Assembly: GCA_030523555.1 (NCBI GenBank)
Contig: JAUNIH010000009.1
Coordinates: forward strand, 1-40,878
Source: Erysipelotrichaceae bacterium
GTDB lineage: Bacteria; Bacillota_I; Bacilli_A; Erysipelotrichales; Erysipelotrichaceae
Length of the DNA stretch: 40,878 nucleotides
Direction: 5' to 3'
Below, one piece after another: positions 1 through 40,878 of the stretch. The position numbers were made by a program, and so were the translations under genes. Each line of letters begins with the position of its first letter. The stretch's first letter is position 1. The notes beneath the pieces are model-generated. The model saw only the letters and a program-made list of their open reading frames with translations, was not told the origin of the DNA and made no database searches.

Positions 1-1017
1 GATGCTGATTATGTAGTCATAGCTGCCCCTACAAACTATGATCCCAAGAAGAACTTCTTTGATACATCAGCTGTAGAAACAGTAATAGATCTTGTTCTGG
101 ATAATAATCCAGATGCTTACATCATCATCAAATCAACTATCCCTGTAGGATTTACAGAAAAAATAAGAAAAGAAAAAAACACGGAAAAGATATTATTCTC
201 ACCTGAATTTCTAAGAGAATCCAAAGCTCTATATGATAATCTTTATCCTTCCAGAATTATTGTCGGCTGTAATTTAGATAATCCTAAAGAATATGAAGCT
301 TCAAATACCTTTATTAATCTTTTAAAAGAGGGTGCTCTTAAAGAAAATATCGATACGCTTATAATGGGATATACAGAAGCTGAAGCTGTAAAACTCTTTG
401 CCAATACTTATCTCGCATTAAGAGTATCCTACTTCAATGAACTTGATACATATGCCGAAATGAAAGAACTTGATACAAAGTCTATCATCAATGGTGTATG
501 TCTAGATCCAAGAATCGGTACACACTACAATAACCCTTCATTTGGATATGGCGGGTATTGTCTTCCTAAGGATACAAAACAGTTGCTGGCTAACTTTGAA
601 AATGTCCCTCAGAACATGATGAGTGCCATCGTTGAATCAAACCGTACAAGAAAAGACTTTATTGCGGACAGAGTATTAGATATTGCCGGAGCCTATGGAA
701 ACAGTGCGGAATATGATTCGAATAAGGAAAGAAAAGTTGTTATAGGGGTATACAGATTAACCATGAAGTCTAACTCCGATAACTTCCGCCAGTCATCTAT
801 CCAGGGTGTTATGAAGCGTATCAAGGCCAAAGGTGCCGAAGTCATAATCTATGAACCGACTCTTAATGATGGTGATACCTTCTTTGGTTCAAAGATTGTA
901 AACAACCTCTCCAAGTTCAAGAAACAGTCTCAGGCTATCATAGCCAACAGATATGATATGTGTCTAGACGATGTAAAAGAAAAAGTCTATACAAGAGATT
1001 TATTCAGAAGAGATTAA
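1..1017 (+). CDS. ugd: UDP-glucose 6-dehydrogenase, 5'-truncated by window edge
   Basis: The frame is open from base 1, so the gene starts upstream of the window; 338 codons and a TAA stop are visible. The enzyme oxidises UDP-glucose to UDP-glucuronate with two NAD+ and supplies precursor for capsule or other surface polysaccharides in the cytoplasm. Visible family motifs are [15 protein letters not shown], the FSPEFLRE block, the central helix [20 protein letters not shown], and [11 protein letters not shown] with the catalytic cysteine. The family is usually about 390-410 aa, so roughly 60 N-terminal residues (first part of the NAD-binding fold) are outside. The internal Met at 364 is not the start, because strong homology continues upstream of it. 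The gene is followed by a good terminator and then a glycosyltransferase, which fits the end of a polysaccharide locus. A second copy of its last 26 codons lies at 2555-2635. Confidence 0.93.
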
Positions 1018-1032
1018 TCATATATATACATT

Positions 1033-1062
1033 ACCAGCATCCTTAAAGGGTGCTGGTTTTTT
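1033..1062 (+). terminator. Rho-independent terminator after ugd
   Basis: A nine-pair stem (1034-1042 with 1048-1056, one G-U pair, 5-nt loop) is followed directly by six T. It ends the ugd transcript and implies that the following gene has its own promoter. Confidence 0.85.
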
Positions 1063-1087
1063 AATATATCCATGATATATTTATGTT

Positions 1088-2521
1088 GTGACTGACAGTA
1101 AACGTCAAATCTTTAAAAACATACTGCTTTTCTTAGCTGTTTTTCTATTTCTTCTGCTGTTTTCCACCAGAACAAGTTTTTTATATAAATACAATTACGG
1201 CAGTGATTCTGCTACCTTCAGATTAATAGGTTTATGTCTTAGAAACGGTAAAAGATTATATACTGATGTCTTTGATCATAAAGGACCTGTTATGTTTCTT
1301 ATTCAGTATCTTGGTACATATCTTAACGGAAACGCTCTTATCCTTATTCAGACTGTATTCAGTTTTATCAGTCTTAAACTCTTGCTTGAAACAGGTAATC
1401 TGTTAAACACATCATTATCCACTTTAATATTTACCCTGACTGTAAGTTCTCTTTATTATCTCTGGACTTTCCAGAACGGAAACTATACTGAAGAATACAG
1501 TATGCCTTTTATCGTTATATGCCTCTATCTTTTTATAAAATACGCTGTAAATGTTAAAAATGATATCCGGCATAAATATGTATATTCCTTTATATACGGA
1601 ATATGTTTCGCTGTTATTGCCTTTATCAGAGTAAATAACGCCATATCTATCGTAGCTGGTGTGTTTGCCATAATGGTTTATCTTTTCGTTCATAAAGAAT
1701 ATAAAAATCTGTTTATGAATCTTATATCAGGATTATCTGGAGTAATATGTATAAGCTCTCTTATCTGCCTGTATTTTTATCTTCAGGGAGGCCTCTATGA
1801 TATGCTGTATGCTACATTTATTCATAATTTCATGTATTTAGGCATAACTAAAGACGCTTTAACCTTTTCACAGAGGTGGCTTGTTCTATATACTCCTCTT
1901 TTTTCTTCAGTTATTATGATTCTTTACAAAGTATACAAAGAAAAACACTTCTGTTTTACTGATGGAATTCTTCTTTCGCTTGTTTTATTTAATCTGATTA
2001 TGTTACTGTATGCCAACCAGTATGTACATTATTTCTGCATATATGTACCGGTATTTACTGTTGTTTCCATGTACTGTTTAAACAACAGATCATTAATTGC
2101 CGTTATTCTGCTGCTGATAGTTCTGTATTTATATGGCTATCGCAGTATCCGCAATATGAAACAGGAATACGCCAAACTCAAAAACGGAGAACATATAGCT
2201 TTGCACAAAACCATAAACAGCACCATCAGTACAATACCTGAAGAAGAAAAAGACTCTGTACTTGGTCTGGATGTTCCTTCAATATATTACCTTAACGGAG
2301 ATATATTACCATGCTACAGGTATTTTACTTCCCAGACCCACTGGAACGACAGTAATCCTCAGATAGCTAAAGATGTCCTGGAATATCTAAACACCAGTAA
2401 ACCTTATTGGCTTATCACTGGTAAAGATAATGTCAATCCTGTATTCCAGGATATAATCAGTAAACATTATTCTTTAATGTCTGAAGATGAATATATAAGA
2501 TGTTATCGATACAGCAATTAA
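1088..2521 (+). CDS. Multi-pass membrane glycosyltransferase, GT-C/PMT-like
   Basis: This 477-aa protein has a first membrane segment at about residues 9-26 and about ten further hydrophobic segments up to residue 350. It ends in a soluble domain of about 120 residues. The extracellular loop after the first segment carries YTDVFDHKGP, the acidic DHKGP-type loop typical of GT-C lipid-linked sugar transferases of the ArnT/PMT_2 (GT39-like) group. The probable role is transfer of a sugar from a polyprenyl-phosphate carrier to a surface polymer or protein on the outer face of the membrane; substrate is unknown. Its position after ugd fits surface polysaccharide assembly. The start is GTG at 1088: the frame has a stop at 1073 and no Shine-Dalgarno is visible, but a TATATT box lies at 1076-1081. 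A relic of another ugd lies just after the gene. Confidence 0.72.
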   Translation: MTDSKRQIFKNILLFLAVFLFLLLFSTRTSFLYKYNYGSDSATFRLIGLCLRNGKRLYTDVFDHKGPVMFLIQYLGTYLNGNALILIQTVFSFISLKLLLETGNLLNTSLSTLIFTLTVSSLYYLWTFQNGNYTEEYSMPFIVICLYLFIKYAVNVKNDIRHKYVYSFIYGICFAVIAFIRVNNAISIVAGVFAIMVYLFVHKEYKNLFMNLISGLSGVICISSLICLYFYLQGGLYDMLYATFIHNFMYLGITKDALTFSQRWLVLYTPLFSSVIMILYKVYKEKHFCFTDGILLSLVLFNLIMLLYANQYVHYFCIYVPVFTVVSMYCLNNRSLIAVILLLIVLYLYGYRSIRNMKQEYAKLKNGEHIALHKTINSTISTIPEEEKDSVLGLDVPSIYYLNGDILPCYRYFTSQTHWNDSNPQIAKDVLEYLNTSKPYWLITGKDNVNPVFQDIISKHYSLMSEDEYIRCYRYSN

Positions 2522-2554
2522 AGAATATAAGTTACCTGTATAGTTTTCATAGAT

Positions 2555-2635
2555 ATCATTGCCAACAGATATGATTCATGTCTATATGATGTAAAAGAAA
2601 AGGTCTACACCAGAGACCTCTTCAGAAGAGACTGA
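2555..2635 (+). pseudogene. Relic of a second ugd 3' end
   Basis: These 27 codons read [20 protein letters not shown] followed by DLFRRD and TGA. They align without gaps to the last 27 codons of ugd at 937-1017. Only two residues differ (M to S, D to Y), while about eight codons differ silently, including the stop codon (TAA versus TGA). The sequence is therefore not a recent copy of the neighbour: it comes from a diverged functional ugd. No upstream coding part or start is present. It probably marks the edge of a past recombination or deletion in the polysaccharide locus. Confidence 0.8.
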
Positions 2636-2690
2636 ATTCCTACTTTTTTACTCTTCAATTCCTACTTTTATTAACCAACTCCTATTTTTT
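2635..2690. repeat. Three tandem 20-22 bp spaced repeats after the AbrB-type gene
   Basis: AATTCCTACTTTTT, AATTCCTACTTTTA and AACTCCTATTTTTT begin at about 2635, 2657 and 2677. On the minus strand they read AAAAGTAGGAATT-like and lie directly behind the stop of the AbrB-type gene. The role is unknown; an mRNA 3'-end element or binding site is possible. Confidence 0.45.
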
Positions 2691-2876
2691 AGTAATCAAA
2701 ATATCTTCCTGATTAAGTTCTTCATCAACAGAAGATCTTACAGGTTTCAGAAAGATATTTTCACCTTCTGTATATACCATTAATTTATCTCCTGCTGATA
2801 TAGACATCTTTTTTCTTATATCCTTAGAAATCGTAATTCGTCCTCTGCTAGAAACACTCAATACTTCTACATCCAT
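2682..2876 (-). CDS. AbrB/MazE/SpoVT-type DNA-binding protein
   Basis: This 64-aa protein has the swapped-hairpin AbrB fold signature VLSVSSRGRITISKDIRKKM, followed by GDKLMVYTEGENIFLKP, nearly the whole of the usual 45-50 residue domain. A charged tail of about 20 residues follows. Such proteins are transition-state regulators or antitoxins that bind DNA as dimers. It lies 11 nt behind the AAA ATPase gene on the same strand; its Shine-Dalgarno (AAGGGG) begins at the ATPase stop codon, so the two are co-transcribed and probably translationally coupled. An autoregulatory or antitoxin-like partner role for the ATPase is inferred from this arrangement only. The 22-bp repeats at 4330-4446 upstream of the operon are a candidate operator. 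Confidence 0.8.
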   Translation of the reverse strand: MDVEVLSVSSRGRITISKDIRKKMSISAGDKLMVYTEGENIFLKPVRSSVDEELNQEDILITKK

Positions 2877-2887
2877 AATAATTCCCC

Positions 2888-4309
2888 TTATTCTTTAAAA
2901 AGATCTTCAACTGTCACTTCAGACTGTATATCTCCCGCATAGGCATTTTTCATCAGCCCATAAGGAGTAATCATTGTCGTATGTACAGCCGACTTAGTTT
3001 TTGTTGCAGTTTTAAAGTCATTCTTTTTGCGTCTTAAATCCATATCCGTATCCTTTGTTATGACATAAGGACCTGAAGAAAATTTCATCTCCAGCAGATT
3101 TATAACTCTGTCTCTTCTTTCCAAGACCAGATCAATCTGTGAACCCGATAAACCCTTCTCCAGATCTTCTTTACAGCTCCAGGTATAAACTTCTGTCTGA
3201 ACTCCTGATATTCCTAGAGCCTTCTTTATTTCATTTATATGCAGCAGGCATATTCTTTCAAAAGCCAGTCCACTCCACACATTATGTCTAGGAGTATCCA
3301 ACTGATTGCTCCAGAAATGTTCATCAGTACTCTTGCCAACAAGAAAATGATAATGAAATATCACAAAAGGATCTATCAGCTGATATTTCATATCTTTCTT
3401 TCTGTTTCCATAAGGAACATAAGAACGTATGAATCCACACTGTTCCAGTTCTTCCAGTTTATTGCTGAAGTCTCCGCTTCCTTTTAACCCGCTTATTTCA
3501 AGTATTTCATTGCGGCTTAAACCAGATATCTTTGAAGATAAAGTCTCAATGATAGTGATATAATCTTCTGCATTTTTAAACAGAGAAGAAAACAGATATT
3601 TGAATTCATTGGAAAGTCCTGCATTCCATTTAAAGAACATCTCATCTATATTCTGCGAAAGAGAATACTCTTTCTTCATAAAACCCCAGTAATAAGGAAT
3701 ACCACCTATTATCATATAGGCTTCCATAATGTTGTATCTGCTCATCTCAAGATGTGACTTTTCAACATATAATTCACATTCATGAAGCGTAAAAGGTTCA
3801 AGGTGTATACGGTATGTAAGTCTGTTATATAAACCACCCTTGTTATGAATAATCTTGTTTATCATCCATGAAGTAACAGAGCTGCACACTATCAGCAGAA
3901 TATCTTTTCTTGCCGAAGCCCAGCTGTTCCAGAAATGTTCAAGAGCCATTATCAGATCAGAGCGTGGTGTATCCATCCATGACAGTTCATCTATAAAAAT
4001 TACTTTTCTTTTACTGTCACTTGATAAAATCAGATCCTTCAGAAGATTAAATGCCGCTTTCCAGTTTTCAGGTGTCTTAACATCCTTTAATCCGGCATAA
4101 CTCAGTGCATCCCCAAACGCCTCAAGCTGTTCTTTTCTTTTTCCCCTGTAGATACCAGCATGCTGAAAGATAAATTGATCCTGAAAAGTTTCTCTTATCA
4201 GAAAAGTCTTGCCTACTCTTCTTCTTCCATATACAGCCACAAACTCAGAAACATCGCTGTCATAGGCATCTCTAAGTTCTTTTATTTCCCTTTCTCTACC
4301 GATAATCAT
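2888..4309 (-). CDS. AAA ATPase, archaeal-type with DUF234-like C-terminus
   Basis: This 473-aa protein begins MIIGREREIKELRDAYDS. It has Walker A at about residues 27-36 (YGRRRVGKTF), Walker B KVIFIDELSWMD around residue 105, and a sensor-like segment LLIVCSSVTSWM. The middle holds winged-helix-like sequence (about 240-310), and the C-terminal 130 residues carry a nuclease-like pattern: QIDLVLERRD followed by NLLEMKFSSG, as in the DUF234/PD-(D/E)XK-like ends of this family. These proteins are very common in anaerobic gut bacteria, often in many copies; their function is unproven, and a selfish or TA-like role has been suggested. The start at 4309 is supported by GGAG 7-10 nt upstream. It forms an operon with the AbrB-type gene 11 nt downstream. 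Confidence 0.83.
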   Translation of the reverse strand: MIIGREREIKELRDAYDSDVSEFVAVYGRRRVGKTFLIRETFQDQFIFQHAGIYRGKRKEQLEAFGDALSYAGLKDVKTPENWKAAFNLLKDLILSSDSKRKVIFIDELSWMDTPRSDLIMALEHFWNSWASARKDILLIVCSSVTSWMINKIIHNKGGLYNRLTYRIHLEPFTLHECELYVEKSHLEMSRYNIMEAYMIIGGIPYYWGFMKKEYSLSQNIDEMFFKWNAGLSNEFKYLFSSLFKNAEDYITIIETLSSKISGLSRNEILEISGLKGSGDFSNKLEELEQCGFIRSYVPYGNRKKDMKYQLIDPFVIFHYHFLVGKSTDEHFWSNQLDTPRHNVWSGLAFERICLLHINEIKKALGISGVQTEVYTWSCKEDLEKGLSGSQIDLVLERRDRVINLLEMKFSSGPYVITKDTDMDLRRKKNDFKTATKTKSAVHTTMITPYGLMKNAYAGDIQSEVTVEDLFKE

Positions 4310-4329
4310 ACTTTTACTCCTATTTATAT

Positions 4330-4446
4330 TTTACCAAATCTCACTTTTTTTATCTCTTTTGGTAAATTATAACACAATATCCCTATATAAAAAACATCTA
4401 TGGTTATTATGTATACATCTATAATTTACCAAATCTCACTTTTTTT
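4330..4446. repeat. Two 22-bp direct repeats, each forming a hairpin, upstream of ATPase
   Basis: TTTACCAAATCTCACTTTTT occurs at 4330 and again at 4425, each extended by two more T (22 identical bases, 95 bp apart). Each copy has its own inverted partner: TTTGGTAAA at 4358-4366 pairs with the start of copy 1, and AGATTTGG at 4450-4457 pairs with CCAAATCT in copy 2. They lie 20-140 bp upstream of the ATPase start codon. A binding site for the co-encoded AbrB-type protein is the natural guess. Confidence 0.6.
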
Positions 4447-4707
4447 CATAGATTTGGAAAAATATAGCATTTTCATCCGAGTTTGTGTATGTTTTGACCA
4501 TTTTTTCAATTGAGTTTGTGCAAGTCACCTTCACAAAAAGGCTTAACAGAGAGTTTTTAAACATATTGAATTTAGTTCTAATTTAGTTAGCCAAGAATAT
4601 GCGAATTAATATTATAAAATTCCCTATTCAGAGATTTTTTCTCCAAATAACACCACAAATTACTTATTATCATCAGTTTGCCCTGAATTAACACTCATTT
4701 TTCCATT

Positions 4708-4733
4708 TAAAAAGGACTGTCACCCAGCCCTTT
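4708..4733 (-). terminator. Terminator after the first propeller gene
   Basis: Read on the minus strand, a nine-pair stem (4725-4733 with 4711-4719, one G-U pair) with a 5-nt loop is followed by a T-rich tail. It lies 23 nt beyond the stop of the minus-strand gene ending at 4756. Confidence 0.75.
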
Positions 4734-4755
4734 CATACTAATTATTCTATATATT

Positions 4756-5835
4756 CTATCCGTTTATAAGATTTATATTTATATCCTGTAAGATCATTGA
4801 CCATGATCCCCAGTTCTTACCATAGGCATAACCTATGGTAAGTGTATCACTTGAATTGATATGACCTGATTCATCCTTCATAATACCCATATTATGGGCA
4901 TAATCCATAATATTACCCTTTACAGTACATACCTTCTCAAAGTTCTTACCGTTAGATGAAGTAAGTATTTCAAGAGATGATATCTCACTCATTCTGTCTT
5001 TAATGGTAAATGCGATATATGTCTTAAGATTTTCATCATAGACTATATCATATGAATCTATCGTATCCCTGTCAGATACTGAACCCTTTTCTCTGATAGT
5101 CAAAGGCCAGTCCTCCACAAGATCTGCCTTGCACAGTCTTACACTAATCTCCACATCATTGATAAATGAGTAATATATAAAGAGATCTTCTCCATCACTC
5201 ACAAAACTCACTTCCCCTATGCCCCAGTAATTTGGATCGTTGTCATATTCAATGATAGGTTCAGGACTTCCTCCCCATGAAGAACCATTCCATTTTTCAT
5301 ATGGACCATCAGGATATTTACTCCTTGCGACAAACGCCGAGTTATTGGCACCGTTTAATTCAGAGCTGTATGTTCCGGTATAGGCAAGATAGTAATACCC
5401 GTCAAAATAGATTACTCCAGGGTCACAGCACGAACACTGATCTTTTGATCCTGGTGTTGGTGTTAAGACAATCTCTTCAGATGACCAACTGTTTCCATCA
5501 TAGTGTCTGTAGGAAATATAATCCCACATGGTAGAGTTATTACCGGGTCTAGACATCCACATATCGATTGTTCCATCATCATGTTTCATAATGGATGGAC
5601 CATATCGATAACCCTTATTACCACCTGGTGAATAGATGGTTTCATAATCTTCCGATATAGTGACATCAATTACTGAACTTACTGTATCTTCAGATGGTGT
5701 ACTATCATCCGTACTTACATCTGTGGATGTATTGTTTTCCGGTTTAACACTGTTTATGTTTATAAGATATATTTCTGCCACCAGCACCAAAGCTGCCAGC
5801 ACTATCAGAAATACAAGTATTCTGTTCTTTTTCAT
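4756..5835 (-). CDS. Membrane-anchored beta-propeller protein, GH43-like fold (paralog A)
   Basis: This 359-aa protein has one N-terminal hydrophobic segment (residues about 5-25, no lipobox cysteine), so it is a signal-anchored or secreted surface protein. A Ser/Thr/Asp-rich spacer to about residue 60 precedes a repeated-blade domain. Blade-like motifs include GPSIMKHDDGTIDMWMSRPG, CCDPGVIYFDGYYYLAYTG, GIGEVSFVSDGEDLFIYYSF and SYDIVYDENLKTYIAFTIKD. They resemble the five-bladed propeller of GH43/GH32-like glycosidases, in which DP and E residues in blades 1 and 3 are catalytic; the DP and E are present, but activity is not proven. The unusual CSCCDP cluster could bind metal or form disulfides. 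It is a close paralog of the next upstream gene. No Shine-Dalgarno is visible; a promoter sits 7 nt before the ATG. It has its own terminator. Confidence 0.7.
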   Translation of the reverse strand: MKKNRILVFLIVLAALVLVAEIYLININSVKPENNTSTDVSTDDSTPSEDTVSSVIDVTISEDYETIYSPGGNKGYRYGPSIMKHDDGTIDMWMSRPGNNSTMWDYISYRHYDGNSWSSEEIVLTPTPGSKDQCSCCDPGVIYFDGYYYLAYTGTYSSELNGANNSAFVARSKYPDGPYEKWNGSSWGGSPEPIIEYDNDPNYWGIGEVSFVSDGEDLFIYYSFINDVEISVRLCKADLVEDWPLTIREKGSVSDRDTIDSYDIVYDENLKTYIAFTIKDRMSEISSLEILTSSNGKNFEKVCTVKGNIMDYAHNMGIMKDESGHINSSDTLTIGYAYGKNWGSWSMILQDININLING

Positions 5836-5842
5836 AATATTT

Positions 5843-5870
5843 ATTTTAATTAATTAATATGTTTTATCAA
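5843..5870 (-). promoter_or_regulatory. Promoter of propeller paralog A, probably leaderless
   Basis: On the minus strand, TTGATA (5865-5870) and TAAAAT (5843-5848) are separated by 16 bp. Only 7 nt lie between the -10 box and the ATG at 5835, and no ribosome-binding site is present, so transcription would begin at or next to the start codon. Confidence 0.5.
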
Positions 5871-5906
5871 TAAAATAAAAAATAGTTTAAGATTATTTAA
5901 ACTATT
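5869..5906 (-). terminator. Terminator after propeller paralog B
   Basis: Read on the minus strand, AATAGTTTAA pairs perfectly with TTAAACTATT (5897-5906 with 5881-5890, 6-nt loop), followed by a T-rich tail. It begins immediately after the stop codon at 5907, so the two propeller genes are separate transcription units. Confidence 0.75.
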
Positions 5907-7049
5907 TTAATTCACGAGACTTATATCCATATCCTGCAGGATAAGCGGCCATGCGCCCCATGATTCACCAAAGGCATAACCTATCATCAGAGTTTCAGCT
6001 GAATTGATATGACCGTATTCATCCTTCATAATACCCATATTATGAGAATAGTTCATGATGTTGCCCTTGATATAGGCTACTCTTACAAAGTCTCTTCCAT
6101 TATTTGAAGCCAGAACTTCAAGACATGAAGAAGCACTCATTCGATCCTTAATCGTAAACGCAAAGAAGGTTTTAAGGTTTTCATCATAGACAATATCATA
6201 TGAATCAACAGTATCTCTATACGATACAGCGCCATAGAAACTCATTGTTGAAGGCCAGTTTTCTGACATATCAGCTTTCCACAGTCTGACACTTACTTCT
6301 GCACCTGATACATATGAATGATAGACATAAAGTTCATCATTCAAAGATACAAAGCTTACTTCTCCTAATCCCCAGTTAACCTGATCTTCCGTAAAATATA
6401 CTAACGGATAAGGATTTCCTCCCCAGGAAGAACCGTTCCATTTTTCATAAGGACCGTTAGGATTTTCACTTCTAGCGACGAATGCTGAATTATCCATACC
6501 ACCCATTTCATAATTGGCAGTTCCTGTATAGGCAAGATAGTAATAACCGTTAAAGTAGATCACACCCGGATCACAGCATGAGCACTGATCCATGGATCCC
6601 GGTGTAGGCTTTAAAACAATCTCTTCTTCTGACCACTCTGTTCCATCATAGTGCCTGTAGGCTATATAGTCCCACATGGTAGAGTTATTTCCGGGTCTAG
6701 ACATCCACATATCAATAGTTCCATCATCATGTTTCATAATGGATGGACCATATCGGTATCCCTTACGGTTACCAGGAGAATAGACCATATCATAATCAGA
6801 ACTTACCTGAATATTGACTTTGAGATTATATGCATTAACTGGAGTAGAAACCTGGTTTTTGATTGTTACAGGTCTTCTTAAGACTACCGGTTCTTCTTCA
6901 ACAGGTTCTTCTTCTACAGTATCCTCTACTGTTTCTTCAGTTACTGTTACTTTATTTGCAGTATATCTGTCATACACAAAATATCCTACTGCCCCTACAA
7001 GCAGCACTACCATCAGTACTGTCAGTACAACACTGTTTTTCTTTCTCAT
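5907..7049 (-). CDS. Membrane-anchored beta-propeller protein, GH43-like fold (paralog B)
   Basis: This 380-aa tandem paralog of the gene at 4756-5835 shares near-identical blades, such as DGTIDMWMSRPGNNSTMWDY and DQCSCCDPGVIYF. The N-terminus has a membrane segment at about residues 7-26, then an acidic, low-complexity spacer rich in E, V and P (about 34-58) that differs from paralog A. The core begins near residue 75. As in A, the conserved DP and GLGEVSF glutamate match positions that are catalytic in GH43-like enzymes, but substrate and activity are unknown; glycan binding is equally possible. AGGA lies about 13 nt before the ATG. Divergent spacers with conserved cores suggest duplication followed by selection on the propeller. 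It is monocistronic, with a terminator right behind the stop. Confidence 0.7.
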   Translation of the reverse strand: MRKKNSVVLTVLMVVLLVGAVGYFVYDRYTANKVTVTEETVEDTVEEEPVEEEPVVLRRPVTIKNQVSTPVNAYNLKVNIQVSSDYDMVYSPGNRKGYRYGPSIMKHDDGTIDMWMSRPGNNSTMWDYIAYRHYDGTEWSEEEIVLKPTPGSMDQCSCCDPGVIYFNGYYYLAYTGTANYEMGGMDNSAFVARSENPNGPYEKWNGSSWGGNPYPLVYFTEDQVNWGLGEVSFVSLNDELYVYHSYVSGAEVSVRLWKADMSENWPSTMSFYGAVSYRDTVDSYDIVYDENLKTFFAFTIKDRMSASSCLEVLASNNGRDFVRVAYIKGNIMNYSHNMGIMKDEYGHINSAETLMIGYAFGESWGAWPLILQDMDISLVN

Positions 7050-7120
7050 AATATTTAATATTCCTAAATATTATCTCTTAATCAATAATATCTATTATTA
7101 TTTATAAAAATTTACATTTT

Positions 7121-7155
7121 ATTTGCTACCGTATTTGCTACTATCAGTGGCAAAT
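7121..7155. repeat. ATTTGCTAC direct repeat plus inverted copy
   Basis: ATTTGCTAC occurs at 7121-7129 and 7133-7141, with an inverted near-copy (GTGGCAAAT) at 7147-7155. The group lies about 75-105 bp upstream of propeller paralog B and could be its operator. Nothing more can be said from sequence alone. Confidence 0.35.
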
Positions 7156-7180
7156 AAAAAGACAAAGAAATTTCTCTGTC
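7155..7180 (-). terminator. Terminator after the Toprim-like gene
   Basis: On the minus strand a GACAGAGAAA/TTTCTTTGTC inverted repeat (7161-7180, one G-U pair) is followed by five T and an AT-rich tail. It lies 10 nt beyond the stop codon at 7190. Confidence 0.65.
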
Positions 7181-7189
7181 CTTCATTCA

Positions 7190-7696
7190 TCAGATCTTAA
7201 CCAGTTTATGGTTCTGTTCGATAAAACTGAATTCTTTTGAAGTTTTCTTATTCCACAGCTTATTCATATCCAGTTTATGTCTTTCAAGACTCATACGGAA
7301 ATCATAGGCTTTCATCCTGTTTACAGAAGATTTGAAGTTTGCGATGGTTTTACTTTTTGTAAGTTCTTCAGCTTTAGATACATCTGTACATCTGATTATT
7401 TCATCTTCAAAGTTAAGAACCTGAGCCAGATATACGATGCTTACTCTCTGGCAGTATCTTTTTAAAGAACGTATATTTTCCCTAAGAACATCTGTTTTAA
7501 CGACATCCGTATCAAATACCAGCACCATCATCGTATCCGGCTGAACAGACAGCAGAACGGATTTTGGTATTTTATCCTGTATAACGTTAAATACTTTTAT
7601 TTTCCCGGGAATTATTTTACTGGGATTTTCTTTTAATGCTTCAATCAGTTTTCTTTCACATGGGCCCTCTACTAGATACATACAGTTTCTTCTCAC
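7190..7696 (-). CDS. Toprim-like protein of a two-gene ATPase/Toprim module
   Basis: This 168-aa soluble protein carries the two hallmarks of a Toprim fold: an early glutamate in YLVEGPCERKLIEAL (about residues 7-21) and an acidic DxD in MVLVFDTDVV (about 58-67), each after a predicted beta strand. The C-terminal half is basic and helical. Toprim domains act as nucleases in OLD, Gabija and PARIS-type defence systems. The start is GTG at 7696, with a strong AGGAGG seven nt upstream. It overlaps the ATPase stop as GTGA, showing translational coupling. The combination of small Toprim protein and AAA ATPase suggests an anti-phage or RloB/AriB-like effector; the length is shorter than AriB and no exact family is recognised. 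Expression may be tied to the ATPase in the manner of a toxin and its restrainer. Confidence 0.62.
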   Translation of the reverse strand: MRRNCMYLVEGPCERKLIEALKENPSKIIPGKIKVFNVIQDKIPKSVLLSVQPDTMMVLVFDTDVVKTDVLRENIRSLKRYCQRVSIVYLAQVLNFEDEIIRCTDVSKAEELTKSKTIANFKSSVNRMKAYDFRMSLERHKLDMNKLWNKKTSKEFSFIEQNHKLVKI

Positions 7697-8790
7697 CTGT
7701 ATTCCTCCTTCTCCAGTTCATCAAGAAGAGAATCATCAGGAAGAGAACCAAATATATCATTTTCAAGTGCACACCTTACAGAATCAGTATTTCTCTTTAA
7801 TATATCAGACGCTGATACCGCACTAACCTTGTATTCTCCATCTTCCAGTTTCTTTCTTAAAAAGACATATGAATGTTTAGGAAGATTAAGATCCAGCATA
7901 TCGGTATTATGAGTAGTAAAGATAAGCTGTTCATTATTCTCTATCCTGTCTAACATCAGTCCGAATATTCTTTTTTCTATATCACTCTGTATATAGGAGA
8001 AGTGTTCATCACAGTAATAGAAAGTCTTATCCTTGCTGGCCATAGAAGCCAGGAATATCGCTACATCAATACCCTCAATCGTTCCACTTGAAAGTACATC
8101 TCTATTTAACAGTTTTCCATCCTGAATGATTATTTCGGAATTCTTCCTGCGAATTATGATGGTATCGGTAAGATCTTTGGAAAATTCTATATCCTTTAAA
8201 GTAGGATCAAGAGTACCCAGTACACATTTCAGTGTCTTAAGAAAGATATCCAGATCAATACTGTCATATCTTAAACTGTTTACAATCTCCGGATAGGCAA
8301 AGCGGCAGTTAATATATCCTGTAAGCATTCTTAAAGCCTTAGGAGAAGAAAAAGCCTCCTCACTTTTATCTTTCAGTTTTTCCACACATTTCTCATAAGA
8401 ATCCATCTTATCAATATCTGTATAGTAATAATGAAGTTCGACATTCTCATCTTTCTTACTGATAAATGCCTTGAGACGATGCAGTACAAATCCCTCATTC
8501 ACAAAATCAATTTCCATAGATCCTGTATCATCGCTCAGCATTTCATACAGTAAAGAATAATTACCGTTATTGATAAAAGATATTATTCTCAATAATGCCT
8601 TACCCAGACTTGTCTTTCCTGTTGCATTGCTGCCCATCAGAACAACAGCCTTCTTATAACGGAAACGTTCTCTTCCCTCCAGATATTCATCATCAATAAT
8701 AGAATTGACAACCTTTTTAGGATAAGTAAAGTTTATTTCAAAATCATTGAACCCATAGATATTATCCAGTTTTACATTCAGAATAATCAT
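7693..8790 (-). CDS. AAA ATPase (OLD/AAA_15-like) of the ATPase/Toprim module
   Basis: This 365-aa protein starts MIILNVKLDNIYGFNDFEI, the usual first strand of SMC/RecF-type AAA_15/AAA_21 ATPases. Walker A is VLMGSNATGKTSLGKALL (about residues 50-67). An ABC-signature-like DVLSSGTIEGIDVAIFLA lies at about 230-247, Walker B FYYCDEHFSY at about 256-265, and the switch-histidine motif LIFTTHNTDMLDLNLP at about 285-300. Such ATPases pair with nucleases or Toprim effectors in phage defence (OLD, PARIS AriA, Septu-like). Here the Toprim gene follows with a 4-nt overlap. The start at 8790 has GAGG 11-14 nt upstream, and a good promoter lies at 8828-8856. Defence is inferred from domain pairing and the accessory context, not shown. 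Confidence 0.75.
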   Translation of the reverse strand: MIILNVKLDNIYGFNDFEINFTYPKKVVNSIIDDEYLEGRERFRYKKAVVLMGSNATGKTSLGKALLRIISFINNGNYSLLYEMLSDDTGSMEIDFVNEGFVLHRLKAFISKKDENVELHYYYTDIDKMDSYEKCVEKLKDKSEEAFSSPKALRMLTGYINCRFAYPEIVNSLRYDSIDLDIFLKTLKCVLGTLDPTLKDIEFSKDLTDTIIIRRKNSEIIIQDGKLLNRDVLSSGTIEGIDVAIFLASMASKDKTFYYCDEHFSYIQSDIEKRIFGLMLDRIENNEQLIFTTHNTDMLDLNLPKHSYVFLRKKLEDGEYKVSAVSASDILKRNTDSVRCALENDIFGSLPDDSLLDELEKEEYR

Positions 8791-8809
8791 ATCTCTTATA
8801 CCTCATTAC

Positions 8810-8824
8810 TTCGTACTTTACGAA
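8810..8824. promoter_or_regulatory. Inverted repeat at the predicted transcript start of the ATPase/Toprim operon
   Basis: TTCGTA and TACGAA (8810-8815, 8819-8824) form a perfect 6-bp inverted repeat with a 3-nt gap. It lies around the predicted transcription start, so it could be an operator or a 5' hairpin. Confidence 0.4.
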
Positions 8825-8827
8825 TTA

Positions 8828-8856
8828 ATGATAACATATTATGTGTTTACATTCAA
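8828..8856 (-). promoter_or_regulatory. Promoter of the ATPase/Toprim operon
   Basis: On the minus strand TTGAAT (8851-8856) and TATCAT (8828-8833) are spaced by exactly 17 bp. They lie 38 bp upstream of the ATPase start codon. Confidence 0.55.
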
Positions 8857-8883
8857 TTAAATTTCTGCTGGTTATCACAAAAA

Positions 8884-8960
8884 ACCTCAATGAAATACCT
8901 CAAAAAACCTCAATTTCAGCAAAAGGTGCAATTTTCCCTGCTCAAAAGGTAGTAAAAGGT
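8884..8960. repeat. Iterated ACCTCAA and AAAAGGT motifs upstream of ATPase/Toprim operon
   Basis: ACCTCAA occurs at 8884, 8897 and 8907; AAAAGGT at 8922, 8944 and 8954. The block lies upstream of the predicted promoter and may be a regulator-binding array or a mobile-element scar. An 11-bp piece (AAAAGGTGCAA) recurs near the right end of the window. Confidence 0.35.
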
Positions 8961-8974
8961 ACAATCCCCCAAAT

Positions 8975-9000
8975 AAAAACCCATCACACGATGGGCTTTT
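8975..9000. terminator. Terminator overlapping the stop codon of the HD-GYP gene
   Basis: CCCATC (8980-8985) and GATGGG (8990-8995) form a stem with a 4-nt loop and T runs on both strands. On the minus strand the stop codon at 8984-8986 lies inside the stem. Confidence 0.7.
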
Positions 9001-10405
9001 TCAGTTCTTCATAGATACTTCTTAAATGATAGTCATACCTTGTATCAAGAATTTCCTTAATCTTTCCTGCAAAGACATCATCATCAAAATAAGGTATCAG
9101 TAACGGTGAAAACTGTTTCTGACGGTTGTTGCGGATATTATCGATAATCTCTTCAAAATCCATCTTATAGTCAAGGACAGTCTTGCAGATATAGGATACA
9201 ACGGACACTATATCAACCATCAGTCGATAATCTGACTTAAGTCTTACATACTCTTCGGGATATCCTTTAGAGCCTTCATAATAGCTGTGGTGTCCTAAGG
9301 CCAGGTCCGCATATTTCTTTGTTGTTTCATGGATTGAAAGAACCCTGTGTCCTGCCATGGCATGTTTATGAGTGACATTTCTTTCATCTTCAAGATAATC
9401 TCTTTTCTTGTCTCTTCTTGAATAGCCTATCAGCAGTAAACCGATATCGGAGTATAGACATCCTTCCCTAAGATAATCATTTATCTCTTCATGTTTATCA
9501 TTTATATCTGTATATGAATCAAATTCCTTTATACCATCAAAGTATGATGGATCTTCTTTCATGATGTAATCGGTAAGAAGGATGGCAATATCCCCTTCTA
9601 CCATATTGTTGACATAAAGTAACGGTGCATATCGAACAATAATTCTTCTGATGAGATCCTTATAGGACATAGCCCCTTCAACTTCCACATATTCAAGAAC
9701 GGTCAGTTTCATTAAGAAGGTCAGGAAGTAATCATTGATATTTTCATATGGAAGATTTAAAACAGTATTTACCATACGCTGATTGTATTCCTGAATACGC
9801 TTTTTATGTGTTTCATAAAGTTCCGGCTTTTCACCGCACATATATGAATAATGCCCGGTTAATGAGATATTTACACACTGTCCATCATCACTGTAGTCAT
9901 CGATCTCAAAATCTTCAATGATACTTTCAAGATACTTCAGCATCTCTTCATCGCTTATAAATCCGCACATGTGCAGCATATCATAATATGCCCAGACAAA
10001 ACGTACATCATGGATATGTTCATTGAGTGTCTGTTCCGAATAAAAGACATTGCAGGAATTTAAGACAGTAGCTGAATCTTCAGGCGTCAGGGAAGTCCTA
10101 GAAAAAATGGTACGGTTGGCAGACATCTGCTGATGGGTCTTACGGATAAAAAGATCCCAAGGTAATGATGGAGCACTCTCCTGTACCTTCTTATCCTGAA
10201 GTATCTCCAGAGTTCTTCTTCCTATCGCAATCTTTCTTTTACCGTCATTTATACATATCTGCACATTCGCAAAACATCTTATGATATAACCTTTAGTCTC
10301 ATCATTCTTAAAACTGTCGATATAGTCAATATATGAAGCCCCCTTCGGAAAAGACCAGATAGGCCTTATACATATATTCATTATCATCTCTGTCGATATA
10401 ATCAT
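8984..10405 (-). CDS. Degenerate HD-GYP protein, 3' part of a frameshifted gene
   Basis: This 473-codon frame carries a variant HD-GYP domain in its second half. LYSDIGLLLIG stands where LHDIGK is expected (His replaced by Ser), followed by HKHAMAGHRVL and LGHHSYYEGSKGYPEEY, where the usual HHE..DG.GYP has lost the Glu. HD-GYP enzymes hydrolyse cyclic di-GMP; with these substitutions activity is doubtful, and a binding or regulatory role is possible. The ATG at 10405 is almost certainly not a real start: its first 23 residues are out of frame with the upstream part. Joining the two frames at the C5 run at 10339-10343 gives one protein of about 608 aa that starts at 10811 and reads smoothly (FSEGASYIDYIDSF). 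It follows the hybrid histidine kinase gene in the same operon. Confidence 0.6.
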   Translation of the reverse strand: MIISTEMIMNICIRPIWSFPKGASYIDYIDSFKNDETKGYIIRCFANVQICINDGKRKIAIGRRTLEILQDKKVQESAPSLPWDLFIRKTHQQMSANRTIFSRTSLTPEDSATVLNSCNVFYSEQTLNEHIHDVRFVWAYYDMLHMCGFISDEEMLKYLESIIEDFEIDDYSDDGQCVNISLTGHYSYMCGEKPELYETHKKRIQEYNQRMVNTVLNLPYENINDYFLTFLMKLTVLEYVEVEGAMSYKDLIRRIIVRYAPLLYVNNMVEGDIAILLTDYIMKEDPSYFDGIKEFDSYTDINDKHEEINDYLREGCLYSDIGLLLIGYSRRDKKRDYLEDERNVTHKHAMAGHRVLSIHETTKKYADLALGHHSYYEGSKGYPEEYVRLKSDYRLMVDIVSVVSYICKTVLDYKMDFEEIIDNIRNNRQKQFSPLLIPYFDDDVFAGKIKEILDTRYDYHLRSIYEELKKPIV

Positions 10406-10811
10406 TAAGATTCTTGGAAAAATAAAAATAGGCTATCCCCAGATGATATAACTCTTCAATGATATTTTCGGTATCTTTCTTTCTGCGATAATAACTCAGT
10501 AATGTCTGATGTATAACGACATCCAGTCCGTAATCGATATCTTCTACTCCGGTCTTTAATTCTTTAGAAAATTCTCTGAGATTATTAATTTCTTCTTCAT
10601 CAAGTTCATATACATTATCCAGATTGGAAAAAAGAAACTCTCTTAACAGACGGGTATTCTTCTCGCCCAGTTCTTCGGTTCTGTTTTTGACTTCCTGTAT
10701 ACCTTCATACCAGTTTGAAAAAGACTGGTTTTCAAGATCATAGATCTTTCCCCAGATCTTTTTTATTTCTTTTATATTATCGATATATTCCTTCTGATAA
10801 TCCTTCAGCAT
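10326..10811 (-). CDS. N-terminal part of the frameshifted HD-GYP protein
   Basis: This 161-codon frame is mostly helical and charged (NIKEIKKIWGKIYDLENQSF and following), ending in YLVFSEGGFIY before a stop at 10326. It overlaps the downstream frame by 80 nt. The last four residues are out of frame: removing one G from the coding-strand G5 run (10339-10343) joins FSEG to ASYIDYIDS in the downstream frame. The region is therefore the N-terminus of a single sensor/HD-GYP protein; no known sensor domain is recognised. The ATG at 10811 overlaps the kinase stop codon as TGATG, so translation is coupled to the hybrid kinase. The break could be a real mutation, phase variation at the homopolymer, or a base-calling error. 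Confidence 0.6.
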   Translation of the reverse strand: MLKDYQKEYIDNIKEIKKIWGKIYDLENQSFSNWYEGIQEVKNRTEELGEKNTRLLREFLFSNLDNVYELDEEEINNLREFSKELKTGVEDIDYGLDVVIHQTLLSYYRRKKDTENIIEELYHLGIAYFYFSKNLNDYIDRDDNEYMYKAYLVFSEGGFIY

Positions 10812-12526
10812 CAGAGATTTTTCCTTAATACTTCATACAGTTTTTCAATATCCATCGGTTTGGAGATATGGGCATTCATACCCGCATCTTCACTCTTCCT
10901 GATATCTTCCATAAACGCATTGGAACTCATCGCAATAATCGGAATACTTTCACTGTCTTTTCTTCCGGCACTTCTTATTGCCCTAGTCGCTTCATAGCCG
11001 TTCATTAGAGGCATCTGTATATCCATCATAATAAGATCATAAGTTCCTTCTTCATCTTCAAGATATTTATCAAACGCAATCTTACCGTTTTCACATAAGG
11101 TAACTTCTGCCCCGATACCCTCTAATATTTCTAAAGCGATCTCCGCATTGAGTTCATTATCTTCAACCACCATGATCTTCTTTCCTTCAAGTAAGAGTTC
11201 ATCATTTCCTTTAGAATTTATATCTTCAGGATTGATAGAAGACATTACACGGTTGAAACTTCTCGCAAAGAAAGGAAGTGTCGAAACAATATCGATACCT
11301 GCCTTATGACATCTGTATTCAATATTTTCCATATCCGCTGAAGAAAGATAGATAATCTTTGATTCAGATGGTATGACAGTCTTTAAGTACGCTGCCAGTT
11401 CATAGAAATCCTTATTGGCTTCCAGATCGTAAAGAATAAGATAATCAATCTCTTCATTCTGGATATTCATACCGGTAATAATAGAAAGAATCTTATCCGG
11501 ATCAGATGCCTCATGATATTTCACATGATGATTATCAAGATAATTTATGAAATAATCTTCAGGTTTATTATCCTTATATACCAGAATGACATTCGCATTC
11601 CTAAACGCTTCATTAGCCGAATTATCTACGACATATTCCAAAGCTACATCGACATTAAAAGTAGAACCTTCATTCTGTACACTTCTTACGCCGATCTTTC
11701 CACCCATCTGTTTGATCAGTTTGCCGACTATTGATAAACCTAAACCTGTACCTTCTACCTTATTGGTAACCGATTCTTTTTCTCTTTCAAAAGGTATGAA
11801 CAGTTTCTTCTGGAATTCTTCCGACATACCTATACCATCATCTTCACATTCAAAAAGAAGATGAACCATATTCTTTTCAACCTTTTCTTTTATCGATACC
11901 TTTATATGACCTTCACCAGGTGTATACTTGACAGCGTTATTGATGATATTGACAAAGACCTGTACCAGTCTTTCCTTATCACCCTTAAGTAATTCATATG
12001 AGATATCACTTATATCAAACTTCAGGTTCTGATTCTTGGCAGCCGCCTGAGGACTTACCACAACATATGTCTGATGTACAAGATCAGATAATTCAAACAA
12101 AGAATTATCAATCTCAAACTTGCCTGATTCAATATGTGACATATCCAGTACTTCATTTATTAAAGATAATAAATGTTTTGATGCGGAATCTATCTTATTT
12201 AAAGAATCACTTACTCTGCCCTTTTCATCGATATGCTGCATGGCAATACGCGTCATACCCATGATCGCATTCATTGGTGTTCTTATGTCATGAGACATAT
12301 TGCTTAAAAAGACATCCTTGGCAGCACTGGCAGCTTTTGCCTCATTTAACGCGTCATTCAGTTTCTCATTTACTGTTTCAGGATTGTTATCAGGATCATC
12401 ATCATATATTTCCAGTACATGATTATCATCAACCATAACCTTTTTGACCAGCTTAAAAGAATTATCTTCTACACTTCCAAAAGACTTACGTGAATCAAGT
12501 TCATTGATGACATATTTTCTCGCCAT
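10811..12526 (-). CDS. Cytosolic hybrid histidine kinase/response regulator
   Basis: This 571-aa protein begins with a short region of about 50 residues, then a helix, and the DHp domain with the phospho-acceptor His79 (FLSNMSHDIRTPMNAIMG). The HATPase_c domain follows with N box (FVNIINNAVKYTP), DDGIGM, and VEGTGLGLSIVGKL. Residues of about 315-440 form a receiver-like fold without a clear phospho-Asp. A true receiver domain lies at the C-terminus (KIMVVEDNELNAEIALEI, with Asp502 in MMDIQMPLMNG and the lysine in ISKPMD). No membrane segment or PAS domain is present, so the input signal is unknown. The downstream HD-GYP gene overlaps by one base and is the likely output partner. No Shine-Dalgarno is seen; TATAAT on the minus strand (12533-12538) ends 6 nt before the ATG, suggesting a leaderless transcript. 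Confidence 0.88.
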   Translation of the reverse strand: MARKYVINELDSRKSFGSVEDNSFKLVKKVMVDDNHVLEIYDDDPDNNPETVNEKLNDALNEAKAASAAKDVFLSNMSHDIRTPMNAIMGMTRIAMQHIDEKGRVSDSLNKIDSASKHLLSLINEVLDMSHIESGKFEIDNSLFELSDLVHQTYVVVSPQAAAKNQNLKFDISDISYELLKGDKERLVQVFVNIINNAVKYTPGEGHIKVSIKEKVEKNMVHLLFECEDDGIGMSEEFQKKLFIPFEREKESVTNKVEGTGLGLSIVGKLIKQMGGKIGVRSVQNEGSTFNVDVALEYVVDNSANEAFRNANVILVYKDNKPEDYFINYLDNHHVKYHEASDPDKILSIITGMNIQNEEIDYLILYDLEANKDFYELAAYLKTVIPSESKIIYLSSADMENIEYRCHKAGIDIVSTLPFFARSFNRVMSSINPEDINSKGNDELLLEGKKIMVVEDNELNAEIALEILEGIGAEVTLCENGKIAFDKYLEDEEGTYDLIMMDIQMPLMNGYEATRAIRSAGRKDSESIPIIAMSSNAFMEDIRKSEDAGMNAHISKPMDIEKLYEVLRKNL

Positions 12527-12548
12527 ATCTTAATTATATAACATCTAT

Positions 12549-12574
12549 TAAAAAAGACTTTAAATAAAGTCTTT
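12549..12574 (-). terminator. Terminator overlapping the riboflavin kinase stop
   Basis: On the minus strand a perfect 10-bp inverted repeat (12565-12574 with 12553-12562) is followed by further T. It separates the riboflavin operon from the histidine kinase gene. Confidence 0.7.
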
Positions 12575-12931
12575 CAGTATTTCTTCAGTCTTAATGATAT
12601 CCTTATCTACCTGATTTTTAACTTCTTCAAGTGAATCAAATTTTCTTATCGGTCTAAGATATTCATATACATCAAGTCTTATATCCTTACCATAGATATC
12701 TTCATCAAAATCAAGGATATGAACTTCAATACTTTCCTTATCATCAACAGTCGGTCTTTTACCGATATTGACTACTCCGAGGTATTTCTTCTCATCAAGA
12801 TATACCACACAGGCATAAACTCCGTATTCGATATCTTTCAGTGTATCAGGCAAAGCTATATTGGCAGTAGGCATACCTACCTTAGAGCCTCTAGCCTGCC
12901 CATGTACTACAATACCAGCTAACGTAAACAT
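12560..12931 (-). CDS. Stand-alone riboflavin kinase
   Basis: This 123-aa protein corresponds to the C-terminal flavokinase domain of RibF only. Motifs are GIVVHGQARGSKVGMPTANI (the G-x-PTAN ATP/Mg site), YGVYACVVY, GVVNIGKRPTVDD, and EVHILDFDEDIYGKDIRLD with the catalytic-region glutamate. It phosphorylates riboflavin to FMN in the cytoplasm. The N-terminal FAD synthetase domain of bifunctional RibF (about 310 aa in total) is absent, so FAD must be made by another enzyme. Its ATG follows the stop codon of the ECF S-component with no gap (TAAATG), indicating coupled expression of uptake and trapping of riboflavin. A terminator overlaps its stop codon. Confidence 0.88.
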   Translation of the reverse strand: MFTLAGIVVHGQARGSKVGMPTANIALPDTLKDIEYGVYACVVYLDEKKYLGVVNIGKRPTVDDKESIEVHILDFDEDIYGKDIRLDVYEYLRPIRKFDSLEEVKNQVDKDIIKTEEILKDFI

Positions 12932-13450
12932 TTATCTTCTGGCCTTAAGAATATAGGCGATTGCCAGTGATAAAACTACTGTTGTAATAAGTTCTACGAC
13001 AAAGTTGACAGTCACAAAGATCGTAATCAGCTGACCGAATATACCTTTAAAGAATAGAACAGAACCAAGAATAAATACTCCGGTATTGGTAATCGGTACT
13101 AAAGCGCCCGCTATACCGACTGCCAGTTTCTGATTCTTATCTTTTAATAGATCATAGACTATCGCACACACTAAACCCGCAAGCCCTGTCTTTAAAGGAC
13201 ATATCAGTAAGGTACCGATAAAAGATACGGCATAAAAGGCCGCAGTTGCCGGCTGTAACAGTATAACGACACCATTAATGGCACCCACCAGAAAACCTAC
13301 CAGTTTTCCATATCGGCAGGCCGCCACGACGATAACCACCAGTGCCAGATTAAGGGTTAAAGTACCAATCTGAAAATACCCCGACAGCATCGTAAACACA
13401 ATCATTAAAGCTGATAAAATACCAATTTCGGCAATCTCTCTGGTCTTCAT
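12932..13450 (-). CDS. ECF transporter S component, probably for riboflavin
   Basis: This 172-aa protein has five to six hydrophobic segments and the ECF S-component look: KTREIAEIGILSALMIVFTM at the N-terminus, with the alanine-rich helix that contacts the T component, then RYGKLVGFLVGAINGVVILL. It binds a vitamin at the outer membrane face and needs the shared EcfA/EcfA'/EcfT module, which is not encoded in this window. Riboflavin as substrate is inferred from the riboflavin kinase gene that follows its stop codon directly; the sequence alone does not prove RibU. The ATG at 13450 is chosen over a TTG at 13456, because AGAGGA lies 6 nt upstream of it. No FMN riboswitch is seen upstream, where only 119 bp separate it from the divergent aminotransferase gene. 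Confidence 0.8.
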   Translation of the reverse strand: MKTREIAEIGILSALMIVFTMLSGYFQIGTLTLNLALVVIVVAACRYGKLVGFLVGAINGVVILLQPATAAFYAVSFIGTLLICPLKTGLAGLVCAIVYDLLKDKNQKLAVGIAGALVPITNTGVFILGSVLFFKGIFGQLITIFVTVNFVVELITTVVLSLAIAYILKARR

Positions 13451-13517
13451 AAACAATCCTCTTGACTACTATTATTAAACTACAGTTTTACATAATTTAC
13501 ACATTAAATAATCACAA

Positions 13518-13546
13518 ATCACAAAATAATAAAGATAATATATAAT
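13518..13546 (+). promoter_or_regulatory. Promoter of the aminotransferase gene
   Basis: A perfect TATAAT at 13541-13546 is preceded at 17 bp by ATCACA (13518-13523, four of six matches to the -35 consensus). AGGAG at 13556-13560 is the ribosome-binding site. Confidence 0.5.
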
Positions 13547-13569
13547 TTCATTTGTAGGAGATATAAACT

Positions 13570-14769
13570 ATGAATAATTTCGCTGATGAAAAAATAAATC
13601 TTGACGCCTTAAAAAAGAAAGCCTTCAATTTCCGCTGGGCTGAAGTAGAAGACGGTATTATCCCCTTAACTGCAGCTGATCCTGATTATCCATGTGCTGA
13701 AGCCATAAAGAAAGCCATGGCAGAATATATTGAAGACGGCTATTTCTCCTATACCCCAAGAATGGGCTTAAAAGAATTTAAGGAATCATTCTCAAGATAT
13801 GTGAAAAGAAGAAAGAATGAAGATATAAACCCAGAACTCGTCTTACCGATAGACAGTGCAGCCAGAGCGATGTTTGAGATTGCACAGACCTTTTTAAAAC
13901 CGGGTGATGAGATGATCGTCTTTGATCCATGTGACTTCTTATTCAGGGAAGCCTGCATCTCCGCCGGGGCAACTCCGGTATGTGCACCAGTAAGTATAGA
14001 TACTTCCACAAGAAAAATGGATCTTACCGCTATAGAAAAAGTCATAACTCCAAATACTAAAATGTTAGGCTTATGTAACCCTCATAATCCATATGGATTA
14101 ACCTATACCAAGGAAGAACTGGACTATATTATGAGCCTTTGCGAGAAGAATGATATCCTCATCATGAATGATGAAATCTGGTCAGATATTATCTATCCTG
14201 ATGCGCAGTTTAACAGTATCTATTGCCTGGGAAACAAAAGATGCGACAGAGTTCTCAGTCTCTTCGGTTATTCCAAATCCTTCGGTCTGGCAGGACTTAG
14301 AATCGGTTGTATGTATACTACCGATAAGGAAAAGTTTGATAAGCTCGTCAACAAATCCCAGGTTATGAATACCGCTGGTGGTGCTACTTCCTTATCTCAG
14401 GTTGCGGCAATCGCTGCCATGAATGAAACAGAAGACTGGTTTAATGAACTCATTGATCACCTTACATCCAACAGAGACTACGCCGTAGACTTCATAAATA
14501 AGATCCCACACTTACACGCCTATAAACCAATGGGTACATATCTTCTTTATGTTGATATATCAGAGTTAGGTATGTCAGGCGCTGAATTTACTGCCTACCT
14601 TCAGGAAAAGGTAAAACTCGCCATCATCCCTGGCGGTCATCAGTTCTTCGGTGATATGTCAGAAGGACATGTAAGAATCTGTATTGCCACAAGTAATGGT
14701 ATCTTAAAAGAAGGACTAAACAGACTCAAAAAAGGTGTTGAACTTCTGATAGAAGAAAAAAGTTTATAA
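13570..14769 (+). CDS. PLP-dependent aminotransferase class I/II, MalY/PatB-like
   Basis: This 399-aa protein matches the fold-type I aminotransferase family over its length. Visible motifs are LTAADPDYPC near residue 34, CNPHNPYGLTY (substrate/PLP-contacting Asn), ILIMNDEIWSDIIY (Asp binding the pyridine nitrogen, Tyr), the PLP lysine in LFGYSKSFGLAGLRIGCMY, and the C-terminal arginine in HVRICIAT. The NPHNP and DEIW combination is typical of the MalY/PatB cystathionine beta-lyase branch, so either C-S lyase or aminotransferase activity is possible. The start is set by AGGAG 9 nt upstream. The gene is monocistronic, between its own promoter and a bidirectional terminator. Confidence 0.85.
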   Translation: MNNFADEKINLDALKKKAFNFRWAEVEDGIIPLTAADPDYPCAEAIKKAMAEYIEDGYFSYTPRMGLKEFKESFSRYVKRRKNEDINPELVLPIDSAARAMFEIAQTFLKPGDEMIVFDPCDFLFREACISAGATPVCAPVSIDTSTRKMDLTAIEKVITPNTKMLGLCNPHNPYGLTYTKEELDYIMSLCEKNDILIMNDEIWSDIIYPDAQFNSIYCLGNKRCDRVLSLFGYSKSFGLAGLRIGCMYTTDKEKFDKLVNKSQVMNTAGGATSLSQVAAIAAMNETEDWFNELIDHLTSNRDYAVDFINKIPHLHAYKPMGTYLLYVDISELGMSGAEFTAYLQEKVKLAIIPGGHQFFGDMSEGHVRICIATSNGILKEGLNRLKKGVELLIEEKSL

Positions 14770-14776
14770 GTAACAC

Positions 14777-14799
14777 AAAACCCTGCGGTGCAGGGTTTT
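14777..14799. terminator. Bidirectional terminator between convergent genes
   Basis: AAAACCCTGC (14777-14786) and GCAGGGTTTT (14790-14799) form a perfect 10-bp stem with a 3-nt loop. T runs on both strands serve the aminotransferase gene (+) and the glutaredoxin-like gene (-). Confidence 0.85.
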
Positions 14800-14806
14800 A
14801 TAATCT

Positions 14807-15157
14807 TTACTGTTTTTTTCTGTGCAGCATTATATTTTCGCAGTCTTCGCAGACCACTTCTTCTTTTTCAACGATCTCATCTTCCTTAACCGGTGGCTCA
14901 TTCATCCATGACAAGGCTTCATTCATATCAACTGTAACCGTACCATCTTCTTTTACAAAACACGGAATACCTATTCTTCCGTTCTTTCTTACATCATCAA
15001 AGGCTGAAGAATTATCTCTGATCTGTAAGAAGGCCCTCATATTGGAGGTATTTTCGATAATATCGATCTCTTCCATAATCAGTTTACGTGTTTCAATAAT
15101 ATGTTTGAGATTTCGACAGCTCTTGCAGATTTTAGGTGAACCATATACTTTAATCAT
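14807..15157 (-). CDS. Glutaredoxin-like protein
   Basis: This 116-aa protein opens with a thioredoxin-fold strand and a CxxC site, MIKVYGSPKICKSCRNLKH (Cys11 and Cys14), with a cis-proline motif GIPCFVKEDGTVTVD at about 63-77. It is likely a cytoplasmic thiol-disulfide exchange protein. A C-terminal extension rich in acid residues ends with a second pair, CEDC, which is unusual for small glutaredoxins and could bind metal or act as an extra dithiol. It is the last gene of the TtcA-like, fucosidase, glutaredoxin unit, 6 nt behind the fucosidase stop. The physiological substrate is unknown. Confidence 0.72.
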   Translation of the reverse strand: MIKVYGSPKICKSCRNLKHIIETRKLIMEEIDIIENTSNMRAFLQIRDNSSAFDDVRKNGRIGIPCFVKEDGTVTVDMNEALSWMNEPPVKEDEIVEKEEVVCEDCENIMLHRKKQ

Positions 15158-15163
15158 TTTTTT

Positions 15164-16393
15164 CTACTCCTCATATTCTATTACAGCGATTCTTACAATT
15201 AATGAAGAACCGTAAGGGAACCCTATAGCTCTGAAGCTTACTCTTTCCCCAGTCTGGGTAAACAGTAATTCTTCATCATTATCTTTCCACTTTATAGTTT
15301 TTATTTTACGCTTAACATTATTCAATATGTTATTTTCATTGGTATCTTCATAGGCTTCAATGACATTTTTTACACCCAATAAAGGTACATCATGTACATA
15401 GACATAGGTCTTACCTTCATAATCCAGGGCATAATCCTTTTCAGCTTCTGGCATTACTTCAGACATATTTCCTTCATAGAAAGCTTCACCCGCATAATCT
15501 GTCCATACTTCCATACATTCAAGTAAGCCTTTAGACATAGCCGGTATTTCTCCTAGACCTGTAAGACCAATATTCAATAGATAATTGGCTTCTAGCTTTC
15601 TGCACTTGTTTAACATTTCAATAAGCGCTCTAGGTGTCTTATAGTCAAGATCCTTAGAGGCTGCACCCCAGTGCTTGTTCATGGTCTGACAGGCTTCCAT
15701 GGCGAGTCTTCTTGGATAATCTCTTTCATTAGAATCAAAGATATTACCCTGTTCAAAAGTCAATGTATCAAGTTCCTTATGACCTCTTTTACCTCTATTG
15801 GCAAGGCCGGAATTATTGATGATGATCGCATCAGGCTGATACTTTCGGATTAATCCGTATAACTCATCTTCCTTCCAGTCTGCTGTCTTATTTGACCAGT
15901 TTCCATCAAACCAGAAGCCACCTACTTTTCCATAGTTTGTACACAGGATCTCTACTGATTTCTGAAGATACTTAAGATATTCATCGAAGTTTTCTTCAAA
16001 TAAAGGTAACTGCCAGTCATGCATGGTGTGATAAAGAAATGGAGTAATACCCTGAGCGTTACATTCATCCACAAATTCTTTAATGATATCTTTTCCATAT
16101 GGTGTGTGCATAACATCATAATCATTAAGTCCCTTTGTATCGTATAACGAGAAGCCGTCATGGTGTCTCGTTGTCAGGGTAATATACTTCATACCTGATT
16201 TTTTAGCCGTACCGACAATTTCTTTCCAGTCTAGATTTACCGGATTGAAAGTCTTAAACTGTTCATCATAGTTAGCCGCTACATCAGGGTGTTCATGAAA
16301 GGTCCATTCCCCTCTGTCAACCTGAGAAAACAAGCCAAAATGTATAAACATTCCAAATCTTTTCTTTTCAAACTCTTTTACTCTGTCCATCAT
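15164..16393 (-). CDS. Alpha-L-fucosidase, GH29
   Basis: This 409-aa enzyme has the GH29 signatures RFGMFIHFGLFS (residues 12-23), LTTRHHDGFSLYDTK (73-87), the active-site His in TPFLYHTMHDW, and the nucleophile Asp163 in GGFWFDGNW. The C-terminal 80 residues form the small beta domain. It hydrolyses terminal alpha-L-fucose from oligosaccharides or glycoconjugates. There is no signal peptide, so it acts in the cytoplasm on imported fucosyl-oligosaccharides. AAGGGG precedes the first of two adjacent ATG codons, and the start overlaps the TtcA-like stop by 4 nt. A FucO-like lactaldehyde reductase at 21407 would fit later steps of fucose use; no fucose isomerase, kinase or aldolase is in the window. 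Confidence 0.93.
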   Translation of the reverse strand: MMDRVKEFEKKRFGMFIHFGLFSQVDRGEWTFHEHPDVAANYDEQFKTFNPVNLDWKEIVGTAKKSGMKYITLTTRHHDGFSLYDTKGLNDYDVMHTPYGKDIIKEFVDECNAQGITPFLYHTMHDWQLPLFEENFDEYLKYLQKSVEILCTNYGKVGGFWFDGNWSNKTADWKEDELYGLIRKYQPDAIIINNSGLANRGKRGHKELDTLTFEQGNIFDSNERDYPRRLAMEACQTMNKHWGAASKDLDYKTPRALIEMLNKCRKLEANYLLNIGLTGLGEIPAMSKGLLECMEVWTDYAGEAFYEGNMSEVMPEAEKDYALDYEGKTYVYVHDVPLLGVKNVIEAYEDTNENNILNNVKRKIKTIKWKDNDEELLFTQTGERVSFRAIGFPYGSSLIVRIAVIEYEE

Positions 16394-17142
16394 TCTTCCC
16401 CTTTATAATTATCAAGAAAACTAATATTCTTATCATCTTCTATATATTCCAATATACAGTTAAGATTCACATTGCACATCGTCTTATAGATATTCTTTCT
16501 GATAAACGGATTATTCTTACCCATCTCATATATCAGTTTCTTCATCTTTGATCTTTCTTCTTTATAATCTCTTCTTAAATAACTATCTTCTTTAAAACTA
16601 AGATTATGTCTTTTTACCCAGGTATCTATATCATCATCTTCCACAAGATATAAAGGTCTTATAATCTCCATATCATCTATATATTCTTTAGGCATAAGAG
16701 TCATTGTCTTACCAGCATACAGGATATTTATCATACTCATCTCCAAGACATCATCATAGATATCCGATAAGGCAATCTTTGTACAACTTAAACCCTTACC
16801 ATATTCAATTATCTTATCTATTGAATAATCATATTCATTATCTTTAATAATCTTTACATCAACATGAAGAACATCGCACATATCTTCTACATATTTAAGA
16901 TTTTCTTCATCTCCGTTATCGATATAGACATAATACGCATCAAATCCGAAATCACCATGTCTGATAATCTCTTCCACGCATTTGCATAAAAGAAAAGACT
17001 CTTTCCCCATAGATATCAGAACCATTACCTTCTCATCAGGTTTTATCAGTTCATAATCCTTTAAAGCCTTACAGAAAGGTCTCCACAAACCCTTACGTGA
17101 TTTGGTGATAATACTTTTTTCTATATCCTGATAGGTATCCAT
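16390..17142 (-). CDS. Divergent TtcA-like PP-loop protein
   Basis: This 250-aa protein follows the TtcA/TilS N-type ATP pyrophosphatase layout. The PP-loop VMVLISMGKESFLLCK (residues 39-54) has SMGKES in place of SGGKDS. KIALSDIYDDVLEMSMINIL replaces the TtcA block ALGHHRDD.VETLLMN, and TLMPKEYIDDMEIIRPLYLV matches the following block. TtcA proteins thiolate C32 of tRNA and bind an Fe-S cluster through a CxxC pair; that pair is missing here, leaving one Cys (GLSCTK). It may be a diverged adenylating enzyme with another substrate. It is the first gene of an operon with GH29 fucosidase and a glutaredoxin-like gene. No Shine-Dalgarno is seen; TATAAT (17149-17154) ends 6 nt before the ATG. Confidence 0.65.
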   Translation of the reverse strand: MDTYQDIEKSIITKSRKGLWRPFCKALKDYELIKPDEKVMVLISMGKESFLLCKCVEEIIRHGDFGFDAYYVYIDNGDEENLKYVEDMCDVLHVDVKIIKDNEYDYSIDKIIEYGKGLSCTKIALSDIYDDVLEMSMINILYAGKTMTLMPKEYIDDMEIIRPLYLVEDDDIDTWVKRHNLSFKEDSYLRRDYKEERSKMKKLIYEMGKNNPFIRKNIYKTMCNVNLNCILEYIEDDKNISFLDNYKGEE

Positions 17143-17209
17143 ATATTAATTATAGAAAATAATCAGTTCATTTAAGGAATTTTGATTCGAAAACGTATCC
17201 TTAATATAA

Positions 17210-17238
17210 TTGTAATATAATTATATTTTAATTATAAT
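17210..17238 (+). promoter_or_regulatory. Promoter with palindromic operator, BrnA-like gene
   Basis: TTGTAA (17210-17215) and a perfect TATAAT (17233-17238) are spaced 17 bp apart. The spacer carries the perfect 14-bp palindrome AATATAATTATATT (17214-17227), a good autoregulatory operator for a ribbon-helix-helix dimer. Confidence 0.55.
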
Positions 17239-17251
17239 GTAGGTAACAGTA

Positions 17252-17473
17252 ATGAAAGATGAAATAACAATGCAGAAAGAATATGATTTTTCCAAAGGAA
17301 TAAAAAACCCTTATACCAAAAAGACAAAAGCCCAGATTACCATCAACCTGAATGTTGAAACCATTGATTATTTTAAAAACATGGCAGCCGAAACAGGAGT
17401 TCCTTATCAGACCATAATCAACCTGTATCTTACGGACTGTGCCAGAAACCAGAGAAAGATAAGTTTTGAATAA
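17252..17473 (+). CDS. Orphan BrnA-like ribbon-helix-helix antitoxin
   Basis: This 73-aa protein matches the BrnA/CopG pattern: KAQITINLNVETIDYFKNMA (beta strand plus helix 1) and GVPYQTIINLYLTDCA (helix 2) at about residues 26-62. BrnA proteins bind DNA as dimers and neutralise the RelE-fold toxin BrnT, which is normally encoded just upstream. Here no brnT-like ORF is adjacent: the upstream gene is divergent and a terminator follows. It is therefore an orphan or has become a plain repressor. AGG lies 10 nt before the ATG, giving a weak ribosome-binding site; the -10 box ends 13 nt before the ATG, so the leader is very short. Autoregulation through the palindrome in its promoter is likely. 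Confidence 0.7.
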   Translation: MKDEITMQKEYDFSKGIKNPYTKKTKAQITINLNVETIDYFKNMAAETGVPYQTIINLYLTDCARNQRKISFE

Positions 17474-17501
17474 AAACCATGTGTATGAAAACATGGTTTT
17501 T
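17472..17501 (+). terminator. Terminator after the BrnA-like gene
   Basis: AAAAACCATGT (17472-17482) pairs with ACATGGTTTTT (17491-17501), 8-nt loop, with T run. Confidence 0.75.
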
Positions 17502-17565
17502 TAATTAAAATTAATTTTATTTAGGAATTTTCTATTTTCATCCGAATAATGAAATGGAGGTAAAA

Positions 17566-17913
17566 ATGATGAACGATACAATTAATACACACTATACACA
17601 TCATACATATCCGTATTATAATGAAGACAGAGGTACAGATATGACAGTAAGAAAAAATATCACCATGCCTGATGAAGAATATCAGATAATCAGTGACTAC
17701 TCTAAAAAAACAGGAATATCTTTTTCTGAACTTTTAAGAAAGGCTGCGCTTAAGTTTATTGAAGAAAGCGAAAAACAGAGTCTTACAGAATTTCTTAATG
17801 CCAACTGTGAATTTGTCGACGACCTTGAACAGGAGGATCTGGAAAGGATATTAAAAGACGCTGACCTGGATATAAGTCACGCCGAAGAGATTGATATCAA
17901 TGAGCTCTTTTAA
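17566..17913 (+). CDS. Ribbon-helix-helix antitoxin of a RelE-type TA pair
   Basis: This protein of about 115 aa has a variable N-terminal part (about 25 residues), a ribbon-helix-helix domain (TVRKNITMPDEEYQIISDYS then GISFSELLRKAALKFI), and an acidic C-terminal tail that probably wraps the toxin (DDLEQEDLERILKDADLDIS). The start is chosen at ATG 17566, because GGAGG (17556-17560) sits 5 nt upstream. An in-frame ATG at 17554 overlaps that Shine-Dalgarno and is less likely. The toxin gene overlaps the 3' end by 14 nt, the usual coupled arrangement. It acts as DNA-binding repressor and toxin neutraliser. Confidence 0.75.
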   Translation: MMNDTINTHYTHHTYPYYNEDRGTDMTVRKNITMPDEEYQIISDYSKKTGISFSELLRKAALKFIEESEKQSLTEFLNANCEFVDDLEQEDLERILKDADLDISHAEEIDINELF

Positions 17914-18178
17914 GATTTTATATTCAAAAGATTCAAAAAAATTCATCAAAGCCAATAAATATACAGGCGCCAGATTTATGATGGTTTTCTCTGAATTATC
18001 TCAGGATTTCATTTCCACCTTCCGCAAATACGATATTGAAAGACTTAAGGGGGGATATAAAGATTTTTACCGTTTACGTATCGGCAAATACAGAGCTGTC
18101 TTCAGAGTTGTTGAAGATACCCTTGTTATCTATGTCATTACAATTGACTCCAGAGGTGATGTGTATAAGAAAATATAA
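17900..18178 (+). CDS. RelE/ParE-family toxin
   Basis: This protein of about 92 aa (from ATG 17900) has the RelE fold sequence pattern: FKILYSKDSKKFIKA, a helical middle, ERLKGGYKDFYRLRIGKYRA, then VFRVVEDTLVIYVITIDSRG and DVYKK. The RxRxGxYRAxF block is the substrate-facing strand of the RelE group of ribosome-dependent mRNA interferases. It overlaps the antitoxin gene. An in-frame TTG at 17891 is possible, but the ATG at 17900 is more usual, with a weak AAGAG upstream. Toxicity is inferred from the family and operon structure. Confidence 0.82.
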   Translation: MSSFKILYSKDSKKFIKANKYTGARFMMVFSELSQDFISTFRKYDIERLKGGYKDFYRLRIGKYRAVFRVVEDTLVIYVITIDSRGDVYKKI

Positions 18179-18202
18179 GTCTTCCCGGCTTATATTTTTT
18201 TA
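18172..18202. terminator. Bidirectional terminator between toxin and dehydrogenase genes
   Basis: AAATATAAG (18172-18180) and CTTATATTT (18190-18198) form a 9-bp stem with a 9-nt loop and a T run after it. It serves the convergent toxin gene (+), and its reverse may serve the dehydrogenase gene (-). Confidence 0.7.
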
Positions 18203-19153
18203 TGTGTTTGATACCTTATATCCTGTCTTAAAATCTACCACATTCTTTAATGGTCTATGATTCATATAGGCATCAAGATTTTCTATCATGAGATCGCACA
18301 GTACTTTTCTTGTATAGGCCATTGTTTCATTACCTGTGGCATGTGGTGTCACAAACACATTCTCCATATCCCAAAGTTCTGAATCCTTACTTAAAGGTTC
18401 TATCTCATGCACATCAAGTGCCGCATTAAACTTCTTTTCCTTTAATAAAGGTATTAAAGCTTTTGTATCTATAGCTGAACCTCTGCCTACATTTATAAGT
18501 AAAGAATCTTCTTTAATCAGTTTTAATCTACTTTCATCCATGAAATGTCTTGTCTCATCATTCTGCGGCATAGCCATCACAATGATATCCGCATCACCTA
18601 TAAGTTCATCTGTCTTATCCGTGGTATACATTTCATCGACATATTCCGGTTTTTCTCCAGCTGTTCTTTTAATCCCGACAATATATGAACCTAAAGCCTT
18701 GAGTCTTTTCGCACACGCTAAGCCTATAGACCCGCATCCGATAATCAGCACTTTAGAATCAATAAGTGATTTTGTTTCCCCTAGATTCTTATAAATATGA
18801 TCTTTCTGATTAAGATAGTAATCACCTATTTTCTTATAAAAGAAATAAATCATCGCAATAACCCATTCCGCTATCGAATCCGAAAAACCACCTGTAGAAT
18901 TGGTTAAGATAACTTTATCCTTAACTTCCTCCAGAAATGCGATATTATCGCTTCCTGCAGTAGACAGATGAATATATTTAAGGTTTGGCATCTTCTTTAT
19001 ATATTCTTTATTTAGAGTACCCAATACTATCTCTACATCTTTCAGATCTTCATCAGATAATACCTTATTCTGAGAATATAAGACATCATAACCATAGCTT
19101 TCAATCCTGTCCTGATATTCCTTATATATATCTCTGGTCACAAGTATTTTCAT
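18200..19153 (-). CDS. D-2-hydroxyacid dehydrogenase
   Basis: This 317-aa protein has the split substrate domain and a Rossmann domain with VLIIGCGSIGLACAKRLKAL (about residues 132-151). Catalytic-site motifs are LINVGRGSAID (Arg), DVHEIEPL (Glu) and VTPHATGNE (His). It reduces 2-keto acids, or oxidises D-2-hydroxyacids, with NAD(P)H in the cytoplasm; the substrate (glyoxylate, hydroxypyruvate, phosphoglycerate or D-lactate type) cannot be told from sequence. The start overlaps the stop of the amidohydrolase gene by 4 nt (ATGA), so the two are co-expressed and may act in one catabolic route. Confidence 0.87.
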   Translation of the reverse strand: MKILVTRDIYKEYQDRIESYGYDVLYSQNKVLSDEDLKDVEIVLGTLNKEYIKKMPNLKYIHLSTAGSDNIAFLEEVKDKVILTNSTGGFSDSIAEWVIAMIYFFYKKIGDYYLNQKDHIYKNLGETKSLIDSKVLIIGCGSIGLACAKRLKALGSYIVGIKRTAGEKPEYVDEMYTTDKTDELIGDADIIVMAMPQNDETRHFMDESRLKLIKEDSLLINVGRGSAIDTKALIPLLKEKKFNAALDVHEIEPLSKDSELWDMENVFVTPHATGNETMAYTRKVLCDLMIENLDAYMNHRPLKNVVDFKTGYKVSNT

Positions 19154-20745
19154 CTATGATATACTACCTTCCCGTTTACCATTGTCATATAAGCCTTAAG
19201 ATCTTTAATCTTCTCTGGATCCATATTAAAGATATCTTCTTCAAGCACTACAAGATCAGCGTAATAGCCTTCCTTCAGTAATCCCTTATATCCTTCTTCA
19301 AAACTCTGATAGGCACTTCCCGATGTATAGGCATCAATAGCTTCCATGACACTCATTCTTTCTTCAGGATTATATGTTTCACTGTTATTAAAATCTTTTC
19401 TGTTTATGGCACAGTATAGATTCATAAATCCGTTACAGTCTTCTACCGGACAGTCTGTTCCAAAAGATACAGGTGCCCCCATATCCTTTAAAGTCTTATA
19501 GGCATAAGATGTCCTAGCCAGTTCTTCACCAACTCTGTCTTTTACGATATGTAAGTCATATTCTAAGAATACCGGCTGATAGGCCACACAGATACTGTTT
19601 TCAGCCATCTTTTTTAACATTTCATAACTGGTGATCTGACAGTGATTGATACAGTTACGGTATCGGTTGTATCCTTCCTTATCAGTTTCAATATAGGCAT
19701 CGCATACTTCATCTACAGCCTTATCACCAATCGCATGGGTCATGACACTTATTCCGTATTTGTTTGCCAGCAAGGTAAGCTTTTTTATTTCTTCCTTGGT
19801 ATGTACTACAACACCCCTATTACCCTTATCATCATGATAGTCTTCATACATTTCCGCCGTTCTCGCACCCAAAGATCCATCTTTGAACAGTTTCAAAGGA
19901 CCCATCCTGATCATTTCATTTTCATACCCTAAATGATATCCGTCATTTTCCAGTACTCTTTTCAAAGATTCATATTCATCTTCCCCGAAACATGCCTGTC
20001 CATAGTATCTTACAAGTCCTTCTTCATTCTTATAGAGATCTTCAAGTATTTCTTTTACTTCATCATCGTTTTCAAAATCATCAAAATCATTTGACTGAAT
20101 ACTCGTAACACCGGTACTCAAAAGATATTTCATGGCTTTCTTAAGCAGTATCTTCTTTGTGTTCTTATTAATATCTTCAACTAAAGATATACACTTGCCT
20201 ACACTGTTTTCCGTAAAGATACCATCAGGTTTGCCATCTCTTCCATAGACCACTTCCCCATCAGGCAGTTCATCCAGATCATATCTTTCCTTCATCATCT
20301 TTAAAGCTAAAGAGTTTACAGAACACATATGTCCGCATACTCTGTTTAAGACAATCGGTATATCGGTTGATATCTTATCGAGGTCATTCTTATCCGGAAG
20401 TCTTTTATCACTGAAATAATCATCATTATAGCCTCTGGCATATACCCCACCCTTTACAAGTTCAGGATTATCTTCAATAAACTTCTTAGTGATATCTATC
20501 AGTTCATCTATACTTTTCGCATCTTTTATATCAGCCTGAGCGTATGTTTCTGCGAGATAGAAGACATGCATATGAGAATCATTAAGACCAGGTATAACAG
20601 TCTTACCCTTTAAATCATACATTTCATATTCATCTTTAATTAGATCATCCCCGGCATAGACTATTCTTCCATCATCTATCAGTAGACACTTACAGAATTT
20701 TCCCTTACCCTGATATATCTTTCCGTTATATAAGCCCTTTTTCAT
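19150..20745 (-). CDS. Amidohydrolase family protein, YtcJ-like
   Basis: This 531-aa metal-dependent hydrolase has the N-terminal composite beta domain, then VIPGLNDSHMHVFYLAE with the HxH metal ligands (about residue 60). Later motifs are MTHAIGDKAVDEVCDAY (His) and INHCQITS, followed by a metal-site aspartate in VSFGTDCPVED. This is the YtcJ/amidohydrolase_3 pattern of N-substituted formamide or aryl amide deformylases; the substrate is unknown. The start is ATG 20745, with AAAAGGTGAT just upstream. A GTG at 20754 lies within that Shine-Dalgarno and is rejected. It is the first gene of a two-gene operon with a 2-hydroxyacid dehydrogenase and diverges from the PTS IIB gene. Confidence 0.85.
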   Translation of the reverse strand: MKKGLYNGKIYQGKGKFCKCLLIDDGRIVYAGDDLIKDEYEMYDLKGKTVIPGLNDSHMHVFYLAETYAQADIKDAKSIDELIDITKKFIEDNPELVKGGVYARGYNDDYFSDKRLPDKNDLDKISTDIPIVLNRVCGHMCSVNSLALKMMKERYDLDELPDGEVVYGRDGKPDGIFTENSVGKCISLVEDINKNTKKILLKKAMKYLLSTGVTSIQSNDFDDFENDDEVKEILEDLYKNEEGLVRYYGQACFGEDEYESLKRVLENDGYHLGYENEMIRMGPLKLFKDGSLGARTAEMYEDYHDDKGNRGVVVHTKEEIKKLTLLANKYGISVMTHAIGDKAVDEVCDAYIETDKEGYNRYRNCINHCQITSYEMLKKMAENSICVAYQPVFLEYDLHIVKDRVGEELARTSYAYKTLKDMGAPVSFGTDCPVEDCNGFMNLYCAINRKDFNNSETYNPEERMSVMEAIDAYTSGSAYQSFEEGYKGLLKEGYYADLVVLEEDIFNMDPEKIKDLKAYMTMVNGKVVYHR

Positions 20746-20821
20746 AAATATCACCTTTTAATTATTTTATTCTAAAATACATATTTTTAACATTATATAA
20801 ATTTATATAATTTATAGATTT

Positions 20822-20844
20822 TTGTTAACGTTTTCATTTATAAT
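20822..20844 (+). promoter_or_regulatory. Perfect cre (CcpA) site abutting the -10 of the PTS IIB gene
   Basis: TTGTTAACGTTTTCAT at 20822-20837 matches the cre consensus WTGNNARCGNWWWCAW at every position. A perfect TATAAT follows at 20839-20844. CcpA bound here would overlap RNA polymerase and repress, giving glucose control of the gene at 20871. The ribosome-binding site is GAGGTGAT near 20856. Confidence 0.75.
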
Positions 20845-20870
20845 AAACTCATAGCGAGGTGATATAAAAA

Positions 20871-21167
20871 ATGAAAAGAATTGCTTTATGTTGCGGTACA
20901 GGTATTGCCACTTCTACAGCTGTAAGAAAGAAAGTAGAAGATGAAATGAATAAGAGAGGCTACAAAGGACAGTATACTATCAACCAGTGTAAGGTTACTG
21001 AAGCTGTAGCTGCATCAAAAACCTGTGACTGCGTAGTTTCTACAGTTGCTTCAACAATGCTGACTACTCAGTGCGAATGCCCTGTTATCTTAGCTACCGG
21101 CTTATTAATGAACAGAGGTACTGAAGAAATCTACAACCAGATCGAAGCTATCTTAAAAGCTGAATAA
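20871..21167 (+). CDS. Orphan PTS IIB component, galactitol-type
   Basis: This 98-aa protein is a complete EIIB domain of the galactitol/lactose-cellobiose structural class. The phosphocysteine loop is ALCCGTGIATSTAVRKK, with Cys8 before GTG the likely phosphorylated residue. VVSTVASTML and PVILATGLLMNR follow. It would transfer phosphate from IIA to an incoming polyol or sugar. No IIA or IIC gene is next to it, which is unusual; it may serve a transporter elsewhere or a regulatory phosphorelay. Its promoter carries a perfect cre site, so carbon catabolite control is expected. A terminator separates it from the downstream fucO-like gene. Confidence 0.85.
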   Translation: MKRIALCCGTGIATSTAVRKKVEDEMNKRGYKGQYTINQCKVTEAVAASKTCDCVVSTVASTMLTTQCECPVILATGLLMNRGTEEIYNQIEAILKAE

Positions 21168-21190
21168 TCAATAATTAATATCTGAAAAAG

Positions 21191-21217
21191 AAACATTGTC
21201 CTAAGGGGCAATGTTTT
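21191..21217 (+). terminator. Terminator after the PTS IIB gene
   Basis: AAACATTG pairs with CAATGTTT, extended by three pairs including one G-U, with a small loop (21191-21216) and a T run. Confidence 0.75.
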
Positions 21218-21221
21218 TACT

Positions 21222-21340
21222 TTGCGTATAGTGTATTATTTTTATATTTTTTAAATTGCGCATAGCGTATTATTTATAGGTTTTTTACTTTGCGTATAGC
21301 GAGATTTTAAAGTTATTACTTTGCGCTTTAGTGGTATATT
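21222..21340. repeat. Four direct repeats with 31-34 bp period upstream of fucO
   Basis: TTGCGTATAGTGTATTATTT (21222), TTGCGCATAGCGTATTATTT (21256), TTGCGTATAGCGAGATTT (21290) and TTGCGCTTTAGTGGTATATT (21321) recur with 34, 34 and 31 bp spacing. The decay from first to last copy is visible. They lie 67-185 bp upstream of the fucO-like start. They could be a regulator-binding array; they are too few and too degenerate to be a CRISPR. Confidence 0.6.
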
Positions 21341-21406
21341 GTGCTTTTCCTTATTTCAGATATTGCTTTGTGATAAAATTAATTTGTTGTAAAGGAGATT
21401 TAAAAT

Positions 21407-22552
21407 ATGTACAGATTTGTCTTGAATGAAACTTCTTACCATGGTGCAGGATGTATCAGTGTTATTCCTGAAGAGATGAAAAACCATGGTTTCAAGAAGG
21501 CTTTTGTCGCTTCCGATCCAGACCTTGTAAAATTCGGTGTAACTGCCAAAGTTACTGATTTACTTGATAAGGCAGGTATTCCTTATACTTTATATTCAAA
21601 CATTAAACCAAACCCAACAATTGAAAATGTTCAAACCGGTGTTGAAGAATTCAAGAAATCAGGTGCTGACTGTATCGTAGCTATCGGTGGTGGTTCTTCC
21701 ATGGATACTTCCAAAGCTATCGGTGTCATCATCACCAACCCTGAATTTGAAGATGTAAGATCTTTAGAAGGTGTTGCACCTACAAAGAATCCATGTGTAC
21801 CTATTATTGCTGTTCCTACAACTGCTGGTACAGCTGCTGAAGTAACTATCAACTACGTTATTACCGATGTAGAAAAGAAAAGAAAATTCGTATGTGTAGA
21901 CGTACATGATATTCCAGTAATCGCTGTCGTAGACTCTGATATGATGGCTACTATGCCTAAGGGCTTAACTGCCGCTACCGGTATGGATGCCCTGACTCAC
22001 GCCATTGAAGGTTATATCACAGCTGGTGCCTGGGAACTTTCTGATATGTTCCATATCAAGGCTATCGAAGTTATCGCCAGAAGCTTAAGAGGCGCTGTAA
22101 ACAACGAAAAAGAAGGCCGTGAAGGTATGGCTTTAGGTCAGTATATTGCCGGTATGGGCTTCTCAAATGTAGGTCTTGGTGTAGACCACGCTATGGCTCA
22201 TACATTATCCGCATACTACGATATGCCTCATGGAAAAGCCTGTGCAACCTTACTTCCTACCACCATGGAATTCAACGCTCCAGTTACCGGTGAAAAATAT
22301 AAAGAAATCGCTCGTGTAATGGGTGTTAAGGGTGTAGATGATATGTCTCAGGAAGAATACCGTAAGGCTGCGGTAAACGCGGTTAAAGAGCTCGCATCAG
22401 ATGTAGGTATTGAATGCACATTAAAAGGTGTAGTAAAAGAAGAAGATCTTCACCAGCTCGCAGTTGATGCCTATAACGACGCCTGCCGTCCAGGTAACCC
22501 TAGAGAATGTACTGTAGAAGACATTGAAGCTTTATACAAGTCATTAATGTAA
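21407..22552 (+). CDS. fucO: Lactaldehyde reductase / propanediol oxidoreductase
   Basis: This 381-aa group III iron-dependent alcohol dehydrogenase aligns along its full length with FucO as I recall it: FVLNETSYHGAG, VAIGGGSSMDTSKAIG (NAD site), VPTTAGTAAEVTINYVITD, GMDALTHAIEGYIT (metal Asp and His) and GVDHAMAHTLSAYYDMPHG (metal His residues). It reduces L-lactaldehyde to L-1,2-propanediol in anaerobic fucose or rhamnose use, or oxidises propanediol. AAAGGAG lies 9 nt upstream of the ATG. The gene is monocistronic, preceded by a repeat array and followed by a terminator. A GH29 fucosidase at 15164 supports a role in fucose use, but no other fucose genes are in view. A general aldehyde reductase role is the alternative. 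Confidence 0.88.
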   Translation: MYRFVLNETSYHGAGCISVIPEEMKNHGFKKAFVASDPDLVKFGVTAKVTDLLDKAGIPYTLYSNIKPNPTIENVQTGVEEFKKSGADCIVAIGGGSSMDTSKAIGVIITNPEFEDVRSLEGVAPTKNPCVPIIAVPTTAGTAAEVTINYVITDVEKKRKFVCVDVHDIPVIAVVDSDMMATMPKGLTAATGMDALTHAIEGYITAGAWELSDMFHIKAIEVIARSLRGAVNNEKEGREGMALGQYIAGMGFSNVGLGVDHAMAHTLSAYYDMPHGKACATLLPTTMEFNAPVTGEKYKEIARVMGVKGVDDMSQEEYRKAAVNAVKELASDVGIECTLKGVVKEEDLHQLAVDAYNDACRPGNPRECTVEDIEALYKSLM

Positions 22553-22572
22553 TAAACAGACCAATGTATACT

Positions 22573-22607
22573 AAAAGCCTGAATCTTAATGATCCAGGCT
22601 TTTTTTA
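22573..22607. terminator. Bidirectional terminator between fucO and the pilus operon
   Basis: AAAAGCCTG (22573-22581) pairs with CAGGCTTTT (22595-22603), and an inner ATC/GAT adds three pairs; a T run follows. On the minus strand it lies just beyond the last pilus gene. Confidence 0.8.
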
Positions 22608-22621
22608 ATGTTTAAATGTGA

Positions 22622-23170
22622 TTAATTCCCAGCGTATTCAAAGAAGACTACTGTAAGATTGACCGATACAGTTCCACTACCTGTCGTATATCTTACTGTA
22701 CCGTTATTGATGTTGAGTTCTAATACTCTTGCGTAATATGGACCGTATTCAAGCTGTCCGACAATATTTTCGGCTGTCACATAGGAATCACAGGTAAATG
22801 ACATATCAATAGCTCTTACTGCCAGATAATCATTGATACTTACCGGTTTAAACGATAACTGATAATTACTTGTATTGGCCGTAATGGTATTGAGATAGGT
22901 AATGACATTTGTCGCATTATCATAATCCGCAATAGGCTTCATATCATCTTTCTCTGCCTGAGATATCGCCTCTTCCATATTATGAAGTCTTTGATTCTTG
23001 ACTTCTTCTATCATGATAGCTGACTGCAGATTATCTATCTTATCCTGATTATCCCTGATGGTATTGTTTACAGGTATATAGATTAAAGATACATATAATA
23101 AGATCAGTGCCAGTATAGCCAGAACCAGAATAAGAATCTTTTCTCTTAAGGTAAATTCACGTTTCAGCAT
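22622..23170 (-). CDS. pilO: PilO-like type IV pilus assembly protein
   Basis: This 182-aa bitopic protein has a short cytoplasmic N-terminus (MLKREFTLREK), a membrane helix at about residues 12-33, a coiled coil at about 38-75 (NTIRDNQDKIDNLQSAIMIE), and a ferredoxin-like C-terminal domain. PilO pairs with PilN to form the inner-membrane alignment complex linking PilM to the platform. Sequence similarity is weak, so the call rests on length, topology and its place as the last gene after pilM and pilN. Its start is 1 nt behind the pilN stop. Confidence 0.72.
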   Translation of the reverse strand: MLKREFTLREKILILVLAILALILLYVSLIYIPVNNTIRDNQDKIDNLQSAIMIEEVKNQRLHNMEEAISQAEKDDMKPIADYDNATNVITYLNTITANTSNYQLSFKPVSINDYLAVRAIDMSFTCDSYVTAENIVGQLEYGPYYARVLELNINNGTVRYTTGSGTVSVNLTVVFFEYAGN

Positions 23171-23171
23171 A

Positions 23172-23726
23172 TCAGTTGATCTCCTTTAGCGTAATCGTCA
23201 TATTGATCATCGCTACAGCATTTTCATCATATAAGGAGTTGGCCGTTGAAACACTTACCCCGTCAACCATATTGGATTCATTAAGTCTTGTGATAATTCC
23301 TGATGCTCCCTGTAAATCAATACCGGATATCTGCACCACAAGAATCTTACCAGAGAACTGCACACTTACAATATTAGAATCATAGAGCTTCATATCTAAC
23401 ATATTCAGAACCTTAACGGCATCTACTGTCTTTAAGTCATCATATGTAGAATCGAAGTAGTAATGCTGATACTGTTTTAAGACTTCTTCATAGTTTTCAT
23501 TTTCTCTTTGTAGACTCACAAGCTGTGTCTGCAGTTTATTTACTTCAGATGTAGACTTGATCGCAAGTGCCAGTCTGTCAATTACCGCAAACTTCACAAA
23601 CAGACCAAAAAGAATACAGAAAGCTACAATACCAATAATCATTTCATTACTCAGTTTCTGTTTTTCAACCTGATAGAGATTTACATATTTCTTTGAAGGA
23701 TATTTATCAACTTTCTTCTTAGCCAT
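23172..23726 (-). CDS. pilN: PilN-like type IV pilus assembly protein
   Basis: This 184-aa protein has a cytoplasmic N-terminal segment (MAKKKVDKYPSKKYVNLYQV) where the PilM-binding peptide (INLLP-like) would be. A membrane helix spans about residues 30-52, a coiled coil about 60-90 (LQTQLVSLQRENENYEEVLK), and a small periplasm-side-type alpha/beta domain follows. It would dimerise with PilO and dock PilM at the membrane. The call is based on topology and gene order, because PilN proteins are poorly conserved. It lies 8 nt behind pilM. Confidence 0.72.
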   Translation of the reverse strand: MAKKKVDKYPSKKYVNLYQVEKQKLSNEMIIGIVAFCILFGLFVKFAVIDRLALAIKSTSEVNKLQTQLVSLQRENENYEEVLKQYQHYYFDSTYDDLKTVDAVKVLNMLDMKLYDSNIVSVQFSGKILVVQISGIDLQGASGIITRLNESNMVDGVSVSTANSLYDENAVAMINMTITLKEIN

Positions 23727-23734
23727 AACAACCC

Positions 23735-24682
23735 CTACATTAATGTTGCCCCATAGGCATACTGATGTGTATTTGTATCAAGAGAATCATATATCTTACC
23801 AAGATATTCAACCTTGATACCGATAGTATTTTCAAGTTCTTCAATAAGTGCCTTATTATTGGCTCCGCCACCACACACATAACACTTACTGATACCCTTG
23901 GCATTACCATAGTTATAGAAATTGATAGCTCTCATGACTTCTGTACAGATAGATGTATAGATATTCTTTACTACCTCTAAATCCATCACATTTTCATGAT
24001 TTGTTTCCTTATTGACTCTCGCGATATGTTCATCAATATTAAGATGATCCGCAATCTCCTGATCAATACTAAAACCACCCATATCAATAGTACGGGTTGT
24101 ATCATAACTGTTATCCTTAAACATATGAACTGTCGTCGTCTGATGACCGAAATCAACTACACACACAGGTTCACCATTACTTTTTTCTTCAATAAGATAT
24201 TTAAGAGAAAACTCATCAGGAACTACCTGTACAAGCTTAAGTCCTGCAACTCTGCACATTTCTCTTAAATCAATAATATCTGACTTCAAAGCAGCACATG
24301 CCATTAAAGTCATACTGTTATCATCATCAGATATTACCGAATAATCATAATTGTATTTCTCTTTACCCTGAACGATATAATCCTTGAATTCATAAGGAAG
24401 ATTAACACTCAGCTCATCAACAGTCATCTTCGGAACATTAATCGTTCTTACATAAGATAAAGCACTGGAAATAGAAATAGCACATCTTTTAGCCTTAATG
24501 TCATTTTCCTTCATTTTTTCCTTAAGAAAATCAGCCATAGCTTCCTTAGAAGTAATGACTCCATTAATAACCAGTTTATCCGGTGTCTCAACACTTACAG
24601 TCTTAACTATCTGATTACCATCACTTAAAACCAGTTTGACATTACCAGATCCAAAATCTATTCCTAATATTGGTTTAGACAT
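23735..24682 (-). CDS. pilM: PilM, actin-like pilus assembly ATPase
   Basis: This 315-aa protein has the actin/FtsA fold motifs: phosphate-1 loop PILGIDFGSGNVKLVL at the start, PVCVVDFGHQTTTVHMF (phosphate-2) near residue 172, and the adenosine motif KCYVCGGGANNKALIEEL near residue 268. It is a cytoplasmic protein that binds the N-terminus of PilN and helps couple the motors to the platform. It lies 15 nt behind the prepilin peptidase gene and 8 nt before pilN. Confidence 0.87.
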   Translation of the reverse strand: MSKPILGIDFGSGNVKLVLSDGNQIVKTVSVETPDKLVINGVITSKEAMADFLKEKMKENDIKAKRCAISISSALSYVRTINVPKMTVDELSVNLPYEFKDYIVQGKEKYNYDYSVISDDDNSMTLMACAALKSDIIDLREMCRVAGLKLVQVVPDEFSLKYLIEEKSNGEPVCVVDFGHQTTTVHMFKDNSYDTTRTIDMGGFSIDQEIADHLNIDEHIARVNKETNHENVMDLEVVKNIYTSICTEVMRAINFYNYGNAKGISKCYVCGGGANNKALIEELENTIGIKVEYLGKIYDSLDTNTHQYAYGATLM

Positions 24683-24697
24683 TACATTTCCTTTCCA

Positions 24698-25468
24698 CTA
24701 TATAAATAACGAGAGATACCACATAAGAATCTCTTCACCAGTTAGCATCGTAATAAAAGCCGCTATCGCAATTGAAGGTCCAAACGGAAAAGCCTCTTCA
24801 GCTTTATTACCTCTAGCATACGCAAAGATAATACCCACAATACACGCAATAAAAGCCATCAGGACTACTTTCATAATCCCAAAGTAGAGGCCCAGCATAA
24901 AGAACAGTTTAAGATCGCCTCCACCCATGGAATCTATACCCTTAATCTTATTAAACATAAAGACTAAAAGATATAAAACCCCAAATATTATAAGACCGCC
25001 AAGAATCCCATTCTTAACAGTCCCCTTATCATTAAAGTTAAACACAAAGAATCCGACAATACCGGCAATAATGAATCTGTCTGGAATCCATCCATCATCA
25101 ATATCCACCAGTGAACACACAAATAAAATGCTGAATAAAAAGATATATTCAACCGTTTTAATACTGAACCCGTATTTTACCGCAATAAACACATATCCTA
25201 TAAAACACAAAAATTCCGTAAGAGGATATCTAATTGAAACATCTGCCCCACAATATCGACATTTTCCCTTAAGGAATATCCATGAAAAAACAGGAACAAG
25301 GTCTAATGCCCCAAGTTCATGTCCGCAAGAAGTACAGTGGGAGCGACCCCTAAGGATCGACTCACCACTTATTATTCTTGAAGCATAGCAGTTTAAGAAA
25401 CTGCCCATTACCAATCCCAGTAATCCAACTACAAAATACAGATAGAGATTAAAAGGATCGAAATACAT
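24698..25468 (-). CDS. pilD: Prepilin peptidase / N-methyltransferase
   Basis: This 256-aa polytopic aspartic protease cleaves prepilins after the leader Gly and N-methylates residue 1. Both catalytic aspartate motifs are present: CSLVDIDDGWIPDRF and MGGGDLKLFFMLG. The N-terminal loop keeps two CxxC pairs (HCTSCGHELG and KCRYCGADV), as in bifunctional enzymes such as PilD, so the methylation domain is intact. It serves the five prepilin-like proteins of this operon. It lies 5 nt behind the major pilin gene. Confidence 0.93.
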   Translation of the reverse strand: MYFDPFNLYLYFVVGLLGLVMGSFLNCYASRIISGESILRGRSHCTSCGHELGALDLVPVFSWIFLKGKCRYCGADVSIRYPLTEFLCFIGYVFIAVKYGFSIKTVEYIFLFSILFVCSLVDIDDGWIPDRFIIAGIVGFFVFNFNDKGTVKNGILGGLIIFGVLYLLVFMFNKIKGIDSMGGGDLKLFFMLGLYFGIMKVVLMAFIACIVGIIFAYARGNKAEEAFPFGPSIAIAAFITMLTGEEILMWYLSLFI

Positions 25469-25473
25469 ACTGA

Positions 25474-25851
25474 TTATTTAGTAGTATCAATTGTTACGTC
25501 TGTATCAACAGGAATAACTGTATTTAAACCATGTGAAGTTACTGTAAGTTGGCCAGATGTTCCAGTGCCCAAAGTAACACAAGTTGAACCACCTTCACCA
25601 TGTGTGCAGTTTGCTATTAGTTTGCTTTGAGCAACAGTTACTTTACCCGTTGTAGAGTAAGTAGTACCAGTTAACATTTCATTACTAATTTCTTCTGCTA
25701 ATGCGGCTCTAACATTCGCTACATCGGCTGCATGCTGAGCTTTAGTAGTAGCTGCACCGAATACAGGGAACATGATAGCTACCAGTACAGCGATGATTGC
25801 GATGACAATCAGTAATTCAGCTAATGTGAAACCTTTCTTATTGTTTTTCAT
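25474..25851 (-). CDS. Major type IV pilin
   Basis: This 125-aa prepilin has a 7-residue basic leader ending in Gly, then FTLAELLIVIAIIAVLVAIM, with Glu at mature position 5. The globular domain is small, with a possible disulfide loop between the cysteines of NCTHGEGGSTCV (about residues 83-94). It is the best candidate for the major subunit, because it is the shortest full pilin, has canonical processing residues, and sits just before the peptidase gene. Its 67-nt upstream gap from pilC has a strong AGGTGG and a small hairpin (25892-25906), which could support higher or separate expression. Confidence 0.88.
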   Translation of the reverse strand: MKNNKKGFTLAELLIVIAIIAVLVAIMFPVFGAATTKAQHAADVANVRAALAEEISNEMLTGTTYSTTGKVTVAQSKLIANCTHGEGGSTCVTLGTGTSGQLTVTSHGLNTVIPVDTDVTIDTTK

Positions 25852-25891
25852 ATTTCTTATCCACCTTTCTATATGAGAAATATTTATGTGA

Positions 25892-25906
25892 ACTCATTTA
25901 ATGAGT
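25892..25906 (-). other. Small hairpin between pilC and the pilin gene
   Basis: ACTCATTTAATGAGT is a short inverted repeat without a T run, so it is not a normal terminator. It may be an RNA processing or stability element that raises pilin mRNA over the rest of the operon; this is inference only. Confidence 0.3.
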
Positions 25907-25918
25907 AATCACCTTTGA

Positions 25919-27130
25919 TCAGATGCCTCCGTATAATGTAAACATCGGCATATATAAAGCTATGACAATAAATCCTATAACTATACCCAGTACAACCGTT
26001 ATAGCCGGCTGTAACATATCCAGCATTCTTTTGGTTGCTACACTTACTTCGTTATCGAAGTGTAGACCTATCGTCTTAAGTGTTTCTTCTAAGGAACCAG
26101 TTTCTTCACCCATCGCTACCATTTCACATAATAGCTTTGGATAACATTCCGTCTCTTCAAGACACTCACCCAGGCTTCTACCTTCTTCTAGTTTGTTGAT
26201 GGTTGAACCGAGTTTAAGTCCCATGTAGTAGTTATCAAGGACCTTGGAGGTAATATTTACGGCTCTTATCATCGGTAAACCGGAATTAAGGAGAGTAGCC
26301 ATCGTGTTGGCAAACTGTGATGCGGATTTCATCTGTATGACTTCCTTTAATAAAGGAAACTGTGTCTGCATCTTTGACAGATTTATATGTCCCTGTTCTG
26401 TACTTGCATAATATCTTATGGCAATGGCTATAAGAACTATTGCCAGCAGGATAATAAACCAGTAGGAAGAGAAGAAATTCGCTATTGCCATCACAATTCT
26501 TGTGATTAGAGGCATCTCTATATCAAACTCTGCAAACAGGTCTGTAAATACCGGCATCGCTACACCCAGTACTATCGCTATAACAACAGCCGATAATACT
26601 AACAGGAATATCGGATAGGTCAGAGCTGATTTTACTTTTTCCTGGATGACACTCTGATTCTCAAAATATGTCTTTAATGAATCAAACGAAGTATCAAGAG
26701 TACCTGAAGATTCACCAGCCCTTACCGTTTCAATAAATGTAGCCGGTAAGTATTCAGAACCTTTGTTTTCAAAGGAATCCGCAAGAGAATAACCATTGGA
26801 GACATCTGTTGTTACTTCTGTAAGAAGTTTCTTTATCTTTTTGTCTTCTGTCTGTTCAGCCATGAGGCCTGAAGCTCTGGCTATAGGCATACCAGCCTTT
26901 AAGACAATCGCAAACTCTGAACACAGTATGGATAACTGTTTCAAAGGAATCTTCTTGGGACCTATCTCCGTCTCTAATATCGATGGTTTTACACTGGCTT
27001 CTTCAACGCTTAAAACGATGGGATATTTTTCTTTGATAATATCCACTGCTGCCAGTTCATCGTAGGCTTCAATAACCCCATTCACCTTATTACGATCTTT
27101 ACTTAAGGCACTATACTTATATGTTGGCAT
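25919..27130 (-). CDS. pilC: PilC/GspF platform protein
   Basis: This 403-aa protein starts PTYKYSALSKDRNKVNGVIE, the usual PilC/GspF N-terminal strand. Two GspF domains follow, each with cytoplasmic helices: LSILCSEFAIVLKAGMPIAR (about 66-85), and SASQFANTMATLLNSGLPMI around residue 268, plus three membrane helices (about 168-190, 215-240 and 370-395). It forms the inner-membrane base on which PilB and PilT act. The conserved EMVAMGEETGSLEETL near residue 340 is the family signature. Confidence 0.93.
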   Translation of the reverse strand: MPTYKYSALSKDRNKVNGVIEAYDELAAVDIIKEKYPIVLSVEEASVKPSILETEIGPKKIPLKQLSILCSEFAIVLKAGMPIARASGLMAEQTEDKKIKKLLTEVTTDVSNGYSLADSFENKGSEYLPATFIETVRAGESSGTLDTSFDSLKTYFENQSVIQEKVKSALTYPIFLLVLSAVVIAIVLGVAMPVFTDLFAEFDIEMPLITRIVMAIANFFSSYWFIILLAIVLIAIAIRYYASTEQGHINLSKMQTQFPLLKEVIQMKSASQFANTMATLLNSGLPMIRAVNITSKVLDNYYMGLKLGSTINKLEEGRSLGECLEETECYPKLLCEMVAMGEETGSLEETLKTIGLHFDNEVSVATKRMLDMLQPAITVVLGIVIGFIVIALYMPMFTLYGGI

Positions 27131-27161
27131 ATATCCTCTTTATTTAATTTTAATATAAGAT

Positions 27162-28196
27162 TTAATAAATATTTAAAGCATTTTTAACATAATCCGCATC
27201 ATTTGATGCCAAAACTGCTTCTTCTTTGGAAATTTTTCTTTCTTTTACAAGATTTATCAGACAGTTATCCATAGTTATATTGCCGATTCTTGCAGAAGTC
27301 GCAATCGCATTCTGAATAGAAGGGGTCTTTCCTTCTCTTATAAGATTGGCAATGGCACTGTTTACTTTCATTACTTCATAAGCCAGTACTCTTCCTTCAG
27401 AATCAATTCTTGGAAGTAACTGCTGAGCCAAGACATATTTTAATGTTGTACTAAGCTGCATTCTTATCTGGTCTTTTTTACCCTCAGATACAGCACTTAT
27501 AATTCTATCTATCGTATCTCCTGCACCATTTGTATGCAAGGTCGCAAAGACCAGGTGTCCGGTTTCAGCTGCAGTTAAAGCTGTTTCAATAGTATCCGCA
27601 TCTCTTAATTCACCAAGAAGAATAATATCCGGATCTTCTCTTAAAGAAGCTCTTAAACCATCAGAGAAACTCTCGGTATCCTGTCCTACTTCTCTTTGAT
27701 TGATAATACATTTATCAGGTTTATATAAATATTCCACTGGATCTTCCAGGGTAATAATATGTCCCTCATATGTATGATTTATCGCATCTATCAAAGATGC
27801 AAGAGTAGTAGACTTACCTGAACCTGTTTCACCGGTAACTAAGACTATACCTTTTCTTAATTTAATGATTTCTTCTACTATTTTAGGAAGACCAAGAACT
27901 GATATATCCGGTATCGTATCACTAAGTAATCTTAAGGCTATAGATATATGATTCTGCTGCTTAAAGACATTGATACGGCATCTTGTATTATCTATCGTCT
28001 TAGCCATATCATGTTCCTTAAGATTTGTAATATCTACACCCAGTTCTTTGGCAAGAGATTCCAGTTTATTATCATCCAGCACCGGTAAATCAAGCGCTTT
28101 TAAAGAACCATGTACACGTACACTTGGTTTTAATCCATATACCAGATGAAGATCACTCGCCTTTTTTTCTTTAGCTAATTTTACTAATTCTTCCAT
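27162..28196 (-). CDS. pilT: PilT retraction ATPase
   Basis: This 344-aa hexameric secretion ATPase has the PilT opening KASDLHLVYGLKPSVRVHG, Walker A VTGETGSGKSTTLASLI (about residue 120), Asp box VEYLY, NQREVGQDTESF, Walker B DIILLGELRDADTI, and the His box GHLVFATLHTNGAGDTIDR. The end keeps the AIANLIREGKTPSIQNAI helix typical of PilT. It disassembles pili to give retraction and twitching. It lies 2 nt behind pilB, with no separate Shine-Dalgarno visible, so translation is probably coupled. Confidence 0.92.
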   Translation of the reverse strand: MEELVKLAKEKKASDLHLVYGLKPSVRVHGSLKALDLPVLDDNKLESLAKELGVDITNLKEHDMAKTIDNTRCRINVFKQQNHISIALRLLSDTIPDISVLGLPKIVEEIIKLRKGIVLVTGETGSGKSTTLASLIDAINHTYEGHIITLEDPVEYLYKPDKCIINQREVGQDTESFSDGLRASLREDPDIILLGELRDADTIETALTAAETGHLVFATLHTNGAGDTIDRIISAVSEGKKDQIRMQLSTTLKYVLAQQLLPRIDSEGRVLAYEVMKVNSAIANLIREGKTPSIQNAIATSARIGNITMDNCLINLVKERKISKEEAVLASNDADYVKNALNIY

Positions 28197-28198
28197 AA

Positions 28199-29869
28199 TT
28201 ATAAGTTACTTGATTCTATTACTTTGATTGCCTCTTCAGGTGTTGTTTCACCCTCTATGACAAGTCTTATCGCATTTTCTTCGATAGTCACAAAATTATT
28301 CGGTTTTAATGAATCTTTCTTGTTACCGGCATTGATCTGTCTTCTTAAATCTCCATCAATATTCAGTATTTCAAAGACACCCATTCTTCCTCTATAACCT
28401 GTGTTATAGCACATTGGACATCCCTTACCCTTATAGAAGACATAATCAGATACCTTATTTAACTTTAAAGCTTCCTTTTCTTCAGCAGTAGCTTCATAGG
28501 ATTCCTTACAGTTAGGACATATTCTTCTTACAAGTCTCTGGGCTATGATGCCCCTCATCGCACCACCAATCAGGTAAGGTTCAACTCCGATATCCAATAA
28601 CCTGTCTATCGCAGCCAAAGCGTTAGATGTATGTACGGTACTTAAGACAAGATGACCGGTAATAGCGGCACGCATCGCAATCTCTGCCGTTTCACCATCT
28701 CTAATTTCACCTACAGATATAATATCCGGATCCTGTCTTAAGATAGCTCTTAAACCGTTAGAGAAAGTCATACCCTGTTTCTCATTGATCTGAACCTGAT
28801 TGACGCCTCTCATCTGATATTCAACAGGATCTTCCAGAGTCGTTATATTAACATCATCCTTATTCAGTTTCGACAGCATCGTTGACATCGTAGAAGATTT
28901 ACCTGAACCTGTAGGACCGACAATCAGAATAACTCCTGATTTGGCCTTTAACAGATCATTAAACTTATCAAGATCCTTACCATGTAAACCTAAAGCTTCA
29001 GCTTCAAGTATCTGTGCTGTCTTATCAAGTAATCTGATAACGACCTTTTCACCATTAATGGTAGGTAATGTCGATATACGTAAATCTACATCTTTAGATT
29101 TGATGGTAATATTGGCACGTCCATCCTGAGGTACTTTCTTTTCAGCAATATCCATATTGCCCATAACCTTCATTCTGGAAATGACAGATGACTGCAGATT
29201 CTTAGGAACCGACAGCATACTTCTCATAACACCATCTATTCTCATTCTTACAACCAGTTCATCTTCCGCAGGTTCAAGATGTATATCTGAAGCTCTTTCT
29301 ACAACCGCTCTTTCAATAATTGAGTTAACCAGTCTTATTGTAGGTGCACTGGCATTATCATCATCGACAGCTGTACTGGTATTAACCGTTTCAGCCTTCT
29401 TTGATTCTTCGAGCATTTCATCAATTGCCCTGTTGGCACCTTCATTGCCATATAATCTGGCAATAGTACGATCTATCGCATCTTTAGTAGATATTACAGG
29501 TACCACTCTCATCTTGGTGGTATTTCTTACTTCTTCTATAGCCACAAAGTTCAAAGGATCGGCAGTCGCCAGATATAAGGTATCTCTATCAACTCTTACC
29601 GGTACAACACCATGTTTCTTGGCTATATTCTTGGATATCAAAGATGATACATTACTAGGAATAGTAAGGGTAGTAATATCGACAAACTCTAAACCCAGCT
29701 GCATCTCCAAGGCTTCAATCAGCTGTTTTTCCGTAATGAACTTATGCTCAATCAAAATCTCTCCAAGTCTCTTCTTGGTTCCCTTCTGCAAAGCCAATGC
29801 TTCATTCAACTGATCTTCGCTGATAAGATTTACACCTAATAATAAATCTCCAAGTCTCTTATATGCCAT
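28199..29869 (-). CDS. pilB: PilB/GspE extension ATPase
   Basis: This 556-aa protein has two N-terminal MshEN/T2SSE-N-type repeats (RLGDLLLGVNLISEDQLNEA and RLGEILIEHKFITEKQLIEA), folds that in relatives bind cyclic di-GMP. The motor core follows, with ERASDIHLEP, Walker A VGPTGSGKSST (about residue 320), Walker B IISVGEIRDGETAE and the His box LVLSTVHTSNA. The C-terminal zinc site has CPNC and CPMC pairs. It powers pilus polymerisation. AAAGGGG precedes the ATG. Possible c-di-GMP binding links it to the HD-GYP protein encoded in this window, but that link is inference. Confidence 0.93.
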   Translation of the reverse strand: MAYKRLGDLLLGVNLISEDQLNEALALQKGTKKRLGEILIEHKFITEKQLIEALEMQLGLEFVDITTLTIPSNVSSLISKNIAKKHGVVPVRVDRDTLYLATADPLNFVAIEEVRNTTKMRVVPVISTKDAIDRTIARLYGNEGANRAIDEMLEESKKAETVNTSTAVDDDNASAPTIRLVNSIIERAVVERASDIHLEPAEDELVVRMRIDGVMRSMLSVPKNLQSSVISRMKVMGNMDIAEKKVPQDGRANITIKSKDVDLRISTLPTINGEKVVIRLLDKTAQILEAEALGLHGKDLDKFNDLLKAKSGVILIVGPTGSGKSSTMSTMLSKLNKDDVNITTLEDPVEYQMRGVNQVQINEKQGMTFSNGLRAILRQDPDIISVGEIRDGETAEIAMRAAITGHLVLSTVHTSNALAAIDRLLDIGVEPYLIGGAMRGIIAQRLVRRICPNCKESYEATAEEKEALKLNKVSDYVFYKGKGCPMCYNTGYRGRMGVFEILNIDGDLRRQINAGNKKDSLKPNNFVTIEENAIRLVIEGETTPEEAIKVIESSNL

Positions 29870-29941
29870 ATCTACCCCTTTATATATTTATATTATATAT
29901 CTTTATTAATAACTCTTTATAAGTCGTGTCTTAACATAATA

Positions 29942-30520
29942 TCAATTATTATCTGGATCTTTAATCTGTTTCAGATTAATCGCTTTTACTTCAAACTGAC
30001 CTGATACGATATCAGCTTCTTCATACGCTACAAGCAGATCCACAACAAATTTTACTTTACCGGCATCATCTTTAACATATTTAACACTTGCCTTAGCCTT
30101 TAGATCGTGCGGATACATACTTCCACTTAAGAGTCTGTTGTATTCACCTTTATTTCCTAATGCCAGATAACCGGCTTTTGTGGTTTCTGCCCCACTTTCA
30201 TCAAGAGTTACCAATGAAGTATCCTGACTCTTTATGGCGTAGGTCACACTGAAAAACGATTCAACCTCATTATTGTTATTAAGTGTACATTCTGTCGTAT
30301 ATCTGAGTTCATTTGATATGACTTCTTCGAGAACTCCATAAAGTGTCTGTGCCTCACTTGTCCTTATAGACTTTATAAACTGTCTCTGTGCCAGCATTAC
30401 ACCTGCCACAAGAATTGATGAAACAATCAGCATTATCGCAATTGCCACCAGCAGTTCCGTAAGGGATGTACCCTTTTTTGATTTTATTTTATTTTTTAAA
30501 TCAATAATCATCTTATTCAT
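29942..30520 (-). CDS. Minor pilin, GspJ-like
   Basis: This 192-aa prepilin has a 16-residue basic leader ending SKKG, then TSLTELLVAIAIMLIVSSIL with Glu at mature position 5. The globular part is larger than that of the major pilin and rich in beta strands. Its size and position after the GspK-like and small minor pilin genes resemble GspJ in the GspHIJK tip complex; sequence alone does not prove this. AGGTGATG lies upstream of the ATG. The gene precedes pilB by 72 nt. Confidence 0.75.
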   Translation of the reverse strand: MNKMIIDLKNKIKSKKGTSLTELLVAIAIMLIVSSILVAGVMLAQRQFIKSIRTSEAQTLYGVLEEVISNELRYTTECTLNNNNEVESFFSVTYAIKSQDTSLVTLDESGAETTKAGYLALGNKGEYNRLLSGSMYPHDLKAKASVKYVKDDAGKVKFVVDLLVAYEEADIVSGQFEVKAINLKQIKDPDNN

Positions 30521-30534
30521 ATGTACATCACCTG

Positions 30535-30894
30535 TTATCTTTCATAATAGTAAAAACCATCAGCAGTCTCATAACCTTTAACATTGCCGAAATTCTTTTG
30601 CTGGGTTCGCCCATTAGAATCGGTATAGGTTAAGGTTACAGCAAAAGTGCTTCCATCAGTTCCGGTTATTTCAGTGCCACTGTATTCTGCCTCAGTAACA
30701 ATATCAAAAGAAGACCTGTTTATCTTTGCGGCTGAAACAATAGCTCCACTTAGTATTGCGATGGCAATACAGATAACCAGCAGTGATACCAGGGTTTCCG
30801 TAAGGGTCTCACCACGCTTATCTCTGATCTTTGACAGATTCAGAGATTGTTTATCAGTATGTACACATGAATTATCAAATAATTTCTTTATCAT
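30535..30894 (-). CDS. Minor pilin, GspI-like
   Basis: This 119-aa prepilin has an unusually long N-terminal extension (28 residues) before the cleavage motif DKRG, then ETLTETLVSLLVICIAIAIL with Glu at mature positions 1 and 5. The mature globular domain is only about 60 residues and ends FYYYER. It overlaps the GspK-like gene by 4 nt (ATGA). By order and size it fits the GspI place in a tip complex. The long leader may hold the start wrongly, but no better internal start is visible. Confidence 0.72.
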   Translation of the reverse strand: MIKKLFDNSCVHTDKQSLNLSKIRDKRGETLTETLVSLLVICIAIAILSGAIVSAAKINRSSFDIVTEAEYSGTEITGTDGSTFAVTLTYTDSNGRTQQKNFGNVKGYETADGFYYYER

Positions 30895-31622
30895 TGTGCA
30901 GCTCCTGTTCCATAAAAATTACCGACAGTCCACTCATATGTATCGGTTGTGGTAGTTACAGTTACAGGTATAATAACCACCCACATACCATCTTCGGTTT
31001 TTACAGTGGTATCTTTTGTGATAGTAGACGAAAGATACATACGTTCATTCTCTTTCCCATTTTCATCCTGCATAGTCATCGTAAAGGTAACCGGATACTC
31101 TTCATATGAATCTGTCGATTTATCACTATCTTTTGTAACGGCATATTTAACATAGACTGTAACTAAATTATCGTTATTTGTGGAAATATCGAAAGATCCT
31201 TCGCATGGTGTATCCCATGAAATCTTCTTTTCTATCTCCTCTATTATTTTTTTAAATTCATCCGCAAATATATCCTCCGCAGGACTTATGGTGTAGTCCG
31301 GATCAGTACTTGGAATTTCCCTTCCTGATTTCGTTACTGTTTTAATTGTTGTTACTGTACAGTCCATTCCATCCAGTTCATCTTTAATCAGAAGTCCGGC
31401 AGACTCAATTGTCAGTGAACGCTGGGTCTCCTGTCTTATTTCAAAAGTAGTTTTAAAGGATGACATTGAAACTGCCAGGATAGTCAAAGATACCATCATT
31501 GCCACAAACATTAGCAGCAGTGCATACAACATACTGACACCGCTTTTTTCTGTTAGTTTATATGTCAGCGACATTTTTCTCTTCTTTTCAAAGGTACGTA
31601 TTTTTTTATTATGAATCATCAT
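30891..31622 (-). CDS. Minor pilin-like protein without Glu5, GspK/PilX-like
   Basis: This 243-aa protein has a basic 31-residue N-terminus ending EKSG, then VSMLYALLLMFVAMMVSLTI. The hydrophobic helix is pilin-like, but mature residue 5 is Tyr, not Glu. Loss of Glu5 is characteristic of GspK, the subunit at the very tip of type II pseudopili, and similar PilX-like initiators. The C-terminal domain is beta-rich and ends VGNFYGTGAAQ. Its Shine-Dalgarno (GGAGGT) lies inside the last codons of the giant prepilin gene, with a 4-nt ATGA overlap, so the two proteins are made together. Confidence 0.72.
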   Translation of the reverse strand: MMIHNKKIRTFEKKRKMSLTYKLTEKSGVSMLYALLLMFVAMMVSLTILAVSMSSFKTTFEIRQETQRSLTIESAGLLIKDELDGMDCTVTTIKTVTKSGREIPSTDPDYTISPAEDIFADEFKKIIEEIEKKISWDTPCEGSFDISTNNDNLVTVYVKYAVTKDSDKSTDSYEEYPVTFTMTMQDENGKENERMYLSSTITKDTTVKTEDGMWVVIIPVTVTTTTDTYEWTVGNFYGTGAAQ

Positions 31623-33295
31623 TCCGTACCTCCTGCAGCAGCAGTTACTTTCACAAAAGCGGTTCCTGTGATTGGAACATCATTGTAATCATAGGAAGCT
31701 TTAACTGTAATTGTTGCGCCGTTTCCAAGACCCGTAATTGTATAAATATTAGAATCTGCAGTTCCCTGTATGCCAACATCACCACTTAATGACCATGTAA
31801 GATTTGTGTTGTTGGAGTAAACAGTACCGTTGGATGATACTGCACTTAAAATCAAAGTTCTTTCTTCATCCTGCGCTAAATTATCTATGCTATCAGGACT
31901 GGCTGAAACAGTTAATTGTGCTGTTATATTGAGTTCAAATGATGCACTGTATATTATGCCTGAAGTATCCTTTGCACTGAATTTAAGCACACCATTACCT
32001 GGATTTATAGCCTTGATACTTACTTCGCATGTACCATCATTCTTAACATTTACAGATGTTACCTCAGCAAAATCATCTTCATTAAACCAGAACATATCAG
32101 GTGTTATATCTCCAAAACTCATACCATTCAGATTAAGTATAAATGTCTTATATGCATATCCATCATCAGCCATATCATCCAATATATCCATAGTTCCTGA
32201 TGCACTGTTCCAGTATGGTCCTGCAAGGACCTTTATGCCGTTTAGACTAAGTTTATAAGAGGCACTTGCTTTTGTTACAGTAAGTGAAAGGGATACGTTT
32301 TCAATATCTTCATGTGAACTAGATCCTGTAGAATCATATGTCAGAGTTAAATCTCTGTAGATCATTGGCTGATCATCATCTGAAGGTTTTTTAAGCTTAA
32401 GTTCTTTATTCTGACCAACTGTAACAGTTATCAGACTGGTTATATCATTATTATCGGCTGTAACTTCATAAGTCTTATAGTTTGCAGATATATCGACTGT
32501 ATTGTTTCCACCAGCTGTAGCGTAGATAAAATATGAACCAGAACCATCATAATCCGGTTCCTTCTTAATAGATGTCTTACTGAAATCTGTCACGTTTGTA
32601 CCGGGGATAGTTGAAGTATCTGTTTCTTTGACATCTGCCTGATTAAATACTGCTTTATCAGATAAACCAACAAGACCCCACTTAATATATCTCTCAATTG
32701 ATACAAGAATTTTTCCAGTAATTGGGATGCCGTTATAATCATAGGTTGCGTTCACGGTTACTGATGCATCGTATCCATATCCAGTTACTATATATTTGTT
32801 CTTTATGTCGGTTTGTGTAATCTCAACATCTCCATCTTCCGGATCTGTATCTTTTGAAGCGCTTAGTGACCATGTGAGTTTTTCATCAGTTGAGTAGTCA
32901 AGACCGTCAGCTGATACCGCACTCAAAGTCAGAGTTTCTTCATCATCTTCCGCAAAATTCGGAATCAGAAGCGGATCTGAAGAAACAATAAGGCTGTCCT
33001 TTATTTCAAGGGTAAATGTTGCGCCATATGTAATACCTGAAGTATCTGTTGCACTGAATGTGATATCGACCGTTCCCGGCTTTAAGGCCTTAACCTTTAC
33101 CTCTATCGTATTACCGTTATCTGTAAAGGAATCAATTGCAACATAGTCTTCAAGATTCATTAAGAACATATCAGGTTCTATAACTCCAAAACTCTTACCA
33201 TTGAGATTAAGAGTATAAGTACGATAGGCATATCCATCATTACTGAGATTATCAAGAATATCGATACTATCTGTACCATATTTCCAGAATGGTCC
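31619..33295 (-). repeat. Duplicated 200-aa unit in the giant prepilin
   Basis: Two coding segments, 33295-32690 and 32221-31619, encode the same order of motifs. The first begins GPFWKYGTDSIDILDNLSND with FGVIEPDMFLMN; the second begins GPYWNSASGTMDILDDMADD with FGDITPDMFWFN. Both continue with a KFSAKDTSGI-like strand and YDYN[GD][IV]PITG near the end. The stretch between them encodes a further Ig-like region. Confidence 0.75.
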
Positions 33296-36200
33296 GTTGA
33301 CTGGCCAACTTCCGTAATGGACATTTACTATATCACCAAGACCTAAATCCTCCTGTGTAAGCACGGTTGGGAACGGATAGTTCTTGCCATCAAGTGAAGT
33401 ATCGTTTCCAGGGAAGCTGTACTTACCATCAACGCTTGCACCTGAAGCGTCAACGATCGTCACCCAGCCCCACTGACCCGAGTCAGCACCGGCATTTAAG
33501 GCGGTCTGTATGTTCTTGCCCGAGTATGTTCCTGATGTAAGATCTTCATCTCCTGAAAGCTGATTATATGTAACGTTAATAACATTGCTGTTGTTATCAA
33601 GAGTTCTCTGCTTATATGAAATATCAGCCAATGTATAGTAATAACAGTTTGTTATGGTAAAGTTATTGCCTTTATTTTCGTTGTTGGCGTTGGAAACCAC
33701 CGGACATAAGGTTTTCACACTGCTTCCCGTACAACCCGAAAGGTCTGTATAGGTATAACAGTTTCTTACTGTTGGTTTGTCGGTCAGGGTTCCGAAAAGG
33801 CTCGTATCTCCGTAAAGATTTCCGTTTGATCTGACAAACCATCCACCTACCAGACCACCCACATGGATATTGGTGTTATTGGCAAGAGTAGATGAAACTG
33901 ATCCACCTGAATAACAGTTTTCAAGTGTTGCACCACGGAAGTTACCGACAAGACCACCAACACGGATGTTTTTGGTGCTGTCATTGTAGTTTGGCTGAAT
34001 CTGGATATCTGTTACAGCGGAGCAGTTGCTTACTCCTACATTAGATAAGCCTGCAAAACCACCAATATTGGTTCCACCATAACCAAAGTCATTACGGTTA
34101 TCACAAATTATATATCCCGAAACAGTACAGTTTTTAAATACAGCACTTTCGCCGGTGCTGTCTCCACCAAGCGCTGCCACGCCTGCCATACCTCCCAGAC
34201 AATACCAGTTTCTATCTCCAGTATTATTGCCATATTTCGAATCGGACGCCGTCTGTATCTTATTACCTTTATCGGAATAAAGAATAATATTCTGTATATC
34301 AGCACTTATGGTAATTCCAAACAGTCCTACACCCTGAGATTTGCTGCAGATTTCAACATTCTTGATCTGATAACTGTTGCCATTATAGGTACCATTAAAA
34401 TATACGGCACTGACATTGGCGTTATTACCTGTGTTCAGCTCACAGAACGAACCTATTGGTGTAAATAAATTAGCAGCTGCGGTTGTACCGTTATTAACTT
34501 CCATATCCGCATCAATATCATGCGTCTGATTGAAATAATATTTAGCCTCACTTCTGTATGAAGTTCCATACGCATAACCAAGGTAAGTAAACGCTGACCA
34601 CTTGTCAGGTGCTGCATTCCCATTACTTGCATAATCCGCGAAATTAAGCCATTCATTAGTTGTCTTAGTAGTGCTGTTCCAGTTTAAATACTGAAGCTGT
34701 TCATCGCTTCTGATTTCATACTGATTATTTTCGCTTCCTACAGTTGTACCGGAATAGTTTGTGGTGATTCCGGCATAGTCAGTGATATTCATATTAGCTG
34801 GCATTCCTGTTGTACTTGATGTTAAAGCCATGGCGTTGGCAAAGAATGGCGATACCGTATAGACATATTCATCAGCACCGTTATAGGTAAGTTTGACGCT
34901 GCCGTTTATATCACTGCCGCTAAGATAGATATAGTCTCCAGAATCTGCAACCCTGGTTGTATATGGATAGAAGGTATAACCGGATACCTGTGTTTCAAGA
35001 GATTCTTTTGCGGAAGTATTTACTGCTGTTCCTACAGAAATATCTGTCCACGCAACAGAAACATTAAACTTTTCACCTGATTCGATTGATTCGATATAAT
35101 ATCCATAACCATATTCTGTAATTATGCCGCCATCATCATGAGATTCACACAGTGTTGTCTGGTATTCACTCGCGCCCTGATTTGTACCGATATAGGTAAA
35201 CTTATAGCCATCATTCTGGCCACCTTCTTCATGTTCCCAGTAGAAAATTCCCAGATTACCAAGTTCAGGGTTTGTTGGCCATTCACCATAATGAACATAT
35301 TTTCCATTGATGTCCTTAACAACGGCCTGGAAAGGATAATCCTTTATATTTGTATTGTTATGATTATAGGAGTTCTCTGCAGGAGATGTGTTGGCTTCTT
35401 TAAGTTGCGCATAGTTCTTTGCTACAGCACCATTTGCAGATGTATCAAGATCATAGGCATATAATCCATCAACAAACTGATAGTTTCCCTCCTTCAGATA
35501 ATAACTTGATGAAATGGAACCTGTACTGAATGCAAAACCATCAGTAGAAGCACCGGTTCCTGAAGAAGTAATCGCCATTGCACAGTATGTATTTTTAATC
35601 ATACCGATATTTGTACCTGCAAAGCCGGCTATATGAGCCGCTCCACCATCTGCTGCGCATTCAATATGTCCTATAGCGTAAGAAGCATTTACAGCACCGG
35701 TATTGTAGCCGACCGCACCACCGATATAGGCTGTAGATCTGTAAAGCGATACATTTATACGTGGAAAATCAGCACTGCTGCCTATAATATTTCCGGAATT
35801 ATAGCCCGTGATACCACCAATATATAAGTTACTGTTGGCATAGCCTCTGATTGTCGCATCAGATCCGGTAAGAGAATATCCGGCAACAGTACAGTTACTT
35901 ATATTTCCAGAATTATATCCGGCAAGTACACCAAAATAAACAGTTGTATTGGCTCCGGCAGCTGCACTTCTTTTTACTGTATAGTTGTCTGAGCCGTTTA
36001 CTGTATAGTCGGTTGCCAGGACAATGTTACTCAGATGTCCACTGTCTGCGACATAACCAAACATGCCGACATAGTTGCCGGTTTCACTTGCGAAACTTAT
36101 ATTAGAAATACTGTAGCAACCGCCATTGTATGTATTCCTGAAAGAAACATTTTCATTAGCGCCTATTGGCTGCTGAGAAGATACAGATGAGAAGTCTGTA

Positions 36201-39178
36201 TACGTCGACCATCTGTAAGCTGAATAGTCAATATCTCTTTCCTGATCGTATCTGGCGTTAGTAACAATACCTCTGTAGCCATTATCATAATATAAACTCA
36301 GATTGTATAACTGACGCGGCGTACGGATGCTTATATCTTTAACTGAAGATACTGCAGTCTTTGGTGCATCTGCACTAACTGCTTCTACAACAGTCCTTGC
36401 GAAATGAGGGTTATAGTCATAATACGCAGGTTCTGTGTCATCTGTGCTCTGTACAATTTTTATTCTTGTATAATATCCGCTTAATGCCGAAGTCGGATTA
36501 ACCTGTTCTTTTGGAAGCGGATAGATTTTATAGCTCACCAACTTGCCGTTTTCCTGTATGCTGGCTTTATAACATTCACTGCTGCTGGTATATATATCCT
36601 GAGATGTTCCATTTTCAAAACTGATCGTTACTTTGTCAGGTATTGAATCATTTGCACCAAAGATGATGCCATAGCCATCGCCAAGTACTGTGCCATCAGT
36701 TCGTAAAGATACAGAGACACCCGCACCATCAAAGCCATATTCCTGACCAGTTTCTGTGCCGGTATATCTCTCGTAATAGACAAGCGCACCAGACTGGAAT
36801 GAAGTCTCCCAGTCACCATAATGAGTAAGTGTGCTGATTCTAGGATAGACATATGTTGTAAGAGACTGACCCATCAGTCTATATGGCTGTGTACCAGTAG
36901 TATCAATTTCAAAACTGTCGCCTTTTAATGCGGCCAGCAGTTCTCTGGTTGTCATCTGACCTATGGCGCTAGTACCACTCACATTATTTTCATCTGAAGA
37001 TCCGGCATTAAAATAATATGTATTTGCCGTAGTACCAATTGATACAGCTGTGCTGTAATAGGTTCCTTTATCCTTATCAGTTGATACCTTACCGCTTTCC
37101 TTATCAATACCACCATCTTCTGCCTGTGCATAACAGGACATGATTGTATAACTGTTTGTGATAACTGTGGCATTCCCATTCACAAAACCGGCACCAGTTG
37201 AATTGCTGTCAGCTAAACCAATATATCCGGCTGTGTAAGATGAACGAATACGCACGTCCCCTGTTGAAGAACCGATAAGGCCACCGGCTTGAGCACCATA
37301 AAGATAAGAATCAGCATATGATCCGTTGATACTTGCGGTTCCGCTGTTTCTACCGATTAAACCACCAGAGATACCGCTTGCCTTACCAACATAAGAATCT
37401 GTGACAACCTTTCCTATTACTGTAGAAGCTGAACTGCTGCTGATAGTCAGATTCCCTTCGTTAAGGCCAACCAGACCGCCAGCGGTATTGCCACCAATCC
37501 AGGTAATAGCTTCAACATTGTTTTCTTCGCTGATGCTGCCGGGAATATCACCGTTATCACGGCTCAGATAAACCTGACATCCGGAAACTGTTGCAGTTCC
37601 TGTTCCATAGATTCTTCCTACCAGCGCACCGGTATTCGAACCATTTATATGAGCTCCGGCAAGAGATGTGTTTTTAATTGTAATACTGTTTCTAACCGTA
37701 CCAAAAAGACCAGCGTTTCCACCTGTTTTTATGGCAAGTCCTGTTATGATATCACCCGAACCATCATACTCTGTCAGATAGTTATTGGTAATTGACTTGA
37801 AATCAGGCATTGACACGACAGCAACATGACCGCTTTCTGTTGGTTCATAAATATTTGTTGTGCCATTAAAATATGCGTCGGCATACTCTGAATACCAGGC
37901 GCTGTCTTCATCAAACAGAATATCGCCAATCTGAACAGCCTTTGTTATGCTGTTTGTTACATGTGAACTGTTATCAAGATTCTGAAGATGTCTTCCCAGT
38001 GTAATATAGGCGGTATTTTCGGAAACTGTCTTCCCAGTGTCAGGACCATAGGCAAAAAGACTGTTATTTGTATCTTTTGCAAAACCTGTCTGATCAACAG
38101 TCCTATCGTTTGGACATGTAACATAGACAGTCAGCGTAAAATCCTTACCACTCACAAGTTCTCTAGTGAAGTCAAGACCTTCCTTAGTGAAGCGATGGCC
38201 ACTTCCGCCACCAAAGGTATTATAGAATCTTGTCGAAGCAGATGAAAGATCATCAAGAATGATATTAAAGGTTATCTTCTGACCGACCTTGGTTATGGTA
38301 ATGATATTGGAAAGTTCCGGTACCCATAAACCCTCGGCATCAGTAAAATGTCCCTTTCCTTCATCATATATGAATTTATATGAATTGCCTTCCGGTTCCG
38401 GATTGGCAATGACAAACGTGAACACAAGATCATCGGTAACAGTAACCGGCTTCTTGACTATAGCCTGAGCAGTAAGAGTTTCACCGTTATTTATGGTTAA
38501 TGTTGGTGAAAGCGTCTTGATATAGGAAGAAGAGGCAATATTGGCACCACCATAATAACCAACACGGGCATTATCCTTGATTCTGTTTTCCTTTACACGC
38601 AGCTTCAGGTTGTATAAATCATTATCGTTTACATATTCTGTAGAAAAATCCGCAAGATCTTCACTGTAATATACAGCATAGACAGAAGCTGCCGAAAGCA
38701 CTGGTTCATTTCCATCTTCGCTATAGGCATATGGCATAAATTCTATTACCCAGTGGCCACTGTAAAGACTCTCGTCCAATATGTCTGATGTAACAATCTC
38801 GGTTGCTGCTGAATTATCACCAGAAAGAATATAGTAAACGCCATTCTTATTTATCTTTGTTCCTGTATCAGGGTCATAGTCAGCAGGATAGTCAAAATTA
38901 CACACCTTAATAGAACCATCTGAATAATTATTCGGATCATATTTATACTGGAGACCTGCTGTATACAGTTCACTGAGTCTAGACTGAACAGCCATATAGA
39001 TAGTTTCAGCCTTGGCATCAAGTTCTCTTTGTCTGAGGTTTCTTCTTATAGATATGATCGAAGGTACTGCTATTGTGCATAAAATCAGGATTACAGCCAC
39101 AACAACAAGCAGTTCCCCAAGGGAAAAGCCTTTTTTGTTATTTATATTATCTGAGTTTAACTTCTTAATCTGCTTCAT
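31619..39178 (-). CDS. Giant modular prepilin/adhesin with GLUG repeats and Ig-like domains
   Basis: This protein of about 2,519 aa begins with a 16-residue leader ending KKG, then FSLGELLVVVAVILILCTIA with Glu5: a true class III prepilin signal. The start at ATG 39178 is chosen because AGGTGAGG precedes it; an ATG at 39226 has no ribosome-binding site and would give an oversized leader. After a pilin-like region there are three modules. Each holds several GLUG motifs (GGLVGLNEGNLTISSS, IGGITGYNSGNIIGSS, VGGLVGNFRGATLENC) and each ends with a HYGxW motif at about residues 786, 1296 and 1954. The C-terminus has Ig-like domains, including a 200-residue unit present twice (about 1962-2163 and 2320-2519). 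There is no LPXTG or C-terminal membrane helix. It is therefore anchored by incorporation into the pilus, probably at the tip, as surface adhesin. It is the first gene of the operon. Confidence 0.85.
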   Translation of the reverse strand: MKQIKKLNSDNINNKKGFSLGELLVVVAVILILCTIAVPSIISIRRNLRQRELDAKAETIYMAVQSRLSELYTAGLQYKYDPNNYSDGSIKVCNFDYPADYDPDTGTKINKNGVYYILSGDNSAATEIVTSDILDESLYSGHWVIEFMPYAYSEDGNEPVLSAASVYAVYYSEDLADFSTEYVNDNDLYNLKLRVKENRIKDNARVGYYGGANIASSSYIKTLSPTLTINNGETLTAQAIVKKPVTVTDDLVFTFVIANPEPEGNSYKFIYDEGKGHFTDAEGLWVPELSNIITITKVGQKITFNIILDDLSSASTRFYNTFGGGSGHRFTKEGLDFTRELVSGKDFTLTVYVTCPNDRTVDQTGFAKDTNNSLFAYGPDTGKTVSENTAYITLGRHLQNLDNSSHVTNSITKAVQIGDILFDEDSAWYSEYADAYFNGTTNIYEPTESGHVAVVSMPDFKSITNNYLTEYDGSGDIITGLAIKTGGNAGLFGTVRNSITIKNTSLAGAHINGSNTGALVGRIYGTGTATVSGCQVYLSRDNGDIPGSISEENNVEAITWIGGNTAGGLVGLNEGNLTISSSSASTVIGKVVTDSYVGKASGISGGLIGRNSGTASINGSYADSYLYGAQAGGLIGSSTGDVRIRSSYTAGYIGLADSNSTGAGFVNGNATVITNSYTIMSCYAQAEDGGIDKESGKVSTDKDKGTYYSTAVSIGTTANTYYFNAGSSDENNVSGTSAIGQMTTRELLAALKGDSFEIDTTGTQPYRLMGQSLTTYVYPRISTLTHYGDWETSFQSGALVYYERYTGTETGQEYGFDGAGVSVSLRTDGTVLGDGYGIIFGANDSIPDKVTISFENGTSQDIYTSSSECYKASIQENGKLVSYKIYPLPKEQVNPTSALSGYYTRIKIVQSTDDTEPAYYDYNPHFARTVVEAVSADAPKTAVSSVKDISIRTPRQLYNLSLYYDNGYRGIVTNARYDQERDIDYSAYRWSTYTDFSSVSSQQPIGANENVSFRNTYNGGCYSISNISFASETGNYVGMFGYVADSGHLSNIVLATDYTVNGSDNYTVKRSAAAGANTTVYFGVLAGYNSGNISNCTVAGYSLTGSDATIRGYANSNLYIGGITGYNSGNIIGSSADFPRINVSLYRSTAYIGGAVGYNTGAVNASYAIGHIECAADGGAAHIAGFAGTNIGMIKNTYCAMAITSSGTGASTDGFAFSTGSISSSYYLKEGNYQFVDGLYAYDLDTSANGAVAKNYAQLKEANTSPAENSYNHNNTNIKDYPFQAVVKDINGKYVHYGEWPTNPELGNLGIFYWEHEEGGQNDGYKFTYIGTNQGASEYQTTLCESHDDGGIITEYGYGYYIESIESGEKFNVSVAWTDISVGTAVNTSAKESLETQVSGYTFYPYTTRVADSGDYIYLSGSDINGSVKLTYNGADEYVYTVSPFFANAMALTSSTTGMPANMNITDYAGITTNYSGTTVGSENNQYEIRSDEQLQYLNWNSTTKTTNEWLNFADYASNGNAAPDKWSAFTYLGYAYGTSYRSEAKYYFNQTHDIDADMEVNNGTTAAANLFTPIGSFCELNTGNNANVSAVYFNGTYNGNSYQIKNVEICSKSQGVGLFGITISADIQNIILYSDKGNKIQTASDSKYGNNTGDRNWYCLGGMAGVAALGGDSTGESAVFKNCTVSGYIICDNRNDFGYGGTNIGGFAGLSNVGVSNCSAVTDIQIQPNYNDSTKNIRVGGLVGNFRGATLENCYSGGSVSSTLANNTNIHVGGLVGGWFVRSNGNLYGDTSLFGTLTDKPTVRNCYTYTDLSGCTGSSVKTLCPVVSNANNENKGNNFTITNCYYYTLADISYKQRTLDNNSNVINVTYNQLSGDEDLTSGTYSGKNIQTALNAGADSGQWGWVTIVDASGASVDGKYSFPGNDTSLDGKNYPFPTVLTQEDLGLGDIVNVHYGSWPVNGPFWKYGTDSIDILDNLSNDGYAYRTYTLNLNGKSFGVIEPDMFLMNLEDYVAIDSFTDNGNTIEVKVKALKPGTVDITFSATDTSGITYGATFTLEIKDSLIVSSDPLLIPNFAEDDEETLTLSAVSADGLDYSTDEKLTWSLSASKDTDPEDGDVEITQTDIKNKYIVTGYGYDASVTVNATYDYNGIPITGKILVSIERYIKWGLVGLSDKAVFNQADVKETDTSTIPGTNVTDFSKTSIKKEPDYDGSGSYFIYATAGGNNTVDISANYKTYEVTADNNDITSLITVTVGQNKELKLKKPSDDDQPMIYRDLTLTYDSTGSSSHEDIENVSLSLTVTKASASYKLSLNGIKVLAGPYWNSASGTMDILDDMADDGYAYKTFILNLNGMSFGDITPDMFWFNEDDFAEVTSVNVKNDGTCEVSIKAINPGNGVLKFSAKDTSGIIYSASFELNITAQLTVSASPDSIDNLAQDEERTLILSAVSSNGTVYSNNTNLTWSLSGDVGIQGTADSNIYTITGLGNGATITVKASYDYNDVPITGTAFVKVTAAAGGTE

Positions 39179-39311
39179 TATCCTCACCTGATTATTATTT
39201 ATATACCGATGTTCTTCCCGTATCATTCATCATATACACCAAAAAGATAACCGTGTATAGTTATTTATTTAAGTATATCACTTTTAAAGATTTCAATATA
39301 TTTTTTATATA

Positions 39312-39337
39312 TATAAGAAAAGACTCTGCGAGTCTTT
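39312..39337 (-). terminator. Weak terminator after the AbiEi-like gene
   Basis: On the minus strand AAAGACTC pairs with GAGTCTTT (39330-39337 with 39319-39326, 3-nt loop), followed by a T-rich but interrupted tail. It lies 7 nt beyond the stop at 39344 and upstream of the pilus operon. Confidence 0.6.
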
Positions 39338-39343
39338 GCTTTC

Positions 39344-39961
39344 TTATACCAGTTCACCCATCAATCCTCCGTTATAGATATTTCTATAGATGCGATCCGG
39401 ATATAATGCGATATACTTTCTTACTTCATTAAAATCAGTGTCTGTCTTTCTGACATATTCTTTTAATTTCTTATTCAGTAAATTACCATCAATTTCACTG
39501 TATCTGTCTATCACTGACATCAGATCCAGAAACTGTAAAGCACTGATATTTTCATCAGTAATTTCTGTAACAGGTTTATAGACAATAATCTTTCTTCCAT
39601 CAATTTCCATTTTTCTCTGTTTTGTCGTAGCCTCATTGGAACATATTTCCATATATGAAGGATTCTGTGAAGTAAAACCATACATATTCAAAAGAGATAT
39701 TCCGGTAATATATCCACTCGTTTTCCCTTTTACTTTCATGAATTTCTTACTGATATATTTATCAACCGAAACTTTTCCTTTAGTACCCAGAATACTTTCA
39801 TATGAACGGTAATAGACTCCTCCCATCAGTCTTTCAATCTTTCCTTCATCCTTCAGCATCTTCATTTCCTGGCGTATATAATCTTTAGATCTTCCAGGAA
39901 GTTCATCCAGAAATATCGGTTCATCCTTTTCAAAATTACTCAGTATATATTCATACAGCAT
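39344..39961 (-). CDS. AbiEi/DUF6088-type antitoxin, orphan
   Basis: This 205-aa protein has an N-terminal winged-helix region (FLDELPGRSKDYIRQEMKML then GKIERLMGGVYYRS). A C-terminal domain follows, with SGYITGISLLNMYGFTSQNP and MEIDGRKIIVYKPV, as in AbiEi-type antitoxins of type IV TA systems. Those proteins repress their own promoter and counter an AbiEii nucleotidyltransferase toxin. No AbiEii gene follows: the next gene downstream on the strand is the giant prepilin. It may be orphaned or a plain regulator. GAGG lies 10-13 nt before the ATG, and a perfect inverted repeat at 39978-40000 lies just upstream. Confidence 0.7.
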   Translation of the reverse strand: MLYEYILSNFEKDEPIFLDELPGRSKDYIRQEMKMLKDEGKIERLMGGVYYRSYESILGTKGKVSVDKYISKKFMKVKGKTSGYITGISLLNMYGFTSQNPSYMEICSNEATTKQRKMEIDGRKIIVYKPVTEITDENISALQFLDLMSVIDRYSEIDGNLLNKKLKEYVRKTDTDFNEVRKYIALYPDRIYRNIYNGGLMGELV

Positions 39962-39977
39962 CTTTTCTACCTCACAA

Positions 39978-40014
39978 ATATGAAATCTTATATTTCATAT
40001 TTATTATATAATAA
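39978..40014. promoter_or_regulatory. Operator-like inverted repeats upstream of the AbiEi-type gene
   Basis: ATATGAAAT (39978-39986) and ATTTCATAT (39992-40000) are perfect inverted copies with a 5-bp spacer. A 14-bp palindrome TTATTATATAATAA (40001-40014) adjoins them and contains a minus-strand -10-like TATAAT. Autorepression by the winged-helix antitoxin is the likely use. Confidence 0.5.
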
Positions 40015-40047
40015 CCTTCATATCCCTAAACCTGTATCCGCATTATT

Positions 40048-40074
40048 CCTTTCATATCATTATTCGTAAGAAAT
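40048..40074. repeat. 27-bp direct repeat, copy 1
   Basis: CCTTTCATATCATTATTCGT and the next 7 bases are identical to 40804-40830. Similarity continues on both sides, for about 50 bp in total, with a few changes. This copy lies 87 bp upstream of the AbiEi-type start. Confidence 0.8.
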
Positions 40075-40103
40075 ATGATAATTCCTTAAAATAATTTAAA
40101 AGC

Positions 40104-40415
40104 TCACCTTAATGAGCCTTCAGTATCTTCTATATATTCCAGTTTCAGTCTCATATTAAGACCTTTAGCTATCCTCTTTAACATAGCCAGACTGGGATTT
40201 CTTGTCCCGTTTTCTATCCTGCTGATATCCGCCTGAGTAATACCCGTTAATTCAGACAGCTGTTTCTGTGTCAGATTCTGCCTGATTCTTGCATCAATCA
40301 TCGCCTGTATAAGATCATACTCAAACTCCAGATTATCGTATTCTTCTCTTACTTCAGGATTTTCAAGTGCTTTTTTCTTATAGTCTTCATATTTCCTCAT
40401 AAAATCTTTCTTCAT
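40104..40415 (-). CDS. HigA-type XRE antitoxin
   Basis: This 103-aa protein has a charged helical N-terminal part of about 30 residues and an XRE helix-turn-helix at about 42-95 (LTQKQLSELTGITQADISRI then NGTRNPSLAMLKRIAKGLNM). It neutralises the upstream-encoded HigB toxin and represses the operon as a dimer. AAAGGA lies 3-8 nt before the ATG. The gene overlaps the toxin gene end by 29 nt, in the toxin-first order usual for hig operons. A candidate operator lies between the -35 and -10 boxes of the higB promoter. Confidence 0.85.
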   Translation of the reverse strand: MKKDFMRKYEDYKKKALENPEVREEYDNLEFEYDLIQAMIDARIRQNLTQKQLSELTGITQADISRIENGTRNPSLAMLKRIAKGLNMRLKLEYIEDTEGSLR

Positions 40416-40740
40416 AATCCTTTCTGTATTTTAATGCTTTTTCAAGAACTCCAGATGGTAATTTCTGGCTTTTTTTGGTAAAACCATTAGTCAGAATAGC
40501 TTTATTCCCCTTAAAGAAAAAATAAATAATTCTTGTAATATTTGAACCATATTTTGTTCTTAATTCGAATAATCCTTTCCCAACTGATTTGGAAAACTGA
40601 TTTCTCAATAACGGACCATTATCAGCCAGTAAATCAATACTTCTGAGCGTTTTGGCAAGGATCTTGGGTTCTAAGGAATCCAGATATTCCTGCACAGGAC
40701 ATTTTCCATCCTCTGTTTCATAAAACTCAACCTGTATCAC
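40387..40740 (-). CDS. HigB/Gp49-family toxin
   Basis: This 117-aa protein has the phage-derived Gp49-like HigB pattern: VEFYETEDGKCPVQEYLDSL at the start, GPLLRNQFSKSVGKGLFELR in the middle, then ITRIIYFFFKGNKAILTNGF and TKKSQK. The family is made up of RelE-fold, ribosome-dependent mRNA interferases. The start is GTG at 40740, without a visible Shine-Dalgarno and only about 8 nt from the predicted transcription start, so translation may be inefficient relative to the antitoxin, which has its own ribosome-binding site. The gene overlaps the antitoxin gene. Confidence 0.85.
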   Translation of the reverse strand: MIQVEFYETEDGKCPVQEYLDSLEPKILAKTLRSIDLLADNGPLLRNQFSKSVGKGLFELRTKYGSNITRIIYFFFKGNKAILTNGFTKKSQKLPSGVLEKALKYRKDYEERFYEEI

Positions 40741-40754
40741 TGTTTTACAATTAC

Positions 40755-40783
40755 ATAATATGTTGTATTCGACATATTGTCAA
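40755..40783 (-). promoter_or_regulatory. higBA promoter with internal operator
   Basis: On the minus strand a perfect TTGACA (40778-40783) and TATTAT (40755-40760) are spaced 17 bp apart. The inverted repeat AATATGT...ACATATT (40757-40763, 40772-40778) fills the spacer, the classic layout for HigA autorepression. Confidence 0.7.
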
Positions 40784-40803
40784 TTCTTTATTATGCATAT
40801 TCC

Positions 40804-40830
40804 CCTTTCATATCATTATTCGTAAGAAAT
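40804..40830. repeat. 27-bp direct repeat, copy 2
   Basis: This is identical to 40048-40074, with similar flanks. It lies 64 bp upstream of the higB start codon, on the same side and in the same orientation as copy 1 relative to the AbiEi-type gene. Confidence 0.8.
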
Positions 40831-40878
40831 GTCATAATCCCTTAAAAAATCAGCTGAAATTAAAAAAGGTGCAACTTT

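Follow-up and report, generated by a model that had tools for sequence, protein, structure and literature searches.

What does a type IV pilus gain from a subunit of more than 2,500 residues? The question is raised by the window analysed here, a stretch of 40,878 nucleotides from an Erysipelotrichaceae bacterium, in which a long minus-strand reading frame at the head of a pilus operon starts with a prepilin signal and runs on into repeated Ig-like and GLUG beta-helix modules. A preliminary description, made from the sequence alone, took the product for a giant prepilin acting as a tip adhesin. Our reading is that the protein (P0001; 271 kDa, pI 4.4) is probably a modular, H-like minor pilin whose repeated modules form an array for ligand binding, displayed at the pilus tip or close to it, from where PilT could pull it back.

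The reading frame has no internal stop on translation, and no long open-reading frame was found on the plus strand across the gene. The source genome is a draft of 95 contigs, which might favour an assembly or annotation artefact. However, the same gene order, which the preliminary description had proposed to look for in related genomes, was found in a congeneric genome (G008; by sequence match JAUNCS010000037, Erysipelotrichaceae bacterium S22M_St_41, L071), where the nearest long orthologue in the genus, of 2,512 aa, is followed by the K, I and J minor-pilin genes and then by PilD, PilM, PilN and PilO. With orthologue and giant-K-I-J order both recurring there, misassembly is very unlikely, and as the family also holds 42 complete members of more than 1,000 aa, and relatives of 2,433 aa (L074) and 2,188 aa (L075) occur in genomes of named strains, we regard the chance of an artefact as close to negligible. 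The giant gene probably opens a new transcription unit, since a terminator-like hairpin, recognised by consensus match only, lies between it and the unrelated gene upstream. The gene immediately upstream (39344-39961) encodes a 205-aa protein without a Pfam match, which by eye resembles AbiEi-type antitoxins, and a HigB/HigA-like toxin-antitoxin pair (Gp49/DUF891 and HTH_3) is located at 40104-40740, also upstream of the pilus operon.

At the N-terminus, the canonical prepilin signal described earlier is present, with a leader/mature junction of MKQIKKLNSDNINNKKG/FSLGELLVVVAVILIL and glutamate at position 5 of the mature chain (E22 of the precursor), a column that is invariant in 32 aligned relatives. 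The N_methyl profile PF07963 scored 25.1 bits in the genome scan (cut-off 21.2); querying with the entire protein, or with residues 1-400, gave 18-21 bits, just below the cut-off. The whole-protein Pfam scan returned the pilin signal alone; GLUG (PF07581) emerged from scanning pieces, of which one of five was above cut-off and another near it, and the beta-helices are confirmed by structure and profile searches alike. GLUG and Ig-like modules are thus grafted onto a prepilin as had been proposed, but the graft comprises about 2,300 residues and not about 2,480, because the pilin head extends to about residue 212. With Gly-1 and Glu5 in its signal, a hydrophobic helix, and a module that is not specific to type IV pili grafted onto the pilin head, the protein is, as judged from its sequence, a modular type IV pilin.

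The graft consists of three tandem modules, each an Ig-like domain and a GLUG beta-helix terminating in HYGxW, where x is D, E or S (residues 786, 1296 and 1954), and of a tail (Table 1); the Ig-like part of module 2 (residues 791-1300) is assumed by analogy. AlphaFold2 model 1 (residues 1-794, 32 relatives in the alignment) had a mean pLDDT of 83.6, and model 2 (residues 1330-2519) one of 66.9, with Ig-like and beta-helix folds to about residue 1955 followed by an Ig-like tail, which beyond about residue 2190 is of low confidence and is read simply as Ig-like. Neither LPXTG nor a membrane anchor was found at the C-terminus. The core (residue 1 to about 2110) can be aligned across relatives whilst the tail is divergent, which is the pattern of adhesins that combine a conserved scaffold with a variable end.

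Table 1 Features of the pilus locus, with positions in the window; a slash marks the leader/mature junction of a prepilin.
Feature	Position	Strand	Evidence
Terminator-like hairpin separating the giant gene from the 205-aa gene upstream	39319..39337	.	Consensus match only
Ribosome-binding site AGGTGAGG ahead of ATG 39178	39182..39189	-	Sequence
Giant modular minor prepilin, 2,519 aa (P0001), H-like subunit	31619..39178	-	ORF and translation; congeneric 2,512-aa orthologue
Class III leader, residues 1-17, ending KKG; mature chain from FSLGE (Glu5)	39128..39178	-	PF07963 match
Pilin module, residues 18-212: helix 20-73, beta head ending VGYYGG	38543..39127	-	AF2 pLDDT mostly 75-90; conserved columns
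Ig-like domain 1, residues 222-375	38054..38515	-	AF2; VIA-align Ig matches, Z about 8
GLUG beta-helix 1, residues 390-790, ending HYGDW at 786	36809..38011	-	IgA1 protease N-terminal fold; 6xja_P Z 24.2; profile E 4.8e-13
Module 2, residues 791-1300: GLUG beta-helix ending HYGEW at 1296	35279..36808	-	PF07581 E 2e-5, above cut-off; HYGxW
Module 3, residues 1301-1962: Ig-like and GLUG beta-helix ending HYGSW at 1954	33293..35278	-	AF2; VIA Z 28.3 to 3n6z over 1353-1955
Tail unit A, residues 1962-2161, Ig-like domains	32696..33295	-	49% identical to unit B; Ig/S-layer-like matches
Tail unit B, residues 2320-2511, duplicate of unit A	31646..32221	-	
K-like minor pilin, 243 aa, KSG/VSMLYALL, no Glu5	30891..31622	-	4-bp overlap of its start with the giant's stop
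I-like minor pilin, 119 aa, KRG/ETLTETL, Glu5 present	30535..30894	-	4-bp overlap with K
J-like minor pilin, 192 aa, KKG/TSLTELL, Glu5 present	29942..30520	-	
PilB extension ATPase with MshEN domain	28199..29869	-	PF00437 423 bits; PF05157
PilT retraction ATPase	27162..28196	-	TIGR01420 405 bits, above cut-off
PilC platform protein	25919..27130	-	PF00482
Probable major pilin (PilA), 125 aa, KKG/FTLAELL	25474..25851	-	PF07963 36.6 bits
PilD prepilin peptidase	24698..25468	-	PF06750, PF01478
PilM	23735..24682	-	PF11104
PilN-like	23172..23726	-	Position and BLAST to relatives' PilN-position genes; no Pfam match
PilO-like	22622..23170	-	PF04612 27.7 bits, just under cut-off

The surroundings of the gene bear on where such a pilin would sit. 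The giant is the first gene of a 12-gene type IV pilus operon, H(giant)-K-I-J-PilB-PilT-PilC-PilA-PilD-PilM-PilN-PilO, with intergenic gaps all of 72 bp or less, and the T4a-type monoderm set is complete (PilB, PilT, PilC, PilD, PilM, PilN, PilO and a major pilin), although PilB scores under the NCBIfam equivalog cut-offs. The earlier account of a complete operon, led by the giant and including PilT and three further minor pilins, is borne out. The giant and K genes, and the K and I genes, overlap by 4 bp each, which is consistent with translational coupling. Four minor prepilins are encoded together, one of them (K) without Glu5, as in an H-I-J-K gene set. In type IV filaments, the apical, tip-capping K subunit of such a set lacks Glu5 (PMC10191384, PMC10628169), and as the 243-aa protein shares this lack whilst the 119-aa and 192-aa proteins possess Glu5, we interpret the giant as H and its three partners as K, I and J; these labels derive from the N-terminal motifs, the order of the genes and BLAST comparison with neighbouring loci, not from solved folds. 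K-position proteins without Glu5 also occur in G008 and three further genomes (G014, G028 and G031), according to their listed N-termini.

Bulky modular pilins are expected at the tip as they are unfit for the shaft (PMC8179133, PMC6561018, PMC10628169). Since its partner (30891-31622) lacks Glu5 like an apical K, and its graft is much too bulky to fit the shaft, the giant is best inferred to be an adhesin at or near the tip, although its pilin head could be placed elsewhere in the filament. Prepilins enter the membrane before assembly, and the pilin N-terminus might thus serve as secretion signal and membrane anchor only, the giant remaining in the cytoplasmic membrane and projecting through the wall, outside the filament. 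Both the lack of another anchor such as LPXTG and a length of 2,500 aa, very large for a filament subunit, would fit this, yet the invariant Glu5 is an assembly feature, the gene overlaps that of the Glu5-less K, and the association with I and J is conserved, so we consider a mere membrane protein unlikely.

If the giant is indeed a pilin at or near the tip, PilD would remove its 17-residue leader and the mature chain would join the K, I and J minor pilins, with the Glu5-less K at the apex, to prime the filament, which PilB and PilC would then lengthen below the tip with the 125-aa major pilin (cf. PMC10191384). The three Ig-like and GLUG beta-helix modules, followed by the Ig-like spacers, would then be shown at or just below the tip, where they may bind a ligand on mucosa, fibre or neighbouring cells, and retraction by PilT would pull the array back (cf. 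PMC10191384).

The closest tested analogue is PilB of S. sanguinis, whose grafted vWA module binds host proteins (PMC8179133). Together with the lectin-bearing PilC of the same species (PMC8179133, PMC9934059, PMC10628169), it resembles the giant in its class III signal, small pilin module and C-terminal grafted module, in belonging to a monoderm type IV pilus, in having a partner minor pilin without Glu5 and in its proposed tip display. It differs in that PilB is a 50 kDa protein with one module, of another type, compared with the 271 kDa, three Ig and beta-helix modules and Ig tail of the giant, and in that the S. sanguinis set is A-B-C instead of H-K-I-J. PilC/PilY1 of diderm T4aP is alike in its presumed role, as a large effector presented by a minor-pilin set, but it has a beta-propeller (PF05567) and does not belong to the pilins. 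No match to PF05567 was found in P0001 or its pieces, and a search of its own genome was empty, with control genomes likewise silent, so that this search does not show PilY1 to be absent. The preliminary description had the giant replacing a PilY1-type tip protein, an idea to which the short pilins with a separate giant beside them, described below, offer a partial parallel. A survey in 2021 catalogued modular pilins, more than 1,200 of them with 264 architectures, the most extreme multidomain case having 860 residues, and named the IPR012902-IPR011493 architecture a predicted M26 peptidase (PMC8179133). The modular pilins described in the publications consulted are far smaller than the giant, whose family comprises hundreds of loci in Clostridia, Erysipelotrichia and Coriobacteriia that are common in gut and rumen. 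IPR011493 is, we assume, the GLUG entry, in which case the surveyed architecture would presumably be an earlier trace of this family.

The predicted fold of modules 1 and 3 matches that of the N-terminal domains of M26 IgA1 proteases. A module 1 profile matched the S. pneumoniae IgA1 protease over NTD2 (E 4.8e-13), model residues 233-786 aligned with 6xja_P at Z 24.2 (VIA structural alignment), and module 3 aligned with M26 proteases and the Bacteroides structure 3n6z at Z 24.5-28.3; among 18 long relatives, one had a PF05342 match. With the metallo-IgA1 proteases of S. pneumoniae and G. haemolysans (PMC9637739), the giant shares NTD1 and the beta-helix NTD2 (16-20% identity over 274-285 aligned residues, Z 23-25), but it has neither the middle nor the catalytic domain, and its module is repeated and fused to a pilin. 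As HExxH is absent from P0001, and neither the whole protein nor its pieces matched the Peptidase_M26 catalytic domain, the giant is not a protease. The best match of module 3, BACOVA_03286 of Bacteroides ovatus (PDB 3n6z, Z 28.3), likewise combines Ig with a GLUG beta-helix but is a stand-alone 363-residue construct without a pilin, whose function as putative IgA1 protease is an annotation. In M26 proteases, NTD2 is a beta-helix that gates substrate entry and its strands touch the IgA1 Fab (PMC9637739). Protease-free IgA1-protease recognition units on a pilus might accordingly let gut bacteria capture the host's secretory IgA, or mucus or cells coated with IgA, and haul it in, the antibody becoming an anchor; this is a very unlikely reading, derived from fold likeness, which alone does not show IgA binding.

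Weaker structural matches of model 1, at Z 10-13, were to beta-helical polysaccharide lyases and glycosidases. Most relatives come from rumen and gut, and a type IV pilin role in cellulose adhesion is reported for Ruminococcus (PMC3672088), so the beta-helices might bind or cut polysaccharides (plant fibre, mucin) and the pilus be a fibre- or glycan-holding device. Given that the M26 match is far stronger (Z 24-28), that the lyase matches reflect a common fold and that no catalytic signature was identified, this seems to us quite unlikely, although glycan binding without cleavage would be compatible with a tip adhesin too. No lectin, vWA or CBM ligand-binding domain was recognised in the giant or in 18 long relatives.

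A further precedent for a tip pilin is ComZ of Thermus thermophilus, a solved minor pilin with a beta-solenoid that is thought to sit at the tip (PMC6561018), and by this likeness the giant might be a DNA receptor. ComZ, however, binds DNA and has a single solenoid copy inserted in the pilin fold, whereas the modules of the giant come after the pilin head and all its segments are strongly acidic (pI 4.1-4.9). The genome moreover has a separate comG-like operon on another contig (L039:3029-6213), and a DNA receptor is highly improbable. ComZ was absent among the listed structure matches, an absence that does not exclude likeness. The pilus operon itself does not contain the comGA-comGG competence set, and the comG-like operon elsewhere suggests that it does not encode the competence pilus. 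The organism appears to possess two type IV filament systems, and other contigs of the genome also encode three orphan prepilins (281-310 aa) whose N-terminus resembles that of a major pilin (FTLAELLIVIAIIA; L036:6968-7900, L037:4579-5457 and L038:4091-4936), possibly alternative pilins.

Relatives of the first 790 residues of the giant are encoded at no fewer than 303 loci (one genome per species scanned). The best 80 of these belong to Clostridia, Erysipelotrichia and Coriobacteriia, largely from gut and rumen according to record titles, and 64 of the 80 have type IV pilus or minor-pilin genes within the fetched stretch. The 63 complete relatives range from 700 to 3,749 aa (median 1,727), and incomplete members reach at least 4,503 aa. 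Cultured bacteria with the gene include Oscillospiraceae MH27-2, Oscillibacter valericigenes An907 and Oribacterium sp. C9. The giant had been proposed as one of the larger pilin-grafted adhesins; it is large, but not exceptional, and its size is ordinary for the family, as 11 of the 63 complete relatives equal or exceed its 2,519 aa. Within the source genus, the gene is present in 6 of 36 genomes, all 6 being among the 9 that have this PilB (p 4e-5, kinship ignored). Our literature search, which mostly did not extend to subscription journals, found no paper on pilins of this size, on this family or on GLUG combined with a pilin, and the giant-pilin family of gut Clostridia and their neighbours, whose members probably present an adhesin at the tip of the pilus, is seemingly undescribed. 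One relative, L035 (G020:C61:6739-9516), is split over two frames (430 and 541 aa) in a genome that is 57% complete, and represents either a decaying gene or a sequencing error.

The family divides by length. Complete short members (700-847 aa) are essentially a pilin, an Ig domain and the first beta-helix, ending HYGDW, and in 17 of 21 (two identical copies included) a same-strand, non-pilin open-reading frame of more than 2,000 aa adjoins the minor-pilin set, compared with none of the 34 long members (>1,000 aa, with enough flank). The Fisher test gave p 9e-11 for this contrast, but on the tree it amounts to 6 changes, and the well-supported branches yield 4 independent pairs, of which about 2 are informative; being mainly a contrast between two clades, it is suggestive, not proven and not independent of kinship. 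Four congeneric genomes carry the short version (736-781 aa) with an adjacent separate non-pilin protein of 2,361+ to 6,028 aa. The tree places the giant and its G008 orthologue in the long clade and the congeneric G014, G028 and G035 in the short clade, which suggests locus exchange between lineages.

The separate giants (L041-L045) follow directly after the short H pilin and have Sec-like hydrophobic starts; LPXTG is absent wherever their C-terminal ends are visible. Those scanned contain SpaA, DUF7601 and InlB-type repeat domains, the G014 protein having an InlB-B repeat, DUF7601 and SpaA. The proteins of G014 (5,099 aa; G014:C6:131917-147216), G028 (6,028 aa; G028:C21:40210-58296) and G035 (5,348 aa; G035:C21:71479-87525) are possible pilus-associated effectors. 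The first 1,000 residues of the G014 protein had no match in the long-pilin genomes G000 and G008, and the separate giants of the short class showed no BLAST similarity to the giant pilin or to long tails. Long pilins as a fusion of the same protein were therefore rejected at BLAST sensitivity, and any role common to separate giants and long tails is an analogy only.

In this family, the minor-pilin operon encodes chains from 700 to over 4,500 residues long, whose modules resemble the part of IgA1 proteases that engages the antibody. If the giants do sit at the tip, gut commensals would possess type IV pili that act as grapples of long reach, their heads very large and variable. Genomes with a long pilin, set against those with a short pilin and a separate giant, form a natural experiment on the ways in which an effector can be carried by a pilus, and one that is accessible in cultured relatives. 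A record from human faeces filed as 'Bacteriophage sp.' (L149; MT836433.1) also encodes a giant H pilin, at least 2,400 codons long, ahead of K-, I- and J-like genes; the record appears to be a bacterial contig misfiled as phage, and places the family in the human gut.
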